Positions 1 through 64,000 of a stretch of DNA of 64,000 nt are shown here, in pieces. This DNA is from Saccharopolyspora erythraea NRRL 2338 (GTDB lineage Bacteria > Actinomycetota > Actinomycetes > Mycobacteriales > Pseudonocardiaceae): positions 7,057,584-7,121,583 of the forward strand of contig NC_009142.1 in assembly GCF_000062885.1 (NCBI RefSeq). The letters are read 5' to 3'. A program made the position numbers and the translations under genes. Below the pieces are notes generated by a model that searched no databases, was not told the DNA's origin, and saw only the letters and a list, made by a program, of their open reading frames with translations. Each line of letters begins with the position of its first letter. Position 1 is the stretch's first letter.

Positions 1-38
1 GGAGGCAGGTGTCGCAGGTTCGAGTCCTGCCGAGGGCG
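1..38 (+). tRNA. tRNA-Arg(CCG), 3' part only
   Basis: The window opens inside a tRNA. The T arm is intact: stem GCAGG/CCTGC at 14-18 and 26-30 around loop TTCGAGT. The acceptor strand CGAGGGC is at 31-37, followed by discriminator G at 38. Counting back gives anticodon-stem strand GGCAG (4-8), A38, G37 and G36, so the anticodon ends in G. The layout closely matches bacterial tRNA-Arg(CCG). CCA is not fully encoded (CAT follows). The first two anticodon bases lie outside the window, so the isoacceptor is an inference. Confidence 0.75.
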
Positions 39-57
39 CATCAGCCGAACAGCGGAT

Positions 58-99
58 TCCGCCCCTGACCAGCAGCAGCAAGGACAGGGGCGGATTTTT
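58..99 (+). terminator. Rho-independent terminator after the tRNA
   Basis: A perfect 10-bp inverted repeat (TCCGCCCCTG at 58-67, CAGGGGCGGA at 85-94) is followed by five T at 95-99. This is an intrinsic terminator 20 nt downstream of the tRNA end. Confidence 0.85.
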
Positions 100-135
100 G
101 CGTGCCTCACCACGTCCCGCCATGTGCCACTGGTT

Positions 136-150
136 ACGTGCAATGCACGT
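136..150. repeat. 15-bp perfect palindrome
   Basis: ACGTGCA-A-TGCACGT is a perfect palindrome in the gene-free 230-bp stretch between the tRNA terminator and the decayed gene. It could be an operator. No adjacent regulator gene indicates which protein would bind. Confidence 0.4.
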
Positions 151-333
151 TCACGGCCGTCAGGGCTTTCCGCGCAGCACGCCCTCCAGGACTTTGCGGC
201 TGGCCCGCCTTCAGTCGAGCTGGCGTCCGCCGGCTGGGTGGGTGTGACCGCCATCCGCTCGGCAGGCGCCAGCGGCAGTGAATCCTATAGATGAGAATCG
301 CGTTCGCAAGTCGTGGTGCAGATATTTTCGCCC

Positions 334-673
334 TTAGCCGCTATTGCACATCCTTGGCGGAACTAGCGTCGGCAATTGCGTGGACGAGTTCGGCCGGCGG
401 CGGATCGCCTCGTTGATCAACTGGCCGATGACGAGGTAGCTGAGGGCGACGAGTCCGTAGTTGAGGATGACGCCGAGGAGTGCGTCGTCGGGGTTGAAAA
501 CGACTCCGAGTCCGAGGACCAGGACTTCGGCCAGGCCGTATACGAACGAGACGAATCATTGCCCTGGTTGGCGCCCAGTACCACGAAGAGGATGTGCAGG
601 ACAAAGACGGAACGACCGCACCGGTCACGATGCGGACGATGTTCGCGACGGTGCCCCTCGCGGCGCCGTTCAT
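334..673 (-). pseudogene. Decayed small two-TM actinobacterial membrane protein
   Basis: Three minus-strand reading frames, read in turn, give one plausible protein. Frame 1 gives an N-terminus beginning MNGAARGTVANIVRIV at 673. Frame 2 then gives FVLHILFVVLGANQGN. Frame 3 gives FVYGLAEVLVLGLGVVFNP and a second hydrophobic segment ending LSYLVIGQLIN, stopping at TAA 334-336. The frame changes near 608-614 and again near 551-559. The pattern (TM segment, GAN..N turn, short amphipathic stretch, NYGL..L..LVIG TM segment) matches a common small actinobacterial membrane protein of about 100 residues with unknown function. No single frame encodes it, so I call it a pseudogene; two sequencing errors would be the alternative. 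Confidence 0.65.
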
Positions 674-1072
674 CCTGGCAGCAGGGGTCAGAGCCCTGCG
701 GAGAGCAGGGATTGTGGCCTTGCGGTGGGCGGTGACCCATGGGCCTCGATTGTGCGGACACGGAAGATCGACGTCGTAAGTACGGGGAAACCGAACGCGA
801 CGAGTGCGCGAACACAACGAACCTGAATTCGCCTCGGGAAAATAGTCTGATCTGCGTTGATGTGCGGTTGGTAATTGCAACTAACGCGTCCGCCCGCCGA
901 AAAGGTTGCTTCGGCGTGATCCTGGCGTATTCCCATCGTTGCTCGCGCTGTGTGCTTGCTCCTATTTGGAGGTCCTGATCTCTGCCATGCTTGCGCGCCG
1001 CATGGCTGGGGTTGGCGAACCGAAATCGACGACACGAAAGCCGTGTCGCGCAAGGCGGAAGAGGAACGGGAC
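674..1072. other. Intergenic region upstream of the LCP gene
   Basis: About 400 nt lie between the decayed gene and the LCP start. The part at about 780-960 is visibly richer in A and T than the surroundings and probably holds the LCP promoter. I see no convincing coding sequence and no clear -35/-10 pair. A GTTG-N7-CAAC inverted repeat lies near 867-882. Confidence 0.4.
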
Positions 1073-2104
1073 ATGACCTACACGCAACCGGGTCACCAGG
1101 CGCGCGGACGGACGCCGGAGCCTCGGGTCCGGCGGAGGCGGTGGGGGCGCAAGGTCGTCGCGGTGCTGGTGGTGCTGGTGCTGGCGCTGGTCGGGTTCGT
1201 GCTCTACGTGGACTACTCGCTCAAGCGGGAGCAGGCGCTGCCGGTCGATGGTGAGCGGCCGCAGGACGGGCCGGGGACGAACTGGCTGCTGGTGGGTTCG
1301 GACAGCCGGGAGGACCTGGACCAGGAGCGCAAGGACGAGCTGGGCACCGGGGACACGGCGGGCCGGCGCACCGACACGGTGATGCTGGTGCACATCCCGG
1401 AAAGCGGTGGTACTCCGACGATGGTGAGCCTGCCGCGGGACTCTCTGGTCAAGATCCCCGGTCAGGGCAAGGACAAGCTCAACGCCGCGTTCGCCTACGG
1501 CGGTTCGCAGTTGCTGGCCCGCACCGTGGAGAACAACACCGGGGTGCGCATCGACCACTACGCCGAGGTCGGGCTGGGCGGCTTCGCCGACATCACCGAC
1601 GCGATCGGCGGGGTGGACCTGTGCGTCAAGGAACCGATGCAGGACCCGAAGGCCAATCTGGATCTGCGGCCGGGCTGCCAGACGTTGCAGGGGCCGCAGG
1701 CGCTGGGTTACGTGCGCACCCGGGCGACCGCGCGGGGTGATCTGGACCGGGTCCAGCGGCAGCGGGAGTTTTTGGCCGCGCTGACCGAGAAGGTCTCCGG
1801 CCCCGAGGTGCTGGCCAACCCGTTCCGGCTGTTCCCGCTGATCCTGGACACCTCCCAGTCGTTCCTGGTCGACTCCGGCGACCACGTCTGGCACCTGGGC
1901 TCGCTGGGCCTGGCGATGCAGGGCATCGCCTCCGGGCAGGGCGTGACGACCACCGTGCCGTTCGGCGGCTTCGGTGAGACCGACGGCGGCGCCTCGGTCG
2001 TGGAATGGGACGACGAGGGCGCCGAGAAGCTGTTCGGCGCACTGGCCACCGACACCCCCGTGCCACAGGAAGTCATCACCACCGCCGAAGGCATCGGAGG
2101 CTGA
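1073..2104 (+). CDS. LytR-CpsA-Psr (LCP) family cell-wall ligase
   Basis: 343 aa. LCP proteins transfer polyprenyl-linked glycopolymers such as arabinogalactan or teichoic acids onto peptidoglycan outside the membrane. The N-terminus is short and basic, with one TM helix at about 27-47, giving an extracellular catalytic domain. Conserved LCP features are GSDSR at about 75-79, RRTDT at about 98-102, SLPRDS at about 119-124, a KLNAAFAYGG stretch and the later YVRTR and DLDRVQRQREFL motifs. The ATG at 1073 is chosen because GGAAGAGGAA precedes it; an in-frame GTG at 1043 is possible. It stands alone, 63 bp before the LysE gene. The exact glycopolymer is unknown. Confidence 0.9.
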   Translation: MTYTQPGHQARGRTPEPRVRRRRWGRKVVAVLVVLVLALVGFVLYVDYSLKREQALPVDGERPQDGPGTNWLLVGSDSREDLDQERKDELGTGDTAGRRTDTVMLVHIPESGGTPTMVSLPRDSLVKIPGQGKDKLNAAFAYGGSQLLARTVENNTGVRIDHYAEVGLGGFADITDAIGGVDLCVKEPMQDPKANLDLRPGCQTLQGPQALGYVRTRATARGDLDRVQRQREFLAALTEKVSGPEVLANPFRLFPLILDTSQSFLVDSGDHVWHLGSLGLAMQGIASGQGVTTTVPFGGFGETDGGASVVEWDDEGAEKLFGALATDTPVPQEVITTAEGIGG

Positions 2105-2167
2105 GCACGGCACCCGCCCGTGCGGGTGTGCAGGCCGTGTTGACCAGCCGAATGCGAGACTGAGCCC

Positions 2168-2788
2168 ATGCTCCTGCAGTTCTTCGCCGCGGTCGGCGTG
2201 CTCGCCGTGCTGACGATCGTGCCCGGCCCGGACATGGCCGTGGTGACGAAACGAGCCGTCGCGTCGAGCTGGCAGGACGGCCTGCGCACCGCCGGGGGCA
2301 TCACCCTCGGGCTGCTCGTGTGGGGCGTGCTCACCGTGGCGGGGCTGGCCGCGGTGCTGGCCGCCTCCGCCACGGCGTACACGGTGATCAAGCTGGCCGG
2401 GGCTGCCTACCTGGTCTTCCTCGGTGTCCAGGCGCTGCTCCACAGCCGCCGCAACCGCCCCGGGGCCCCGGCGCCGGCCGGCCCGCCCACGGCGGGCAAC
2501 CCGTGGCGGACCGGCCTGGTCAGCAACCTGTTCAACCCGAAGATCGCCGTTTTCTACACCGGCCTGCTACCCACGCTCGCGCCGTCGGGCCTCTCCCCGC
2601 GCAGCGGTATGGCGCTGCTGGTGCTCCTGCACGCGGTGCTGACCTTCGGCTGGCTCGGCGGCTACGTGATGCTGCTGGCCAGGGCCCGCGCGTTCTTCGA
2701 GCGGCCCGCCGTGCGCCGGACCATGGACCGCGTCACCGGAGTCGTCCTGATCGGCTTCGGCCTGAAGGTCGCCACGTCCCAGCACTGA
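2168..2788 (+). CDS. LysE/RhtB family amino-acid exporter
   Basis: 206 aa, the usual length for the family. These inner-membrane proteins export amino acids or derivatives such as homoserine, threonine or lysine. The N-terminus carries the family signature TIVPGPDMAVV at about 15-25. It is followed by hydrophobic segments, a basic loop around residues 95-115, and the NLFNPKIAVFYTGLLP motif typical of LysE proteins. The C-terminal helix reads VTGVVLIGFGLKVA. Start ATG 2168; the preceding base content gives only a weak ribosome site. The substrate cannot be read from sequence. Confidence 0.9.
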   Translation: MLLQFFAAVGVLAVLTIVPGPDMAVVTKRAVASSWQDGLRTAGGITLGLLVWGVLTVAGLAAVLAASATAYTVIKLAGAAYLVFLGVQALLHSRRNRPGAPAPAGPPTAGNPWRTGLVSNLFNPKIAVFYTGLLPTLAPSGLSPRSGMALLVLLHAVLTFGWLGGYVMLLARARAFFERPAVRRTMDRVTGVVLIGFGLKVATSQH

Positions 2789-2857
2789 CGAGCCCTCGCG
2801 ACCGCCTTGGGTGGGGCCTCTCCTACGGGGCCGCAGGGCCCGGGGGACGATGGGCCC

Positions 2858-3082
2858 GTGGAGGAGAAGGAAGAGCTTCGCGCGAACGCCGGCGGCTGGG
2901 TGTGCGCGCACCTGGGCATCGGGGCCGACGACGCCCAGGCGAAGGTCGCACGAGATCGGCTCGCCAACGCGCTGGCCGCCTACCGGGCGCGGCTGGTGCC
3001 CGAGGCACCGGCTTCGGAGTTCGAGGGGGTCGCTTCCTCCCGGGGCGGCGCCCCGGGAGGAAGCATCGGTCAGCGGGTGTAG
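2858..3082 (+). CDS. Small hypothetical protein
   Basis: 74 aa from GTG 2858, with GC-rich codon use typical of the region. The first half is a plausible globular helical sequence (EELRANAGGWVCAHLGIG, then DDAQAKVARDRLANALAAYRARL). The last 25 residues are Gly/Ser/Ala-rich. It overlaps the 3' end of the convergent glycosidase gene by 13 bp. An in-frame upstream start at 2807 would add 17 weakly supported residues. I recognise no family. Confidence 0.45.
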   Translation: MEEKEELRANAGGWVCAHLGIGADDAQAKVARDRLANALAAYRARLVPEAPASEFEGVASSRGGAPGGSIGQRV

Positions 3083-5229
3083 CGGTCCGCGACGACCGAC
3101 GGGGTTTCCACGGGCGCGCCCGCCGCCATCGACGTGACGAGCCGGACGTACTGGGCGTGGGTCCACGCCAGCGGGGTGGCCGAGCGGTTGGGCGTACCGG
3201 GCGCGGGCTCGCCGTCGGCGGCGGGTGCCCGGTTGTCCCAGACCTGCTCCGGCAGCAGCAGCCCCTCGTTCGCCGTCGCCGCCATCGACCGCAGGCGTTC
3301 GGCGGCCATGCCGGGCTGACCCGCCATCAGCTCGTACTCACCGCGTTCACCCGCGAACAGCGGCCAGAGCCTGCCGTAGGTGCGGCCGTGGCCGATGTTC
3401 CAGTCCGCGCCGTCCTCGCGCTCGCCGTAGCCGTCGCTGGTGAACCGGTGCCAGTGCTGCCCCGCGGGCGTCTGCTCCCCCAGCACCTCGTCGACGACGC
3501 GCAGCGAGTTCACCACCACCGGGTCGTCGGGCCGCTTGACGCCCAGCCGGACCAGTTCCAGGAAGCTCGGGTCCACCTGGGTGCGCTGGTCGACGTCCTC
3601 CGGGTAGTTGTCGCCCGGGTTGTAGGTCGTGCCCTGGTTCGGGTTGCCGTCCTTGGTCAGCCGCAGGTAGTAGGGCTGCGGTGAGTGGGGGCCGTTGGCG
3701 GTCGCGGTCCACCCGTCTACCTTGGCCGCCCATTCGTCGGCGACGGCCAGGTACCGCTGGGCGGTCTCGTGGTCGCCGCTGCGCTCCAGCAGGTCCGCGG
3801 CGCACACCAGGCCCGCGATCGTCGAGGCGATCGTGCCCGGCGAGTAGCCGCTGTGGTTCTCCCACCGCTCCTGCTCGGTGTACGGGGCCGGGTGCCCCTC
3901 GTGCTCGAAGCCGACGATGAACTCCGCGGCCTTGCGGACGCCGTCCATCGTCGCCTGGTCGGTGCGCCCGAGCTGCCAGGCGAGCACGATCGGGAACGCC
4001 GTCTGGTCGAGCTGGACCTTGGTCCAGAACGGCTCGCCGGAGGTCTCGGTGTTCTGCGGCAGGTGCCCGTCGGGCTGCTGCACCGACCACAGGTAGTCCA
4101 GCGCCCGCTCGGCCGCCGCCCGGTCGCCCGCCGACAGCAGCGCGGTCGCGTGCTGGTAGAGGTCACGCGGCCACACCAGGTGGTAGGGCCCGGACTCCGG
4201 AGCCATCTCCGGGTCGTTGCGGAACGCCCACGGCATGCTCGGCGACGCGATGAACGCACCCGGGTTCTGCTTGTCCTCGCTGGCCGCGAGCATCGCCGTG
4301 GAGCTCCAGTACACGTTCTTCTGGTGCTCGTCGGTCAGCGCGTCCGGGGGCGTGAGCGAGTCGGCGTAGCGGTGCCAGCCCTCGCCGTAGGCGCGGGCGG
4401 CGGCCTCGAACCCGGTCCGCTCCGTCTCCTCCGCCGTCGCGACGGCCTCGCTGGCGTGCTTGCCGTAGCCGAGGGTGAGCACGGCGTGCGAGGTTCCCAC
4501 GCCGTCCACGGGCAGCCGCCCGACCTGGCCGACGTGCCCGGCGCCGGCTTCGGGGTGGTGCGCGGTGAGCCGCTTGTGCCGCGACAGGTCGGTCCAGCCG
4601 TCGCTGGCGCCGAGGTATCCGGAGGAGGTCTCGGTGAAGGCCGGGGTCGCGCGCAGCGCGCTGGCCGCCGAGCGGTCGGACGCCACCAGCGTCGCGCCTT
4701 CGGTCCGGCTGCGGTCGTCGGAGCCGTCCTTGGTCAGGGTCGGCTCGTGCAGGACGTAGGTCTGCAACGGCTTGCCGTCCAGCGACCGCACCTGGAGGTC
4801 GACCACGACCGACGGGCGCGCCGGGTCGGTGACGTAGGTGGCGGTGGCCTCCCAGCCCTGCCCGGTCGAGACCTGGCGGTACGACGGGGTCTTCGGGTCG
4901 ACCGGCTCGGTGCGCGTGGGGACGTCGGACAGGCGCTGGACGAAGCCGGCCCCGTCGGTCACGACGACCTGGAGCTGCCGGGACGCCGGCGTCGACAGGT
5001 TCGGGTAGTAGAGATCCGCGGCACCGCCGCGGCCGAGGGTGAACCACACCGGGCTCTGCGCGTCGCGCGAGGTCCCGAAGCCGAGCTTGTCGGCGCCGGC
5101 GTAGCCGGGGTCGGTGCCGGGCGCGCCCGGTGCGTCGCCCGCTCGCGCGGCCGACGAGGGCAGCGCGGTGCCCGCGACCGCCGCCGCCACGCAGATCCCC
5201 AGCAGCGGTGTTCGCCATCGTCTGGACAA
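3070..5229 (-). CDS. Secreted GH15 glucoamylase-like glycosidase
   Basis: 719 aa. GH15 enzymes release glucose from the non-reducing ends of alpha-glucans (glucoamylase, glucodextranase). A TTG start at 5229 is chosen because GGAGG sits 5 nt upstream. It gives a typical signal peptide (SRRWRTPLLG, a hydrophobic stretch, ending near SAARA). The N-terminal beta-rich domain follows (PGYAGADKLGFGTS, then WFTLGRGGAADLYYP). The (alpha/alpha)6 catalytic domain contains HLVWPRDLY near residue 350, GHLPQNTETSG near 390, and HSGYSPGTIAS near 463. These match bacterial glucodextranase/glucoamylase more than trehalase. It is divergent from the hydrolase at 5505 across a 275-bp promoter region. Precise linkage specificity is not readable. 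Confidence 0.85.
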   Translation of the reverse strand: MSRRWRTPLLGICVAAAVAGTALPSSAARAGDAPGAPGTDPGYAGADKLGFGTSRDAQSPVWFTLGRGGAADLYYPNLSTPASRQLQVVVTDGAGFVQRLSDVPTRTEPVDPKTPSYRQVSTGQGWEATATYVTDPARPSVVVDLQVRSLDGKPLQTYVLHEPTLTKDGSDDRSRTEGATLVASDRSAASALRATPAFTETSSGYLGASDGWTDLSRHKRLTAHHPEAGAGHVGQVGRLPVDGVGTSHAVLTLGYGKHASEAVATAEETERTGFEAAARAYGEGWHRYADSLTPPDALTDEHQKNVYWSSTAMLAASEDKQNPGAFIASPSMPWAFRNDPEMAPESGPYHLVWPRDLYQHATALLSAGDRAAAERALDYLWSVQQPDGHLPQNTETSGEPFWTKVQLDQTAFPIVLAWQLGRTDQATMDGVRKAAEFIVGFEHEGHPAPYTEQERWENHSGYSPGTIASTIAGLVCAADLLERSGDHETAQRYLAVADEWAAKVDGWTATANGPHSPQPYYLRLTKDGNPNQGTTYNPGDNYPEDVDQRTQVDPSFLELVRLGVKRPDDPVVVNSLRVVDEVLGEQTPAGQHWHRFTSDGYGEREDGADWNIGHGRTYGRLWPLFAGERGEYELMAGQPGMAAERLRSMAATANEGLLLPEQVWDNRAPAADGEPAPGTPNRSATPLAWTHAQYVRLVTSMAAGAPVETPSVVADRYTR

Positions 5230-5504
5230 GACGACCTCCGATCGAATCCACAGTGGACCGCAATCCTCAGTGCAAGAAGTTTCGAACTCCCATCTGCCGG
5301 GATTGCGTCGTCCTGAGCCGCGGAGCAGTGAACCAGGCCACCATGGCGGATACAAGCGTTTGCGTGATTGAAAAGTTTTTGCAAGCCGATGAAACGCCGG
5401 CGGCGAAATGTGAACAACGCTCGGAAGTGCCGTCCGATCACGGGTGGTTTGCCCCGGGGCCGGGCAGGGGTAGGCGTGGCCTGAGCGAGCGGAGGGGATT
5501 TCTC

Positions 5505-6242
5505 ATGGCTCATCTGACGGCGGAACCGGTGGAGATGCGGGTGGCCACCGGCACGCTCAACGGCGACCTCGTGGTGCCGCCCGCGGCCGAGGCGGTCGTG
5601 CTCTTCGCGCACGGCTCCGGCAGCTCCCGCCACAGCCCGCGCAACCGCGCGGTGGCCGAGGCGCTGCAGAACACCGGCTTCGCGACCATGCTGCTCGACC
5701 TGCTCACGACGGACGAGGCCAACACCGACGACCGCACGCAGGCGCTGCGCTTCGACATCGACCTGCTGACCGACCGCGTGGTCACCGCCGTGGACTGGCT
5801 CGAGCAGCGGCAGGCGACCAGGGGCATGCCGGTCGGGTTGTTCGGCGCAAGCACCGGTGCGGCGGCCGCGCTCAAGGGCGCGAGCAGACGGCCGGGGCGG
5901 GTCGCGGCGGTCGTGTCGCGGGGTGGGCGGCCCGACCTCAGCGGCGAGGCCCTCTCCTCGGTGCAGGCCCCGACACTGCTGATCGTCGGCGGTGACGACC
6001 GCGAGGTGCTGGAGCTCAACCGGCACGCGGCCAAGCTGCTGACCTCGCTGCCGCTCACCGACGTGCAGATCGAGATCGTGCAGCACGCAGGCCACCTGTT
6101 CGAGGAGCCGGGCGCGCTGGAGAAGGTCTCCGACCTCGCCGCGGGGTGGTTCCGCCGCTACCTCGGAGTCCCGCGCCCCGAAGGGCCGACCGGCACCCAC
6201 GTCAAACCCCCCGAGCCGGTGCGCAGAGGTGTGAACCGCTGA
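5505..6242 (+). CDS. Alpha/beta hydrolase, dienelactone-hydrolase-like
   Basis: 245 aa. Start ATG 5505 follows GGAGG at 5491. The fold is recognisable from VVLFAHGSGSSRHSPRNR (oxyanion-hole HGSGS) after strand 1. The nucleophile elbow GLFGASTGAA (Ser in GxSxG) follows, then PTLLIVGGDDREVL supplying the acid Asp, and QHAGHLFEEPG the catalytic His. These small cytosolic hydrolases are often encoded next to phosphoribosyltransferases in actinobacteria, but no such partner is present here. The C-terminal 25 residues are Pro-rich and probably disordered. The substrate is unknown. Confidence 0.85.
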   Translation: MAHLTAEPVEMRVATGTLNGDLVVPPAAEAVVLFAHGSGSSRHSPRNRAVAEALQNTGFATMLLDLLTTDEANTDDRTQALRFDIDLLTDRVVTAVDWLEQRQATRGMPVGLFGASTGAAAALKGASRRPGRVAAVVSRGGRPDLSGEALSSVQAPTLLIVGGDDREVLELNRHAAKLLTSLPLTDVQIEIVQHAGHLFEEPGALEKVSDLAAGWFRRYLGVPRPEGPTGTHVKPPEPVRRGVNR

Positions 6243-6329
6243 CGCGGCCGCGCCGACGCCGTGACGGCGCCGGCGCGGCTGTTCGCGCGCGGGACCGGAG
6301 CGAGGAGTCTTCTCGGAGCTTCGGCCGTT

Positions 6330-6490
6330 GAAGCGGCGCAGCCGTCTGGCCCACGCTCTCAACCGGCACCGCCGCGGGTTCTCAGGCGCCCTCTGGCGAG
6401 GACAGCTTTTCGCGACGTATGGCTGATACGCGAGAAAAAGATCCCGGGGCCAGAGGACGCCTGAGGTTCCGCCACCAGCACCGCCACGCA
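6330..6490. repeat. Dispersed palindromic repeat, copy 1
   Basis: Non-coding element between convergent genes. GAAGCGGCGCAGCCG (6330-6344) and ACCGGCACCGCC (from 6362) recur with identical 32-nt spacing at 27197-27240. Inside lies a long imperfect hairpin: TCAGGCGCCCTCTGGC (6382-6397) pairs with GCCAGAGGACGCCTGA (6449-6464). An inner AT-rich arm has CTTTTCGCG at 6406-6414 and CGCGAGAAAAAG at 6429-6440. It may also terminate transcription from both flanks. Confidence 0.6.
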
Positions 6491-6493
6491 AGG

Positions 6494-7333
6494 TCAGTTC
6501 AAAGGCAGCGCTCGACGGGCGTAGTGCACCGTCTTGGCGGTGAGCAGGAACAGGTCGGGACGCTGGTCGATGCCGTCCGGGTCGGCCGGGTCGAGCAGCC
6601 GGTCCAGCGCCTTCAGGTCGTCGGGGTCCAGGCCCTCGGCGAGCATGTGGCGCAGGCGCTCGAGCAGCCGCCGCACCAACCGGCGGGGAGTGTCGGCAAG
6701 CGGCGCCGGGTGGTCGACCAGGAACGTCCGGCTGCGAGCTTCGGTGAGTCCGGCGTGGCGCAGCATTCGGGGCCAGTCCTCTACCACCGGCACCGATCCG
6801 GGCAGTTCGGCGCGCATGGTGCTGAACCGGTCCTCCAACGCCGCGTCGAGGCGGGCCTGGAGTCCCGGCCGCCCGAAGCCGAAGTCGCGGGGCAGGAAGC
6901 GGGGCGACAGTCCTCCCTCGACGATGGCGAGCACACCGCCGGGCGCCACCAGCCGGGCGATGCGATCCAGCGCACTCTGCTGGTCACCGACGTGGTGCAC
7001 GGCCTGCGCCGACCACACCAGGTCCGCGGTCGGGAGGTCGTCGAGACCTTCCGGGAACTCGGCCAGCCTGGTGCGCAGCCGAACCCCCAGTTGCTCGGCC
7101 CTGGCCTCGGCGCGGGCCAGCAGTTCGGGCGTGCCGTCCACCGCGGTCACCTCGGCCTGCAGGAACAGGCCGGCCAGCCGGCAGGCGGCCACCCCGGGCC
7201 CGCTGCCGATGTCGAGCACCCGCCGCGGCGCCAGGTGCTCCAGCTCCGCGAACGCCTGCCGCACGTAGGGGCTGTGCACCTCCGCCTCGTCGACCATCAT
7301 GTCGGCCATCGCGGCCCAGTCGATGTCGTTCAT
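6494..7333 (-). CDS. Class I SAM-dependent methyltransferase
   Basis: 279 aa. Motif I VLDIGSGPG near residues 45-53 binds S-adenosylmethionine. It is followed by an acidic strand end (EVTAVDGTPELL), motif IV DLVWSAQAVHHVGD and post-motif PGGVLAIVEGG. The C-terminal third is Arg/Leu-rich and unusual in length, with a helical DPDDLKALDRLLD segment. The ATG at 7333 overlaps the stop of the upstream oxidoreductase (ATGA), so the two are translationally coupled and probably act on the same compound. The substrate is unknown; the general fold resembles UbiE/menaquinone-type enzymes. Confidence 0.85.
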   Translation of the reverse strand: MNDIDWAAMADMMVDEAEVHSPYVRQAFAELEHLAPRRVLDIGSGPGVAACRLAGLFLQAEVTAVDGTPELLARAEARAEQLGVRLRTRLAEFPEGLDDLPTADLVWSAQAVHHVGDQQSALDRIARLVAPGGVLAIVEGGLSPRFLPRDFGFGRPGLQARLDAALEDRFSTMRAELPGSVPVVEDWPRMLRHAGLTEARSRTFLVDHPAPLADTPRRLVRRLLERLRHMLAEGLDPDDLKALDRLLDPADPDGIDQRPDLFLLTAKTVHYARRALPLN

Positions 7334-8226
7334 GCCGCCCTCTCCTCCACCAGTTCTTCCTCCATCAGGTCGGCGTTCACCGCGATCGCCGCCTTGGCCC
7401 CGGCGCCGGCCGCGACGACGACCTGCGCCCGGGGATCCACCACGTTGCCGACCGCCCACACACCGGGCACGCTCGTCAGTCCGTTCCCGTCGACGCGCAC
7501 CAGGCCGTCGCCGTCGCGCTCGCACCCCAGGCCGGCGAGCAGCGCGTCGTTGGGGACCGGCGGGGCCGGGACGAACAGCGCTGACCGCGCGACCACGGTC
7601 CCGTCGGCCAGCCGGACGCCCCGGAGCGCGTCGTCCTCGACGTCCAGACCGGCGATCGCCGCGCGGACGATCCGGACGCCGCGCGCGGCGAGCCTCGCGC
7701 GGTCGCGGTCGTCGACCTCCTCGGCGAAGATCACGACGTCGTCGGAAAGCTGCCGCAGCAACAGCGCCTGGTGCACCGAAGCCCGCAGCCCGCCCATCAC
7801 CCCGAGCGGCTGGTCGCGGACCTCGTAGCCGTGGCAGAACGGGCAGTGCAGCACGTCCCGCCCCCAGCGCTCCCGCAGACCGGGCACGCCGGGCAGCTCG
7901 TCGCGAAGTCCGGTCGCGACGACGACGCGCCGCGCCGAGACGACGCGGTCGGCGAGTTCTACCGCGAACACGCCGTCCCGCCTGCGAATCGTGCGCACCT
8001 CGCCGTCGGCGAACCGGCCGCCGTGGCGTTCGACCTCCGCCCGCCCGGCCGCGAGCAGTTCCGCGGGCGGCGTGCCGTCGCGGGAGACGAACCCGTGAAC
8101 CCGCTCCGCCGGTGCGTTGCGCGGCTCGCCCGAGTCGACCACCAGCACCCGGCGGCGAACCCTGCACAGGGTGAGCGCGGCGTTCAGACCGCCGGCACCG
8201 CCCCCGATGACCACCACATCCTCCAT
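7330..8226 (-). CDS. FAD/NAD(P)-dependent oxidoreductase, thioredoxin-reductase-like
   Basis: 298 aa, start ATG 8226 after AGGAGG. The N-terminal dinucleotide fold VVIGGGAGGLNAALTL binds FAD. A second fold near the middle (VMGGLRASVHQALLL) lacks a perfect GxGxxG. CPFCHGYE near residue 130 is a CxxC pair at the position of the redox disulfide of thioredoxin reductases. The C-terminal VWAVGNVVDPRAQVVVAAGAGAKAA-type motif is the FAD-binding end. Actinomycetes carry many such proteins beside an XRE-cupin regulator, as here. The gene is divergent from that regulator and coupled to the downstream methyltransferase. The electron acceptor is unknown. Confidence 0.85.
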   Translation of the reverse strand: MEDVVVIGGGAGGLNAALTLCRVRRRVLVVDSGEPRNAPAERVHGFVSRDGTPPAELLAAGRAEVERHGGRFADGEVRTIRRRDGVFAVELADRVVSARRVVVATGLRDELPGVPGLRERWGRDVLHCPFCHGYEVRDQPLGVMGGLRASVHQALLLRQLSDDVVIFAEEVDDRDRARLAARGVRIVRAAIAGLDVEDDALRGVRLADGTVVARSALFVPAPPVPNDALLAGLGCERDGDGLVRVDGNGLTSVPGVWAVGNVVDPRAQVVVAAGAGAKAAIAVNADLMEEELVEERAA

Positions 8227-8270
8227 GGTTGGCACCTCCTGGCACCGACCATGCGCCCGGCGCGGACGGC

Positions 8271-8302
8271 TTGACAAACCTTGTTGCCATTTCCGCAAAT
8301 GG
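8271..8302. promoter_or_regulatory. Divergent promoter with operator-like palindrome
   Basis: The 80-bp gap between the oxidoreductase and the regulator holds TTGACA at 8271-8276 (a -35 candidate towards the regulator) and the perfect palindrome CCATTT-CCGC-AAATGG at 8287-8302. The palindrome lies just before the regulator start. It is a good candidate for autoregulation by the XRE protein and control of the divergent pair (inference). Confidence 0.5.
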
Positions 8303-8306
8303 AGGG

Positions 8307-8879
8307 ATGGACGAAGTGCTCGCGGCCGTCGGACCGAGGCTCCGGCAGATCCGCAGGCAGCGCGGATGCACCCTGGCGGCGCTGTCGAAGACCACCGGGA
8401 TCGCGGTCAGCACGCTGTCGCGGCTGGAGTCCGGGCAGCGCAGGCCGAGCCTGGAGCTGCTGCTGCCGATCGCGCAGGCCCACCAGGTGCCGCTGGACGA
8501 GCTGGTCGGCGCGCCGCCGGTCGGCGATCCCCGGGTGCGGCTGAAGCCGATCAGGCGCGGGGACATGACGGTGGTGCCGCTGACCCAGCAGCCCGGCGGC
8601 CTCCAGGCGTTCAAGATGATCATGGGTGCGGGCCGCAGCGAGCCCGACCCCCGTACGCACGAGGGCTACGAATGGCTCTACGTGCTCAGCGGGAATCTGC
8701 GTCTCGTGCTCGCCGAGCACGACGTCGTGCTCAAGGTCGGGGAGGTCGCGGAGTTCGACACCCGCCTGCCGCACTGGTTCGGCAGCACCGGTGAAGCCCC
8801 GGTGGAGATCCTGAGCCTGTTCGGCCCGCAGGGTGAACGCATGCACGTCCGCGCGAAGCCGAAGGGCGGATCCGGGTAG
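8307..8879 (+). CDS. XRE-family regulator with C-terminal cupin domain
   Basis: 190 aa. The N-terminal helix-turn-helix covers about residues 1-65 (LRQIRRQRGCTLAALSKTTG, then STLSRLESGQRRPSLELLLP). The C-terminal cupin beta barrel covers about 105-185, with HEGYEWLYVLSGNLRLVL and a later RLPHWFGSTG segment giving possible metal-binding His residues. This two-domain type represses or activates adjacent metabolic genes in response to a small ligand bound in the cupin. ATG 8307 is the natural start, although GGAGGG sits directly against it. The transcript may be nearly leaderless. It probably regulates the divergent oxidoreductase/methyltransferase pair. Confidence 0.85.
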   Translation: MDEVLAAVGPRLRQIRRQRGCTLAALSKTTGIAVSTLSRLESGQRRPSLELLLPIAQAHQVPLDELVGAPPVGDPRVRLKPIRRGDMTVVPLTQQPGGLQAFKMIMGAGRSEPDPRTHEGYEWLYVLSGNLRLVLAEHDVVLKVGEVAEFDTRLPHWFGSTGEAPVEILSLFGPQGERMHVRAKPKGGSG

Positions 8880-8904
8880 CCCAGGGCTCCACCGGGACGT
8901 CCCG

Positions 8905-9186
8905 TCACGCCTGCTGGAACACCACAGCCCGGTAGCAGGCCGGGGTGGCGTGCTCGGGAACAACCGCCTCGAGCGTGCGCACGCAGGCGCGGAAGTCCAG
9001 CTCGCCCTGCTCGCAGCCCTTCTCGACCTCCGCGGTCTGCTCCGGCGTCAGGTCCTTCGCGACGCCGGTCGCGTATTTCGCGCACTCCTGCGCGTCGGCC
9101 CCGGCAGGCGCCGCACCAACCACCTGGAACGCCGTCGCCGCCAGGAAAACCGCCGCTGCCGATGCCGTACGAGCGAAACGAGACAC
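8905..9186 (-). CDS. Small secreted four-cysteine protein
   Basis: 93 aa from GTG 9186, which follows GGAAGGG. A clear Sec signal peptide runs to about residue 31 (FARTASAAAVFLAATAF ... GAAPAGADA). The mature part of about 62 residues is acidic and has four Cys (QECAKY, KGCEQG, RACVRT, PACYRA), which could form two disulfides outside the cell. I recognise no family. It is separated from the GH109 gene by 170 bp with a hairpin, so it is probably transcribed separately. Confidence 0.7.
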   Translation of the reverse strand: MSRFARTASAAAVFLAATAFQVVGAAPAGADAQECAKYATGVAKDLTPEQTAEVEKGCEQGELDFRACVRTLEAVVPEHATPACYRAVVFQQA

Positions 9187-9324
9187 CTCGATACCCTTCC
9201 GTCGGACCAACGCCCGCCGGTCGGCGGACGTCGACCAGTCAACAGAGGGCGGCCGGAGGCCCGCCGCAACCGCGGCTTTCCCCGTGCGGGGCGGAAAGCT
9301 CCACGCATCGGGGTGAAAGCCGGG

Positions 9325-9349
9325 GCTCCCCGCCGAACCGACGGGGAGC
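9325..9349 (-). terminator. Hairpin after the GH109 gene
   Basis: GCTCCCCG (9325-9332) pairs with CGGGGAGC (9342-9349) just downstream of the GH109 stop on the minus strand. There is no T-run, as is common for actinobacterial hairpin terminators. Confidence 0.45.
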
Positions 9350-9356
9350 TCCGCCG

Positions 9357-10736
9357 TCAGGCGGGCTTGGGCGAGTCGACGCCCGGGTGCGGCGTCTGCC
9401 ACCTGCCCCGGGTGAAGTCGGGGAAGTCGACCGGCGCGCTGTTGCGGCGCACCGACTCCACGCTGAGCGCGAAGGGCGCGCTCCAGGTCGCCGAGTCGTA
9501 GACGTCGATGTCCGGCGGCAGGCCCAGCCGCATGGTCTGGGCGAGCCGGTAGAGCATGATGTAGTCCATCCCGCCGTGACCGCCGGGTCCGGGGCCGACC
9601 TCCTTCCACAGCCAGTGGTCGTAGTCGGCGAACTCGGCGAAGTCGCCCCATTCGTCGTTGGAGTGCGTGGGCTCCAGGTAGATCCGCGCGGGGTAGTCCT
9701 CGAACACGCCGTTGGTGCCCTGGAGCTGGTTGAGCCTGCTGTAGGGGCGCGGGTTGGACACGTCGTGCGCGAGCTGCACGACGCGGCCCGCCTCGGTCTG
9801 GATCAGGCTGATCGTGGCGTCGCCCTTGACGTAGCGCTCGTTCCACGTCGGGTCCCCGGCCGGCATGTGCTGTTCGCGGTACTGGGCGAGCCCGGCCGCC
9901 GGCGTGCTCATCGAGGTGATGCGCACGAGGCGGTCGCCGCGGTTGATGTCCATGTACGCCGCCACCGGCCCCAGCCCGTGCGTCGGGTACAGGTCGCCGT
10001 TCAGCCCGGTGTGCCAGGCGCGCCGCCACTGGCCGGCGTAGTAGGTCTTGGAGAACAGCAGCTCGCGCAGGTCGTGCAGGTACGCGCCGGCGCCGAAGAG
10101 GACCTGGCCGAAGAGCCCGTCGTGCACCATGCGCAGCACGCGCATCTCGTTCTGGCTGTAGCTGCAGTTCTCGAGCTGGATGCAGTGCCTGCGGGTCTTC
10201 TCCGAGGTGTCGACCAGCTCCCACAACTCGTCGACGGTGGTGCCTGCCGGGCACTCGACGCCGACGTGCTTGCCGTTGCGCATCGCGCTCAGCGCCATCG
10301 GGGTGTGCCATTCCCAGGGGGTCGCGACGTAGGCGAAGTCGACGTCGTCGCGCCTGAGCAGGTTCTCGAAGTCGTCCTCGCCCGCGGAGTACTTCGCCGG
10401 TTCCGGGTGTCCGGCGTCTGTGACGGCCCTGGCGGCCCGGTTCACCGCGTCGGCGCTGACGTCGCAGACCGCGGTGATCGCGACGCCGGGCACCGCGAGG
10501 AACAGCGGCAGCATCGACGCGCCCCGGTTGCCGACGCCGATGATCCCGACGCGGACGGTCTCGTGCGCCTCGAACGCCACGCCCATCATGGACTCGCCCT
10601 TGGCGGGGCGGACGGGCTGGGCGGCGCCGTAGCCGGTGCTCAGCCCGGCCACGCCCAGGCCGGCACCGGCCGCCGCGCTGGTCCGCAGCAGGGTCCGCCG
10701 CGAGAAGGGGTTGCTGCGCGATTCGTCGCCTGCCAT
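9357..10736 (-). CDS. Tat-exported GH109-type glycosidase (alpha-N-acetylgalactosaminidase-like)
   Basis: 459 aa. The Tat signal is clear: [20 protein letters not shown] at about 12-31. The Gfo/Idh/MocA Rossmann fold follows: [16 protein letters not shown] near 61-76, [14 protein letters not shown], and [14 protein letters not shown]. Export of an NAD-dependent protein by Tat, plus the [19 protein letters not shown] and [18 protein letters not shown] motifs, matches the GH109 family. That family cleaves alpha-GalNAc through an NAD-dependent redox/elimination mechanism. Divergence from a DeoR regulator and amino-sugar catabolic genes supports this. An NAD-dependent sulfoquinovosidase-like role is a less likely alternative. 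Confidence 0.75.
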
Positions 10737-10754
10737 GAACCCTCCTGGTCATTC

Positions 10755-10787
10755 TTGTTCATAAACAGTGAATTTCGAACAGGATTG
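10755..10787. promoter_or_regulatory. Candidate DeoR/AgaR-type operator upstream of GH109
   Basis: Between the divergent GH109 and DeoR genes, TGTTC and GAACA half-sites bracket an inner TTCA-N7-TGAA repeat (10758-10772). The edge CGAACAGGATTG (10776-10787) shares CGAACAG-N2-TTG with 11829-11840 upstream of the SIS gene. I infer that both are bound by the DeoR protein. Confidence 0.5.
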
Positions 10788-10954
10788 CACTTCGGGGTTC
10801 GTGCACGGTACCGCTCGCGCGGCCGGTTGCGGCTAGGCCGATCGGTGCAATCCGGTCGGCATGGCCGTCCACGGCGACCGGGAGCGCGGATGCCACGCTG
10901 TAGTACTTTGCGAACCCGGCTGCACGCCTACGCCGCTTGCCCGAAAGGAACCGC

Positions 10955-11737
10955 GTGAACCGGCACGAACGTCTCAGCAAGCTGCTCGACATCGTCGGCC
11001 AGCGCGAGCGCATCGACGTCGAGGACATGGCCGCGGAGCTGGGCGTCTCGGCCGCCACCATCCGCCGCGACCTCGACCACCTCGCCGAGCAGCAGCTGCT
11101 GGCCAGGACCCGCGGCGGGGCGGTGGCCACCAGCGTCGCCTACGACCTCCCGCTGCGGCACAAGGCCGCGCGCCACGCCCCGGAGAAGCAGCGCATCAGC
11201 AACGCCGCGGCGCGGATGGTGCAGCCGGGCATGGTGATCGGGCTGAACGGCGGCACGACGACGACCGAGGTGGCGCGCTGCCTGGCCACCCGCGCGGACC
11301 TGGGCGAACAGGGCGATCCGGGGCTGACCGTGGTGACCAATGCGCTCAACATCGCCAACGAGCTGGTGGTGCGCCCGCACATCAAGATCGTGGTCACCGG
11401 CGGTGTCGCGCGCCAGCAGTCGTTCGAGCTGACCGGGCCGCTGGCGACCCGCATCCTCGAGGAGATCACGATCGACCTGCTGTTCCTGGGCGTCGACGCG
11501 ATCGACCCGGCGATGGGCGCCTACGCCCACCACGAGGGCGAGGCGAGCATCAACCGGCTGATGGCCTCGCGCGCCGCGCGGGTGGTGGTGGTCGCCGACA
11601 GCTCCAAGCTGGGCAGGCGCGCTTTCGCGCAGATCTGCGCGAGCGGTTCCATCGACGCGCTGATCACCAACGACGACGCACCGAAGGACGTGTTGCGGGC
11701 GTTCGAGGCCGAGGGGACGACCGTCCAGGCGGTCTGA
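10955..11737 (+). CDS. DeoR-family sugar-phosphate-responsive regulator (AgaR-like)
   Basis: 260 aa. Start GTG 10955 follows GAAAGGAA. The N-terminal DeoR winged helix contains LSKLLDIVGQRERIDVEDMA and VSAATIRRDLDHLAEQQLL, then a TRGGA motif. The C-terminal DeoRC sugar-phosphate sensor domain contains GLNGGTTTTEVA, TVVTNALNIANEL, TGGVARQQSFELTGP and FLGVDAIDP. Regulators of this type repress amino-sugar, tagatose and galactitol operons until a phosphosugar binds. A strong terminator follows directly, so it is transcribed alone. It is divergent from the GH109 gene and upstream of the catabolic operon. Confidence 0.85.
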   Translation: MNRHERLSKLLDIVGQRERIDVEDMAAELGVSAATIRRDLDHLAEQQLLARTRGGAVATSVAYDLPLRHKAARHAPEKQRISNAAARMVQPGMVIGLNGGTTTTEVARCLATRADLGEQGDPGLTVVTNALNIANELVVRPHIKIVVTGGVARQQSFELTGPLATRILEEITIDLLFLGVDAIDPAMGAYAHHEGEASINRLMASRAARVVVVADSSKLGRRAFAQICASGSIDALITNDDAPKDVLRAFEAEGTTVQAV

Positions 11738-11753
11738 CACCGCGGCTCCTCCA

Positions 11754-11785
11754 GGGACCTCCCGAAGCCGGGAGGTCCCTTTTTT
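11754..11785 (+). terminator. Strong intrinsic terminator after the DeoR gene
   Basis: A perfect 10-bp stem (GGGACCTCCC at 11754-11763, GGGAGGTCCC at 11770-11779), a 6-nt loop and six T. It separates the regulator from the catabolic operon, which therefore needs its own promoter at about 11786-11890. Confidence 0.9.
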
Positions 11786-11828
11786 CGCATCACGACATCG
11801 CACACAGTTGCTCGAATGGAGCCTTGAC

Positions 11829-11862
11829 CGAACAGTTTTGCGCACATACCGTCACGGCTGTT
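11829..11862. promoter_or_regulatory. Candidate operator of the amino-sugar operon
   Basis: CGAACAGTTTTG (11829-11840) repeats the CGAACAG-N2-TTG motif of the GH109/DeoR intergenic region. AACAG (11831-11835) faces CTGTT (11858-11862) as an inverted repeat. It lies about 35-65 nt upstream of the SIS gene, where the promoter is expected. Confidence 0.45.
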
Positions 11863-11894
11863 TTCACCGCCAACTCCCTCCGAAGGAGCGTGAG

Positions 11895-12785
11895 ATGACG
11901 CAGTCGTTCGCGCGGACCGAGATCTCCAGCCAGCCCGGGCTCTGGCACCGATCCGCCGCGCTCGCGGGCTCGCTGCAGGACCTCTTGCCCGCCGACGGCG
12001 CGCGACTGGCCGTGGTCGGGTGCGGCACGTCGTGGTTCATGGGGCAGTCCTACGCGGCGCTGCGGGAAACCGGCGGCCGTGGCCGCACCGACGCGTTCAC
12101 GCCGTCGGAGATGCCGCTCTCCCGCTCCTACGACCACGTGCTGGCGATCAGCCGCTCCGGTACCACGACCGAAGTGCTCAGGCTCCTGGACGAGCTCCGC
12201 GGCGGGGTCCCGACCACCGTCATCACCGCCACCCCGGACGCGGTCGCCGGGCGCGCGGACACCGTCGTCGACCTGTCCGGCGCCGATGAGCGGTCGGTGG
12301 TGCAGACCCGCTTCGCGACGACAGCGCTCGCCCTGCTGCGCGCCCACCTCGGCGAGGACCTCGGCAAGGCCGTCGCGGACGCCGAGCGAGTGCTCGCCGA
12401 ACCGCTGCCGCGACACCTGCTGGAGGCGGAGCAGTTCACCTTCCTCGGCACCGGCTGGACCGTCGGCCTCGCGCACGAGGCGGCGCTGAAGTTCCGCGAG
12501 GCCGCTCGGTTCTGGACCGAGTCCTACCCGGCGCTGGAGTACCGGCACGGCCCGATCAGCATCGCCGAACCCGGCCGCGTCACCTGGATGTTCGGCACCG
12601 CGCCGCACGGCCTGGCCGACGATGTCGCCGCCACCGGCGGCATCTTCGCCGAGCACGCCGTGGACCCGATGGCCGACCTGGTCCGCGCGCAGCGGGTCGC
12701 CATCGAGCTGGCCGAGCGGCGGGGTCTGGACCCCGACCACCCGCGTTCCCTGACGCGCTCCGTGCTGCTCGAAGAGCACGCCTGA
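11895..12785 (+). CDS. SIS-domain phosphosugar isomerase/deaminase (AgaS-like)
   Basis: 296 aa, start ATG 11895 with GGAG upstream. Two sugar-isomerase (SIS) domains are visible. The first has LAVVGCGTSWFMGQSYAAL and HVLAISRSGTTTEVL near residues 35-100. The second has FTFLGTGWTVGLAHEAALKF and EYRHGPISIAEPG near 180-230. The EYRHGP motif is typical of GlmS/AgaS-type enzymes acting on amino-sugar 6-phosphates. In a GalNAc pathway it would convert galactosamine-6-phosphate to tagatose-6-phosphate with release of ammonia. First gene of a four-gene operon with a kinase, an aldolase and a transporter. Confidence 0.8.
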   Translation: MTQSFARTEISSQPGLWHRSAALAGSLQDLLPADGARLAVVGCGTSWFMGQSYAALRETGGRGRTDAFTPSEMPLSRSYDHVLAISRSGTTTEVLRLLDELRGGVPTTVITATPDAVAGRADTVVDLSGADERSVVQTRFATTALALLRAHLGEDLGKAVADAERVLAEPLPRHLLEAEQFTFLGTGWTVGLAHEAALKFREAARFWTESYPALEYRHGPISIAEPGRVTWMFGTAPHGLADDVAATGGIFAEHAVDPMADLVRAQRVAIELAERRGLDPDHPRSLTRSVLLEEHA

Positions 12786-12800
12786 CGGCGGGGCGCGGAG

Positions 12801-13727
12801 GTGATCCTGACCGTGACGCCCAACCCCGCCTGGGACGTGACCTACCACGTGGGTTCCGTCGTCCCGGGCGGCACGCACCGCGTGCGCGCGGTCGCGGAGC
12901 GGGCGGGCGGCAAGGGCGTCAACGTCGCGCGGATCCTGCACAGCCTGGGGCACGACGTGCTGGTTTCCGCCCCGGCCGGCGGTGTCCACGGCGAACTCAT
13001 CCGCGACGACCTGACCGCGTCCGGTCTCGGGCACGCGATCATCCCGATCCGCGGGGAGTCCCGGCGGACCGTCACGGCCGTCGCGACCGACGACGGCGAG
13101 GCGACGCTGTTCAACGAACCCGGCCCGGAGCTCGGCACCGGCGAGTGGGCGGCGTTCGCCGCCCACGTCGTCGACCACGGCAGCCGGGCCTCCGCCGCGG
13201 TCTTCTCCGGCAGCCTGCCTCGCAACATCGACCCGCACTCCTACACCGCCCTGCTCGAACAGGTCCACGCACCGTCCATCGTGGACGCTTCCGGGCACAC
13301 CCTGGAATCGGCGTTGGCGGCCCGCCCGGACATCGTCAAGCCCAACGCCGACGAACTGGCCGAGCTGACCGGCTGCCGCGATCCGCTGGCGGGCGCGGTG
13401 GCCCTGATCGAGCGAGGGGCCCGCGCGGTGGTCGCATCGCTCGGACCCGACGGCCTCCTGGCCGTCACCGGCGACACCGCCTACCGGGCCGTGCCCGGCG
13501 AACGCGTACGCGGAAACCCCACCGGCGCGGGGGATTCCGTCGTAGCGGCCCTCGCCGCGGGACTTGCCCTGCACGAGCCGTGGCCGCACCGGCTTCGAGA
13601 AGCCGTCGCACTCTCCGCCGCGACCGTGGCGGCCCCGGTCGCGGGCGAATTCGACCAGGACAGCTACCGGCGCCAGCTCGCGGCCGTCCACCTGGAGGAG
13701 ATCCATGCCCCTCGCCACCACGGGTGA
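12801..13727 (+). CDS. PfkB-family kinase (tagatose-6-P / fructose-1-P kinase type)
   Basis: 308 aa from GTG 12801. It begins ILTVTPNPAWDVTY, the signature of 1-phosphofructokinase/tagatose-6-phosphate kinases. The substrate motif AGGKGVNVARILHSLGHDV is at about 34-52 and the ATP/anion-hole motif NPTGAGDSVVAALAAGLAL near 237-255, with the catalytic Asp in GAGDS. In this operon it would phosphorylate the ketohexose phosphate from the SIS protein, feeding the aldolase. It overlaps the aldolase gene by 23 bp. Fructose-1-phosphate as substrate cannot be excluded by sequence. Confidence 0.85.
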   Translation: MILTVTPNPAWDVTYHVGSVVPGGTHRVRAVAERAGGKGVNVARILHSLGHDVLVSAPAGGVHGELIRDDLTASGLGHAIIPIRGESRRTVTAVATDDGEATLFNEPGPELGTGEWAAFAAHVVDHGSRASAAVFSGSLPRNIDPHSYTALLEQVHAPSIVDASGHTLESALAARPDIVKPNADELAELTGCRDPLAGAVALIERGARAVVASLGPDGLLAVTGDTAYRAVPGERVRGNPTGAGDSVVAALAAGLALHEPWPHRLREAVALSAATVAAPVAGEFDQDSYRRQLAAVHLEEIHAPRHHG

Positions 13728-14553
13728 CATCGTCGCGCCCGCCTACGCCGAAGGCGGCTGCGCGCCCGCGTTCAACGTGATCCAGGCCGAGCACATCACC
13801 GCCATCGTCGACGCCGCGCAGGCCCGGCGGCGGCCGGTGATCCTCCAGCTCAGCCACAACGCGGTGCGCTACCACGGGGCGCTGGCGCCGATCGGCTCGG
13901 CGATGCTGGCCGCGGCACGCCTCGCCGACGTGCCGGTCGCGGTGCACCTCGACCACGCCGAGTCGCCGGAACTCGTGCACGAGGCCGTCGATCTCGGCTT
14001 CTCCTCGGTGATGTACGACGCGTCCACTATGGACTACACCGGCAACGTGGCGGCCACAGCAGACGTCGTGAAGCACTGCCACGAAGCCGGTGTGTGGGTG
14101 GAGGCCGAGCTGGGTGAGGTCGGCGGCAAGGACGGGGTGCACGCCCCGGGGGCGCGGACCGACCCGCAGGAGGCCGCGCGGTTCGTCGCCGCCACCGGCG
14201 TCGACGCGCTGGCCGTCGCCGTCGGCAGCTCGCACGCGATGCTCACCCGGACCGCCGAGCTGGACCTCGAGCTGATCGGGCGGCTGCGGTCGGCGGTGGA
14301 CGTGCCGCTGGTCCTGCACGGGTCGTCCGGCGTCCCCGACGAGGGCCTGTCGGCGGCGGTCCGGGCCGGGCTCACCAAGGTCAACATCGCCACGCAGCTC
14401 AACAAGTCCTTCACCGCCGAGGTGCGCCGCCACCTCGGTGACCAGCCCGCCCTCGTCGATCCCCGCAAGTACCTCGGTGCCGCCCGCTCGGCGGTCGCCG
14501 AGGAGACCGCGCGCCTGCTCGACGTCCTCGACGGACGCAGGAATCCCACCTGA
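13705..14553 (+). CDS. Class II (zinc) fructose/tagatose-bisphosphate aldolase
   Basis: 282 aa, start ATG 13705 after GGAGG, inside the end of the kinase gene. Class II aldolase signatures are CAPAFNVIQAEHITAIV near the N-terminus, VPVAVHLDHAE (His/Asp for zinc and proton transfer) near 80-90 and EAELGEVGGKDG near 135. GSSHAM supplies a zinc His, and VLHGSSGVPDEGL plus the KVNIATQLNKSF phosphate-binding loop follow. The length and motifs match GatY/KbaY-type tagatose-1,6-bisphosphate aldolases and FBP aldolases. Context favours cleaving tagatose-1,6-bisphosphate to glyceraldehyde-3-P and dihydroxyacetone-P. Confidence 0.85.
   Translation: MPLATTGDIVAPAYAEGGCAPAFNVIQAEHITAIVDAAQARRRPVILQLSHNAVRYHGALAPIGSAMLAAARLADVPVAVHLDHAESPELVHEAVDLGFSSVMYDASTMDYTGNVAATADVVKHCHEAGVWVEAELGEVGGKDGVHAPGARTDPQEAARFVAATGVDALAVAVGSSHAMLTRTAELDLELIGRLRSAVDVPLVLHGSSGVPDEGLSAAVRAGLTKVNIATQLNKSFTAEVRRHLGDQPALVDPRKYLGAARSAVAEETARLLDVLDGRRNPT
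14023..14033. repeat. Dispersed 11-bp palindrome TCCACTATGGA, site 2 of 3
   Basis: This palindrome lies inside the aldolase coding sequence and uses ACT, a rare threonine codon here. Sites 1 and 3, at 5247-5257 and 51526-51536, differ from it only at the central positions. Confidence 0.35.
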
Positions 14554-14575
14554 CCGCAAACCGAAGGAGGGTGTC

Positions 14576-15982
14576 ATGTCCGGGAGACCTCCCGCGCTGG
14601 GTACCACATCCCCCATGGGCCGCAAGATCGCGATCGCGGCCGCGACCATCGGCATCATCTACGGCTACGACATCGGCAACGTCTCCGGTGCGCTGCTGTT
14701 CATCACCGAGGAGATGCGGCTCTCCCCAGCCCTTCAGGGCAGCGTCACCACGGTGCTGGTGGCGGGCAACATCGTCGGTGCCCTGATCGCGGGCAAGCTG
14801 GCCACCGCCGTCGGCCGCAAGCCCACGATGCTCATCGTCGTCGCCGGCTACGCGGTTTTCGCGGCGTGGTCGGGTCTGACCTCGGACATCCTGTGGCTGG
14901 ACGTGTCCCGCTTCTTCCTCGGCATCAGCATCGGGCTGTCGCTGGTCGTGGCGCCCATCTTCCTGGCGGAGTCGGCGCCCGCCGCGATCCGCGGCAGGCT
15001 CGTCGTCGGCTACCAGGTGGCGACCGTGACCGGCATCCTGCTGGCCTACCTGGTGGACTGGAGCCTGGCCGGGTCGGGCAACTGGCGGCTGATGCTGGCG
15101 CTGTCGGCTGTCCCGTCGGTGCTGGTGGTCTTCCTGCTGGTGCGCCTGCCCGACACCGCCCGCTGGTACGTGCTCAAGGGACGCCACGAGGAGGCCCGCG
15201 CCACGCTGCGGCTGGTCGACCCCGGCGCCGACGCCGACCGCGAGATCGCCGAGATCGAGGCCGAGATCAGCACCCAGACCGGCGGACGGCTGAGTGAGAT
15301 GTTTCGCGCCCCGTACTCGTCCGCCACGATGTTCGTGCTCACCCTCGGGTTCCTGGTGCAGATCACCGGTATCAACGCGATCACCTACTACAGCCCGACG
15401 ATCTTCAAGCAGATGGGTTTCGAGGGCAACGCCACCATCATCGGCCTCCCCGCGATCGTGCAGGCGGCGGCGCTGGTGGCCACGATCGGCTCCCTGTTCA
15501 TCGTGGACCGCTTCGGGCGCAGGCCCATCCTCCTCGGCGGCATCGCGTCGATGATGCTGTCCAGCCTCGTCATGATCCTGGTGTTCGCCACCGGCTCACT
15601 GGGCTCGGGCGGATCGGTCTGGGGATTCCTGGCCATCCTGGTCTTCACGGCGGGCTTCAACTTCGGCTTCGGCTCCCTGGTGTGGGTCTACGCATCGGAG
15701 AGCTTCCCCGCGCGCCTGCGCACTCTCGGGGCGTCCCTGATGCTGACCACCGACCTAATCGCGAACCTGATCGTCGCCCAGTTCTTCCTCCCCCTGATGG
15801 ACGGCCTCGGCGGCGCCACCACCTTCGTCATCTTCCTGGTGCTGGCCGCCATCTCCTTCGCCTTCGTCCTCCGCTTCGCCCCGGAAACCAAGGGCCGCAC
15901 CCTGGAGAGCATCCGCACCTACTGGGAGAACGGCGCCCGCTGGCCGGAAACCACACCAACGACCCCGGACCGGAAGGCCTGA
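14576..15982 (+). CDS. MFS sugar transporter (sugar porter family)
   Basis: 468 aa, start ATG 14576 with GGAGG upstream. Twelve hydrophobic segments are apparent. Sugar-porter motifs include YGYDIGNVSGALLF in TM1, GRKPTM after TM2, RFFLGISIGLSLVVAPIFLAE near TM4, and QITGINAITYYSPTIFKQMGF in TM7. The loop motif DRFGRRPILLGG and the C-terminal PETKGRTLE are also present. It would import the free sugar by proton symport. It is the last gene of the operon, 22 bp after the aldolase. It takes the place of the PTS that usually brings in GalNAc, so a separate sugar kinase would be needed; none is encoded here. Confidence 0.9.
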   Translation: MSGRPPALGTTSPMGRKIAIAAATIGIIYGYDIGNVSGALLFITEEMRLSPALQGSVTTVLVAGNIVGALIAGKLATAVGRKPTMLIVVAGYAVFAAWSGLTSDILWLDVSRFFLGISIGLSLVVAPIFLAESAPAAIRGRLVVGYQVATVTGILLAYLVDWSLAGSGNWRLMLALSAVPSVLVVFLLVRLPDTARWYVLKGRHEEARATLRLVDPGADADREIAEIEAEISTQTGGRLSEMFRAPYSSATMFVLTLGFLVQITGINAITYYSPTIFKQMGFEGNATIIGLPAIVQAAALVATIGSLFIVDRFGRRPILLGGIASMMLSSLVMILVFATGSLGSGGSVWGFLAILVFTAGFNFGFGSLVWVYASESFPARLRTLGASLMLTTDLIANLIVAQFFLPLMDGLGGATTFVIFLVLAAISFAFVLRFAPETKGRTLESIRTYWENGARWPETTPTTPDRKA

Positions 15983-16021
15983 CGACACCGGCACGGCCCA
16001 CCCACGGGCAGTGCCGTGGTT

Positions 16022-16160
16022 GGTTCTCATCCCGTCGACCTGGCGCCAGCCCGATCAGACCGGGTCAAGGGGGCCCAAAGATGCCAACCGCAGCTTGCCT
16101 CGAAAAATGGCCCCCTTGACCCGGTCTGATAGCCCTCGTGGAGGTCGCCGGGATGAGAAC
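16022..16160. repeat. Long nested inverted repeat (about 139 nt)
   Basis: Downstream of the sugar transporter. Outer arms GGTTCTCATCCCG (16022-16034) and CGGGATGAGAACC (16148-16160) are perfect complements. Inner 22-nt arms at 16054-16075 and 16109-16130, around CCGGGTCAAGGGGGCC, are also perfect complements with a 33-nt loop. GACCT/AGGTC pair between them. It could be a bidirectional terminator, but the nested symmetry suggests a mobile palindromic repeat. Confidence 0.7.
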
Positions 16161-16218
16161 CGCCAACCGCCCCACCGCAAGCTGCCTCGAAAACCCACTC
16201 ATCCCGGAGACCCGCCGA

Positions 16219-16420
16219 GGGCCTGGGGGGGGCGGCGAGCGCCCCAGAAAACCCCCACCCAAAGCGACCCGCAAGGCCAGGGTGAGTCCGCCGAAAACTC
16301 ACGCGCCCCGCTCTCAAAGTGACCCGCCGGGCCCGCCGGATGCGTCGAAAACCCACGCGCCCCCGCACTCAAGGCGACCCGCAATGTCAAAGCGCACCCG
16401 CAAAGCACCCACAAGACAAG
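16219..16420. repeat. About 55-nt tandem repeat family, locus A
   Basis: A G/C-rich non-coding stretch in which AAAGCGACCCGC-like units recur at 16261, 16317 and 16371, with ACGCGCCCC between them. The leader GGGCCTGGGGG...GGCGGCGAGCGCCCC and the units also occur at 48790-49016. Frames through it give only Arg/Pro/Gly-rich nonsense. Confidence 0.7.
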
Positions 16421-16470
16421 GGTCACCCCTACCCGGGAAGGTGATCCTCGCGCGCCACCGCACTATTGGA

Positions 16471-16483
16471 AATGAATGTCATT
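16471..16483 (+). promoter_or_regulatory. Possible Zur-type box upstream of the acetyltransferase
   Basis: AATGA-ATG-TCATT is a perfect 5-3-5 inverted repeat in an A/T island within very GC-rich DNA, 50 nt before the start codon. It resembles the AATGA-N3-TCATT core of actinobacterial zinc-uptake regulator (Zur) boxes. The assignment is by eye. Confidence 0.4.
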
Positions 16484-16532
16484 GTATGGTTGGTGCCTGC
16501 ATCCCCTCCCTCCTCGACTCCGGAAGGACCTC

Positions 16533-17084
16533 ATGCGGCACCACCTGGAACACCGCCACGGCGACTACGTCCTGCGCGCCGCGCGTCCCGAGGACGTGAC
16601 GGGCGCGCGGAAGGTCATGCTCGACACCTTCTACCTGGAGTTCGGGCACGGCTACCACGCCGAGTGGCACGCCGACGTCGTCGACATCGAGGGTGCTTAC
16701 CTCGGCAACCCGCGGCACGCGCTGTTCGTCGCGGTCCTCGACGGACAGGTCACCGCCACCACCGCGATCCGCTCCCACGGTCCGAAGTGCCCGCCGCATC
16801 CGCAGTGGCTCGTCGACCGCTACCCGGCGGGCGAGACGGCCCAGCTGTTCCGCGTCTACGTCGACCGGGCGCACCGGCGGCACGGGCTCGCGCGGGCGCT
16901 GGTGGCGATGGCCTGCGACTTCGTCGCCGACACCGCCGGCTACTCGGCGATCTACCTGCACACGAATCCCGCCGTCGAGGGCGCCGAGCCGTTCTGGCGC
17001 AGCGTGGCCAAGGAGATTTACGACGGGCGGGAGGATCCGCGGTACAGCCCCAGCGTCCACTTCGAAATCCCGCTGCCGCGCTGA
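16533..17084 (+). CDS. GNAT-family N-acetyltransferase
   Basis: 183 aa, start ATG 16533 preceded by GGAAGGA. The acetyl-CoA binding region is FRVYVDRAHRRHGLARALVAMACDF at about 108-132, with the R/Q-x-x-G-x-A type loop (RRHGLA). Strand 4 ends LFRVYV, and NPAVEGAEPFWRSV is the usual late helix. The N-terminal part is rich in His and acidic residues (HHLEHRHGDYVLRAARPEDV). The acceptor substrate is unknown. It converges on the ABC transporter unit, and a candidate zinc-type regulatory box precedes it. Confidence 0.85.
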   Translation: MRHHLEHRHGDYVLRAARPEDVTGARKVMLDTFYLEFGHGYHAEWHADVVDIEGAYLGNPRHALFVAVLDGQVTATTAIRSHGPKCPPHPQWLVDRYPAGETAQLFRVYVDRAHRRHGLARALVAMACDFVADTAGYSAIYLHTNPAVEGAEPFWRSVAKEIYDGREDPRYSPSVHFEIPLPR

Positions 17085-17228
17085 TCTTCCGGTCCCCACC
17101 CCGCCGACCGCCGCGCCCGCCTCCACCGACCACTCCGCCGCGTCCGCCAACCCACCGCCCGCCGCACCCGCCAACCGACCGCCCCGCGGCCGACGCCCGC
17201 CTCAACCCGCCCGCGTAGCCCGCCGCTT

Positions 17229-19115
17229 CTACCCTCGCGTCCGCCCCAATGTCGCTCCCGCCGCGTCTTCGCCCGCGCCCGCCGTGGCCGCCACGAGCGC
17301 GCGCGTCGCGGCGTGCTCCGGCGACGTGAGCACCGCCGCCGCCGCGCCCTGCTCGACGATCCGCCCCTGGTCGATCACCGCCACGCGTCCGGCCAGGTGC
17401 GCGACCACACCGAAGTCGTGCGTGATCAGCAGCAGGGCGCAGCCCGCACCCTGCTGCAGCTCCGCCAGCAGCTCCACGATCCCGGCCTGGGTCGCGGTGT
17501 CCAGGCCCGAGGTGATCTCGTCGCAGATCAGCAGGTCCGGGCCGCTCAGCAGAGCCCGCACCAGCGCCGCCCGCTGCAACTCGCCGCCGGACAGCGCCGC
17601 GGGCCTGCGCCGGACCGTGCTTTCCGCGAGGCCGACACGCGCGAGCATCTCCAGCGCCTCCGCGTGCGCGCTCGGTCGTTGCACGCCCCGGAGCAGCTCC
17701 GCGGTGCGGGCCACCTGGTCGAGCACCGGCACGAACTCGTTGAACGACGCACGCGCGTCCTGGAAGACGTATTGGATGCGTGCGAGTTGTTCGCGCGTGC
17801 GCTTGCGCAGTCGTGACGGCAGGTCGACGCCGTCGAGCCGGATGTTCCCCGACCGCGCCGGATGCAGGCCGGCGATGCAACGCGCGAGCGTCGTCTTGCC
17901 GCTGCCGGAACGGCCGACGAGCGCGACGCGCTCGCCCTCCGCGATCTCCAGCGAGACGTTCTCCAACGTGGTCGTGCGCCGATGCCCGGCGTCGAGCCCG
18001 TGGACTCCGACCAGGGCCCGGCTCGCCTCTTCTCCTCCGCCGTCCTGCTCGCTCGGCTCCGCGCTGAGCTGGGATTCGACGAGTCGTTGCGTGTACTCGT
18101 GTTCCGGCGCTCCCAGCACCTGGCCTGCGCACCCGGACTCGACGATTCGCCCGTCGCGCATCACCAGCACCTGCTCGGCCAGCGAGCGGACGACGTCGAG
18201 GTCGTGGGTGAGCAGCAGCACCGCGATGCCCTGAGCGGTCAGGATGCGCAGTTCTTCGACGACCTGCGCGCGGGTGAGTGCGTCCTGGCCGGTGGTCGGC
18301 TCGTCGGCGACGACCACCCGGGGGCGGCAGACGAGAGCCTGCGCCAGCACGACGCGTTGCTGCTGGCCCCCGGAAAGCTGGTGCGGGTAGCGGCGGAGGA
18401 ACTGCTGCTCCGCGGGCAACTGCGCACGCCGCAACGCGTCGAGCACCCGCTCGCGCGCCGAGCGGCGACGCTCGGACCTCGTCCCGGCGCCTAGGTGGCG
18501 CCGCGCCATCTCCTCCAGCACCGGACCGATGCGGCGCACCGGGTTCAACGCCGACGACGGCTGCTGCGGGATGTACCCGACGACCGGCCGCCGACCAGCA
18601 CCGCCGCCGCGACCGCCGTTTCCGCCACCATGCCCGTGACGACCGCCGTCATCGCCGATCCCGCCACTGCGACCGCCGAAAACCCCGTCGTCCCCGCCAG
18701 GAACGCCGTCAGCGGCGGCCAGCCCGTCAAGTCCGCCGCCAGCAGGTCCGCCGTTTCCACCGCCATTTCCGCCAAGACCGCCGTCGTCGGCCGCCACCGA
18801 CACGACGCCGCCGACGGCCGCGCCGGGCGGGTGTTCGCCGAGGAGCGCGAGGCCGGTCGTCGTCTTGCCGCTTCCCGACTCACCGACCAGCGCCGCGACC
18901 TCGCCTGCCCGCAGGGTGAAGGTCACGCCGTCGACGAGCCGATCCTCGCCCAGCGACACCGTCAGGCCGTCGACCTCCACCACCACGGCCCGCGCCCCGC
19001 CGACCGCGCCCGGTTCACCACTTCCGCCGCGCCCCGCGCCTGGTCCGCCTCTTCCACCACGTCCATCGCCTCCGCCACGGCCCGCGCCATCGCCGGAAAC
19101 CGATTCCTGCGTCAC
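17229..19115 (-). CDS. Double ABC ATPase, Opp/Nik peptide type, with Gly-rich insertion
   Basis: 628 aa, two fused nucleotide-binding domains. NBD1 has Walker A GESGSGKTT (about 78-86), Q-loop YIPQQPSSALNP, signature LSGGQQQRV, Walker B VVVADEPTTG and switch LLTHD. NBD2 has GRSGSGKTT, YVFQDARASFN, LSGGELQRAAL, LLICDEITSGLD and LITHD. All motifs are intact, so both sites should bind ATP. Odd features are a Gly-rich N-terminal tail (7-40) and a Gly/Asp-rich insertion of about 65 residues (110-175, DNA 18591-18788) containing HGHGGG between Walker A and Q-loop. GTG 19115 overlaps the permease stop. It powers the adjacent importer. Confidence 0.9.
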   Translation of the reverse strand: MTQESVSGDGAGRGGGDGRGGRGGPGAGRGGSGEPGAVGGARAVVVEVDGLTVSLGEDRLVDGVTFTLRAGEVAALVGESGSGKTTTGLALLGEHPPGAAVGGVVSVAADDGGLGGNGGGNGGPAGGGLDGLAAADGVPGGDDGVFGGRSGGIGDDGGRHGHGGGNGGRGGGAGRRPVVGYIPQQPSSALNPVRRIGPVLEEMARRHLGAGTRSERRRSARERVLDALRRAQLPAEQQFLRRYPHQLSGGQQQRVVLAQALVCRPRVVVADEPTTGQDALTRAQVVEELRILTAQGIAVLLLTHDLDVVRSLAEQVLVMRDGRIVESGCAGQVLGAPEHEYTQRLVESQLSAEPSEQDGGGEEASRALVGVHGLDAGHRRTTTLENVSLEIAEGERVALVGRSGSGKTTLARCIAGLHPARSGNIRLDGVDLPSRLRKRTREQLARIQYVFQDARASFNEFVPVLDQVARTAELLRGVQRPSAHAEALEMLARVGLAESTVRRRPAALSGGELQRAALVRALLSGPDLLICDEITSGLDTATQAGIVELLAELQQGAGCALLLITHDFGVVAHLAGRVAVIDQGRIVEQGAAAAVLTSPEHAATRALVAATAGAGEDAAGATLGRTRG

Positions 19116-20011
19116 CCGCGCACCTCCGTACGGCCGCGCCACCACTGGTCGAACACGAGGTTCACGCCCACCGAGAGCGCGATGATCAGCATCGCCGGGA
19201 GGGCGACCGCCCACGGCTGGATGAACAGCCCCGTCCGGTTGCGGTCCACCATCGCCGCCCAGTCGCTCGCCTGCGGCGACACCCCGACGCCCAGGAAGCT
19301 CGCGGACGCCACCAGGTAGATCGCGCCGGTGAACCGGGTGCCGAAGTCCGCGGCGAGGGTCCGCGCCATGGCCCTGGCCACGTAGCCGATGGCGATGCGC
19401 GCCCAGCTCTCCCCCTGCATCCGCATGGCCTCCACCGACGGTCGCGCCGACAGCGAGAGCGCGGAGGCGCGTGCGATGCGGATGACGTCAGGCAGGTTGA
19501 TCAGCACCACGATGCCGATCAGCACCCACAGCACGTTGGGTGCGATCGACGCGAGCAACAGCAGCATCAGCATCGAGGGGATCGCGAGCACCACGTCCAG
19601 CGGCCGCATCACGACCTCGTCGAGCAGCCGGCTCCTGGTCATCCCGGCCAGCAGGCCGATCGGCACGGCCAGCGCGTACGTCGCGGCGGTCGCGACCGCT
19701 GCCACGAGCACGACCGACCGGCCGCCGAGCAGCACCTCGTTCCAGACGTCGCGGCCGACGAAGTCCGTCCCGAACAGGTGCCCGCCACCGAGGGTGAAAG
19801 CGGCGTCCTTGGACAGGTCACCGGAGGCGAACAGCGGCCCGAACAACGCCAGCAGCAAAGGAATCCCGAGCAGGACGCCCCCGACGACGTACCGCCCGAC
19901 CGCACGCACGCCATTGCGCTCGACCGCCGCGGCGGGGCGTTCTTCCCTCCGCCGCGCGGACTTCGCCTCCACCGCCGCCACGGGATCCATCCCCTTCGGC
20001 TCTCCTCTCAT
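19112..20011 (-). CDS. ABC transporter permease, DppC/NikC type
   Basis: 299 aa, ATG 20011 overlapping the stop of the first permease (ATGA). A cytoplasmic N-terminal extension of about 40 residues is rich in Arg, Glu and Ala. The DppC-type extracytoplasmic segment contains GGGHLFGTDFVGRDVWNEVLLGGR. Five to six TM helices follow, with an EAA-type coupling region near EAMRMQGESWARIAIGYV. Together with the next permease it forms the channel of a peptide/nickel-type importer. All four transporter genes overlap by four bases, indicating tightly coupled expression. Confidence 0.9.
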   Translation of the reverse strand: MRGEPKGMDPVAAVEAKSARRREERPAAAVERNGVRAVGRYVVGGVLLGIPLLLALFGPLFASGDLSKDAAFTLGGGHLFGTDFVGRDVWNEVLLGGRSVVLVAAVATAATYALAVPIGLLAGMTRSRLLDEVVMRPLDVVLAIPSMLMLLLLASIAPNVLWVLIGIVVLINLPDVIRIARASALSLSARPSVEAMRMQGESWARIAIGYVARAMARTLAADFGTRFTGAIYLVASASFLGVGVSPQASDWAAMVDRNRTGLFIQPWAVALPAMLIIALSVGVNLVFDQWWRGRTEVRG

Positions 20012-20955
20012 CGCCCCGCCTCCGAAGCCGCCGGCGCCAGGATCCGGGCGACGACGTCGGCGGCGAGGTTCACCAGCACCGTCGTCGTCGCCAGCACCAC
20101 CGCGAGCCCCTGGATGACCGGCAGGTCGCGGGCCGAGACCGATTCCACCAGCGTCGTCCCCAGTCCCGGCACGACGAAGATCGCCTCGACCACGATCACG
20201 CCGCCGATCAGCCAGTCCGCGGTGCGCGCGAGCTGCTGCACGGCGGGGGCGACCGCGTTCGGCAGCGCGTGCGCGAGCTGCACGCGCACGGCCGAGAGTC
20301 CCGCCCGGCGCGCCTGCCGGACGTATCCGGAGCGCAGCGCCTCGATCATCCCCGCACGCACGAGCCTGCTCAGCGAGCAGATGGGCCGCAGCAGCAACAC
20401 CACCACCGGCAGGACCAGCACCGCGGGGCGGCTGAGCAGGTCGGCGCCCACCGCCGTCGGCGGGAACCACCGGAGCTGCACCGCGAACACGGTGACGAGC
20501 AGGATTCCCATCGCGAACTCGGGCACCGAGTACAGGCCGAGCGTGCCGGTCGTGATGGCGCGGTCCACGATCCGCCCCTCGCGGTTGGCCGCGAGCACGC
20601 CGAGCACCACGGACAGCGGGACGACCAAGGCCAGCGTCAGCCCTGCCAGCAGCAGCGTCGGGCCGACGGTCGAGCCGATGATGTCGGCGACCGCCGCCGG
20701 CCCCGCCAGCGACCGGCCGAAGTCGAAGTGCAGCGCGCCGACCAGCCAGTTCCACAGCCGCAGCCAGGCGGGTTCGTCGAGACCGAGCTGCGCGCGCAGC
20801 GTCGCGATGACCGCCGGGTCGGGGTTGTCGCCCGCGATGGTCACGGCCGCGTCGCCGGGCAACGCCTCCACCAGCACGAAGACGACCACCAGGACCACCA
20901 GCACCTGCAACGCGCCGAGCAGCGCGCGGCGCAGGACGTAGCGCGGGAGGCTCAC
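20008..20955 (-). CDS. ABC transporter permease, DppB/NikB type
   Basis: 315 aa from GTG 20955, overlapping the stop of the lipoprotein gene. The N-terminus RYVLRRALLGALQVLVVLVV and the following LPGDAAVTIAG and LGLDEPAWLRLWNWLVGALHFDFGRSL pattern are standard DppB family features. The EAA loop is EALRSGYVRQARRAGLSAVRVQLAHALPNA, which contacts the ATPase. Six TM helices are expected. Its substrate class (di/oligopeptide, nickel or metal chelate) is set by the lipoprotein. Confidence 0.9.
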   Translation of the reverse strand: MSLPRYVLRRALLGALQVLVVLVVVFVLVEALPGDAAVTIAGDNPDPAVIATLRAQLGLDEPAWLRLWNWLVGALHFDFGRSLAGPAAVADIIGSTVGPTLLLAGLTLALVVPLSVVLGVLAANREGRIVDRAITTGTLGLYSVPEFAMGILLVTVFAVQLRWFPPTAVGADLLSRPAVLVLPVVVLLLRPICSLSRLVRAGMIEALRSGYVRQARRAGLSAVRVQLAHALPNAVAPAVQQLARTADWLIGGVIVVEAIFVVPGLGTTLVESVSARDLPVIQGLAVVLATTTVLVNLAADVVARILAPAASEAGR

Positions 20956-22520
20956 CCCAGCCACACCTTGTCGAACCGCGCCCAGTCCAGGGTGTTGGCC
21001 GGAGCGCGGTCGTCCACCCCGCCGACGTTGGTCGCGGTCGCGACGAGCCAGTCCGACACGCCCCACCACACGAAGCCGCCCTCGTCGTGGAGCTGCCGCT
21101 GCATGTCCAGGTAGAGCTGCGCGCGCCGCGCGTTGTCCGGTGTGGACTGCGCCTGCTGGTAGAGCGCGTCGAACTCCGGGCGCTTCCACTTGGTGTTGTT
21201 GGTGGTCGAGGTGCTCAGCATCCGCTGCGAGATGTGGGACTCGATCGGCATCGCGCCGGATCGGTAGCTGGCGATGACGCCCTGCTTGGAGATGTCGGAC
21301 CAGTAGGTGTCCTTGTTGCCGAGCTTGACGTTGAGCGTCACGCCCGCCTTCTTCGCCTGGTCCGCGATGGCCAGCGCCGCCTCGCGCAGGCCGGGCGACA
21401 CGTCGGAGGTGTCGAGGTCCAGCGTCAGGTTCTCCACGCCCGCCTGCCGGAACAGCGCCCTGGCCCGGTCGAGGTCCTGGTGTCGCTGGGGCAGCGCGTC
21501 GGCGTAGTACTGGTAGCCCTTGCCGAACAGGTCGTTGGCGACCTCGCCCGAACCCTGCAGGACCGAGCGCACCAGCTCCTCGCGGTCGATGAGGTGGAAG
21601 AACGCCTGCCGGACCTCCAGCCGGTCGAACGGCGGGCGGTCGACCTTCATCGCCAGCGCGTGGAAGTTGCTCTTCGGCAGCCGGTGGATCGCCACCTGCC
21701 CGGTGCTCTCGTGGGTGCGCGCGGTGGTCGCGGTCAGGTCGTGGGCGTACTCGACCTGCCTGCCCAGCAGCGCGTTCACCCGGGCCGCCTCGTCGTTGCT
21801 CACGAGGATCTCCAGCTCGTCCAGGTAAGGCGCACCGTCCCAGTAGTCCGGGTTGCGGGTGGCCAGGAACGACCTGCCCGGTTCGAAGGAGGCGAACCGG
21901 AAGGGTCCCGATCCGACGGGCCGGTCGAAGTTCTCGGCGCCCTCCGGAACGATGTATGCGCCGAGCGTGGACAGCGCGTTCGGGAACTCCGCGTACGGGC
22001 GCTTCAGCCGGAACTCCACGGTGCGGTCGTCCACCGCCCTGCTGCCCGGTAGATCGATGACCGACAGGCTCGCCTTCGCCCGGCGGGTGCTGTCCGGGCG
22101 AAGGATGCGCTCGTAGCTGTGCAGGACGTCGGCGGCGCGCACCGGGCGACCGTCGTGGAAGTTCGCCTGCCGCAACGTGATCCGCCAGGTGAGCAGGTCG
22201 GCGCTGGACTCCCAGCGCTCGGCCAGCCGGGGCTGCGGCGACATGTCCGAGCCGTAGTCGGCGAGCTTGTCGAACAGCGCCTTCGCCCGCGCGATCTCCG
22301 AGTAGAGGTCGGTCGCATGCGGGTCGAGCACCTCGTCGGCGCCGCCGCCCGGGAACGCGGCGCGCAGGCGCCCGCCGGGGCGCGCGGCGCCCGGGCCGGG
22401 GGCCGATCCCGCGCCGGCGCAGCCGGCGAGGGCGGCCGACGCGGCGGCAGCCGCGGTGAGGCCGAGGAAGCCGCGGCGGTGCAGGCGCGGCCGGTCGGCC
22501 GCGTTCTGGTCGGAAGGCAT
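20952..22520 (-). CDS. ABC transporter substrate-binding lipoprotein, OppA/NikA/CntA family
   Basis: 522 aa, ATG 22520. The N-terminus carries both a twin-arginine motif (RRGFLG, 15-20) and a lipobox LAGC with Cys34, so it is probably Tat-exported and lipid-anchored. The SBP_bac_5 fold is evident from LDPHATDLYSEIARAKALFD, PRLAERWESSADLLTWRITLRQ, HDGRPVRAADVLHSY, PVGSGPFRFASF, VNALLGRQVEYAHDL and VRQAFFHLIDREELV. This superfamily includes peptide, nickel-chelate and staphylopine receptors. It is first in the transporter unit and has a Fur-family-like box 119-139 nt upstream. I infer that it captures the metal-loaded product of the neighbouring genes. Confidence 0.85.
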   Translation of the reverse strand: MPSDQNAADRPRLHRRGFLGLTAAAAASAALAGCAGAGSAPGPGAARPGGRLRAAFPGGGADEVLDPHATDLYSEIARAKALFDKLADYGSDMSPQPRLAERWESSADLLTWRITLRQANFHDGRPVRAADVLHSYERILRPDSTRRAKASLSVIDLPGSRAVDDRTVEFRLKRPYAEFPNALSTLGAYIVPEGAENFDRPVGSGPFRFASFEPGRSFLATRNPDYWDGAPYLDELEILVSNDEAARVNALLGRQVEYAHDLTATTARTHESTGQVAIHRLPKSNFHALAMKVDRPPFDRLEVRQAFFHLIDREELVRSVLQGSGEVANDLFGKGYQYYADALPQRHQDLDRARALFRQAGVENLTLDLDTSDVSPGLREAALAIADQAKKAGVTLNVKLGNKDTYWSDISKQGVIASYRSGAMPIESHISQRMLSTSTTNNTKWKRPEFDALYQQAQSTPDNARRAQLYLDMQRQLHDEGGFVWWGVSDWLVATATNVGGVDDRAPANTLDWARFDKVWLG

Positions 22521-22638
22521 GGGGATTTCCCTTCGGGACGGTGGAACCAGGACGTGGACGCGGGTCGACGGCGGGATTTCGCCGGAAGCGGGACGACGTC
22601 GTCACCGGAGGACGCGGCGGCAGGTTCGCACAGACTAA

Positions 22639-22659
22639 CGAAAACGATAATTCTTTTCG
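22639..22659 (-). promoter_or_regulatory. Fur/Zur-family-like box upstream of the importer
   Basis: CGAAAA-N9-TTTTCG is a 21-bp inverted repeat in an A/T-rich island. On the plus strand it contains GAAAACGATAAT, which aligns with GACAACGATTAT of the box at 29435-29449. It lies in the 305-bp gap between the methyltransferase and the lipoprotein gene. The rest of that gap shows only a hairpin. Confidence 0.55.
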
Positions 22660-22774
22660 ACAGTTCGGGTCAAGGTGCCCGGCAACCGGCGTTCAGCCGC
22701 CGGAAACCAGGTCCGCAACTGTCCGAGACACAGGCGCCGGTACCGAAGTCGTGGCCTGCCTCGGTGCGATTGGA

Positions 22775-22799
22775 CCGCGGTCCCGCGGCGAGACCGCGG
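22775..22799 (-). terminator. Possible hairpin after the methyltransferase
   Basis: CCGCGGTC (22775-22782) pairs with GACCGCGG (22792-22799) just downstream of the methyltransferase stop. No T-run follows. It may separate the biosynthetic unit from the importer unit. Confidence 0.4.
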
Positions 22800-22825
22800 A
22801 GTTCGGAGCAGGCACCATGCGGCGA

Positions 22826-23635
22826 CTACACCGCTCCACCTGCGCCGCAGGCCCGCGCGACGAAGTGCAGCCGGTCTCCCGCCAACGCCTCCGACAGCGG
22901 AGCATCGGCGTGCCAGGGCGAGTCGGTGCGCGGACCCGGCTCGTCGAACACCGCCAGCACCTCGAAACCGGCACGCTCCAGGTAGGAGCGCAGCTCCAGC
23001 GGGAACAGCAGGCGCCACGCCGAGCGCTGGTCGAGCGGTTCCGGGCAGCCCGGCCAGTCCCAGATCCGCCTGCGCCGCAGCAGTTGCGCCGCGTGGTCGA
23101 TCCAGAGCGTGGTGCGCGATCGATATCCGACGCCGTCCCACTCCACCGTCCGCTCGCGGACGCCGTCGAGTAGCTCGGTGTTGCCGAGGAAGAACGCGCC
23201 GTTGCGCATCTCCGCGACCAGCAGTCCGCGTTGGACGAGGTGCGCTCGGCAGAGCTGGAGGAAGCCGTCGAGGTCCTCGTTGGTGTGGCAGTAGAGCAGC
23301 GCGCTGTCCAGGCACGTGATGACGTCGAACCGCCGCTCCAGCGCGAAGGAACGCATGTCGGCGACCACGAACTCCCCGTCGGGGCACTGCCGCCGCGCGT
23401 ACTCGACCATCCGCTCCGACGAGTCGAGTCCGGCGACGTCGCGGCCGCGCTGGCTCCAGTACCGGGCGTCGCGCCCAGTACCGCACCCGATGTCGAGCAG
23501 CGAGCCCGCGTCCGGCCCGCCGAAGCGGCGGACGACGTCGTCGACGAAGCGTGCCGCGACGTGGCCCGGGTCGGGGAACTGCTGCTCGTAGAGCGCCGGG
23601 TTGTCGGTCAGGAAGTTGCTGCTGGCGACCTGCAC
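22826..23635 (-). CDS. Class I SAM methyltransferase (metallophore unit)
   Basis: 269 aa from GTG 23635, which has AGGAG about 12 nt upstream; a GTG at 23674 is the alternative. It overlaps the MFS gene by 28 bp. Motif I LLDIGCGTGRDARYWSQRG, acidic VAGLDSSERMVEYARR, VVADMRSFAL and motif IV FDVITCLDSALLYCHTNEDL are all present. A beta-rich C-terminal part ends RLHFVARACG. Enzymes with this core N- or O-methylate small molecules. As last gene of the biosynthetic unit it is a candidate tailoring enzyme for the exported product. Confidence 0.85.
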   Translation of the reverse strand: MQVASSNFLTDNPALYEQQFPDPGHVAARFVDDVVRRFGGPDAGSLLDIGCGTGRDARYWSQRGRDVAGLDSSERMVEYARRQCPDGEFVVADMRSFALERRFDVITCLDSALLYCHTNEDLDGFLQLCRAHLVQRGLLVAEMRNGAFFLGNTELLDGVRERTVEWDGVGYRSRTTLWIDHAAQLLRRRRIWDWPGCPEPLDQRSAWRLLFPLELRSYLERAGFEVLAVFDEPGPRTDSPWHADAPLSEALAGDRLHFVARACGAGGAV

Positions 23636-24942
23636 TCCGGCTCGCTGCTCCTGGTCTTGGACTCGTTGTGGCACCCGTCTGCTCCTGTTCTGCTTCCCCT
23701 GCACCGCCCGGGGCCGTCCGGGTCGAGAATCCCCTTGCGTTCCAGCAAGATCACCGCCGCCGCCGAGGCCAGTCCGATCAGCACGCACAGCGCCGACGGC
23801 AGCCACGGCGCCGCGTCCATCGCCCAGCCGATGAGCGCGTTGCCCCCCGCGGCGACCAGTCCCGACGCCAGGTAGAACACGCCGAAGTAGGTGCCCGACA
23901 GCGTTTCCCGGCCGAACGACGGGATCAGCTCGTTGACGAAGGGTTGCGCGAGCATCAGTCCGACCGCCAGGCCGAACGCCGTGACCAGGACCGGCAGCAG
24001 CCGCAGCGCCGTCGCCCCCGCTCCGTCACCGGCGTTGGGGGCCGGAACCAGCACCGCGGCCAGCGCGGTGACGGCGAAGGCCGCGCCCATGACCGCCATT
24101 CCCACGGCGATCGAACGGCCGCGGGACCACCGCCGCTGGTACCGCTGGGTGATGCGCACTTGCAGCGCGAGCGTGGCGGCCGTCGAGACCAGGAAGATCA
24201 CCGCCACCGGCGCGGACGAGCCGGTGAGCCGCGCCGCTTCCATCGGCAGCACCAGGTAGAGCTGGTTCTGCAGGGCGAACATGCCGGTCAGCGCCGCGGT
24301 GAAGGCGAAGAAGCGCCGGTCGCCGAGCACCGCGCGCCAGTCGCCCAGCACCGATGTCGCCGGCCGCTCGACCCGGCGCACGGGCAGCACCACGACCTGC
24401 GCCACCGTCAGCCCGGCGAAGATCAGCGCCGCGACCACCGCCGAGAGCTGGAAACCGACCGCGACCAGCGCGCTGCCGAGCAGCGGGCCCAGCAGCGCAC
24501 CGGTGTTGGCGAAGATGTTGAACAGCGAGAACGCCTCCGCCCGCCGGTCGCCCGCCTCCTGCGCGAGGTAGGCGCGCACCGCGGGGTTGAACAGCGCTCC
24601 GGCGAGGCCGCTCAGCACCGACGCGAGCACCAGCACCGGGACCGACGGCCCGAACGCGAAGAGTCCGAAGCCGACCGCGCGCAATGCGCAACCGGCCACG
24701 ATGACACCTCTGGCACCGAGGCGGTCGGCGGCCGACCCGCCGAGCAGGAACAGGCCCTGCTGGCTGAGGTTGCGCACGCCCAGGACGATGCCGACGACGG
24801 CCGCCGACATCCCGAGGTCGTGTCCGAGGTAGCCGGACAGGTACGGGATGAGCAGGTAGAAGCCGGTGTTCACACCGAGCTGGTTGACCAGCAGGACCTG
24901 CACGGCGACCGGGAAGCTGCGGATCAGGCGCCAGGTCCTCAC
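23608..24942 (-). CDS. MFS exporter (metallophore unit)
   Basis: 444 aa from GTG 24942, overlapping the epimerase stop (GTGA) and preceded by GGGGGAG. About 11-12 TM helices are apparent. The drug/siderophore-exporter type is suggested by the NQLGVNTGFYLLIPYLSGYL start, the loop motif GGSAADRLGARGVIVAG between TM2 and TM3 and AFSLFNIFANTGALLGPLLG in TM5. The C-terminal 50 residues are soluble and Arg/Ser-rich. In staphylopine and several siderophore systems an MFS protein at this position secretes the product. By context it should export the compound made by its operon partners. Confidence 0.85.
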   Translation of the reverse strand: MRTWRLIRSFPVAVQVLLVNQLGVNTGFYLLIPYLSGYLGHDLGMSAAVVGIVLGVRNLSQQGLFLLGGSAADRLGARGVIVAGCALRAVGFGLFAFGPSVPVLVLASVLSGLAGALFNPAVRAYLAQEAGDRRAEAFSLFNIFANTGALLGPLLGSALVAVGFQLSAVVAALIFAGLTVAQVVVLPVRRVERPATSVLGDWRAVLGDRRFFAFTAALTGMFALQNQLYLVLPMEAARLTGSSAPVAVIFLVSTAATLALQVRITQRYQRRWSRGRSIAVGMAVMGAAFAVTALAAVLVPAPNAGDGAGATALRLLPVLVTAFGLAVGLMLAQPFVNELIPSFGRETLSGTYFGVFYLASGLVAAGGNALIGWAMDAAPWLPSALCVLIGLASAAAVILLERKGILDPDGPGRCRGSRTGADGCHNESKTRSSEPECRSPAATS

Positions 24943-25976
24943 GTCTCCCCCGCCCGCCGCACGCATAAGCCCGCCTGGCCGACCACGCGCAGGACGCCGT
25001 CCTCGCCGCCGATCCCCGTCCACGGGTCGTGCGCGAGCAGCAGGTGGCCGTCGAGGTCGACCCAGCGGGCCAGGCCCGCGAGGTGCACCGCGGGCGCGAT
25101 GCCGAGGGAGCTGGCGACCAGGCACCCGAGCATCACCTCGACACCGCGGTCGCGCGCGGCTTCGACGATCCGCATCGCGGCACGGATGCCGCCGCACTTG
25201 GCCAGCTTCACGTTGACGCCCCGCACCGAGTCGCCCAGCGCGCGCACTTCGTCGAGCCCGGCGGCGTCCTCGTCGGCGATGACCGGGACCGGTGACCGCC
25301 GCGCCACCTCGGCGAGCAGGTGCGGTGTCCCGGCCGGGATCGGCTGCTCGACCGCTTCGACGCCGTGCCGGTGAGCCGCTTCGAGCATCCGGACCGCCTG
25401 CTCCGGTTGCCAGGCGCCGTTGGGGTCCAGCAGCAGGCGCGCGCCGGGTGCCGCCCGCCGGATCGCGGCGATCCTTTCCAGCTCCGGCTGCTCTTCGGCA
25501 CCGACCTTGACCTTGATCAGCTCGAACCCGCGCGCTGCCAGCGATTCCGCCGTCTCGGCCGACCGCTCCAGCGAGGTGATGCCGATCGTGCGGGCGGTCG
25601 GGACGCGTTCGGGACGCGGCGCGCCGACCAGTTCGTGCACCGCGACACCCCGGAGCTTCGCGACGAGATCGTGCAGTGCGGCGTCGACCGCGGCCAGCAC
25701 TCCGGGCGCGTCCGCCGCGAGCGGACCGTCCGGCAACGACGCGAGAAGTCGTTCCGGATCGGAGGATCCCTCGATGACGTCCCGATTCGACTCGAGCAGC
25801 GCTTCGATGCGTGCCACGTCGAGGTCGTAGAAGACGCTCGTGACGACCTCGCCGAAGCCCACGACGCCGTCGTGCTCGATCTCCAGGGTCACCGCGCCCC
25901 GCTCGTGCATGACCGAGCGCGAAATGCGGAACGGCTCGCGGAGACGCAAATCCCCAGCGGTCCAACGGAACTTCAC
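24939..25976 (-). CDS. Enolase-superfamily enzyme, dipeptide epimerase-like
   Basis: 345 aa from GTG 25976. Capping domain 1-120, then the (beta/alpha)7 barrel. Catalytic residues are complete: KVKVG with Lys155/Lys157, metal ligands Asp184 (LLLDPNGAW), Glu210 (EAVEQPIP) and Asp235 (VIADED), and Lys257 (VNVKLAKCGG) as the opposite acid/base. The DxD in RWVDLDG (307-309) corresponds to the motif that binds the alpha-ammonium of the dipeptide in L-Ala-D/L-Glu epimerases. It therefore probably inverts a stereocentre in a dipeptide or N-acyl amino acid. It overlaps both neighbours by four bases. N-succinylamino-acid racemase is the main alternative. Confidence 0.8.
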   Translation of the reverse strand: MKFRWTAGDLRLREPFRISRSVMHERGAVTLEIEHDGVVGFGEVVTSVFYDLDVARIEALLESNRDVIEGSSDPERLLASLPDGPLAADAPGVLAAVDAALHDLVAKLRGVAVHELVGAPRPERVPTARTIGITSLERSAETAESLAARGFELIKVKVGAEEQPELERIAAIRRAAPGARLLLDPNGAWQPEQAVRMLEAAHRHGVEAVEQPIPAGTPHLLAEVARRSPVPVIADEDAAGLDEVRALGDSVRGVNVKLAKCGGIRAAMRIVEAARDRGVEVMLGCLVASSLGIAPAVHLAGLARWVDLDGHLLLAHDPWTGIGGEDGVLRVVGQAGLCVRRAGET

Positions 25977-27058
25977 GCCGGCACCTCCACGAGGGACAGC
26001 GGGTCGAGCACCGCGCGGCACCGCGCCCAGCCCTCGACCTCGTCCAGCCGCGGGTGCGCGATCTCCACGGGCCGGGTGGCGACCGGGGTGTCGATGAGCC
26101 CGCGCGCCCGGCAGAAGTCGTCGTCGAAGATCGTGTGCAGGTAGCGGTGCGGGCCGTCCGGGAAGACCGTGACCACCCGCGCGCCCGCCTCGACCCGCGC
26201 CACCCACGCCGAGACCAGCGCGACCGCGCCGGTGCTCCAGCCGCCGCTGACGAACGAGCGCTCGGCCAGCGTCCGGCACGCCTGCACCGCCTCTGCCGGC
26301 CCCACCCAGTGCACCTCGTCGAACTGCGCGTAGTCGACGTTGCGCGGGTGGATGCTGCTGCCGAGCCCGCGCATCACCCTGGGCCGCGCGGGCTGGCCGA
26401 AGATCGTCGACCCGACGGTGTCCACACCGACCAGCCGGATCGACGGCCAGTGCCTGCGCAGCGCCCGGATCGTGCCCGCGCTGTGCCCGCCGGAACCGAC
26501 GCTGCACACCAGCACGTCGGCCGCGCCGAGCTGGTGGACGATCTCCTCGCCGAGCGCGGCGTAGCCGGCCGGGTTGTCGGGGTTGTTGTACTGGTCCGGC
26601 CAGTACGCGCCGGGCAGCTCGCGGCACAGCTCACGCACCCGGTCGAGCCGCGCCTGCTGCCAGCCGCCCACCGGGTGCGGGCGGTCGACGACCTCGATGC
26701 GGGCGCCGTGGGCCCGCAGCAGCGCCCGCATGCCCGCTTCCAGCTCCCGGTCGACGACCAGCACCACCGGGTGGCCCAGCGCCTGCCCGGCGAAGGCGAG
26801 CCCGAGCCCGAGCGTCCCGCTGGTCGACTCCACCACCGGCGCGCCCGGCCGCAGCTCCGCCCGGTGGCGGGCGCCGGCCAGCATCGACAGCGCGGCCCGC
26901 GCCTTCATCCCGCCGACGCTGACGCACTCCAGCTTCGCCCAGAAGCCGGGGTGCGGCTGCGGGAGCGGCGTGCTTATGCGCGCCAGCGGGGTGTCCGGCA
27001 GCAGCGCGAGGAGGTCGGGGTTGCCGGTCGGCACCCGCTCCTCGATCCGAACAGTCAA
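25973..27058 (-). CDS. Cysteine-synthase-like PLP enzyme (fold type II)
   Basis: 361 aa. TTG 27058 is chosen because GGAAGGA lies six bases upstream. Cysteine-synthase features are AKLECVSVGGMKARAAL with PLP lysine Lys52, VESTSGTLGLGLAFAG (the asparagine loop, altered from SSGNTG), YWPDQYNNPDNPAGY (like QFxNPANP) and the phosphate loop CSVGSGGHSAGT near 175-186. The altered loops argue against housekeeping cysteine synthesis. Relatives such as SbnA make 2,3-diaminopropionate-type or other beta-substituted alanines from O-phosphoserine or O-acetylserine. I infer that it supplies an unusual amino acid to the ATP-grasp ligase. A 190-bp gap precedes it. Confidence 0.8.
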   Translation of the reverse strand: MTVRIEERVPTGNPDLLALLPDTPLARISTPLPQPHPGFWAKLECVSVGGMKARAALSMLAGARHRAELRPGAPVVESTSGTLGLGLAFAGQALGHPVVLVVDRELEAGMRALLRAHGARIEVVDRPHPVGGWQQARLDRVRELCRELPGAYWPDQYNNPDNPAGYAALGEEIVHQLGAADVLVCSVGSGGHSAGTIRALRRHWPSIRLVGVDTVGSTIFGQPARPRVMRGLGSSIHPRNVDYAQFDEVHWVGPAEAVQACRTLAERSFVSGGWSTGAVALVSAWVARVEAGARVVTVFPDGPHRYLHTIFDDDFCRARGLIDTPVATRPVEIAHPRLDEVEGWARCRAVLDPLSLVEVPA

Positions 27059-27196
27059 CAGGTGTCCTTCCCTCACGAGGTGGTTGCGCGCGGCTGCGCC
27101 GAGGCAGGCGCGCGAGTGCGCCGAGGCACCGGTGGAAGTGCCGGCCAGGGGCTTTCGCAAGCGGCGTCAGCAGCTCGCGGTGCTGTCTTTGGTCTG

Positions 27197-27246
27197 GAAG
27201 CGGCGCAGCCGCTCGGCCCGACCCCGCGACCGGCACCGCCACGCAA
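27197..27246. repeat. Dispersed repeat, copy 2 (short form)
   Basis: GAAGCGGCGCAGCCG (27197-27211) and ACCGGCACCGCCACGCAA (27229-27246) keep the same spacing as at 6330-6377. The long inner hairpin of copy 1 is missing. It ends against the stop codon of the DUF364-type gene, inside an otherwise tightly packed operon. Confidence 0.6.
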
Positions 27247-27248
27247 AA

Positions 27249-28133
27249 TCACGTCCGAAACATCCCCTGGACCGAGTAGCGGTAGATCGCGGTCGGCCCG
27301 CCGTCGAGCCAGAAGAACGGGTAGGGCTCGGCGGAGACCGCGGTGACGCCGGAGCCGAGGAACCACGGCAGCACGGCGCTGGCCGTCTGCGCGAACAGCA
27401 CGAACGGCTTGCCCGTCGCCCGCGCGTGCTCCAGCAGCGGCTGGAAGGTGCCGTTGCCGACGACCATGCCCGAGGCGAGCACCGCGTCGCAGCCGTCGAG
27501 CGCGGCGTGGGCGTCGGTGGCGATCGGCTCGCCCCATTCCGTCACGCCGCCCTTGCGGTCGCACGGCACGTATCCGCAGCCGCGCTCCCGCAACTGCTGG
27601 AGCAGGGAGTTGACCACGCCTACGACGAGCACGCGCTCCGGCTTCCCGGGGACGAGGTCGACGACGGCCCTGGCCCGCTGCACGGACTTGTGCAGGGAGT
27701 TCCCGCGCCCGATCACTACCTCTTCGGCCCGCCGCGCGTGCGGCCCGGTCCACATCAGGAACGCGTCGAGCACCGCCGTGCGCACCGCCGCGCTCGGGTG
27801 GTGCAGCAGTTCCCGGACCGGGGCGCCGACGCAGTCGAGCACGACCTCCTCGGCGAGCTCGCCCGGCTCCACCGCGCACGATCCCACGGCGTCCTCGACG
27901 CGCAGGCTCAGCACGTGGTTGCGGTACGAGCACTCGCGCGACGCGTGCCGAACCCCTTGCTGGGTGAGGAATCCGAGGCTGGCGGTGGCGTCGGCGATCG
28001 CGGGCGAGATCCGTCCATCCAGGACCCGGCCGACGAGGTCGTCGAGCGATTCGACGCGCGGAGTTGCAGGCTCGCCCGGTCCACTCCCCGATTCGGCGTT
28101 CGCGACGGCATTCGCTCCGAGTGCGGTGTTCAC
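27249..28133 (-). CDS. DUF4213/DUF364-type protein (metallophore unit)
   Basis: 294 aa from GTG 28133, overlapping the ATP-grasp stop. The C-terminal Rossmann-like half has ERVLVVGVVNSLLQQLRERG, YVPCDRKGG, DAVLASGMVVGNGTFQPLL and KPFVLFAQTASAVLPWF. This is the NGT/GPSAP-like layout of DUF364, a family described as a putative heavy-metal chelation domain. The N-terminal half resembles the DUF4213 enolase-N-like region. Several Cys (RECSYR, GSCAVEP, LDCVG, RGCGYVPCD) could bind metal. Its biochemical role is unknown; co-transcription suggests a step in synthesis or metal handling of the product. Confidence 0.65.
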   Translation of the reverse strand: MNTALGANAVANAESGSGPGEPATPRVESLDDLVGRVLDGRISPAIADATASLGFLTQQGVRHASRECSYRNHVLSLRVEDAVGSCAVEPGELAEEVVLDCVGAPVRELLHHPSAAVRTAVLDAFLMWTGPHARRAEEVVIGRGNSLHKSVQRARAVVDLVPGKPERVLVVGVVNSLLQQLRERGCGYVPCDRKGGVTEWGEPIATDAHAALDGCDAVLASGMVVGNGTFQPLLEHARATGKPFVLFAQTASAVLPWFLGSGVTAVSAEPYPFFWLDGGPTAIYRYSVQGMFRT

Positions 28134-29395
28134 GCGGGCACTTCCTCGGCGTAGCGGACGTCCAGGCCGCCGACCAGCGCCTCCGCCTTCGCCCTGGCCC
28201 GCCCCGGGTCCGGCGCGGTCACCATCACGTGGCCCAGGTAGTTGTTGTTGCTGGTGGCGGGTCCCGAGCGGTGGCCGGAGGACTTGAACTTCCAGTCCAC
28301 GACGCCGTCAGCCCCGTCGAGATCCTGGACGCCGACGACCTCGCCGATCACGCCTTCCTTCGGCGGCAGCAGGAACGAGATCGCCGCGCTGCCCGCCCCG
28401 GTCTCCGCCCGTTCCAGCGCAGGTTCCTCGCCGAGCGCCACCTGCGCGTAGGCGGCGGCGAGGTCGATGCCGGTCACCCGCCGCACCAACTCGGTGATCT
28501 GGTTGCCCGCAGGCCTGGGGTTGACCTCGACGATCCGCGGACCGTCCGGGGTGAGCTTGAGCTCCGTGTGCCCGACGACGTTGTCCAGGCCGAGCGCCTC
28601 GACCGCCGCGACGGCGGTCTCGACGACCGCTCGCTCGGTGTCGAGGTCCAGCGCCGCCGGGAACATGTGCCCGGTCTCGACGAACCACGGCGCCCCGGCG
28701 ATGCTCTTGTCCGTCACGCCGATGACGGACGTCCGGCCCCGGGACGTCACCGTCTCCACGCTCACCTCCGGGCCGGTGAGCAGTTCTTCCAGCAGCACCA
28801 GCGGATTGCGCCGCTGCCCGCGGGCGTTGACCGGGAACTGCCGCAGGGCGGCGTATGCGTCGCGCAGTTCCACGTCGTCGGTGACCTTGCGCACGAACAT
28901 CCCGGCGCACAGGTCGACGGGCTTGAGCACGAGCGGATAGCCCAGCGCGGCGGCGGCTTCCTCCAGGCCGGCGGCGCTCTCGGCGAGCGCGAACGCCGGA
29001 CCGGGCACACCCGCTTCGCGCAGCGCGCGGCGGGTGAGGTCCTTGCTGCACGCGCGTTCCACCGCCTCCGGCGGCGCGCCGGGCAGCCCCAGCCGGGCCG
29101 CGATGTGCGCGACCGCGGGGAGGTAGTAGTCGCACGAGGTCAGCACCCCGTCGAACCCGAGCACGGGCTGCAACCGCGCGACGTGCTCGGCCAGCGCCGC
29201 GACGTCGTTGGTCTCGGTGGTGAGCAGGTTCTCCGCCCCCAGCAGCGGGTGCGCCCCCGGCACCGGACTGGATCGCAGGTAGTGGTGCAGGTCTCGGGTG
29301 ATGAAGCTGAACCGGTGCCCGGATTCCCGGATGCCCCGGGGAAGCAGTGCGCTCATCGCGCCTACCCAGCTCTCGACCATCAGCAGGTGGCCCAC
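28130..29395 (-). CDS. ATP-grasp carboxylate-amine ligase
   Basis: 421 aa. GTG 29395 is chosen because GAGGGAG directly precedes it; an in-frame GTG at 29422 has no ribosome site. A pre-ATP-grasp domain (1-115) is followed by the ATP-binding core: CSKDLTRRALREAGVPGP, GYPLVLKPVDLCAGMFV (ATP lysine) and LVLLEELLTGPEVSVE. Metal ligands lie in HTELKLTPDGPRIVEVNPRPAGNQI. A C-terminal lid of about 110 residues follows. Such enzymes join an acyl phosphate to an amine, forming dipeptide-like bonds (BacD, LysX and carnosine-synthase type). It is first in the biosynthetic unit, with a Fur-family-like box 40-54 nt upstream. I infer that it makes the backbone of a small peptide metallophore or antibiotic. 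Confidence 0.85.
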   Translation of the reverse strand: MGHLLMVESWVGAMSALLPRGIRESGHRFSFITRDLHHYLRSSPVPGAHPLLGAENLLTTETNDVAALAEHVARLQPVLGFDGVLTSCDYYLPAVAHIAARLGLPGAPPEAVERACSKDLTRRALREAGVPGPAFALAESAAGLEEAAAALGYPLVLKPVDLCAGMFVRKVTDDVELRDAYAALRQFPVNARGQRRNPLVLLEELLTGPEVSVETVTSRGRTSVIGVTDKSIAGAPWFVETGHMFPAALDLDTERAVVETAVAAVEALGLDNVVGHTELKLTPDGPRIVEVNPRPAGNQITELVRRVTGIDLAAAYAQVALGEEPALERAETGAGSAAISFLLPPKEGVIGEVVGVQDLDGADGVVDWKFKSSGHRSGPATSNNNYLGHVMVTAPDPGRARAKAEALVGGLDVRYAEEVPA

Positions 29396-29434
29396 GGAGC
29401 TCCCTCGTTCATGGTTGTTCACGACGATCGGCGA

Positions 29435-29449
29435 TGATAATCGTTGTCA
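29435..29449 (-). promoter_or_regulatory. Fur/Zur-family-like box before the biosynthetic unit
   Basis: TGATAATCGTTGTCA is a near-palindrome (TGAyAA...TTrTCA) in an A/T island between the divergent ATP-grasp and peptidase genes. Its complement matches GAxAACGATxAT of the box at 22639-22659. It is typical in shape of Fur-superfamily sites. In actinobacteria zinc (Zur) is likelier than iron, which is usually IdeR/DtxR-controlled. Confidence 0.55.
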
Positions 29450-29495
29450 ATAAGCTCCACAACCTTCGATCGTGTAGGACCGGAAGTGACTCATC

Positions 29496-30986
29496 GTGAT
29501 CGCCTTGCGTCTCTGCCTCGCCACCGCACTCGCGACGTCCCTGCTCGCCGCCGGTCCGCCTGCCGCGGCTGAACCGCACTTCGGCCCCTGTCCACCGGAC
29601 GTCGGGACCAGCGACGACGTCCCCACCGCACCCCCTGTCGAATGCGCGACCATCGACGTCCCGCTCGACTACGACGACCCGGGCGGGCGAACACTGCCGG
29701 TGGCGATCTCCCGCATCCGCGCCACCGGCACGCCGCGGGAGTACCGGGGCGCCCTGCTGGTGAACCCGGGCGGGCCGGGCGGCTCCGGACTCGGCTACGC
29801 GGCGGAGAAGCGGGCCAAGTTGCCTGAGCCGGTCCAGCGCTCCTTCGACGTCATCGGCTTCGACCCGCGCGGAGTGGGGCGCAGCGCCCCCGTCGACTGC
29901 GGTCCCGCGGGCGGGCTCTTCCAGCACCCCGCGCCCGATCCGGTGCCCACCGACCCGGCGAGCGAACAGGCCTACCTCGGGCAGTTGCGGCACCTGGCCG
30001 GCGACTGCGTGCGCCACGTCGGCGACGTCCTGCCGCACGTCAGCACCGCGAACACCGCACGGGACATGGACGTCATCCGCGAGGCGTTGGGGAAGCGGGA
30101 GCTGAACTTCCTCGGCGTTTCGTACGGCACGTACCTGGGCGCCGCCTACGCGGCGCAGTTCCCCCGGCGGACCGGCCGGATGGTGCTCGACAGCGTCGTG
30201 AGCCCCGACGACTGGCACGACTTCGACGTCCAGCAGGGATTCGCGATGGTCGAGCAGCGGGACGTGCTGTTCCGCTGGGTCGCCGCGCACCCGTCGCTCG
30301 GACTTGGCGCGACAGCGGAAGAAGTGCGGGCGAACTACACCGAGGCGCGTGCCCGCCTCAGCGCGCATCCGGCGGCGGGCGGTGTCGGGCCCGCGGAGTT
30401 CGACCGGTTCGTGTACCGGACTCTCTCCCGCACCGAGCGCTGGGAGCCGTTCGCCCACGCGCTGAGCGCTTTGCTCGCCTCCGGCGACGCATCCGGGTTC
30501 GAACCCGCCGAACCGGAAGGCGATACGGAGTCCCGCAACTACGAAGCGGCGCTGCGGACCGTCAAGTGCGCCGACAGCGCCCGGCCGAGGGCGGAGGAGG
30601 TCGTCCACGACGTCCGCGCTCTCCGCGCGGCGGATCCTCTGCCAGTCCTGACCGGACTCGAAGCGACGACGTGCGCTTTCTGGCCCGCGCCAAGGGAGAA
30701 AGCCCGGCTCGGCAGCCCCGCGATGCCACCGGTCCTGCTCACCCAGGCCGCGCACGACCCCACCACACCGCTGGCCGGCGCCCGGCGGATGCAGCGGGTG
30801 CTCCCCGGTTCGCGGATGGTCACGCTGGACGACGGCTACTCCCACGGCGTGTTCGCCAGCCAGCGCAACGCCTGCGTCGACGACACGGCCGCGGCCTACC
30901 TGGTGAGCGGACGGCTGCCGCACGAGGACGTCGAGTGCGCGGGCGGCGGGCTACCGCGGGTTCGCGCGGTGACCTCCCAGCCATAG
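29496..30986 (+). CDS. Secreted S33-type tripeptidyl aminopeptidase-like hydrolase
   Basis: 496 aa from GTG 29496. Signal peptide of about 25 residues (LRLCLATALATSLLAAGPPAAA). The alpha/beta hydrolase core has the oxyanion region LVNPGGPGGSGLGYA, FDVIGFDPRGVGRS, nucleophile elbow NFLGVSYGTYLGAAYA, acid Asp in QAAHDPTTPLAGA, His in GYSHGVFAS, and the SlpD/SlpE-type C-terminal domain. Such actinobacterial enzymes trim tripeptides or dipeptides from extracellular peptides. It is divergent from the ATP-grasp gene and shares its 100-bp promoter region with the Fur-like box, so it may share regulation. Several Cys may form disulfides. Confidence 0.85.
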   Translation: MIALRLCLATALATSLLAAGPPAAAEPHFGPCPPDVGTSDDVPTAPPVECATIDVPLDYDDPGGRTLPVAISRIRATGTPREYRGALLVNPGGPGGSGLGYAAEKRAKLPEPVQRSFDVIGFDPRGVGRSAPVDCGPAGGLFQHPAPDPVPTDPASEQAYLGQLRHLAGDCVRHVGDVLPHVSTANTARDMDVIREALGKRELNFLGVSYGTYLGAAYAAQFPRRTGRMVLDSVVSPDDWHDFDVQQGFAMVEQRDVLFRWVAAHPSLGLGATAEEVRANYTEARARLSAHPAAGGVGPAEFDRFVYRTLSRTERWEPFAHALSALLASGDASGFEPAEPEGDTESRNYEAALRTVKCADSARPRAEEVVHDVRALRAADPLPVLTGLEATTCAFWPAPREKARLGSPAMPPVLLTQAAHDPTTPLAGARRMQRVLPGSRMVTLDDGYSHGVFASQRNACVDDTAAAYLVSGRLPHEDVECAGGGLPRVRAVTSQP

Positions 30987-31201
30987 CGCAGCCTTAAAGG
31001 AAAGCTATGACCGAGGTGCGGCGGCGGCCGCCACAATGACCTGATCTGGGCTCTGACCAGCAGTGATGCCCGCATAATGCGGGAAATCCGCGGACTGGAG
31101 CGCGGCGGTGCTCGTGGGCCATGATCCGTGCGCCCCGAACGAGAGCTCCGGATCGCGGTGCCCCGACACCGCGATCCGGCAGGAACATGAGGAGTTTCGA
31201 C

Positions 31202-32059
31202 GTGAACCTGCGCCGCAAGGCGGCCGCCGCCGCCACCCTCGGTGGTCTGTCCATCGTCGGCACGTTGCTCGCCCCGCAGGCGGCGTTCGCCCACGGGGAC
31301 ATGCAGGCCCCTGCCGGGCGGGCCTACACCTGCTACCTCGAAGGCGCCGAGACCCCGCAGTCCGAGGGCTGCAAGGGAGTCGTCGCCGAGAACGGCCCCG
31401 CCCCGATCTACGACTGGATGAGCAACCGGATCGGCGACGCGAACGGCAGGCACCAGGAGCTGATCCCGGACGGCAGGCTCTGCAGCGCCAACAACCCGCA
31501 GTTCTCGGGCTTCGACAAGCCCGCGACCGCGTGGCCGACCACCCAGCTGAAGACCGGCGACGTCGCCTTCGACTTCAAGGCGACCGCCAAGCACAAGGGC
31601 TACTTCGACCTCTACATCACCAAGGACGGCTGGGACCCGACGCAGCCGCTGGGTTGGGACGACCTCGAAGCCCGGCCCTTCATGCACGTCGAGAACCCGC
31701 CGGACACCGCGGAGGGCTACTCCCTGGCGGGCAAGGTGCCCGAAGGCAAGACGGGCCGGCACGTGATCTACACGATCTGGCAGCGCACCGACAGCCCGGA
31801 GGCGTTCTACTCGTGCTCGGACGTCGTCTTGAGTCAGCAGGGCACCGCGCGGACCGAACAGCTCGAAGCCCGGAAGCCCGCCGACGCCGCACCCTCGGCC
31901 GCCCACGACCACGGGTCGCACGCGACGGGCGAATCGCACGAGTCGCACGCGGGGCATGAGTCGCACGCGGGGCGCCAGCCCGCGCCCGCCGCCCCGGCGC
32001 CCGCCCCGGCCGCGCAGTCGCCGAGCCTGTGGGAGCGGTTCGTCGGCTTGTTCGGCTGA
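31202..32059 (+). CDS. Secreted AA10 lytic polysaccharide monooxygenase with His-rich tail
   Basis: 285 aa from GTG 31202, with AGGAG seven bases upstream; the in-frame ATG at 31187 has a poorer site. The signal peptide ends ...QAAFA and the mature enzyme begins HGDMQAPAGRAYTCY. The N-terminal His is the first ligand of the copper histidine brace. The AA10 core (TKDGWDPTQPLGWDDL, HVIYTIWQRTDSPEAFYSCSDVVL) oxidatively cleaves chitin or cellulose. No carbohydrate-binding module follows. Instead there is a C-terminal tail with repeated Ser-His units (HDHGSHATGESHESHAGHES) and a Pro/Ala stretch, possibly metal binding. Confidence 0.9.
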   Translation: MNLRRKAAAAATLGGLSIVGTLLAPQAAFAHGDMQAPAGRAYTCYLEGAETPQSEGCKGVVAENGPAPIYDWMSNRIGDANGRHQELIPDGRLCSANNPQFSGFDKPATAWPTTQLKTGDVAFDFKATAKHKGYFDLYITKDGWDPTQPLGWDDLEARPFMHVENPPDTAEGYSLAGKVPEGKTGRHVIYTIWQRTDSPEAFYSCSDVVLSQQGTARTEQLEARKPADAAPSAAHDHGSHATGESHESHAGHESHAGRQPAPAAPAPAPAAQSPSLWERFVGLFG

Positions 32060-32096
32060 TCCCGGGTCGCGCACGAGTCGGCGCGCCCCACGCGAA

Positions 32097-32131
32097 GGGG
32101 CCCTTCCCGCTGCCGCGGCGGGAAGGGGCCC
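32097..32131. terminator. Bidirectional hairpin terminator
   Basis: GGGGCCCTTCCCGC (32097-32110) pairs with GCGGGAAGGGGCCC (32118-32131) between the convergent LPMO and symporter genes. Confidence 0.7.
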
Positions 32132-32150
32132 TCCTTCTCCCATCCACCCG

Positions 32151-33719
32151 TCAGCCGGCACCGATACCGGTGATCGACCGGACCTCCATCTCCGCCGACC
32201 GGCGCCTGCTCACCTGTCCGCCGCCCAGCAGGGTGCCGGCGTAGCCGCACAGGAAAGAGACCGGGATGGAGACGATGCCCGGGTTGCTGAGCGGGAACCA
32301 CGCGAAGTCCACGCCGGGCGCGATCGAGTCCGGCGAGCCCGACACCACCGGCGAGAAGACCACCAGCAGCAGGCACGAACCCAGGCCGCCGTAGATGCCC
32401 CAGAGCGTGCCCCGGGTGTTGAACCGCCGCCAGAACAGCGAGAACAGCAGCGTCGAGAGGTTCGCCGAGGCCGCGAACGCGAACGCCAGCGCCACCAGGA
32501 ACGCGATGTTCTGCCCGTTGACCAGGATGCCGCCCGCGATGGCCGCCGCACCGATCACGACCGCCGTCACCCGCGCGACCCGCACCTCCGAGTCGGGGTC
32601 GGCCCTCCCGCCGCGCAGGATGTTGGCGTAGACGTCGTGGGCGAACGAAGCCGACGCCGTCAGAGTCAGGCCGGCGACCACGGCCAGGATCGTGGCGAAC
32701 GCGACCGCGGCGATGACACCGAGCAGCACCGTTCCGCCCACCCGGTAGGCCAGCAGCGGCGCCGCCGAGTTCTGCCCGCCCGGTGCCGCGAGGATCGCCT
32801 CGGTGCCGCTGACCGCGCCCGCGCCGTAGCCGATGACGAGCGTGCAGATGTAGAACAACGCCATCGTGCACGTCGCCCACACCACCGAACGCCGCGCCTG
32901 CCTGGCGTCGGGCACGGTGTAGAAGCGCATCAGCACGTGCGGCAGTCCGGCCACGCCGAGCACCAGCGCCAGGGACAGCGAGACGAAGTCGAGCTTCGTC
33001 ATGGCGTTCTCCCCGTACTGCGCCCCAGGATCGAAGATCCGCTCACCGAGCGGGTTCTTCTCCGCGGCCTGCTGGAGCAGCGAGGTGAGGCTGAACCCGA
33101 ACTTGCCGAGCAGGAACAGCGTGATCAGCAGGACGCACAGCATCAGCATCGCGGCCTTGATGATCTGCACCCACGTCGTGCCCTTCATGCCGCCGACCAG
33201 CACGTAGGCGACCATGACGAAGCCGACGACGGTGATCACGACGGCCTGGCCACCGCTGCTGTGCACGTCGAGCAGCAGCGCCACCAGCCCGCCCGCGCCC
33301 GCCATCTGCGCGATCATGTACGCCAGCGAGATCACGATGGTCGACACCGCGGAGGCGGCCCGAACCGGACGCTGCCGCATCCGGAAGCTGAGCACGTCGC
33401 CCATGGTGAACCGGCCGGTGTTGCGCGTGAGCTCGGCGACCAGCAGCAGGTTCACCAGCCAGCCGACGAGGAACCCGATGGAGTACAGGAACCCGTCGTA
33501 GCCGTACACCGCGATCGCCCCGGCGATGCCCAGGAAGGACGCCGCCGACAGGAAGTCGCCGGAGAGCGCGATTCCGTTCTGCGCGCCGTTGAAACCGCCG
33601 CCCGCGGCGTAGTAGTCCGACGTGGTGCCCATGCTGCTGGCCCGGTAGACCACGAACAGCGTGATCAGCACGAACACGCCGAAGATGCTGATGTTGAGCA
33701 CCGGGTTGGCCGCGATCAC
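32151..33719 (-). CDS. Sodium/solute symporter, acetate permease (ActP) type
   Basis: 522 aa from GTG 33719, overlapping the stop of the DUF485 gene (GTGA). Thirteen or so TM helices. SSS-family motifs include SDYYAAGGGFNGAQNGIALSGDFLSAASFLG near the N-terminus, GLPHVLMRFYTVPDARQARRS near the middle and SASANLSTLLFSLFWRRF-like text near TM11. The ActP subgroup takes up acetate, propionate or pyruvate by sodium or proton symport. The DUF485 partner next door is typical of acetate symporters (YjcH/ActP), which supports that substrate class. Confidence 0.85.
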   Translation of the reverse strand: MIAANPVLNISIFGVFVLITLFVVYRASSMGTTSDYYAAGGGFNGAQNGIALSGDFLSAASFLGIAGAIAVYGYDGFLYSIGFLVGWLVNLLLVAELTRNTGRFTMGDVLSFRMRQRPVRAASAVSTIVISLAYMIAQMAGAGGLVALLLDVHSSGGQAVVITVVGFVMVAYVLVGGMKGTTWVQIIKAAMLMLCVLLITLFLLGKFGFSLTSLLQQAAEKNPLGERIFDPGAQYGENAMTKLDFVSLSLALVLGVAGLPHVLMRFYTVPDARQARRSVVWATCTMALFYICTLVIGYGAGAVSGTEAILAAPGGQNSAAPLLAYRVGGTVLLGVIAAVAFATILAVVAGLTLTASASFAHDVYANILRGGRADPDSEVRVARVTAVVIGAAAIAGGILVNGQNIAFLVALAFAFAASANLSTLLFSLFWRRFNTRGTLWGIYGGLGSCLLLVVFSPVVSGSPDSIAPGVDFAWFPLSNPGIVSIPVSFLCGYAGTLLGGGQVSRRRSAEMEVRSITGIGAG

Positions 33720-34135
33720 CGCGGATCACCTCCGAGGTGGCGGTCGCGCAGCTCGGCGATCCGCGGGTCGAGCTCGCGGACCGCGAAGCGCACGTAGAGC
33801 GCGGTGATCAGCAGCGTCGAGGCGAACTGGCCGACGCCCATGACCAGCCCCACGTTGATCACGCCGGCCAGCCGGACCGACATGACGCCGGGGAAGTAGG
33901 CGGCCAGCACGACATAACCGAGGTACCAGACGAAGAACAGCACGCTCGTCGGGAAGACGAACGCGCGCAGCCGGTACTTCAGCTCGAGGAAGTCGGGGCT
34001 CTCGGCGATGCGGACGAAGTCCAGCGGGGCCTCCGGGTCCTGCGCCACCGACGTCTGGTCGATCGCACCGAAGGTGGCCGGTCGTCTCCCGCCCGCGGAT
34101 CTCGTCTGCGACGGGGACTGGGGTGCGTAGGGCAT
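33716..34135 (-). CDS. DUF485 membrane protein, symporter partner (YjcH-like)
   Basis: 139 aa, ATG 34135 with GGAAGGA three bases upstream. A soluble N-terminus of about 45 residues leads into DFVRIAESPDFLELKYRLRAFVFP, the DUF485 hallmark. Two TM helices follow (TSVLFFVWYLGYVVLAAYFPG and INVGLVMGVGQFASTLLITALY), and the tail is charged (RELDPRIAELRDR). DUF485 proteins are encoded directly before ActP-type symporters and probably assist them. Here they overlap by four bases. Confidence 0.9.
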   Translation of the reverse strand: MPYAPQSPSQTRSAGGRRPATFGAIDQTSVAQDPEAPLDFVRIAESPDFLELKYRLRAFVFPTSVLFFVWYLGYVVLAAYFPGVMSVRLAGVINVGLVMGVGQFASTLLITALYVRFAVRELDPRIAELRDRHLGGDPR

Positions 34136-34966
34136 GCGTCCTTCCAAGCGGTCTGTCGTCGCGCGTGCGGGACCACCGGGCGGCACCGCCTGCCGCCGCG
34201 GTTCGCGCGTTCCACGTTTTCGTACGGCTTCGCGAATCCCTTGGCGCCGACAACCGCGAGCTGGATGTCCCCAGCGACGCCAACAGCGCCGGAAGTTTAG
34301 CGACAGATCCGCGCAGCGGAAGATGCCGCAGCGACACAGCACACGCTTTGATGAATTCGTCGATCACGCACAGTTCCGGATCATGGTCGGAGCTGCTCGA
34401 ACACCTGCCCGGAACCCGCTTTCACCGCCACTCGGCGGATCGGTGTCGAGATCAAGTCGCCGCAGGTCAACAGCGTTGTTCCGGCAGCGCGCGGCGGCTC
34501 ATCGACGCGTGCGGAACGAGCCTGAACCGCTGTTCTAACCGAGTGATGCGCAATTCCCACCCATCAGGTGAAAAAGTGCTCCCCGCTCCGGGGACCCCGT
34601 TCACAATCGGTGTCCGCCGGTTCGGCGCCTCGGCGCCGACCTGACGCGAACGATCTTCTTCGCACGAAATATTGCTGGTCAGCAAGCTGAAACGAAGAAC
34701 GTCGGCTGATCGTTAGCGTCCTGTAGTCTTCTGCAACTGACAACCGGAGAGCAAAAGCGACCCGTGGGCGGATGCATACGCCACGGCAATCGCGACTTCA
34801 CACATTCGGGTGCAAAAACCGTGCCGGCCGGCCCGAAAGCATCCCGGAACGGCACTCGCCGCGCCGGGAGAACCGCCACGCAACAACGAACGATGGGCTG
34901 CACCTTGCCCACAGACGAACGCGCTGTTGGCGAAATCGATTCGACCGCGCGGGAAGGGACTGCGTC
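34136..34966. other. Long intergenic region before the conservon
   Basis: 831 nt without a convincing gene. The stretch 34500-34780 is less GC-rich and probably contains the conservon promoter. GGTTCGGCGCCTCGGCGCCGACC near 34619-34641 forms a small hairpin. Frames through this region are interrupted or have non-actinobacterial codon use. I see no repeat or RNA gene. Confidence 0.4.
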
Positions 34967-37900
34967 GTGAGCAGCGGATCCGACAACGCACCCGCGGCCG
35001 CGATCCGGGCGTCCGCGTGGTCGCGCGCCGCATGGCGGATCACGCAGTGGCGCAACTGGAGGCTGGCGTCCAAGCTGACCGCGGTCGTGCTCGTCCCGGC
35101 GGTCTTCGCGCTCAGCCTCGGCGTGCTGCAGATCCAGGACCAGATCGAGCACGCCTCGGGCTACGCCGAGATGGGCCGCGTGGTCACCGCGGCGGGGTCG
35201 GTGCGCACCACCGTCGGCCACCTGCAGGACGAGCGGACCCGTTCCGCGGAGTTCCTCGCGGGCGGCCACGTGGCGCCCCAGGCGCTGCAGGACCACTTCA
35301 CCACCACCGACCGCGCGCTGGACCACCACCTCCAGGTCTTGCGCACCCACGTCGGCGACAACGTCGTGGTGCGGCTAGCCCGCCAGGACGCCGACCGCAA
35401 GACCGCCGAGATCCCGCAGCTGCGCAAGCAGATCCTCGGCACCCACCTCGACCCCGGGGTGGCGGTCAACTCCTACACCGAGATCATCGGCGCGCTGCTG
35501 GCGCTGGACCGGGCGCTGGTCAGCCAGATCTCCTCCGCCGAGCTGACCGCCACCGCGATCAGCGTGCACGAGCTGGCCAAGATCGGCGAAGAGGTGCGGC
35601 TCCAGCAGGCCGTGGTCCTCATGGGGCTGACCCGCGACCGCCTCAACGCCAGGGACATGGCGCTGCTCGGCTCCAGCGAGGCGCGGCGGGCCGCGGCGCT
35701 GCGCGAGTTCCGCGCCACCGCCGCCCCGCAGGAGCGGATGGCCTACGACCGGATGTACCTCAGGCCGGAGGTCTCCAGCCGCGAGACCACGCTGCAGACG
35801 GCGATGACCGAACGCAGGCCGGGCGAGTCCGAGCTGTCGGCGATGCAGGTCGCCCCGGCGATGTGGGACAGCCAGTCGCGGGCGGCGCTCAGCGCGCTCG
35901 GGGACATCCAGTCCCGCTTGGAACAGCGGTTGCACGACACGGCGTTCGCCCTGCAGGACAACTCCAGCAACCTCGCGGGCCTGGAGTCGGTGATCCTGCT
36001 GACCGCGCTGATGCTCGCGGGTGCGGTCGCCGTCCTGGTCGCCCGGCAGCTGCTGGTGTCGCTGGCGCTGCTGCGCCGCAGCGCGCTGGACACCGCCAGC
36101 ACCCAGCTGCCGCAGGCGGTGTCGGACATCCTCGACGGGTACGACCCGGAGGAGATCGAGCAGGTGCCGGTGCACACCACCGAGGAGGTCGGCGAGGTCG
36201 CCAGGGCCTTCGACACCGTGCACTCCCAGGCGGTCGCCCTGGCCGCCGAGCAGGCCGGTCTGCGCCGCAGCTACAGCGACTCGTTCATCAACGTCTCGCG
36301 CCGCAGCCAGAGCCTCCTCGAACGCCAGCTCCGGCTCTTCGAGCAGCTCGAACGCGACGAGGAGGACCCCGACCAGCTCGCGACGCTGTTCCAGCTCGAC
36401 CACCTGGCCACCCGGATGCGGCGCAACAACGAGAACCTGATGGTGCTCTCCGGGTCCGACCTCGCCCGCCGGTTCACCCGGCCGGTCCCGCCCGCCGACC
36501 TGGTGCGCGCGGCGGTCTCCGAGATCGAGCACTACCCGCGGGTCATCGTGCAGCCGCTGCCGGAGGCCAGGGTCCTCGGCTACGCGGCCGGCGACCTGGT
36601 GCGCCTGCTCGCCGAGCTGCTGGACAACGCCGCGAACTTCTCGGCGCCGCAGACGAACGTGATGGTCACCGGGCACCGGCGCGGCGACGGGGAGCTGGTG
36701 ATCGACATCGTCGACCGGGGCATCGGCATGGGTGCCGACGAGCTGGACGCGGCCAACGACCGGCTCCTGAGCGACGGCGAGATCGAGCTGTCGACCTCCC
36801 GCCGGATGGGGTTGTTCGTGGTCGGCAGGCTGGCCGCCCGGCACGACATCGACGTCGAGCTGCACCCCGGCCCGGACGGCACCGGGCTGCGGGCCAGCGT
36901 CGGAGTGCGCGCGGAGCTGCTGGTCGAGCCGCCGCCGTCGACGGCGGCGGCCAGGGTCAACGGCGTCGTCCACAACGAGATGCCGGTGTCGCGGGCCAGG
37001 AGCGAGGACACCCTGGTCGAGGAGTTCGACTGGGACGCCGCCGAGCAGGACGCCACCGCGCATGAGACCGCCGGACACGACACCGCCGCACAGGCGCCTC
37101 CGGTGCGCAACGGCTTCCACCTGCTCAACCCGGAACCCGAAACCGAGGCGCGCGAACCGGTCATCCCCGCCCAGCCGTCCCCTCTCCCGCAACGGAGTCC
37201 TGGCGGTCACGGCAACAACGGGACGCCGCGGCACGAAAGCGTCAACGGCACACCGCAGCGCGCCACGAACGGCACGCCGCAGCACGAGAGCGCGGGTGGA
37301 CCACCCCAGCACGCGGCCCCCGGCACCACCGCGTTCCAGCCCGGCGCCAACGGCGCGGTCTTCCAGCCCGGCGCCAACGGCGCGGCCCTCCATGGCGGTG
37401 CGAACGGCGCGGCCTTCCACGGTGGTCCGAACGGTGCGGTTGCCCACGGCGGTCCGAACGGTGCCGCTTTCCACCGCGGTGCCAACGGAACGCGGTTCCA
37501 GCACCGCGCCGGCGGGGCGCAGGCCGGCACGAACGGCGCGCGCTTGCACGGCGGCGCGAACGGTGCACCGCAACAGCACGCGGCGCCGGTGCAGAACGGC
37601 CACGACCTCCCGACGCCCATTTTCGACGACCTCGCGTCCGCCTGGTTCCAGGTCTCGCAACCACCGGACCCGGACGGCGTGGACGGTGCGGGCAGCAGCG
37701 TCCGGTGGCCCGCGCGTCCCGCCGACGACGCGGACATCGCCACGCACACGCAGAAGTTCCCGGCCGCGCGCCCGGATTCCGAGCTGCCGCCGGTCGCACC
37801 GGCCGACGTGTTCGGGACCGCGGGCGACGCGGCGGACGGCACCGGCACCAACTGGGCCTTCACCAACGACCAGGCCCGCCGCCGCGCCGAGGAAGTCTCG

Positions 37901-38437
37901 GCCGCCGAGCCGGAGGACTACACCTCGGTCGGCCTGCCCCTCCGCGTCCCGCGGGCCAACCTGGTCGCGGGCAGCGCCGCCGGCGCCCACAACGGCGATC
38001 CGTCGCTCCTGCAACGCGATCCCGACGCCGCACGGGGCAGGCTGTCCAGCTTCCAGAACGGCCTGCGCCGGGGCCGCCACCGGCACGAGCCCACCGCGCA
38101 GGCCGCACCGCCAGCGCCGGAACAGGCCCCGCGGCTCGCCCTGCCCGCACCGGCGCCGGTGCCCGACGGCAGCGACGAACCGACGGAGCTGGTGCACCCG
38201 GTCGAGATCGAGAACGCGCCCGCTCCCCCCGACGAAGAGGTCGACTACACCTCCGCCGGTCTGCCCCGCAGGAGCCCGCGCGCGCAACTGCTGCCCAGCG
38301 CGAGCGCGGCCGGCCAGCCGGCCGCGGCGCCGCGGCGCGACGCCGACCAGATGCGCGGCAGGCTCACCAGCTTCCAGCGCGGTGTCCGCGAGGGCAAGCA
38401 CACCCTGCGCGAGCACGCCGACGGCACGGCCGAGTAG
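34967..38437 (+). CDS. Conservon sensor histidine kinase (CvnA type) with repeat-rich C-terminus
   Basis: 1156 aa from GTG 34967, preceded by GGGAAGGGA. TM1 is at about 37-55 and a nitrate/nitrite-sensor-like extracellular helical domain at about 60-335. TM2 (SVILLTALMLAGAVAVLV) is near 340-362, then a HAMP-like linker. The kinase core has SRRSQSLLERQLRLFEQLE in place of a normal H-box and the ATPase N-box LLAELLDNAANFSAP near 547 with DRGIGMG. The long disordered tail has Asn-Gly-Ala-rich repeats (about 785-872) and a motif found twice, near 983 and 1092: DYTSxGLPxRxPRA, then RGRLxSFQxGxR. It heads the four-gene conservon and probably signals through the GTPase module. Confidence 0.9.
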   Translation: MSSGSDNAPAAAIRASAWSRAAWRITQWRNWRLASKLTAVVLVPAVFALSLGVLQIQDQIEHASGYAEMGRVVTAAGSVRTTVGHLQDERTRSAEFLAGGHVAPQALQDHFTTTDRALDHHLQVLRTHVGDNVVVRLARQDADRKTAEIPQLRKQILGTHLDPGVAVNSYTEIIGALLALDRALVSQISSAELTATAISVHELAKIGEEVRLQQAVVLMGLTRDRLNARDMALLGSSEARRAAALREFRATAAPQERMAYDRMYLRPEVSSRETTLQTAMTERRPGESELSAMQVAPAMWDSQSRAALSALGDIQSRLEQRLHDTAFALQDNSSNLAGLESVILLTALMLAGAVAVLVARQLLVSLALLRRSALDTASTQLPQAVSDILDGYDPEEIEQVPVHTTEEVGEVARAFDTVHSQAVALAAEQAGLRRSYSDSFINVSRRSQSLLERQLRLFEQLERDEEDPDQLATLFQLDHLATRMRRNNENLMVLSGSDLARRFTRPVPPADLVRAAVSEIEHYPRVIVQPLPEARVLGYAAGDLVRLLAELLDNAANFSAPQTNVMVTGHRRGDGELVIDIVDRGIGMGADELDAANDRLLSDGEIELSTSRRMGLFVVGRLAARHDIDVELHPGPDGTGLRASVGVRAELLVEPPPSTAAARVNGVVHNEMPVSRARSEDTLVEEFDWDAAEQDATAHETAGHDTAAQAPPVRNGFHLLNPEPETEAREPVIPAQPSPLPQRSPGGHGNNGTPRHESVNGTPQRATNGTPQHESAGGPPQHAAPGTTAFQPGANGAVFQPGANGAALHGGANGAAFHGGPNGAVAHGGPNGAAFHRGANGTRFQHRAGGAQAGTNGARLHGGANGAPQQHAAPVQNGHDLPTPIFDDLASAWFQVSQPPDPDGVDGAGSSVRWPARPADDADIATHTQKFPAARPDSELPPVAPADVFGTAGDAADGTGTNWAFTNDQARRRAEEVSAAEPEDYTSVGLPLRVPRANLVAGSAAGAHNGDPSLLQRDPDAARGRLSSFQNGLRRGRHRHEPTAQAAPPAPEQAPRLALPAPAPVPDGSDEPTELVHPVEIENAPAPPDEEVDYTSAGLPRRSPRAQLLPSASAAGQPAAAPRRDADQMRGRLTSFQRGVREGKHTLREHADGTAE
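37322..37580 (+). repeat. Degenerate tandem repeat in the kinase tail
   Basis: About eight in-frame units of roughly 30 nt encode variants of FHGGANGAA (FQPGANGAV, LHGGANGAA, FHGGPNGAV, AHGGPNGAA, FHRGANGTR, LHGGANGAP). They lie in the C-terminal low-complexity region of the conservon kinase. Unit number is likely to vary between strains. Confidence 0.75.
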
Positions 38438-38482
38438 CGCCGGCGGCGGGGAGCACAACCAGTGAACAGGACAGGAGGCGGT

Positions 38483-38923
38483 ATGAACCCCCATCAACCC
38501 CAGCCGAGCCAGTTCGGCTGGCTGGTCACCGACTTCACCGAGAGGGTGCCCGGGGTGGCGCACGCGGTGGTGGTGTCCGCGGACGGGCTGCTGCTCACCG
38601 CGTCGGCGAAGCTGCCGACCGACCGGGCCGACCAGCTCGCCGCGGTGGCCTCGGGCCTGCTGAGCCTCACCCAGGGCGCCGCGAGGTGCTTCGAGGCGGG
38701 TGCGGTCACCGAGACGGTGGTGGAGATGGAGCGCGGCCTCATGCTCCAGATGGCGATCAGCGACGGCTCGTGCCTGACGGTGCTGGCCGCACCGCATTGC
38801 GACATGGGGCTGATCGCCTACGAGATGGCCATGCTCGTGGAGCGCGTCGGCCAGATCCTCACCCCCGAACTGCGTTCCCAGTTGCAGGGCTCGAATCGAG
38901 TGATGACCGGTCAGTCGGTGTGA
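38483..38923 (+). CDS. Conservon roadblock/LC7 protein (CvnB type)
   Basis: 146 aa from ATG 38483 (AGGAGG upstream); an in-frame GTG at 38462 is also possible. One roadblock/LC7 domain: FGWLVTDFTERVPGVAHAVVVSADGLLLTAS, LPTDRADQLAAVASGLLSLTQGA, then FEAGAVTETVVEMERGLMLQ and HCDMGLIAYEMAMLVERVG. Roadblock proteins regulate small GTPases and form dimers. In conservons this protein is thought to link the kinase to the GTPase. It is 45 bp after the kinase and 8 bp before the DUF742 gene. Confidence 0.9.
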   Translation: MNPHQPQPSQFGWLVTDFTERVPGVAHAVVVSADGLLLTASAKLPTDRADQLAAVASGLLSLTQGAARCFEAGAVTETVVEMERGLMLQMAISDGSCLTVLAAPHCDMGLIAYEMAMLVERVGQILTPELRSQLQGSNRVMTGQSV

Positions 38924-38930
38924 GGGCGCC

Positions 38931-39593
38931 ATGACCACAGGTTCGGACTCACCAGGGCGGCGGTCGTCCGACGCCGACGCGATGGCCGAGGTCTTCAGCC
39001 GGTTCACCCTGGACAGCGGTCGCGGCCGCAGGCGGCACCGCGCCGCCGACGAGGGCACCCAGCCCCGCGGTGCCGTCCATTCCCGCGTCCCCGCGCATTC
39101 CCGCGGGGACGCCCAGCACCACGTGGCCGCGCGCGAGTTCGACCAGCCCGCCAACGAGACGCCTTGGCCCGCGGAGGAACCGCTGGAGGACGAGGAGGCC
39201 GCCGACGCGGCGGAACCGCCCCCGCACGACCAGGTCGAAGGCGGTGCGGAGTCGGCCGCGGCCACCTACATCCGGCCCTACGCCTGGACCGGCGGGCGCA
39301 CGCGGTCGAACCACCGGCTGGAGCTGGAGACCCTGGTGTCCACCAGCGAGATGTGCCGGCCCGCGGTGCTGCAGCGGTTGGAGCACCACTCGATAGCCGG
39401 GCTCTGCCAGCACCCGCGGTCGGTGGCCGAGATCGGCGCGCTGCTGGGCGTGCCGCTGGGCGTCGTCCGGGTGCTGATCGGCGACATGGCGGACCTCGGG
39501 CTGATCACGGTGCACCGGACGGTCAGTGAGAACGGGAGCACCTCGCACCTGGACCTGATGGAGCGGGTGCTGAAGGGACTTCGCCGACTGTGA
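38931..39593 (+). CDS. Conservon DUF742 protein (CvnC type)
   Basis: 220 aa, ATG 38931. The N-terminal 110 residues are disordered and charged, about twice the usual extension, with His/Arg-rich and Glu/Ala-rich blocks. The DUF742 domain follows: YIRPYAWTGGRTRSNHRLELETLV, then a winged-helix-like part with LEHHSIAGLCQHPRSVAEIGALLGVPLGVVRVLIGDMADLGLI-type helices. DUF742 proteins occur almost only in actinobacterial conservons and may bind nucleic acid or the other partners. A 79-bp gap separates it from the GTPase. Confidence 0.9.
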   Translation: MTTGSDSPGRRSSDADAMAEVFSRFTLDSGRGRRRHRAADEGTQPRGAVHSRVPAHSRGDAQHHVAAREFDQPANETPWPAEEPLEDEEAADAAEPPPHDQVEGGAESAAATYIRPYAWTGGRTRSNHRLELETLVSTSEMCRPAVLQRLEHHSIAGLCQHPRSVAEIGALLGVPLGVVRVLIGDMADLGLITVHRTVSENGSTSHLDLMERVLKGLRRL

Positions 39594-39672
39594 TCCGCAT
39601 GGCTCCGTACCACGTGGCATAGCACTCGACCCCTGAGATCACCTGATCCGACAAACCTGAGGTGGCCTGACC

Positions 39673-40275
39673 ATGACATCTGAAACGCGTTCACGCCCCG
39701 CGCAGGCGCGCAGAACCGCGACGACGACCTCGGCGAAGATCGTCGTGGCCGGCGGCTTCGGAGTCGGCAAGACGACGTTCGTCGGTTCCGTGTCGGAAAT
39801 CGTGCCGCTGACCACCGAAGCCGTGATGACCGAGGCGAGCCGCGGCATCGACGACCTGCGCGCCACGCCGAACAAGCAGACCACGACCGTCGCCATGGAC
39901 TTCGGCAGGCTGTCGCTGGACTCCGACCTCATCCTCTACCTGTTCGGCACACCGGGGCAGCACCGGTTCTGGTTCATGTGGGACGACCTGGTGCGCGGCG
40001 CCATCGGCGCGGTGGTGCTGGTCGACACCCGCCGCCTCGCGGACTGCTTCTCGGCGATCGACTTCTTCGAGGACCGCGGGCTGCCCTACGTGGTCGGGCT
40101 GAACTGCTTCAACGCGCAGATGTACCACCGGATCGACGACGTCCGCGAGGCGATCGCGGTCGGCGCGCACGTCCCGATCGTCACCTGCGACGCGCGCAAC
40201 CGCGAGTCCACCAAGCAGGCGCTGATCGTGCTCGTCGAGTACGCCATGCGGTGGTGGGTGCAGCGCGGTTCCTAG
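39673..40275 (+). CDS. Conservon small GTPase (CvnD type)
   Basis: 200 aa, ATG 39673. The P-loop GGFGVGKTT is near residues 27-35. A switch I region is around PLTTEAVMTEAS and G3-like FGTPGQHRFWFMWDDLVRGA is near 95-114. The usual NKxD guanine motif is replaced by GLNCFNAQMYH, as in other conservon GTPases, and TCDARNR serves as G5. It ends the operon; a strong hairpin terminator follows at 40335. The module acts at the membrane near the kinase. Confidence 0.92.
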   Translation: MTSETRSRPAQARRTATTTSAKIVVAGGFGVGKTTFVGSVSEIVPLTTEAVMTEASRGIDDLRATPNKQTTTVAMDFGRLSLDSDLILYLFGTPGQHRFWFMWDDLVRGAIGAVVLVDTRRLADCFSAIDFFEDRGLPYVVGLNCFNAQMYHRIDDVREAIAVGAHVPIVTCDARNRESTKQALIVLVEYAMRWWVQRGS

Positions 40276-40334
40276 CCGCCAGCCGGAATGCGCGCAGCCA
40301 GGCGACTGCCGGCGCGTCACCGGCAGAGGCGCGC

Positions 40335-40376
40335 GCAAGGGAACTTCCCGCCGGGGGGACGAGAAAGTTCCCTTGC
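40335..40376. terminator. Hairpin terminator between conservon and HtrA gene
   Basis: GCAAGGGAACTT (40335-40346) pairs perfectly with AAGTTCCCTTGC (40365-40376) between convergent genes, so it can serve both. Confidence 0.75.
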
Positions 40377-40478
40377 TGTCCGAGGAGTTGGGCAGCGCCG
40401 TCCGGTCCTGCCGCCACCGCGAGGCGGTGCCGATGACCGAAAACCGGTGCTGCGACAGGGGAATCACCTCCTTTCCCG

Positions 40479-41768
40479 TCACCCGCCGTACGGGAGCTCT
40501 CCCTCCGGCCAGTACGGGCGCTGCTGCTGCTGGGGGTAGGGGTTCTGCTGCGGCGCTTCGCCGGACGTGGTCTGGGGTGCCCTGTCCTCGACGCTGCCGA
40601 GCGTCACCTCGACCTGCCGCGGGTTCTCACCGCGGGAGTCGCCCACCGTGAGCGTGACCTTCGAACCCGGCGCGTGCGCGCCGATCTGCGCCATCAGGTC
40701 CGTGAACGCGGTGACGGACTTGTCCCCGACCTTCAGGATCGTCTCGCCCTCCTTGATCCCGGCCTCGTCCGCCGCGCCGCCCGCGACGACCTGACTGACC
40801 GTGGCGTGCCCCTCGACGCCGTCGGTTCCCGTGACGCCGAGCTGCGGCTTGGTCGCCACGCCCTTGGCCATGATCTCGTCGGCCACCCGGGCGGCGGTGT
40901 CGACCGGGATGGCGAAGCCGAGCCCGATGTTGCCCGCCGACGAGCCGCGCCCTCCGCCCTGGCCGGACAGGATGCTGGAGTTGATGCCGATCACCTGGCC
41001 GTCGAGGTTGACCAGCGGGCCACCGGAGTTGCCCGGGTTGATCGAGGCGTCGGTCTGGATGCCGTTGTAGACGACGGCTTCGCCGTTGTCGCCGGAGACC
41101 TCGACGGTCCGGTCCATCGCGCTGACGATCCCGGAGGTGACGGTGCCCTCCAGCCCAAGCGGCGAGCCGATCGCCACCACCGGCTGCCCGACCTTCAGCG
41201 CGGAGGACTTGCCGAGCTGGGCGGGCACGAGCCCGTCGACCTGGTCGAGCTTGATCACGGCGAGGTCGTAGGACGGCGCGGTGCCGACCACTTTCGCCGA
41301 GGTCTTGCGGCCGTCCGAGAGCGTCACGGTGATCTCGCCCTGGTCCGCGACGACGTGGTTGTTGGTCAGCACGTAGCCGTCGGCGGTGAGCACCACCCCG
41401 GTGCCCTCCGAGCCGCCGGTGCGGGACTTCACCGAGATGTCCACCGTGCTGGCCGAGACCTTCTCCGCGGCGAACTGCGCGGTGCCGGTCTGCGCGCTGA
41501 CCTGCCGGCCCTGGACGGGGTCCTGCTGGCTCAGCGGCGAGGTGCCGCCCGTCCCCTGGGCGAGCAGGTACCCGCCGCCGGTGCCCGCCGCGCCGCCGAC
41601 CAGACCGGCTATCAGCGCGGCCGCGACTATCCCGCCGCTCACGCGTCTGCTCTTGGGCGGTGGCGGCGCCGGAGCGGTGTGCTGGAAGGCCGGCCCAGCG
41701 GGCGTGGTGCCGGGTCCGTGCTGGGAGGCGTCGTGGTTGTGGGGCGCTGGCGTCTCGTCTGGTCTCAT
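40479..41768 (-). CDS. HtrA/DegP-like serine protease with PDZ domain
   Basis: 429 aa, ATG 41768. A cytoplasmic Pro/His-rich N-terminus of about 40 residues leads to one TM helix (VSGGIVAAALIAGLVGGAAG), so the protease faces outside. Trypsin-like triad: His in YVLTNNHVVAD, Asp in APSYDLAVIKLD and Ser in INPGNSGGPLVNLDG. A single C-terminal PDZ domain follows (LGVTGTDGVEGHATVSQVVAGG, AGIKEGETILKVGDKSV). The tail is Gln/Pro-rich. It degrades misfolded envelope proteins or processes anti-sigma factors. Confidence 0.93.
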   Translation of the reverse strand: MRPDETPAPHNHDASQHGPGTTPAGPAFQHTAPAPPPPKSRRVSGGIVAAALIAGLVGGAAGTGGGYLLAQGTGGTSPLSQQDPVQGRQVSAQTGTAQFAAEKVSASTVDISVKSRTGGSEGTGVVLTADGYVLTNNHVVADQGEITVTLSDGRKTSAKVVGTAPSYDLAVIKLDQVDGLVPAQLGKSSALKVGQPVVAIGSPLGLEGTVTSGIVSAMDRTVEVSGDNGEAVVYNGIQTDASINPGNSGGPLVNLDGQVIGINSSILSGQGGGRGSSAGNIGLGFAIPVDTAARVADEIMAKGVATKPQLGVTGTDGVEGHATVSQVVAGGAADEAGIKEGETILKVGDKSVTAFTDLMAQIGAHAPGSKVTLTVGDSRGENPRQVEVTLGSVEDRAPQTTSGEAPQQNPYPQQQQRPYWPEGELPYGG

Positions 41769-41856
41769 GCGGCTGACAGTGCCCGCCGATGCTGAGAACA
41801 AGCTATGGATTCCCTGTCGAATCCCACCCCAAGTCGGGCGTGGTGGTGCCGGATTC

Positions 41857-42447
41857 TCACAGGTTGCGCTCCGCTCCGGCGACGTCGGAGTTCCTGACGC
41901 GGTAGCGGAGGTACACCGTGCCGGCGTCGAAGCGCCGTTCTGCAAGCAGCTCCAGATCGAGGCGGAGGCCGTCGGGCAGCGCGCGCGTACCGCCGCCGAC
42001 CACGACGGGCGTGACGAACAGGTGGCATTCGTCGACCAACCGGGCCCGGAACGCGTGCTCGGCGAGACCTGGTCCGCCCACGATGAGGTCCCGCTTCGCC
42101 GCCGCCTTCATGCGGTGGACGGCCTCCGGGTCGAACTCGCGCTCCATCCGGGTGCGGGCGGTGGACACCGCCTCCAGCGTCGTGGAGTACACGACCTTGT
42201 CGGCCGACCGCCAGATCTCGGAGAACTCCTCCGAGAGCGGCGACTGATCGGGCAGCGCCTCCGGGTCGTCCCAGCCCGCCATCGTCTCGTACATCCGGCG
42301 CCCGTAGAGGTAGGTGCCCGCCGAGCGCTCCAGGTCGTTGATGAAGGCGTGCACCTGCGCGTCCGGCACGGCCCAGTCGAAGTTCCCCTTCTCGTCGGCG
42401 ATGTAGCCGTCGAGGGAGGTGATCGCCGAGTAGACCAGCACGCCCAT
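41857..42447 (-). CDS. RibD/dihydrofolate-reductase-like protein
   Basis: 196 aa, ATG 42447 after GAAGGGG. RibD C-terminal/DHFR fold: VLVYSAITSLDGYIADEKGNFDW at the start, GTYLYGRRMYETMAGWDD near 55, KVVYSTTLEAV, DLIVGGPGLAEHAFRARLVDECHLFVTPVVVGGGTR-type NADPH-binding region and a final RYRVRN strand. Such stand-alone proteins are common in actinomycetes and reduce unknown pterin- or flavin-like substrates. Transcribed alone. Confidence 0.88.
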   Translation of the reverse strand: MGVLVYSAITSLDGYIADEKGNFDWAVPDAQVHAFINDLERSAGTYLYGRRMYETMAGWDDPEALPDQSPLSEEFSEIWRSADKVVYSTTLEAVSTARTRMEREFDPEAVHRMKAAAKRDLIVGGPGLAEHAFRARLVDECHLFVTPVVVGGGTRALPDGLRLDLELLAERRFDAGTVYLRYRVRNSDVAGAERNL

Positions 42448-42692
42448 GCTCAGCCCCTTCTCCGCCACCGGACCGGACCGCCGCCGGCCCACAACCGCTG
42501 CCGGACGCAGGCCCCGGCGCGCCACCCACCAGCGTGGATGGACGTTGCGCAGGATGCTACCGGCGCGGGACGACACCACGCGCACGCGAAAGCCGTGGAG
42601 CCGCAGCGTTCCGGCCTGTTGAAGAACAGGGGTGGAATTCGCGGCGACCGGCAGGCAACATGCCAGGCATCGACGGCCCGGTAGGAGGTGTC

Positions 42693-44348
42693 GTGGTCGG
42701 CAACGCGCAGCGGCAGGTGCTGGTCACCGCCGAGCGGATCGTGACGGCGGCCGACGGCCGGGCCTCCCCGTACGCGTCCGGGCCGCGCCCCGCGCTGCTG
42801 TTGCTCGGTGAACGCGTCGTCGCCACCGGGGACCTCGATGCGCTGCGGAAACGAGCCCCCGAGGCGGAGCTGGTCGACCTCGGCGCCGCCACGGTCGTCC
42901 CGGGTTTCAACGACGCCCACCAGCACCTGACGATGACGGCGGCCAACCTGCGCGGCGTGGACCTGTCCACTGCGGACTCCGCCGGTGAGCTCCTCGGCGC
43001 GCTCCGCGAACGTGCCCGCTCGGCCGACCCGGGCGAGTGGGTTCTCGGCACCCGCTACGACCACGGGCGGGCCACCGGCGGCACCCCGCTGACCCGCTGG
43101 GACCTCGACGAGCTCGGTTCGTCGCACCCGGTGCTGCTGATCAACGTCGGCGCGCACTGGGGTGTGCTGAACTCGGCGGGCCTGCGTGCGGCGGGGCTCT
43201 CCGACGACAGCGAGGACCCCGTCGGCGGCGAGCTCGTCCGCGACGCCGCGGGGCGGCTGACCGGCGTGGTCCACGAGCAGGCGTTGTTCGACCTGGCGTA
43301 CCCGTCGCTGGCGCGGCGTCCCACGGTGCTGCCGCGGCAGGACGTCGAGTCCGGGCTGCGGCACCTCGAGCAGACGTTCCGGGCGCTCAACGCGGCGGGC
43401 ATCACCAGCGTCGGCGACGCCATGGTCGGCCCGGACGAGCTCGCCCTGCTCCAGGAGGCGCGCGGGCGCGGCCGGCTGACCGCCCGGGTCAACGCCCTGC
43501 TGACCTACCCCCACGTCGACACCTTCCACGCCGCCGGGCTGCGCACCGGTTTCGGCGACCACTGGCTGCGCGTCGGCGGTGTCAAGGCGTTCGCCGACGG
43601 TGCCGTGGCCGGTGGGACCTGCCTGGTCGAGCAGCCGTTCGAGGGTACCGAGGACCACGGGATCCAGACGTTGAGCCAGGACGAGCTGGAGGAGCTGGCG
43701 CTGCGCGTCCACGGCGCGGGCAGCAGGCTGGCGATCCACGCCAACGGCGACCGCGCGATCCGGCACGTGCTCACAGCGCTGGAGCGCGCTCGGGAACGGA
43801 CACCGCGCCCCGGCCTGAAGCACCGGATCGAGCACTGCTCCATCGTCGACGACGACATCCTCGCGCGCATGACAGCGCTCGACGCCATCGCGGTGCCCTT
43901 CGGCAGCTATGTCGCCTTCCACGGCGACAAGCTGCTCGACTACTACGGCGCGGACCGGCTGGAACGGATGTTCGCGCACCGCGCCCTGCTCGACGCGGGC
44001 GTTGCGGTGGCCGGCTCCAGCGACTTCCCCTGCGGGCCGTACGAACCGCTGGTCGCGCTGGCCAGCTGCGTCACCCGGCAGTCCACGGCAGGCCGGACTT
44101 CGGGCCGGGTGCTCGGCGGCTCGCAACGCATCACGCCGCTGGAAGCGCTGGGGCTCTACACGACCGGGTCCGCGCACGCCTCGGGCGAGGCGGAGCACAA
44201 GGGGCGGCTGCTGCCCGGGTACCTCGCGGACTTCGCAGTGCTGTCCGAAGACCCGCTGGAAGCGGACCCGCACCGGCTCCCGGGAGTCCAGGTGCTCCAG
44301 ACCTGGGTCGGCGGACGACCCGTGTGGCGGCAGGACGACCCGAGCTGA
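42693..44348 (+). CDS. Amidohydrolase family 3 (YtcJ-like) metal-dependent hydrolase
   Basis: 551 aa from GTG 42693, with AGGAGG just upstream; ATG 42660 would add 11 residues. Metal-site motif VVPGFNDAHQHLTM near residues 68-81, a TIM-barrel core with VGGVKAFADGAVAGGTC, later ligands AIHANGDRAIRHVL (His) and LKHRIEHCSIV (His), and SSDFPCGPYEP supplying the catalytic Asp. The C-terminal beta subdomain ends LLPGYLADFAVLSEDPL. This subfamily hydrolyses N-substituted formamides and other amides; the substrate here is unknown. A putative transporter pair follows directly. Confidence 0.88.
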   Translation: MVGNAQRQVLVTAERIVTAADGRASPYASGPRPALLLLGERVVATGDLDALRKRAPEAELVDLGAATVVPGFNDAHQHLTMTAANLRGVDLSTADSAGELLGALRERARSADPGEWVLGTRYDHGRATGGTPLTRWDLDELGSSHPVLLINVGAHWGVLNSAGLRAAGLSDDSEDPVGGELVRDAAGRLTGVVHEQALFDLAYPSLARRPTVLPRQDVESGLRHLEQTFRALNAAGITSVGDAMVGPDELALLQEARGRGRLTARVNALLTYPHVDTFHAAGLRTGFGDHWLRVGGVKAFADGAVAGGTCLVEQPFEGTEDHGIQTLSQDELEELALRVHGAGSRLAIHANGDRAIRHVLTALERARERTPRPGLKHRIEHCSIVDDDILARMTALDAIAVPFGSYVAFHGDKLLDYYGADRLERMFAHRALLDAGVAVAGSSDFPCGPYEPLVALASCVTRQSTAGRTSGRVLGGSQRITPLEALGLYTTGSAHASGEAEHKGRLLPGYLADFAVLSEDPLEADPHRLPGVQVLQTWVGGRPVWRQDDPS

Positions 44349-44417
44349 GCGCGGATGCCGGGAACCACACGCGCGCGAGGACCGCAAGGGCAGCCCCACG
44401 GCGAGCAGGAGGTAACG

Positions 44418-44693
44418 ATGTTCGAAGGCCGGAGATCGCTGTGGTGGCTGCTGGGGCCGGTGGTGCTCTACCTGCTGGCCCTGCCGCTGTACAACAGGGT
44501 CGATCCCGTGGTGCTCGGACTGCCCTTCTTCATGTTCTGGACGCTGATGGCGACCGTCCTCACGCCGGTCTGCATCTGGCTCGCCGCGCGCAGCGATCCA
44601 CTGTGGGCGGCGGATCGCGACCGCGAGCGGGGAACGGGCGACACGGGGGCCGCCTCGGATGCCCCGGCCGACTCGGAAGGTGATGTCCGGTGA
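44418..44693 (+). CDS. DUF3311-type small membrane protein
   Basis: 91 aa, ATG 44418 with AGGAGG eight bases upstream. Two TM helices (SLWWLLGPVVLYLLALPLY and LPFFMFWTLMATVLTPVCIWLA) joined by NRVDPVVLG, then a charged disordered tail. Small proteins of this type precede sodium/solute symporters in actinobacteria and probably act as an accessory subunit. The stop overlaps the symporter start (GTGA). Confidence 0.85.
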   Translation: MFEGRRSLWWLLGPVVLYLLALPLYNRVDPVVLGLPFFMFWTLMATVLTPVCIWLAARSDPLWAADRDRERGTGDTGAASDAPADSEGDVR

Positions 44694-46168
44694 ACGCCAA
44701 CGCCACCGTCTCGGTCGGGATCTTCGCGCTGTTCATCGTCGCCGCCGTCGCGCTGGGGCTGCTGTCGCTGCGCGGCCGGGACAAGGCGAACCTGGCCGAG
44801 TGGTCGGTGGGCGGCCGCAGCCTCGGCGTCGTCCTGATCTTCGTGCTGATGGCGGGCGAGACCTACACGAGCTTCAGCTACCTGGGCGCCGCGGGCTGGG
44901 CCTACGACTACGGCATGCCGGTGTTCTACCTCGTCGCCTACCTGGCGATCGGTTTCGCGGTGGGTTACGTGGTCGGCCCGATCCTCTGGCACTACGCGCA
45001 CCGCCACCACCTGCACAACATCACCGACATCACCTCGCACCGCTTCGACTCCCCGTGGCTCGGCGGGGCGGTCGCCGTGCTGACGACGGTGTTCCTGCTC
45101 CCCTACATCCAGCTCCAGATCACGGGCATGGGCGTGGTCGTCTCGACGATCAGCTACGGCACGATCAGCCTCGGCGTCGGCTACGTGGTCGCGTTCGTGG
45201 TGGCAGAGGCTTTCATCATCGCGTCCGGGCTGCGCGGCAGCGCCTGGGTCTCGATCCTCAAGGACGGCCTGGTGATCATCACACTGCTGGTCGTCTTCGT
45301 GTACGTGCCGCTGCACTACTTCGGCGGGTTCGGCCCGCTGCTCGACCGGCTGGTGGCCGAGCGTCCGCAGTGGCTGATGCTGCCAGGGCAGGGCAAGGAG
45401 TCGCTGGGCATGCTGTGGTTCGCCACCACCGGCCTGCTCAACGGCGTGGTGTACACGATCTTCCCGACGACCGTGGCCGGCTACCTGGGCGCCAGGAGCC
45501 CCGCCGTGCTGCGGCGCAACGCGATCATCATGCCCTTCTACCAGGTGCTGCTGTTCGTGCCGATCCTGCTCGGCCTGGCCGCGGTGTTCGTCGTGCCCGG
45601 GCTCGGCGACTCGAACCTGGCGATGTTCGAGCTGGTCGTCGACTCGATGCCCGCCTGGCTGGTCGGACTGGTCGGAGTGGCCGGAGCGCTGTCGTCGATC
45701 GTGCCGATGGCGGTGTTCATGCTGGTCATCGGCACGATGTGGGGCCGGTCGATCCTCGGTGCCCACCCGCGCACGGCACCGCACCAGAAGCGGCTGTCGC
45801 AGCTGGTCACCTTCCTGGTCGGGCTGCTCGCGCTGGTCTTCACCTTCGCCTCGCCCACGACCCTGGTGCAGCTTTCGGTGCTGTCCTACCAGGGCCTGGC
45901 GCAACTGCTGCCCGTCGTGCTGGTCGGGCTGCTGTGGCGGCGGATGTCCACGGCGGGCGCGGCGTCGGGCCTGGCCGCCGGGGTGGCCGTCGTGGCGGTG
46001 CTGGTGGTGACCGGCAACGATCCGCTGCTCGGGATCAACGCCGGGCTGCTCGGCCTGGTGGTCAACTTCGCGGTGAACGTGGCGGTGAGCCTGGCCCGGC
46101 CCGCCGACACCCCGGCGGACCGCCTCGCGGTCCCCGAGCTCCGGGAGGCACCGTCGGCTCGGGTGTGA
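44690..46168 (+). CDS. Sodium/solute symporter (SSS family)
   Basis: 492 aa from GTG 44690. Thirteen predicted TM helices. Features include LAEWSVGGRSLGVVLIFVLMAGETYTSFSYLG (SSS N-terminal substrate/sodium region), HYAHRHHLHNITDITSHRF, and FPTTVAGYLGARSPAVLRRNAIIMPFYQ. The sequence is closer to the pantothenate/monocarboxylate SSS group than to ActP. It is coupled to the DUF3311 gene and follows the amidohydrolase, so the three may handle one substrate. Confidence 0.88.
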   Translation: MNANATVSVGIFALFIVAAVALGLLSLRGRDKANLAEWSVGGRSLGVVLIFVLMAGETYTSFSYLGAAGWAYDYGMPVFYLVAYLAIGFAVGYVVGPILWHYAHRHHLHNITDITSHRFDSPWLGGAVAVLTTVFLLPYIQLQITGMGVVVSTISYGTISLGVGYVVAFVVAEAFIIASGLRGSAWVSILKDGLVIITLLVVFVYVPLHYFGGFGPLLDRLVAERPQWLMLPGQGKESLGMLWFATTGLLNGVVYTIFPTTVAGYLGARSPAVLRRNAIIMPFYQVLLFVPILLGLAAVFVVPGLGDSNLAMFELVVDSMPAWLVGLVGVAGALSSIVPMAVFMLVIGTMWGRSILGAHPRTAPHQKRLSQLVTFLVGLLALVFTFASPTTLVQLSVLSYQGLAQLLPVVLVGLLWRRMSTAGAASGLAAGVAVVAVLVVTGNDPLLGINAGLLGLVVNFAVNVAVSLARPADTPADRLAVPELREAPSARV

Positions 46169-46196
46169 GGCCGCCGGGGTTCGCGGCCGGTGGCGG

Positions 46197-47147
46197 TCAG
46201 CCTCGGGTGGGTGCGGCGTGTTCGGTGTCGGAGCTTTCGAGCACGACGTTCCCGCCGATGTCGACCGGCCGGTCGGCGGCTACCGGGCGGGCGGTCGGGA
46301 ACCACCTCCGCCCGATGGCCATCGCCGCGTCCATCAGGGCGCCGACGTGTTCGAACGAGTAGGGCGACAAGCCGATCACCGACGGCGCGGGCATCACGTA
46401 CAGCTCGCACTTGGCCGCGTTGACCTGCATGTCCAGTCGCGCCGCCGCGACCATGGCGGCGCCCATGGCGGCGCCGTTGACACCGGTGATCGACTTCGGC
46501 GGGCTCTGCGGCGGCGGCCACGTGGCCACCGTGCCGACGCCGCGCCTTCGCCGGTCGAACTCGAACGGCTCGCTGCCGCCGCAGGGCAGGACGTAGACCC
46601 GCTCGGCACCCTGTTCGACGGCCCGGCTGATGGGCATGAACGCGGCGGGACCACCGTCCACCAGCCACCGGTCGCCCACCTTGATCGGCGGGAACATCCC
46701 GGGGATCGAGCAGGACGCCACGAGCGCGGGCAGCGCAGGACCCCGGTCGAAGTAGACGGCCTCACCGCTGTCGATGTCGGTCGCGGTGACCGTCAGCGGG
46801 ATCCGGGCGTCCTCCAGCCGCCGGTACGGCAGGGTCTGGTACAGCCAGCGTGCGAGCCCGCGGTTGCTCATCAGGTGGTTGGTGAGACCGAGCTTGCCCG
46901 CGAGGATGCGCATCGGCTGGATGGCGAACACGTCCGAACGCCGCATCGACAGCCACACCTCGCGCAGCTTCTCCGCGCCCCGGGCGGTGGGGTCGCCGGC
47001 CAGCCATGCGGCGTTCAGGGATCCGACCGACGTGCCGATGACCGCGTCGGGCGCCTCACCCGCTTCGAACAATGACGTCACAAGGCCGGCCTGAATCGCC
47101 CCGAAGGTGGAGCCGCCCGGCAGAACCCACACCGTCCGCATCCGCAC
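46197..47147 (-). CDS. Patatin-like phospholipase family protein
   Basis: 316 aa from GTG 47147. Patatin fold: oxyanion loop LPGGSTFGAIQAGLVTSL near residues 9-26, catalytic Ser in VIGTSVGSLNAAWLAGD (GxSxG) near 39, and catalytic Asp in RWLVDGGPAAFMPIS (DGG) near 165. Substrate-side CSIPGMFPPIKVGD precedes the Asp. The whole dyad is intact. These enzymes hydrolyse acyl esters of lipids. No signal peptide or TM helix, so it is cytosolic. It converges with the symporter gene. Confidence 0.9.
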   Translation of the reverse strand: MRMRTVWVLPGGSTFGAIQAGLVTSLFEAGEAPDAVIGTSVGSLNAAWLAGDPTARGAEKLREVWLSMRRSDVFAIQPMRILAGKLGLTNHLMSNRGLARWLYQTLPYRRLEDARIPLTVTATDIDSGEAVYFDRGPALPALVASCSIPGMFPPIKVGDRWLVDGGPAAFMPISRAVEQGAERVYVLPCGGSEPFEFDRRRRGVGTVATWPPPQSPPKSITGVNGAAMGAAMVAAARLDMQVNAAKCELYVMPAPSVIGLSPYSFEHVGALMDAAMAIGRRWFPTARPVAADRPVDIGGNVVLESSDTEHAAPTRG

Positions 47148-47203
47148 GGTCCTCTCTGCTCGTCCTCCACATCGAGGCTAGCCGCGCTCCGCTGTTCCGG
47201 TGT

Positions 47204-47638
47204 TCAGTCGTCGCCCGGATCACCTCGACGGCGCCCGCGCTTCACCTCGCTCCGGCGCTTCTTGCCCGCGAGCCTGCGGTGCTGCGAGGCGCGCGTCGGC
47301 TTGGTCGCCCGCCGCTTCCGCGGTGGCGGCGCCACGGCCTCGGCGAGCAGAGCCGCCAGGCGCTCGCGCGCGGCCTGCCGGTTGGCCAGTTGTGAGCGGT
47401 GTTCGGATGCGGCGATGGTGACGACGCCGTCGACCAGCCGGTGGCCGAGCCGCTCCACCGCCCTGCGGCGCAGCTCGTCGGGCAGCGAGGGCGTGCGGGC
47501 GAGGTCGAAGGACAGCTCCACGCGGGAGTCGGTGGTGTTCACGCCCTGACCACCGGGTCCGGAGGACCGGGAGAAGCGTTCGGACAGCTCGGCGGCCGGG
47601 ATCGCCAACCGCCGAGTGACGGGCAGGTCGTCGGCCAT
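47204..47638 (-). CDS. arfB: Alternative ribosome-rescue factor ArfB (YaeJ/ICT1 type)
   Basis: 144 aa, ATG 47638. The N-terminal release-factor domain has the catalytic GGQ in RSSGPGGQGVNTTDSRVEL near residues 27-45. The C-terminal 45 residues are strongly basic (RKRRATKPTRASQHRRLAGKKRRS), as needed to bind the empty mRNA channel of stalled ribosomes. Length and domain layout match ArfB peptidyl-tRNA hydrolases. It stands alone on the minus strand. Confidence 0.92.
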   Translation of the reverse strand: MADDLPVTRRLAIPAAELSERFSRSSGPGGQGVNTTDSRVELSFDLARTPSLPDELRRRAVERLGHRLVDGVVTIAASEHRSQLANRQAARERLAALLAEAVAPPPRKRRATKPTRASQHRRLAGKKRRSEVKRGRRRGDPGDD

Positions 47639-47712
47639 GCTCCAAGCATGCCCCACGGGAGGGTCAGGAGAGGCCGGTGGGGAAGAAACGGCGGGGGGGG
47701 GCTTCCCGCGGG

Positions 47713-48821
47713 TCAGACGGGCAGCGGCGCCGGGGACGGCCAGTCGGCGAGTGCGCGCGCACGCCGCCGCGCACGCACCGACGACGCCAGCAGGCGCAGC
47801 GTCTCGGCGGTGTCGTCCCAGCTCATGCACGCGTCGGTGATGCTCTGGCCGTAGGTCGGGCACCTGCCGGCGACGACTTCCTGCCGCCCCGCGACGAGGA
47901 AGCTCTCCAGCATGACGCCCCGGATCGCGTTCTCCCCGGCGGCGATCCGGCCACCGATGTCGGCGGCCACCTGCTTCTGGCGCACGTGGCTCTTGCCGCT
48001 GTTGCCGTGGCTGGCGTCGATCACCACGCGGCCCGGCAGCTCGGCGGCGCCGAGCAGGGCCGACAACCGCGCGACGGACTCCGGCCCGTGGTTCGGCCCG
48101 TCGGCACCGCCACGCAGGACGACGTGCGCATCGGGATTGCCGGAACTCCGGACCAGGTCGGCCGAGCCCTGCTCCCCCACCGCGGCGAAGACGTGCGGGG
48201 CCGCCGCCGCGAGCACCGCGTCCACCGCGACCTGCAACGATCCCCCGGTCCCGTTCTTCATCCCGATCGGCATGCCAAGGGCGCTGGAGAGCTGGCGGTG
48301 GACCTGGCTCTCCACCGTCCGAGCCCCGATCGCGCCGTAGGACACGAGGTCGGCGAGGTAGGCGGCGGTGACGGGGTTGAGCCACTCGGTTGCGGCGGGC
48401 AGACCGAGGCGGTCGAGCTCCAGCAGCACCCGCCGGGCGACGCGGAGACCTTTCGCCTGGTCGAGCTGCCGTCGAGATCAAGATCCCCGACCAACCCGGT
48501 CCACCCGACCGTCGTACGGGGCTTCTCGAAGTAGGCGCGCATGACGACAAGCAGTTCGTCGCGGAACTCCTCGGCGAGCCCCGACAGGCGGGCGGCATAG
48601 GCGAGCGTCGCCTCCGGGTCGTGCACCGAGCACGGCCCTGTGACGACCAGCAACCGGTCGTCCCGACCGCCGAGCACCCCGGCAATCCCGGCTCGCGCCT
48701 CCCGCACACGCGCAACGGTCGCCGGAGAAGCCGGGAGCTCGGCACGGATCACAGCCGGAGCGGGAAGCGTCGCACGCAACACCGCCGGGGGCCTGGGGGC
48801 GGCGAGCGCCCCAGTAACCAC
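47713..48821 (-). pseudogene. Frameshifted class I DAHP synthase
   Basis: DAHP synthase joins erythrose-4-P and phosphoenolpyruvate in the shikimate pathway. Two minus-strand frames together give a full enzyme. The upstream frame has LLVVTGPCSVHDPEATLAYA, EKPRTTVGWTGL and DLDLDG. The downstream frame has QLDQAKGLRVARRVLLELD, KNGTGG, HVVLRGG and DASHGNSGK. They join at 48466-48471, where one C appears to be missing. The 5' end (VTGALAAPRPPAVL...) is encoded by the tandem repeat DNA at 48790, so the native start is uncertain. The downstream frame has no credible start of its own. Programmed shifting is unlikely, since no slippery site is seen. Other copies must supply the enzyme. Confidence 0.75.
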
Positions 48822-49016
48822 CCACCCAAAGCGACCCGCAAGGCCAAGGCGACCATCCCGAAAACCCGCGCGCCCCCGCCCTCAAAGCGACCCGCCAGCC
48901 CCGCCGGATGCGCCGCAAACCCACGCGCCCCCGCCCCTAAAGGAAGCCGCAAGGCCACGCCGACCATCCCGAAACCCACGCGCCCCCGCCCTCAAAGCGC
49001 CTCACAAGGCCAGCGC
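48790..49016. repeat. About 55-nt tandem repeat family, locus B
   Basis: Begins GGCCTGGGGGCGGCGAGCGCC (48790 onwards) like locus A. Four degenerate units are marked by AAAGCGACCCGC (48828), AAAGCGACCCGC (48885), a related CTAAAGGAAGCCGC (about 48937) and CAAAGCGCCTCAC (about 48993). ACGCGCCCCCGCC closes units. It separates the broken DAHP synthase from the beta-lactamase-like gene. Confidence 0.7.
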
Positions 49017-49028
49017 AACCCAAAGCCG

Positions 49029-50390
49029 CTACTCCACCACCCCCCAGCCCTCAACCCCACCCGGCACCGGCCCGTCGTGGGAGTAAGGCGTGCGCGTGAA
49101 GATGAAAGTGTTCAGGTCGAGGTGGGTGGGCGTGCCGTTCTCGTCCCGGCCGATGCGCAGGGGTTCGCCCGCGTAGTAGCCGTCGAGGCCGGTCCACGTT
49201 CCGTCGCCGTTCGGGCGGAAGCGGGATGCGCGGCCCTTGCCCTGCCAGGGCACCAGGTCGAGCAGTCCGTCGGGCAGGACGCGGAGCACGTGCGGCGAGG
49301 GCCCCCAGTACCACTGCCCGGTCAGTTCGAGCAGGTCGAGGTCGATGTCGGAGCGGGGTTCCCAGGGGTCGGGGATGCGCGGCTCGTGGTGGTCGAGGAT
49401 GTCCAGCAGGTCGAGCGCCAGGGCCGAGCCGACGCCCGCGGTCGTGTTCGCCATGAACACCACGCCGGTGTTGTCCGCCGGGTCCATCAGCATGGTTGCG
49501 AGGAACCCGGGCATCGAGCCGGTGTGCCCTGCGAGTCGGCGGCCGCTGTGCCGGAAGAGCTGGAGCCCGAGGCCGAATCCGCCGCGCCACTCGTTGCCGT
49601 CGTCCACCGCTCCCGGCGCGCGCATCTCGGCGACCGTGTCGGGGTGCAGCACCCCGGCGGTGTCGCCGTTGACGAAGCGCAGCCAGCGCGCCATGTCGTC
49701 GACGGTGGACCAGAGCTGCCCGGCCGGGGCCATGGCGCCGGCGTCCTCCGCAGGTTCGGGCATGAGGACGTCCGCCCACGGGTGCACGGCCCAGCCCTTC
49801 GCGTGCGGCGCCTCGGGAGCGAGGGTCGTGCGGTTCATGCCCAGCGGCTCCAGGATCTCCGCCCGCATGGCCTCCGCCCAGCTCGTGCCGCGCAGCCTGG
49901 CCACCAGTTCGCCCAGCACGCCGAAACCGACGTTGGAGTAGTGGAAGGTGTGCCGGGGAGCCGGCCGGAGCGCGTCGTCGTCGATCGTCGACAGCAGCTC
50001 CTCCGCGCTGCCGCCTGGGGTGCGCTCCCACCACGGGCCATCCGGCTCGGCGGTCAGGCCGCTGGAGTGGGTGAGCAGCTCGGTGATGCTGCGGTTGCCG
50101 ATCGAGGTGCCGGGTACGTGGTCGTCGAGCTTGTCGGCGAGGTCCAGCCTGCCCTCGTCGCGCAGGCGCATCACCAGCACGGCGATGAAGGTCTTGGTGA
50201 TCGAGCCGACGCGGTACTGCGTGTTCGAGGTGGGGGCGGCGTCACCGACCCGCCCCCTGGTTCCCACCCAGATCGTCCGGCCGTCGCGGACCAGTCCCGC
50301 GATCAGCGAAGGAACGCGCCCTTCGCGCTGTTCCACTGCCAGGCGCCGCAGCAGCGCGCGCTCGGTCGTAGGGAGCAAGCTCGTCAACAT
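49029..50390 (-). CDS. Beta-lactamase-related serine hydrolase (class C fold)
   Basis: 453 aa, ATG 50390. Class C/PBP4-like motifs: SITK (RVGSITKTFIAVLV, near residue 63) with the nucleophile Ser and Lys, YSN (FHYSNVGFGVLGELVA) and HTG (AGHTGSMPGFLA) as the third motif. A C-terminal beta-barrel-like domain of about 110 residues follows (LTGQWYWGPSPHVLRVLPDG). There is no signal peptide, so it is cytosolic, which argues for an esterase or peptidase rather than antibiotic resistance. Transcribed on its own. Confidence 0.9.
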   Translation of the reverse strand: MLTSLLPTTERALLRRLAVEQREGRVPSLIAGLVRDGRTIWVGTRGRVGDAAPTSNTQYRVGSITKTFIAVLVMRLRDEGRLDLADKLDDHVPGTSIGNRSITELLTHSSGLTAEPDGPWWERTPGGSAEELLSTIDDDALRPAPRHTFHYSNVGFGVLGELVARLRGTSWAEAMRAEILEPLGMNRTTLAPEAPHAKGWAVHPWADVLMPEPAEDAGAMAPAGQLWSTVDDMARWLRFVNGDTAGVLHPDTVAEMRAPGAVDDGNEWRGGFGLGLQLFRHSGRRLAGHTGSMPGFLATMLMDPADNTGVVFMANTTAGVGSALALDLLDILDHHEPRIPDPWEPRSDIDLDLLELTGQWYWGPSPHVLRVLPDGLLDLVPWQGKGRASRFRPNGDGTWTGLDGYYAGEPLRIGRDENGTPTHLDLNTFIFTRTPYSHDGPVPGGVEGWGVVE

Positions 50391-50490
50391 GGCGCCATGC
50401 TTTCACGATGTGGACGGGTTCCTCGATCGACAGCCTTGCCATCCGGGGGACGGCGCGTAGCCTCTGAACTGCCGATGGTCCATCACATCC

Positions 50491-50612
50491 GAGAGGTCCC
50501 GGGCGTGGTGAGGCAGGAGGGAACCCGGTGCGAGCCCGGGGCCGCCCGGCGGCGGTGTGGCCTGCCACCGGTGTGCACGCGACGTGTGCGCTGGTCCGAG
50601 GTCTGCCTCGAC
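50491..50612 (+). promoter_or_regulatory. Cobalamin riboswitch upstream of metE
   Basis: The leader contains the conserved core GGAACCCGGTGCGAGCCCGG (50519 onwards) followed by GGCCGCCCGGCGGCGGTG. Near the 3' side, GTCCGAGGTCTGCCTC (50594-50609) matches the B12 box. The position, before a B12-independent methionine synthase, is the classical one. Adenosylcobalamin binding should shut metE off when B12 allows MetH to work. Boundaries are approximate. Confidence 0.8.
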
Positions 50613-50706
50613 CCGCGGCGCATTCTGCGCTGCCGCTGGGGAGGACCGGACGTGCATCGCCGCGTCCCGATCCGCGCTGGGTTCTCGAGCCCGCGAGGAG
50701 AGAGCT

Positions 50707-52995
50707 TTGAGCAGCAGGATCGGATCAACCGTGCTCGGCCACCCGCGAATCGGCCCGCGCCGGGAGCTCAAGCGCGCGCTGGAGGGCTACTGGGCGTCGC
50801 GAAGCACCGAGGCGGAGCTCAGGGAGGTCGCGCGTTCGCTGCGCGCCGGCACCTGGCGGGAACTGGCCGCCGCGGGGCTGGACTCGGTGCCGGGCAACAC
50901 CTTCTCCTACTACGACCAGGTGCTCGACACCGCTGCGACCTTCGGTGCGGTGCCCCGCCGGTTCGCCGAACTGGGCCTCGGGCCGCTGGACACCTACTTC
51001 GCGATGGCACGCGGGGTCGAGTCCACGCCGCCGCTGGAGATGACCAAGTGGTTCGACACCAACTACCACTACCTGGTGCCGGAGATCGGCCCCGGCACCA
51101 CGTTCTCCCTCGCCGACCGGACCGCGGTCGAGGACTACCGCGAAGCGGCGGCGGACGGGGTCGGCACGCGGCCCGTCGTCGTGGGCCCGCTGACCTTCCT
51201 CCTGCTGTCCAAGTCCGCTGAGGACGCGCCGAAGTCCTTCCGGCCGTTGGACAAGCTCGACGAGCTCGTCCAGCGCTACGCCGAGCTGCTCACCGAGCTG
51301 CACGACGCGGGCGCCGGTTGGGTCCAGCTCGACGAACCGGCGTTCGCCGCCGACCGCACTCCCGAGGAACTGGAGCTGCTGCGCGGCGCCTACCGGACGC
51401 TGTCGCAGCTCGATCGGCGCCCGGACATCCTGGTGGCGACCTACTTCGGCGACCCGGGCGACGCGCTGCCGACGCTGGCTTCCACCGACGTCGAGGGAAT
51501 CGCCGTCGACCTTGTCAGCAACGCATCCACTGTGGACAGTCTGGCCCGGGTGGACGGGTTGCGCTCCAAGACCTTGGTGTCAGGACTGGTCGACGGCCGC
51601 AACGTCTGGCGCACCGACCTGGACGCGGCGCTCGGCACGGCGGCCGCCCTGCTCGAGGTGGCGGGCGAGGTCGCGGTCAGCACCTCGTGCTCCCTGCTGC
51701 ACGTGCCCTACGACGTCGACGCCGAGGCGAACCTCGACCCGCACGTCCGGCCCTGGCTGGCGTTCGCGAAGCAGAAGGCGGCCGAGGTCGTCACCCTCGG
51801 CCGCGCGCTGCGCGAAGGGCGCGACTCGGTCGCCGATGAGCTGGCCGCCGCGCGCAACGCCGTCCAGGACCGCAGGTCCTCCGAGCGGCTGCGCGACAAC
51901 CGGGTGCGCGGACGGCTGGACGCGCTCAGCGCCGACAGCTACCGGCGAAGCCCCTACGACGCGCGCCGCGCCGCCCAGCGGCGGACGCTGGACCTGCCTC
52001 CGCTGCCGACCACGACCATCGGTTCCTTCCCGCAGACCCCCGACGTTCGCAAGGCACGCGCCGCGCTGCGCAACGGCTCCATCGACCAGGCCGCCTACGA
52101 CCAGCGGATGCTGGAGGAGATCAGCCGGGTCATCGCCCTCCAGGAAGCGCTCGGCCTGGACGTGCTCGTGCACGGCGAACCCGAGCGCAACGACATGGTG
52201 CAGTACTTCGCCGAGCACCTGGACGGCTTCGTCAGCACCGAGAACGGCTGGGTGCAGTCCTACGGGTCGCGCTGCGTGCGGCCCCCGATCCTCTTCGGCG
52301 ACGTGTCGCGCCCGGAGCCGATCACGACGCGGTGGGCCGAGCGGGCGCAGCGGCTGACCGAGAAGCCGGTGAAGGGCATGCTCACCGGTCCGATCACCAT
52401 CCTCGCGTGGTCCTTCGTGCGCGACGACCAGCCGCTCGGCGAGACCGCCGCGCAGGTCGCGCTGGCCATCCGCGACGAGGTGCGCGACCTGGAGGCCGCC
52501 GGAATCCGCGTGATCCAGGTGGACGAACCCGCGCTGCGGGAACTGCTGCCGCTGCGCGCCGAACAGCACGAGGACTACCTCGACTGGGCGGTGGGCTCGT
52601 TCCGGCTCGCCACCTCGGGAGTCGCCGACCGCACCCAGGTCCACACCCACCTGTGCTACTCCGAGTTCGGCGAGGTGATCGACGCTATCGTCGCGCTCGA
52701 CGCCGACGTCACCAGCATCGAGGCCGCGCGCTCGCGCATGGAGGTCCTCGACGACCTCAACGCCGTCGGGTTCGGGCGGGGCGTCGGTCCCGGTGTCTAC
52801 GACATCCACTCGCCGCGCGTGCCGAGCACCGAGGAGATCGAGGGACTGCTCGCCGCCGCCCTCCGGTCGGTGCCCGCCGAACGGTTGTGGGTCAACCCCG
52901 ACTGCGGGCTGAAGACCCGCGGCTACGCCGAGGTGGAGCCTGCGTTGCGCAGCATGGTCGAGGCGGCGGCGCGCATGCGCGCCGACCTGGCCTGA
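50707..52995 (+). CDS. metE: Cobalamin-independent methionine synthase
   Basis: 762 aa from TTG 50707, placed by AGGAGAG upstream and by the homologous start [20 protein letters not shown]. Transfers a methyl group from methyl-tetrahydrofolate (polyglutamate) to homocysteine. Two barrels: the N-terminal one with [14 protein letters not shown] and [15 protein letters not shown], the catalytic one with [36 protein letters not shown] and [16 protein letters not shown]. Zinc ligands are His648 and Cys650 ([10 protein letters not shown]) and Cys733 (NPDCGLKTR). Preceded by a cobalamin riboswitch. Confidence 0.96.
51526..51536. repeat. Dispersed 11-bp palindrome TCCACTGTGGA, site 3 of 3
   Basis: It lies inside metE and uses the uncommon codons GCA TCC ACT GTG. 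The same palindrome, as its complement TCCACAGTGGA, is at 5247-5257 just upstream of the GH15 start. A one-base variant is at 14023-14033. Confidence 0.35.
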
Positions 52996-53061
52996 TCCGC
53001 GGGAGGCATCCATCGGCGACTTGCTCAGCCGCCACTCAGACAACCTTGGCAAGATAAGCGC

Positions 53062-54018
53062 GTGAACGCAGAGCGCGATCGAGTGGACGTCCGCGGCGTG
53101 GTCGGCTTCGTCGCCATCGCCTACCTCCCGGCATGGCTGATGACGCTCCCGCTGTGGCTGACCGGCCAGGGCCTGACCTGGGCGTGGTCGCCGCTGGTGC
53201 TCGTCGCCATGATGTTCATGCCCGCCGTGGCGGCCCTCGTGGTGAACAGGTGGATCAGCCCGCGGCCGAAACCGCTGCGCGCCACCGGGCTCACGAACCC
53301 GGGCGGGATCAGGAAGTGGTGGCGCTACGCGCTGCTGGCGTGGCTGGCCCCGCCCGCGACCATGTTCGTGGCGCTGGTCGTCGGCTACATGCTCAACTTC
53401 TACGAGGCGGACTGGACCGGGTTCTCCGGCCTCGCCGAGCAACTCCAGGGCGGCGTCGTCGGCTCGGCGCCGCAGGCGGCAGGCACCCTGGCTCTCGGCC
53501 AGATCGCGCAGGTCTTCCTGCTCGGCTGGCTCAACGTGATCCCTGCCCTGGGCGAGGAACTCGGCTGGCGCGGCTACCTGGTGCCCGCGCTGCTCCCGCT
53601 CGGGCAGCCGGGGGCGCTGCTCACCAGCGGCGTGCTCTGGGGCCTGTGGCACGCGCCGGTGCTCGTGCTCGGCTACAACTACCCCACCGTGCCGGTGGTC
53701 GTGTCGTTCATCATGATGACCTGCTTCTGCGTGCTGGTGGGCGCGCTGCTGAGCTGGCTGCGGCTCGCCGGCGGCAGCGTGTGGCCCGCGGCCATCGCCC
53801 ACGGTTTCCTCAACGCCTCGGCCGGTCTCTCACTGGTTTTCAGTGCGGCGGGGCACCCGGTCGACAACGTCTCGGCGGGCCTGCTCGGCTGGACCGGCTG
53901 GCTCGTCCTGGTCCTGCTCATCCTGACCCTGGTGATGTTCGACAAGCTGCCCGTCCGCATCGAGCAGCCGAAGGAGGAGGGCATCAGCCGAGGCGTCCAG
54001 CGCCGCAGCCGCCGATGA
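53062..54018 (+). CDS. CPBP-family intramembrane glutamic/metallo-protease
   Basis: 318 aa from GTG 53062. About eight TM helices. The CPBP (CAAX protease and bacteriocin-processing) motifs are EELGWRGYLVPALLP (motif 1, Glu-Glu and Arg) near residue 170, GLWHAPVLVLGY (motif 2, His) near 198 and AIAHGFLNASAG (motif 3, His) near 245. Members cleave membrane proteins or give bacteriocin immunity. The substrate is unknown. It converges with a broken synthase gene, 24 bp away. Confidence 0.9.
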   Translation: MNAERDRVDVRGVVGFVAIAYLPAWLMTLPLWLTGQGLTWAWSPLVLVAMMFMPAVAALVVNRWISPRPKPLRATGLTNPGGIRKWWRYALLAWLAPPATMFVALVVGYMLNFYEADWTGFSGLAEQLQGGVVGSAPQAAGTLALGQIAQVFLLGWLNVIPALGEELGWRGYLVPALLPLGQPGALLTSGVLWGLWHAPVLVLGYNYPTVPVVVSFIMMTCFCVLVGALLSWLRLAGGSVWPAAIAHGFLNASAGLSLVFSAAGHPVDNVSAGLLGWTGWLVLVLLILTLVMFDKLPVRIEQPKEEGISRGVQRRSRR

Positions 54019-54041
54019 CCGCGAGCCTCGGCAGCCGCGTG

Positions 54042-55072
54042 TCAGGCCGCCCCGGCCTTGTCCTCGCGGGAGGCCGCGCGCTGGACACCTGAAGGGGTCC
54101 TCGCCGTGAGGCGCCTCGTCGCAGCCCGCGCGTATCCGGCGGCGAACTCGGCGCACGAAGCCGTCGCGCACACCGCCCGCGCGGTGCGGGTCGCGCGGAA
54201 GATGTCGTGCCCGGACCTCGTGATCCGCTCCAGGCCGTGCTGCCCCAGGCGCACGTAGAGGCGGGGAAGCTCCCTCATGCTGGGGTGCACCGAACGCCAC
54301 CAGTCGGCGGCCTGGGCGAAGTGCAGCCGCGCGCGCTCGGCCTCGAAACGGACCAGTTCGCGCAGCGGTTCGGTCATCCGCCCGCTCCGCGCCGCCTCCG
54401 CCAGGTCGTCGGTGCTGATCCCGAACGCGTCCAGGTCCTCCAGCGGCAGGTAGCAACGGCCGTCCTCGATGTCCTCGCGCAGATCGCGCAGGTAGTCGGT
54501 GAGCTGGAGCCCGGCGCTCGCGTGGATCGCGTGGACGGCGCAGTGCTCCGTGCCGTGCGGGGGATGCGACAGCAGCGCGTTGACCCACAGACCGTTGTGC
54601 CCGCACACGGCGTCGACGTAGCGCCGCAGGTCCGTGTAGGTCGGGTAGTGCGTGACGCGCAGATCGGTCGCGATGGTGTCCATGAACTCCCGCACCGATT
54701 CCCGCGGTACGTCCCACGTGCGCACGAGGGCGCGAAGGCACGTCCGAGCTGCCGGCCGAGGTGGTGCTGGGGACTGGCCGGCGCGCTCGGCCGCGGCGCA
54801 CCCGTCTCCAGCAGCTCGAAGAACTCGCTCGCGTGGGCGTCGTAGCCCACGATGCGCTGCGACACGGGCTGGTGCGGATCGTCGACGAGGTCGTCGACGT
54901 AGGTGACGAACCCGATCAGGGCTTCCCAGTGCGGACGACGGCCGGGAGGCAGGAGCAGCCGGACGGGGTGGGCGGGCTTGGCGCGCCTGCGAAGGAACTC
55001 ACCCGCGGTCTCGTACGCGCCGCACAGCTACGGATCGGTCAGGCCGGCCGCCCGGATCTCCCTCGCACTCAT
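54042..55072 (-). pseudogene. Broken squalene/phytoene synthase-like gene
   Basis: The family condenses two prenyl diphosphates head to head. Reading from ATG 55072, the protein is MSAREIRAAGLTDP, then TAG at 55028-55030 (where family members have Gln), then LCGAYETAGEFLRRR. The first Asp-rich motif YVDDLVDDPHQP follows. Near 54730 the frame shifts after HHLGRQLGRAFA and continues as LVRTWDVPRESVREFMDT, RYVDAVCGHNGLWVNALL and LQLTDYLRDLREDIEDGRCYLP with the second Asp motif. One stop plus one frameshift make it non-functional. The C-terminal 227 codons remain open. Confidence 0.75.
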
Positions 55073-55284
55073 CCGCAGCTCTTTCCGGGCGTCTGGTCGC
55101 GGACGCCGCGAGAGATGTTCCGCAGCGGAGCAAAGCGCGTCCGCACGACCCCGGCAGCGCGCTCTGCCAATACCTCCCGACGAGTGGTCGTTTTCACCGA
55201 CCTGCGCCGGCTCGGACGTCGAAGCATTCCTGCTCGCCCACGCATTGCGAGGCGGCCACCCGAAACTCCGCCCCCGAACGCGAA

Positions 55285-55321
55285 GCGGGGGTCTTCCCGC
55301 CCCTGGCGGAAAGACCCCCGC
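55285..55321 (-). terminator. Hairpin terminator after the class A PBP gene
   Basis: GCGGGGGTCTT-CCCGCC (55285-55301) pairs with GGCGGA-AAGACCCCCGC (55305-55321), one mismatch, just downstream of the PBP stop on the minus strand. Confidence 0.65.
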
Positions 55322-55341
55322 GAACTACTGCGAAACGCCCC

Positions 55342-57474
55342 TTACCTCGGGGGAGCCGCCGGCGGCGGCGCCGGGGCACCCGGCAGCGGCGCGGACGGCA
55401 AGCCCTCGTGGATCCTCGTCATGGCGTCGAACCAGGTGCGGGCAGGCACCTTTCCGCCGTAGATGTTGCCGCCGTGCTTGCCGCACAGGTACGGCGGTGC
55501 GTCACCGCCGCCGTCGCAGATGCCCTGCGGGCTGTTGCCGTCGGCGTAGGTCAGCACCGCGCCGGCCATCTGCGGGGTCGCCGCCAGGAAGCCCGCCGAC
55601 TTGTGCTCCTGCGTCGTACCGGTCTTGCCGATCATCGGCCGGTTCCAGCCGACCGCCTGGGCGGCCTGGCGGGAGGTGCCGTCGGTGTCGTCCTTGCTCA
55701 TGCCCTGTGCGAGCTGGTTGGCGACGTGCGGTGCGATCGCCTGCTCGCAGGCGCCTTCGTTGAGCGGCACGATGTTGCCGTTGCGGTCCTTGACCTCCTC
55801 CAGCGGAGTCGGCGGGCAGTAGACGCCGTCGCTCATGATCGTCGCCGCGACGTTGGAGAGCTCCAGCACGCTGGTCGGGGTGTAGCCCAGGGTGAACGCG
55901 CCCCGGTTGCCCTTCTTGATCACCTCTGCCTGCGACGGACCGTTCGAGCCGTCGTCCTTGAGGGTCTGGCCGCTGGAGTTCACGCCGAGCATGCCGTGCC
56001 GCAGCCCGAGGCGAGCGGCCATGTCGACGACGTTGCTGAGCCCCGCCCGTTCCTGCAGCGCGACGAACGCGGTGTTCGGCGACGTCGCCAGCGCCATCTG
56101 GAGCGTCCGCGGGCCGGGCTGCACACCGTCGGCGTTGCCGACCGTGTAGGGCGCGGTGCCGTTCTTGTAGACGCGCGAGGTGTAGGACGGCGGGACGTCG
56201 ATGACGTCGTAGGGGCTCATGCCCTGCTCCATGGCCGACGCCGCCGTGAACACCTTGTAGATCGAGCCCGCACCGAACGGCTGGACCCGGCTGACGATGT
56301 CGTAGGCGCTCTGGCCCTTGCTCAGGTCGTTGCCGAAGTCGCGGTTGGCGACCAGCGCCCGCACCTTGTGCTTGTCCTTGCCCGGCTGCACGACCGACAT
56401 CACGTTCGCGATGCCCTCGGTCTGGGTCGGGACCTGCTTCTGGGCGGCCTGCTTGGCCGCGTCGCTGGACTTGCGGTCGAGCGTGGTGCGGACCGTGTAA
56501 CCGCCGGTCTTGAGGTCGTCTGAGTCGATCCCGAGCCGCTCCAGGTAGTCCTTGACGTAGCTGCAGAAGAAGCCGTCGGTGGTGCCGTCGCCGAGGCCGA
56601 CGCAGCCGTTCGGCGGGCGGCCGAGCGGGGACATCACGCCGAGCGGCTCCTTCTTGGCCTGTTCGGCGTCCTGCGGGGTGATGCGGATGTTGTTGTTCGG
56701 GTCGGCCATCAGGTCGATCACCAGGTTGCGGCGGGCCATCGCGTCGGCCGGGTTGCTGTTGGGGTTCAGCGAACCGGGCTGGTTGACGATGGCGGCGAGC
56801 AGCGCGGACTGGGCGATCGTCAGCTTGTCCGGGGTGGTGCCGAAGTAGGTCTGGGCGGCCGCACCGACGCCGAAGGTCTGGTTGCCGAACGGCACCACGT
56901 TGAGGTATCCGGTGAGGATCTCCTCCTTGGTCATGGTGCGTTCGAGCTCGACGGCGATCTTGGCCTCGCGCAGCTTTCGCGCGATGGTGGTCTCCTTGGC
57001 CTTCTCGGCGTCCATCTCGGTCTGCGCGACGACGTGCACCAGGTAGTTCTTGACGTACTGCTGGGTGATCGTGGACGCGCCCTGCGCGGTCTCACCGCTG
57101 CTGACGTTGGTCGCCAGCGCGCGCATGGTGCCCTGCCAGTCGACCCCGCCGTGGTCCCAGAACCGCTTGTCCTCGACGGCGGTGATGGCCGCCTTCATGG
57201 TGTCGGGGATCTGCTCCGGCGGCGTCTCGACCCGGTAGTCCTTGAAGAAGTAGGCGATCGGGTCGCCGTCCTTGTCGGTGACGGTCGACACCTGCGGCAT
57301 GTCGCGCTGCGCAAGCGAACTCGACATCCTGGACATGGCATCCGTCGCCTGGTTCACCACCGCGCCCGCGCCGGTGGCCAGCGGCATCATCAGGCTCGCC
57401 ACCAGGACCCCCGCGAGCACGCACAGGCCGAACATCTTCAGTAGTACGCCGCTGCGCACGCCAGCCCCAATCAT
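55342..57474 (-). CDS. Class A penicillin-binding protein (PonA type)
   Basis: 710 aa, ATG 57474 (a TTG directly before it is less likely). One N-terminal TM helix near 10-37. GT51 glycosyltransferase domain: ITAVEDKRFWDHGGVDWQGT with the catalytic Glu, QGASTITQQYVKNYL and GYLNVVPFGNQTFGVGAAA. Transpeptidase: SxxK in FGAGSIYKVFTAASA near residue 395, SxN in ATSPNTAFVALQ, and KTGT in IGKTGTTQEHKSAGF. The C-terminus is Pro/Ala-rich without PASTA repeats. It polymerises and cross-links peptidoglycan. Confidence 0.94.
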   Translation of the reverse strand: MIGAGVRSGVLLKMFGLCVLAGVLVASLMMPLATGAGAVVNQATDAMSRMSSSLAQRDMPQVSTVTDKDGDPIAYFFKDYRVETPPEQIPDTMKAAITAVEDKRFWDHGGVDWQGTMRALATNVSSGETAQGASTITQQYVKNYLVHVVAQTEMDAEKAKETTIARKLREAKIAVELERTMTKEEILTGYLNVVPFGNQTFGVGAAAQTYFGTTPDKLTIAQSALLAAIVNQPGSLNPNSNPADAMARRNLVIDLMADPNNNIRITPQDAEQAKKEPLGVMSPLGRPPNGCVGLGDGTTDGFFCSYVKDYLERLGIDSDDLKTGGYTVRTTLDRKSSDAAKQAAQKQVPTQTEGIANVMSVVQPGKDKHKVRALVANRDFGNDLSKGQSAYDIVSRVQPFGAGSIYKVFTAASAMEQGMSPYDVIDVPPSYTSRVYKNGTAPYTVGNADGVQPGPRTLQMALATSPNTAFVALQERAGLSNVVDMAARLGLRHGMLGVNSSGQTLKDDGSNGPSQAEVIKKGNRGAFTLGYTPTSVLELSNVAATIMSDGVYCPPTPLEEVKDRNGNIVPLNEGACEQAIAPHVANQLAQGMSKDDTDGTSRQAAQAVGWNRPMIGKTGTTQEHKSAGFLAATPQMAGAVLTYADGNSPQGICDGGGDAPPYLCGKHGGNIYGGKVPARTWFDAMTRIHEGLPSAPLPGAPAPPPAAPPR

Positions 57475-57835
57475 CAAGTGTCACGCGACTTGATCGCCGA
57501 ACGCGGTCCGCGGGCGGCCACCGATGCCCACCTCGCCGATCGCACACCGAACCCGCATGGAAAACACCCGCGACGCCCGCCCCCGGCGGGATCGTCCGCA
57601 TTCGCTTCTCCAGTAGTCGGTTCAATGCGTTGATATCACATCGGTGGAAGTCGCCTTCCCCGCGCCGAACGGTTCACCGGCCGCCCGAACGGGACCCGCG
57701 AGTCCCGCTTCGTACGACGCGCCACCGGCGGCGAGGTTGCCCGTCTCCTGGTTGCGATTCCGCATCGCGTGCGCAACCGGATCACTACACTTGGTCACCG
57801 AGTTCCGATCCGCTTCACCGCACGATGGAGGACCT
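57475..57835. other. Intergenic region between divergent genes
   Basis: 361 nt holding the promoters of the PBP gene (minus) and the small tail-motif protein (plus). A/T-richer patches lie near 57625-57640 (GCGTTGATATCACATC) and 57770-57800. I see no gene, RNA or clear operator. Confidence 0.35.
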
Positions 57836-58216
57836 ATGACCGACCCGTTCATGGACGCGCTCGCGACCGCCCTCGCGGGTCAGGCGGTGACCGCGCTCGG
57901 CGCCGCGGGCACGGCGGCGCTGGTGAAGGTCCGCGAGCTCCTGCGCCGGCGGTCGGACCGGGACCCCGAGACGTTGGCCGCGCTCGAGGCGGCCGAGGGC
58001 CCGGACGCCGGCGCGCCGCAGATCAAGGCGCTCGCCGAGCGGCTGGACCGGGTCTCCCAGGAGGACCCGGGCTTCGGCGAGGAGCTTCGCACCGAAGGCG
58101 CGCCCATCCACAACGACATCACCGCGAGCGAGAACAGCGTGGTGAACGTCAACCACGGCAACGTGGACAAGCTCATCCAGAGCCGCGAGATCCACGGCGG
58201 CATCACGTTCAACTGA
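57836..58216 (+). CDS. Small protein with amyloid/RHIM-like C-terminal tail
   Basis: 126 aa, ATG 57836 after GGAGG. The N-terminal 40 residues are helical and Ala/Leu-rich (MDALATALAGQAVTALGAAGTAALVKVRELL), followed by a charged helix. The C-terminal 30 residues read NDITASENSVVNVNHGNVDKL, then IQSREIHGGITFN. This N-x-[IV]...V..G.V..LIQ...I.GGI.F pattern resembles the short tails of many actinobacterial NACHT/effector-associated proteins proposed to form signalling amyloids. That is an inference from pattern. No partner NLR gene lies beside it. Transcribed alone. Confidence 0.7.
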   Translation: MTDPFMDALATALAGQAVTALGAAGTAALVKVRELLRRRSDRDPETLAALEAAEGPDAGAPQIKALAERLDRVSQEDPGFGEELRTEGAPIHNDITASENSVVNVNHGNVDKLIQSREIHGGITFN

Positions 58217-58371
58217 GGCCGGGCAAACATCGGCTGACACGGGGCCGCTCCCGCTGAGGCCGAGTCGCTCTGACCGGCACCAGGCTGCTCTGGCTGACGC
58301 CGGGCCGCATCGGCCGAAGCCGGGTCCGCGCACCCGCGGCGCCGGCGTGACGTCGGACACGCCGGGCGGGT

Positions 58372-58806
58372 TCAGCCCGCTCGGCGGTCGGCCTCGTTGA
58401 GCTCGGCCAAGTACCGGTTGTACTCGGCCATCGCCGGATCCTCGTCGTCGTCGACCGGCGGCGCCGGAGGCGGGACGAGGGGACGCCGCCGATGCTTCTC
58501 GGCGGCCTGCTCCGCGCTCGCGGCGGCGGCACCCGAGATGCTGGGCGCCGCTTCCGCCGTCCCGGTCTCCGGGAGAGCGGGCACGGCTTCGGCCACCTTG
58601 TGCATGCGCGCCACGCGGACCCACAGGAAGATCGTGAACGCCCCGAACAGCGGCCACATCAGCGCGTAACCGAGGTTCTGCGCGCTTCCGCCCGCCTCGT
58701 GCGCGCGGTCCCACTGCCAGCGGGCGAGGAAGCCGGTGGCGATGGTGGCCGCGAGGAAAAGCAGGTGCAGCAGCAGCCATCGCGGTGTCAACAGGCTGCG
58801 GTTCAC
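58372..58806 (-). CDS. Conserved actinobacterial two-TM membrane protein
   Basis: 144 aa from GTG 58806. TM1 (WLLLHLLFLAATIATGFLARWQWDRA) has a SURF1-like RWLL...G..WQ.DRA pattern. TM2 (LGYALMWPLFGAFTIFLWVRVAR) follows. The cytoplasmic tail of about 75 residues is Pro/Ala-rich and ends DEDPAMAEYNRYLAELNEADRR, a conserved-looking helix. Function unknown. The downstream 150 bp consist of degenerate GCTGA/CCGGG repeats without coding potential. Confidence 0.8.
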   Translation of the reverse strand: MNRSLLTPRWLLLHLLFLAATIATGFLARWQWDRAHEAGGSAQNLGYALMWPLFGAFTIFLWVRVARMHKVAEAVPALPETGTAEAAPSISGAAAASAEQAAEKHRRRPLVPPPAPPVDDDEDPAMAEYNRYLAELNEADRRAG

Positions 58807-58890
58807 ACCTGGATTCTAGGTGCTCCGAAGCGGGTGCGGCGCCCAGGTGGGCGGGCAAGGCCCGGCAGGCGGCCCGTAGGCCGAGGGGTA

Positions 58891-59970
58891 CTAGGCGCCA
58901 CTCGCGGGCTGCTCGCAGTCCCGCACCGGTTCCGCCACGGGCACTCCCCCGGCCTCCAGCAGCCGGCGCAAGCGAGCCGGGTAGTCGGTGATCAGGCCGT
59001 CGACGCCCATGTCGATCAGCGCGTTCATCGTGGCTTCGTCGTTCACCGTCCACGGCACGACGGCCAGGCCCGCGCGGTGCGCCTCCTCGACGAGCGCCGG
59101 CGTGGTGAACGGCACGTAGCCGGGGTCGCCGACCGCGCCGCCCTGCGGTTCGCCGTGCAGCGGTGACAGGGCGGCGGCTCCGAAGGTCCGCACCGCGCGC
59201 ACCGGGCTGCCGCCGAAGTCGTCGATGTCCAGGCCGCCCAGCCACGGCGATGCCCCTGGCTCGCCGACCTCCAGGAACTTCGGCTCGGTGAGCGCGACCA
59301 CGGGCAGCCACGGCTCGACCCGCCGCATCAGCCGCAGCGCACCCCAGTCGAAGCTCTGGACCGTGACGCGTCCGAGCATCCCGGCCTGGCGGACCTGCTC
59401 GGCGACCACCCGCACGAACTGCTCGCGCGGGGCCGTCTCGTGCGGGGCGGCGGCCTCCACCTTGGTTTCGATGTTGAAGCGGACGTCGTGGGCGCGGCAG
59501 GCGCGGACGAGGGCGAAGACCTCGCGCAGCGTCGGCATGCGCGCCCCGGGCGCCGGCTGCTGCTCGGGGTAGTCCGGGTGGGTCCGAGAACCGCAGTCCA
59601 GCGTGCGGACCTGCGCGAAGGTGAGGTCCTTGACGTAGGAGCCCGCGTACGGGAACTGCGGGTCACCCGGGAACGCGGGGGCGGTGTCCAGGCACTTCCC
59701 GGGCTTGATCTGCCGGTCGTGGGTGACCACCTCGCGCCCGTCGGCGGTGATCTGCACGTCGAGCTCGAGCGTCGTGACACCGATCCGCATGGCGTTGGCG
59801 AACGCCGGGAGCGTGCCCTCCGGGTAGTGGGCGATGCCGCCGCGATGCGCCTGTAGGTCGAAGCCCGGCCCGTGCCCGGGAGGTCCGGCGGCCGCGGGCG
59901 CGACGATGCCCGCCGACAGCGCGACCGACACCAGCAGGGAGCTCACCGCGCGCAGCGACTTCGATCTCAT
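58891..59970 (-). CDS. Secreted glycerophosphodiester phosphodiesterase
   Basis: 359 aa, ATG 59970. Signal peptide (MRSKSLRAVSSLLVSVALSA ... PAAAG). GDPD TIM barrel: LQAHRGGIAHYPEGTLPAF with catalytic His and Arg, TTLELDVQITADGREVVTHD with the metal Glu-x-Asp and second His, NIETKVEA with a further Glu, and C-terminal VVPWTVNDEATMNALIDMGVDGLITDYP. It hydrolyses glycerophosphodiesters outside the cell, releasing glycerol-3-phosphate, or acts on teichoic-type polymers. Confidence 0.93.
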   Translation of the reverse strand: MRSKSLRAVSSLLVSVALSAGIVAPAAAGPPGHGPGFDLQAHRGGIAHYPEGTLPAFANAMRIGVTTLELDVQITADGREVVTHDRQIKPGKCLDTAPAFPGDPQFPYAGSYVKDLTFAQVRTLDCGSRTHPDYPEQQPAPGARMPTLREVFALVRACRAHDVRFNIETKVEAAAPHETAPREQFVRVVAEQVRQAGMLGRVTVQSFDWGALRLMRRVEPWLPVVALTEPKFLEVGEPGASPWLGGLDIDDFGGSPVRAVRTFGAAALSPLHGEPQGGAVGDPGYVPFTTPALVEEAHRAGLAVVPWTVNDEATMNALIDMGVDGLITDYPARLRRLLEAGGVPVAEPVRDCEQPASGA

Positions 59971-60063
59971 GGGCGGCAGGCTGCCGGCTCCGGGCGTCGT
60001 GCGGGCGTGCGGCAGGTTGCGGTGCGGCGACGCTTCGGCGTCGAGCGCCCCCACGGCGCGGGA

Positions 60064-61218
60064 TCACCGCGAACGGGCTCTCCCCCGCTGGTCGGCGATC
60101 GCGAGGGAGGTGAACGCCAGCACCACCGCCGCCATGGCGCCGAAGGTCGTCGGGTAGTCGGTGGCCGTCACCAGCACCCCGAAACCGACCGCACCGATGC
60201 CGTTGCCCGCGTCGTAGGCGATGTTCCACGCCGTGCTGGCCGCCCCCGACTCCGCCCGCTCGAACATCATCACCAGCGTGACGTTCTGGACCGCGCCGAA
60301 CCCGGCTCCGAGCGCGAAGGCCCCGGCGATGGCGACGGCCGCCGCACCGGCCGACGCCAGGGCGATCGCGGCCGTGCCGGCTCCGGCCAGCACCACGCTC
60401 GGCACGACCACCAGCCCGCCTCCGAACCGGTCGCCCACCTGACCGGCGAGCCAGCGCCCGGCCACGGTCGCGAGGCCGAACGACAGCAGGGCGGGCGTCA
60501 CCGCCCACGCCGTGATCGCCAGCGGCAGGAACGCCACCAGGCCGCCCGCGGCCGTCGCGACCACGCACATGACCAGCCACGGCGAGAACAACGTCAGCGG
60601 GAAGGTCCGCGCGGCGGCCGGACCGGCCTCGGGTCTGCGCACGGGCGCGATCCAGAAGACCGCCGCGGTCATGGCGACCGGCAGCGCCGTGGCGATCCAG
60701 AACAGCGGCACGAAGCCGACGTGCTGGGCCAGCCACACCCCGGCGGGCAGGAACACCACGTTCGGCAGCCCGACCGACAGGCCGTAGAGCCCGGCCGCGC
60801 GTCCCCGCATCGCCACCGGCACCAGCTCGGCGACCAGCGCGCTGCCCGCGACCGTGAGCAGCCCGAAGCCGATGCCGCGCAGGCCGGACACCGCCAGCAG
60901 CGCCCACATCTCCTGCGAGACCGCGAACAGCGGGGTCGGCAGGCCGATCAGCAGCGTGCCGGCGCCCAGCGCGAGGCGGTGCCCGACCCGGCGCAGCAGC
61001 CACGGCATCGCGAGCTGGGTCAGCACGGTGACCAGCATGAACACCGCGTTGGTCGCGCCGGCGGCGATCTCGCCCGCGCCACCGACGACGGCCCACAGCG
61101 GCACCACCGGCAGCAGCAGCACGTAGCCGGCGAAACCGCCCAGCACCGCCAGCAGCATCAGCAGGAACGAACGACCGCGCAGCGGGTTCGCGGCGCGGCG
61201 GTCGGATACGACTCGCAC
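60064..61218 (-). CDS. MFS transporter
   Basis: 384 aa from GTG 61218; no strong ribosome site, and an in-frame start at 61371 would add an unlikely 51 residues. Twelve TM helices. MFS features: LLPVVPLWAVVGGAGEIAAGATNA in TM1-2, RRVGHRLALGAG in the TM2-3 loop, RGIGFGLLTVAGSALVAELVP in TM4 and RGRAAGLYGLSVGLPNVVFLPAG in TM5. The second half has a degenerate loop (QVGDRFGGGLVVVPS). It resembles YfcJ/Bcr-like small-molecule efflux proteins. It is divergent from the carboxypeptidase gene. Confidence 0.85.
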   Translation of the reverse strand: MRVVSDRRAANPLRGRSFLLMLLAVLGGFAGYVLLLPVVPLWAVVGGAGEIAAGATNAVFMLVTVLTQLAMPWLLRRVGHRLALGAGTLLIGLPTPLFAVSQEMWALLAVSGLRGIGFGLLTVAGSALVAELVPVAMRGRAAGLYGLSVGLPNVVFLPAGVWLAQHVGFVPLFWIATALPVAMTAAVFWIAPVRRPEAGPAAARTFPLTLFSPWLVMCVVATAAGGLVAFLPLAITAWAVTPALLSFGLATVAGRWLAGQVGDRFGGGLVVVPSVVLAGAGTAAIALASAGAAAVAIAGAFALGAGFGAVQNVTLVMMFERAESGAASTAWNIAYDAGNGIGAVGFGVLVTATDYPTTFGAMAAVVLAFTSLAIADQRGRARSR

Positions 61219-61392
61219 GGCTACTTCATACGTGCGGAGGACGGCAGTTGTCGAACGGCCGTACCAGTCCGGTGCGGGGCGGACGCGTTCCGGCAGGTCC
61301 GGCGCTCGCGAAAGGCCACGGCCGGACGATTGTGGAGCCGCGCCGGGTCGGTTTGGCTGGGTGATCACCACCCGGAGCCGAGGGAGAACCGA

Positions 61393-62652
61393 ATGCGTCG
61401 ACTACGAGCGCTGACGTTGGCGACCATCGTGGCGGGTACCGCCTTCACCGCCCCCGCCGCGGCGACCGCCCCGCCGGCGGCCCCAGCCGAACCGGCGGCG
61501 GCCCCAGCCGAACCGTGCAGCGAGGAGCCGCGCGAGAACCCGGTCACCGAGTTCACCAGCTACGACGAGATGCTGGTCGAGCTCGGCCGCATCGAGCGGG
61601 TCAGCCGCGGCAGGGTCGCCGTCGAGACCGCGGGCGAGTCCAACCGCGGCCGCGACCTGGTGACCGCCCGCGTCGGCGACGGACCCAAGGCCGTGCTGAT
61701 CACCGCCGAGATCCACGGCAACGAGAAGACCGGTCCGGACGCGGTCCTGCACCTGCTGGACTTCCTCGGCACCTCGGACTCCCCGAAGGCGCGCCAGATC
61801 CGCTCCGAGCTGACGGTCGTGGCGATGCCCAAGATCAACCCTGACGCGGGCGCGCTCGACCGGCGCGGCAACGACATGACGTGGGAGGAGGCCAAGCTCC
61901 GCCACCCCCAGCTCGCGAGCGCCCCGCCGCCGTGGAACTACTACACCGGCTCGTTGCAGGGCGACGACTACTCGCAGCAGCCGGGCTTCGACGTCAACCG
62001 CGACTACAACCCGGATCTGGACTACAGGCCGCGCCCGCAGGACTTCCCGGGCGCCAGCGACCGGCCAGGCTGGTTCCTGAGCCCGGAGACCAGCACCGTG
62101 CGCGACGTCTACCGCGGGCTGCAACGCGAGTTCGGCGGGGTGGACAGCTACATCGACCTGCACCACCAGGGCGCCTGCTACACCGTGCCGGGCACCGGCC
62201 GGTTCGTGACGATGAGCCTGTCCGGCAAGTTCGTGGCCGACCCCGCGGCGCCCGGCTCGCCCTACGCCGCCTACGCCGACGGCTTCCCGCTCGACTACTC
62301 CAAGCAGCTCAACGTCGCCGCCTACAACGCCCTGCAGGCGGCGGCGAACCAGAACCCGGCCTTCGGCGACATCACGCTCTACCCGCAGGACATCGACCTG
62401 CCCGGCACCGGGCTCGGCACCTTCCAGCTCAACGGCAGCGGCGCCGTGCTTTTCGAGGTGCGGGGGCAGACGCAGACGCTCGGTGAGCGCCACCGGGAGA
62501 TGCTGACCAGGACGGTGGAGATCGGCCTGGACGGCATCCTGGCCTCGGTGGCCGGCGGCCAGGTGCACAACCTCGACCCGGCCGCCTACGACCGGATCCC
62601 GCCGACCGACCGCGACCAGACGCGGGGCACGATCACCGAGATCGAGGACTGA
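61393..62652 (+). CDS. Secreted M14-family zinc carboxypeptidase
   Basis: 419 aa, ATG 61393 after AGGGAG. Signal peptide (RRLRALTLATIVAGTAFTAPAAA), then an Ala/Pro linker with a 21-nt near-repeat near 61473-61514. M14 zinc ligands: His and Glu of HGNE (LITAEIHGNEKTGPD) near residue 112, third His in YIDLHHQGACY near 257. The catalytic Glu sits in VLFEVRGQTQTLGER near 355. Substrate-binding NPDAGALDRRGND and NRDYNP are also present. It removes C-terminal residues from peptides or peptidoglycan stems outside the cell. Confidence 0.92.
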   Translation: MRRLRALTLATIVAGTAFTAPAAATAPPAAPAEPAAAPAEPCSEEPRENPVTEFTSYDEMLVELGRIERVSRGRVAVETAGESNRGRDLVTARVGDGPKAVLITAEIHGNEKTGPDAVLHLLDFLGTSDSPKARQIRSELTVVAMPKINPDAGALDRRGNDMTWEEAKLRHPQLASAPPPWNYYTGSLQGDDYSQQPGFDVNRDYNPDLDYRPRPQDFPGASDRPGWFLSPETSTVRDVYRGLQREFGGVDSYIDLHHQGACYTVPGTGRFVTMSLSGKFVADPAAPGSPYAAYADGFPLDYSKQLNVAAYNALQAAANQNPAFGDITLYPQDIDLPGTGLGTFQLNGSGAVLFEVRGQTQTLGERHREMLTRTVEIGLDGILASVAGGQVHNLDPAAYDRIPPTDRDQTRGTITEIED

Positions 62653-62885
62653 CCACCGGGCGGCCGCGACCGACGGCTCGCGGCCGCCCGGTTACGCCTT
62701 CGGCATCGAGCACACCGTGCGCATCGGGTTCGCCGACGACACCCGGACGCTGACCACCGGGCGGCACTTGTTCGGTCGGTTCCTCGACGCCCCGGCATGA
62801 CTCTCGCCCGCCGGGGTGTCCGGCCTCCGCAGCGCCCTGGGGCTGGACCGCCCTGCCTTTCCGGCAGAGATCCGCCGGGCAGGCC

Positions 62886-63758
62886 CTAGTCGGTCAGCTC
62901 GTCGAGCATGCGCTGCGCGTCGGCCAGCTCCTGCTGGAGCTGTTCGACGCGGGCGCGCTGCTGTTCGCGCGCGGCGTCGATCAGCGGCTCGACCGCGTCG
63001 GCGACGTCGTCGTGCAGGGCCTTCGCCGCCTGCGCCACGGCGGAGGCAGGCACCGCCATCGGCCGCAGCACCCGCTTCTTGCCGGTGCTGACCTCGACGC
63101 TCCACTGCCCCGCCTGGTCGGCCGTCAGCGTCACGGTGGCCTCGGTGGGCTGGCGCTGCTTGCGCCGCGCACCGGCGCTCGACGACTTCGCGGCGGTGGC
63201 GGACGAACTCGTCCGCGCCGCATCGGCGGCGTCGGAAGCGCGCGAAGCGCCGGAGCCCGCGGTGCCCTGACCCGCCGACGACCGCCCGGACGTCGCGCCG
63301 CCCGACGGCGATGACGCCGCCGGCTTGCTCGACGCGGCGCCGGCCGAGCCCGAACCCGACGCCGAGCCGGAAGCCTTCGCCGGAGCCGGAGCGGAACCCG
63401 AACCCTTCGCCGAGCCGGAACCCGACGCCGTACCGGCGCCGGAAGCCGAACCCGCACCTGAACCCGAGCCGCTGCGCGACCGGCCGCGCGACCCGGCCGA
63501 GTCGTCCGATCGCTTGCGCGGTGGCTTGACCATCGTCACCTCACCGACGGAGAAGGACAGCACGTCCTTCGATCCTGCCGGACGGACCTGGATGAAGTCG
63601 CCTTCGGCAGGCTCGTCGAGTGCCATGACCTTGCCGGAGCGTCCCTCCTGGACGCCCACCGCCGCCGGGGTGAACCACACCGTGGGGGTCTCGCCCGCGG
63701 CGAGCTGCTCCCGCAGACCGCGGACCTCGTCGGACGACAGCGCACGGGCCTGAGACAT
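62886..63758 (-). CDS. Conserved actinobacterial protein with long Ser/Gly/Ala linker
   Basis: 290 aa, ATG 63758. N-terminal domain of about 80 residues: ALSSDEVRGLREQLAAGETP, VWFTPAAVGVQEGRSGKVMA and GDFIQVRPAGSKDVLSFSVGEV. A linker of about 120 residues is built of SGSGSA/SGSAKGS-like units. The C-terminal domain has ATVTLTADQAGQWSVEVSTG and KRVLRPMAVPASAVAQAAKALHDDVADAV, ending in a coiled coil (REQQRARVEQLQQELADAQRML). This layout recurs in actinobacteria without known function. The linker DNA (about 63180-63490) is a degenerate repeat. The 233 bp after the carboxypeptidase hold no clear gene. Confidence 0.8.
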   Translation of the reverse strand: MSQARALSSDEVRGLREQLAAGETPTVWFTPAAVGVQEGRSGKVMALDEPAEGDFIQVRPAGSKDVLSFSVGEVTMVKPPRKRSDDSAGSRGRSRSGSGSGAGSASGAGTASGSGSAKGSGSAPAPAKASGSASGSGSAGAASSKPAASSPSGGATSGRSSAGQGTAGSGASRASDAADAARTSSSATAAKSSSAGARRKQRQPTEATVTLTADQAGQWSVEVSTGKKRVLRPMAVPASAVAQAAKALHDDVADAVEPLIDAAREQQRARVEQLQQELADAQRMLDELTD

Positions 63759-63873
63759 CGGTGCCCCTAGCTCAACGGGATGTCCCGGTCTTGCCCGGGT
63801 GCAGCGCGACGCGCACCGGCCGGGACGGATTCGACAGTGACATCCGCACTATATCGAACGCCCGTGCGAAGCC

Positions 63874-64000
63874 TCAACGGCGCCCCGCGGCCTGGATCTC
63901 GTAGTCCGCCGGATCGGCCTTCCTCGTGCGCAGCCAGTACTTCCAGGTCGGACCCGGCCAGATGGTGCGGTTGACGCCGTTGGCGTCGAGGTACCAGCTC
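63874..64000 (-). CDS. C-terminal fragment of an unidentified protein
   Basis: The window ends inside a minus-strand gene whose last 41 codons are visible. They read SWYLDANGVNRTIWPGPTWK, then YWLRTRKADPADYEI, ending at TGA 63874-63876. The aromatic-rich, clearly coding sequence is not enough for a family assignment. It could be the end of a flavin- or haem-dependent oxygenase, but I do not commit. Confidence 0.6.
   Translation of the reverse strand, partial: SWYLDANGVNRTIWPGPTWKYWLRTRKADPADYEIQAAGRR

Follow-up and report, generated by a model that had tools for sequence, protein, structure and literature searches.

Genome analysis of Saccharopolyspora erythraea points to a new family of Zur-controlled zinc-metallophore systems and a B12-controlled sister that probably scavenges cobalt

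The window, the whole 64 kb stretch of the S. erythraea NRRL 2338 genome analysed here, carries ten minus-strand genes between positions 17229 and 29422, which comprise a biosynthesis-and-export unit (unit 1) and a Nik/Opp-type importer (unit 2). Unit 1 encodes proteins with ATP-grasp/LAL_C2, DUF364, PALP, MR_MLE, MFS_1 and methyltransferase domains, while unit 2 encodes an SBP_bac_5 protein, two BPD_transp_1 permeases and one protein in which ABC_tran matches more than one stretch. The domain matches at 17229-29422 bear out an earlier note that described ten consecutive minus-strand genes of these types. Its statement that nearly all of them overlap by about four bases was slightly generous: start-codon choice permits such an overlap at six of the eight within-unit junctions, while the MFS and methyltransferase genes overlap by approximately 28 bases and the DUF364 and PALP genes are separated by a start-dependent gap of at least 88 bases. 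The two units lie 305 bases apart. The end coordinate given in that note, 29449, coincides with the final base of a Zur-type palindrome, and its gene set omitted the plus-strand GNAT gene at 16533-17084. Since the order of the ten genes recurs in relatives from several families, the arrangement is not due to chance. The features are as follows.

16467-16481, no strand: Zur-type palindrome upstream of the GNAT gene; matrix score 19.0, second in the window
16533-17084, plus: GNAT acetyltransferase belonging to the system (Acetyltransf_1; the longer ORF)
17229-19115, minus: fused double ABC ATPase (more than one ABC_tran stretch); passes the NikD model (335.3, cut-off 318.7)
19112-20011, minus: ABC permease of NikC/OppC type (BPD_transp_1); best model a nickel transporter permease, below cut-off
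20008-20955, minus: ABC permease of NikB/OppB type (BPD_transp_1); best model a nickel ABC transporter permease, below cut-off
20952-22520, minus: Nik/Opp-type substrate-binding lipoprotein (SBP_bac_5); best NCBIfam model NikA, below its cut-off
22645-22659, no strand: weak Zur-type palindrome upstream of unit 2; matrix score 13.1, third in the window (next, 11.5)
22826-23635, minus: SAM methyltransferase (Methyltransf_25)
23608-24942, minus: MFS exporter, direction inferred (MFS_1)
24939-25976, minus: dipeptide-epimerase-like enzyme of the enolase superfamily (MR_MLE)
25973-27058, minus: SbnA-like PLP enzyme, core gene (PALP); start uncertain (27160, 27076, 27058 or 27034)
27249-28133, minus: DUF364 enzyme, core gene of the family (PF04016, 34.4 bits; cut-off 23)
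28130-29395, minus: ATP-grasp L-amino-acid ligase (ATP-grasp_4 and LAL_C2); start GTG at 29395 or 29422
29435-29449, no strand: Zur-type palindrome TGATAATCGTTGTCA at the unit 1 promoter, possibly also serving the divergent hydrolase; matrix score 26.9, highest in the window
29496-30986, plus: divergent TAP-like hydrolase, possibly accessory (Abhydrolase_1 and TAP-like)

The three highest-scoring Zur-type sites in the window are located at the promoters of unit 1, the GNAT gene and unit 2, as judged with a matrix whose training set included congeners and excluded the window's own genome. Exact matches to TGANAAYSRTTNTCA occur twice in the 8.2 Mb genome, one of them at the unit 1 promoter, where relatives have a Zur-type site in a similar position. 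Such a site precedes the ATP-grasp gene in all ten loci of the order sample and, by pattern, in 69 of 79 named loci drawn from the closest 80 of 311 relatives; ten of the 79 failed the pattern and one failed the matrix, but the latter had been trained on 69 of those sites. The site before the GNAT gene is present in 12 of 49 relatives and that before unit 2 is rare (5 of 74); a single promoter seems to drive the whole gene set in most relatives. Elsewhere in the genome, Zur-type sites precede the L28/L33 pair at 846897-847285 (scores of 19.1 and 16.9) and the znuA gene at 504951-505949 (19.1), while the other L28, L33 and znuA copies in the same genome have no such site scoring above 9.5 within 1.5 kb. 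The restriction of the sites to one copy of each is the pattern expected of zinc-controlled duplicates. A further site precedes an ArsP_1 permease gene by 38 bases, and the operon of that gene lies next to Fur-family and ArsR genes. Metal control of the locus, as the earlier note had proposed, is strongly supported by the predicted Zur-type sites at all three promoters, which point to zinc as the controlling metal. The same motif bears on the reading that the product is an iron siderophore and that the boxes are of Fur type, responding to iron rather than zinc. SbnA, the closest solved relative of the PLP enzyme, does serve the iron siderophore staphyloferrin B, and an outgroup locus (L066, class C) displays import of the FecCD/Peripla_BP_2 type. 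Nevertheless, the presence of the motif at only one copy each of znuA and L28/L33, its position beside a Fur-family gene, and an importer of the Nik/Opp type, which usually carries Ni, Co or Zn chelates, make an iron siderophore very unlikely.

Unit 2 conforms to the Nik/Opp-type importers of staphylopine-type systems, its best models being nickel transporters; CntA, CntC, CntD and CntF models also match, all below their own cut-offs. Together with the MFS exporter it provides the parts for the make-export-reimport logic proposed for the locus. Among 80 named loci, the closest of 311 relatives, the ATP-grasp, DUF364 and PALP genes are kept together in all 80 and the binding protein is linked in 74, so that the comparative check which the earlier note had suggested for the linkage of importer and biosynthesis came out in its favour. 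These 80 loci belong to actinomycetes of 13 genera. The GNAT gene is adjacent in 10/10 class A loci of the order sample and was found in 53 of the same 80, while the TAP-like hydrolase is present in 24 of them and, in 23 of these 24, does not share the strand of the ATP-grasp gene. A second locus of the S. erythraea genome (L037) contains a GNAT gene, an importer and an MFS gene with Zur-type sites and without adjacent DUF364 or PALP genes, as would suit a system confined to the uptake of a nicotianamine- or opine-like chelator from other producers, with the window's enzymes serving something else. Such an explanation is highly improbable for the window, where enzymes and exporter lie in one gene run behind one Zur-type site and the binding protein is linked at the frequency given above.

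The nearest PDB structures to the PLP enzyme are SbnA and then CmnB, which belong to diaminopropionate synthesis in staphyloferrin B and capreomycin, respectively. Lys-86, Arg-171 and Tyr-191 are invariant across ten aligned rows, and the equivalents of SbnA Arg132 and Tyr152 are conserved in 10/10, while the position of SbnA Ser185, a further O-phosphoserine-binding residue, is Gly in all ten; PMC12414870 assigns Arg132 and Tyr152 of SbnA to O-phosphoserine binding. The enzyme scores 252.7 bits against the SbnA equivalog TIGR03945, below the cut-off of 349.95. The partner of SbnA is the ornithine-cyclodeaminase-like SbnB; no such domain was found among the ten genes, where the partner is instead DUF364. 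The AlphaFold model of the DUF364 protein (pLDDT 84.8) retrieved with Foldseek, as best match, the DUF364 structure 3npg (TM of 0.54 by query). Other listed matches had TM values of at most 0.36 by query, were mostly enolase-superfamily and PLP enzymes, and indicated no reaction. The fold, Enolase-N-like plus Rossmann-like, is common to Dhaf4260, for which flavin or pterin chemistry was proposed in PMC2954201; relative to what is described there, the present work identifies a partner enzyme, an exporter, an importer and two different metal controls. No proven activity of any DUF364 protein was found in the accessible portions of open-access papers on the family.

The closest solved structures to the ATP-grasp ligase are BL00235 and BacD. 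The PDB entry closest to the MR_MLE enzyme bears the name muconate cycloisomerase, and L-Ala-D/L-Glu and dipeptide epimerases are among those that follow; a KxK motif and presumed acidic metal-ligand motifs are visible in the sequence of the MR_MLE enzyme. Six NCBIfam models were reported for the MFS protein, the best being MdtH, below its cut-off; none of the six is named CntE. The ligase structures recall a bacilysin-like peptide antibiotic, in which an ATP-grasp dipeptide ligase would be combined with MFS self-protection and the Opp transporter would import an unrelated nutrient. This proposal is set aside as very improbable because of the Zur-type sites at all three promoters, the linked importer, and a sister group behind a B12 riboswitch that lacks the ligase and yet has the exporter, with the importer present as well in 14 of 24 loci.

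In the tree, class A, which includes the window (35 rows), and class C (23 rows) each form one clade, and class B, the sister group, is placed beside A. Class B loci retain DUF364, the SbnA-like PLP enzyme and the exporter, and in 24/24 nothing matched the ligase, epimerase or methyltransferase. A cobalamin riboswitch (RF00174, 85-103 bits) lies upstream of the first gene on the same strand in all 24, while none was detected in seven class A sources scanned, the window included; an Rfam scan of the window gave nothing at gathering level. An importer is adjacent in 14 class B loci, and the other ten have no adjacent importer gene like that of the window, among them L228, which ends approximately 3 kb after the exporter. 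Exceptions are L244, of class-B-like gene content, which has neither riboswitch nor Zur-type site, and three of 25 class B-type loci with a modest Zur-type score (11-12) upstream. Nine genomes contain both class B and the Zur version. Behind a conserved Shine-Dalgarno element after the riboswitch, every class B locus has an ORF of 19-38 amino acids; a RiPP precursor was considered and rejected, and since conservation of the peptides is confined to close kin, the ORF looks like a leader ORF. A candidate Nur-like repeat was observed before the class B GNAT gene. The outgroup, class C, combines DUF364 with a more distant PLP enzyme near Zur-type sites; where annotation is available, its loci also include a GHMP kinase, a methyltransferase and an importer of FecCD type.

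Because the sister group lacks all three, the ligase, epimerase and methyltransferase steps are the elaboration of one group, and the term "dipeptide", used in the earlier note, can fit only the elaborated zinc form. The two-enzyme core of DUF364 and PLP enzyme is the defining chemistry. With the core and exporter behind a cobalamin riboswitch, the most likely product of class B is a cobalt metallophore. Riboswitches of this type also regulate genes for B12 salvage and for B12-independent isoenzymes, so that class B might salvage parts of corrinoids or read B12 status for another reason, and the ten loci without an adjacent importer fit such a role. We consider this unlikely, as the riboswitch-controlled genes are akin to those of a chelator system under zinc control, share its exporter and, in 14/24, its importer type, and include no corrinoid enzyme.

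Among known metallophores, staphylopine and pseudopaline (Cnt) have in common with the locus a few-enzyme, aminopolycarboxylate-type logic, an exporter, zinc control and, in some, a Nik/Opp-type importer. In contrast with those systems, the SbnA-like enzyme and DUF364 replace CntL and CntM, and the zinc form adds a peptide ligase, an epimerase and a methyltransferase. The absence of a nicotianamine synthase, claimed previously for the locus, is supported by zero matches to PF03059 (CntL-like) in the genome, a profile that, across 14 control genomes, found a match in Methanosarcina acetivorans. The opine dehydrogenase profile PF10100 (CntM) likewise gave no match in the genome, but none in the control genomes either; no such enzyme is among the ten genes. 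Coelibactin is an NRPS product, and no NRPS domain occurs in the ten genes. Acetyl- and methyltransferases accompany some opine clusters as accessories, as stated in PMC7438024. Coelibactin of S. coelicolor and [S,S]-EDDS of Amycolatopsis japonicum are Zur-controlled actinomycete metallophores according to PMC6103462 and PMC9252823, and the likeness to [S,S]-EDDS concerns Zur control in an actinomycete.

Taken together, the locus very probably produces, exports and reimports a small molecule that binds zinc. Under zinc limitation, Zur would come off the promoters of both units and of the GNAT gene. The SbnA-like enzyme would join O-phosphoserine with an amino-group nucleophile to give a beta-substituted alanine, an aminopolycarboxylate-type chelating unit, on which DUF364 would act with an adenosyl-type cofactor or substrate. 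The ligase would couple that product to another amino acid, after which the enolase-superfamily enzyme would epimerise and the methyltransferase methylate the ligated product. Export by the MFS protein and recovery of the zinc complex by the lipoprotein and Nik/Opp ABC transporter would follow, and GNAT, as a guess, may free the metal inside the cell by acetylating an amine that coordinates it. It is likely that the locus constitutes a complete zinc-metallophore system under Zur, whose core is common to the B12-controlled sister and the outgroup. Somewhat less securely, DUF364 and the SbnA-like enzyme appear to be the two-enzyme generator of a new chelator class, adapted to different metals through exchange of regulation and tailoring steps: the zinc form would be under Zur and have the ligase, epimerase and methyltransferase in addition, and the cobalt form would consist of the core alone under a cobalamin riboswitch. 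Overall, the gene content most likely represents a new family of zinc metallophores, with a sister under B12 control that probably scavenges cobalt.

The cluster is not described in the titles and abstract openings of the open-access literature searched, and earlier description in subscription papers is possible; no open-access papers matched cobaltophore, cobalophore or cobalt metallophore. To our knowledge, no dedicated cobalt metallophore was known previously. If the proposal is true, the cobalt form would be the first, turned off by the vitamin that contains the metal it collects, and the family would provide a metallophore route with neither a nicotianamine synthase nor an NRPS enzyme in the operon. 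DUF364, long without an assigned role, would gain a testable function. The paralogous systems under two metal controls in nine genomes would offer a natural experiment in metal selectivity, and the B12-controlled sister would make the winning of scarce cobalt by soil bacteria directly testable.

A domain search of the window places ten genes, all on the minus strand, at 17229-29422, and bears out the domain assignments that the earlier note had made for them. Unit 1 comprises the genes for an ATP-grasp ligase, a DUF364 protein, an SbnA-like PLP enzyme (PALP), an epimerase, an MFS exporter and a methyltransferase, and unit 2 those for a Nik/Opp-type importer (binding protein, two permeases and a fused double ATPase). 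The tight packing claimed for the locus, with overlaps of about four bases at nearly all junctions, holds in part: such an overlap is possible at six of the eight within-unit junctions, while the MFS and methyltransferase genes overlap by ~28 bases and the DUF364 and PALP genes are separated by a gap of at least 88 bases. The GNAT acetyltransferase gene adjoining unit 2 belongs to the system, and Zur-type palindromes are located in three promoters.

Features of the locus in the window
16467, Zur-type palindrome, promoter of the GNAT gene
16533-17084, plus strand, GNAT gene
22645, Zur-type palindrome, promoter of unit 2
29435, Zur-type palindrome, promoter of unit 1
29496-30986, TAP-like hydrolase gene, divergent from unit 1, with which it has a Zur-type promoter region in common

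Between the GNAT promoter and the upstream sugar-transporter-like gene, two 22-base arms (16054-16075 and 16109-16130) form a perfect inverted repeat.

A genome pattern search with TGANAAYSRTTNTCA revealed two exact sites, that at 29435 being one, and 78 sites per strand with up to two mismatches vs 16 for the reversed control. A matrix was built from the sites that precede ATP-grasp in named relatives, a set without the window's own genome, and it ranks the three promoters highest in the 64 kb window (scores of 26.9, 19.0 and 13.1; next 11.5). Elsewhere in the genome the motif lies 5′ of one L28/L33 pair (19.1 and 16.9) and one znuA (19.1), and also, at a distance of 38 bases, 5′ of an ArsP_1 permease gene neighboured by DUF1980, Fur-family and ArsR genes; in the matrix scan no site exceeded 2.6, 1.3 and 9.5 at the second L33, second L28 and second znuA loci, respectively. 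Because of the genes it accompanies (L28/L33, znuA and the Fur-family neighbour), the motif is assigned, by its company, to Zur. Some sites are chance matches or have no recognised role, since no zinc genes were recognised by eye in translated starts around the other one-mismatch sites examined (L039-L044).

The second exact TGANAAYSRTTNTCA site is located 48 bases before another Nik/Opp binding-protein gene, at locus L037 (G000:C1:2914000-2926000) of the same genome. Two Zur-type sites lie in L037 at 1714-8562, together with genes for a GNAT (60% identical), two ATPases, an MFS protein, a NikA-like binding protein and permeases. DUF364 and PALP were not found in the 12 kb fetched, and L037 may serve the uptake of a chelator made elsewhere. 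At G000:C1:3439492-3439845 there is also a DUF364-like match, partial (40% over 117 aa) and with no surrounding system recognised.

DUF364 matches occur in 33 of 298 genomes of the order, and the 34 loci fetched from this sample fall into three classes; the classification leaves aside two more partial hits, in the window's own genome and in genome G165. Class A, which includes the window, retains the window's gene order, GNAT included, in its 10 order-sample loci, the exceptions being L054, without a methyltransferase hit, and L062, with GNAT on the other strand. A genome-collection scan, from which the best 80 of 311 relatives were taken (a selection biased to close kin), recovered ATP-grasp, DUF364 and PALP in 80/80, the epimerase in 79, the MFS exporter in 76, the methyltransferase in 72, the binding protein in 74 and GNAT in 53, some contigs being short. 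Of the 79 relatives among these with enough upstream sequence, 69 have the Zur pattern no more than 250 bases from the start of ATP-grasp. Matrix scores of at least 10 precede ATP-grasp in 78/79, a partly circular count as the same 69 sites trained the matrix, and are reached by 39/1600 random windows of the same loci, some of which overlap true boxes. In the same best 80 of 311, matrix sites are rare before the binding-protein gene (5/74) and are found before GNAT in 12/49. This comparative genomics gives good support to the predicted system-level function, that of a zinc metallophore system controlled by Zur. The TAP-like hydrolase, present in 24 of 80 relatives and on the opposite strand in 23, is possibly a zinc-starvation peptidase.

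Class C, the outgroup, numbers 20 order-sample loci, in which DUF364 (38-43%) occurs with an ABC ATPase and a PALP that is more distant. Gene annotation of the class rests on L066, where Pfam identifies MFS, small methyltransferase, DUF364, GHMP kinase, PALP, Peripla_BP_2, ATPase and FecCD, and partly on L069, where the two genes scanned are FecCD and MFS. At L066:8919-12533, DUF364, the GHMP kinase, the small methyltransferase and the SbnA-like enzyme stand beside the FecCD-type importer and Zur-type sites; this is a third, uncharacterised system, in which the GHMP kinase may make a phosphorylated substrate for the PLP enzyme. A Zur-type site scoring at least 18 lies within 4.5 kb of DUF364 in 21/23 class C loci, and in 0/46 class B stretches of similar length.

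Class B displays the order DUF364-PALP-MFS-binding protein-permeases-ATPase in its four order-sample loci, which gave no hit for ATP-grasp, epimerase or methyltransferase and all carry a cobalamin riboswitch 5′ of DUF364 on the same strand. In a family-wide search, which gave matches at 1e-60 in 82 of 390 genomes, the 24 best-scoring places (these four plus another 20) belong without exception to class B, with the riboswitch in 24/24 at 85-103 bits vs a gathering score of 31.5. Lower-ranked places examined were L243, L244, others named in the riboswitch and class counts, and the class A order-sample loci. Next after the top 24 comes L243, a class A locus that has an exact Zur-type site; L244, ranked lower, matches class B in gene content but shows neither riboswitch nor Zur-type site. 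The riboswitch is absent from the seven class A sources scanned (window, L062, L243, L245, L249, L251 and L252) and from the class C loci scanned (L254 and L255). Zur-type scores of at least 10 within 1.2 kb upstream occur in 3/25 (the 24 class B loci plus L244; 11.0, 12.1 and 12.1). A window-like importer adjoins 14/24 class B loci, and the nine of 24 class B genomes with a second match each also contain a class A locus whose Zur-type site scores at least 21. All class B loci seen come from the window's own family; in the 394-genome class sample, the 11 fetched hits from other families are class A (8) or C (3). A GGAGGAGG element and an ORF of 19-38 aa, mostly of unconserved sequence, follow 3′ of the riboswitch in 24/24 class B loci; GGGGTCGCGGAGCCCC-GGAGGAGG is nearly invariant and directly 3′ of the riboswitch (e.g. 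L060:9398-9531), which seems to control this leader ORF. A TGCAC-N5-TTGCA-like repeat lies 5′ of the class B GNAT gene (L058:10790-10815, L060:9085-9110, L224 and others) and resembles a nickel-regulator (Nur) site.

In a DUF364 tree of 83 rows (A 35, B 24, C 23), classes A and C form one clade each, and B adjoins A, as a single group only if L244, on a long branch, is counted in B. The nearest named rows to the window are Saccharopolyspora. Gene content and regulation track the tree groups.

The closest solved structures to PALP are SbnA and CmnB. SbnA selects O-phosphoserine through Arg132, Tyr152 and Ser185 (PMC12414870); the equivalents of the first two are invariant in PALP, the third position is Gly, and the score against the NCBIfam SbnA model (252.7) is below the cut-off of 349.95. 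No SbnB-like enzyme is found among the ten genes. The predicted DUF364 fold (pLDDT 84.8) best matches a DUF364 structure, and a crystallographic study suggested a pocket of adenosyl type and, from context, a heavy-metal role (PMC2954201). The ATP-grasp ligase is nearest to the L-amino-acid ligases BL00235 and BacD, and the epimerase to an entry named muconate cycloisomerase, with dipeptide epimerases among the next. The biosynthetic steps would follow an order that we infer.

Metallophores under Zur are already known, including coelibactin, EDDS and pseudopaline (PMC6103462). Import of opine zincophores is through Nik/Opp or FecCD systems, and acetyl- or methyltransferases may be added (PMC7438024). 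These zincophores need CntL, whereas the window's genome has no match to the CntL family, in agreement with the absence of a nicotianamine-synthase enzyme reported in the earlier note. A search for the CntM family gave no match in this genome, nor in any control genome; of six NCBIfam models reported for the MFS protein, the best, MdtH, scores under its cut-off and none bears the name CntE. The open-access literature searched yielded no description of a DUF364-PALP cluster, nor of a dedicated cobalt metallophore. The kind of system is a known one, and the DUF364-PALP system would be a variant of these metallophores; its class B sister, because of the riboswitch and homology, would be a cobalt system.
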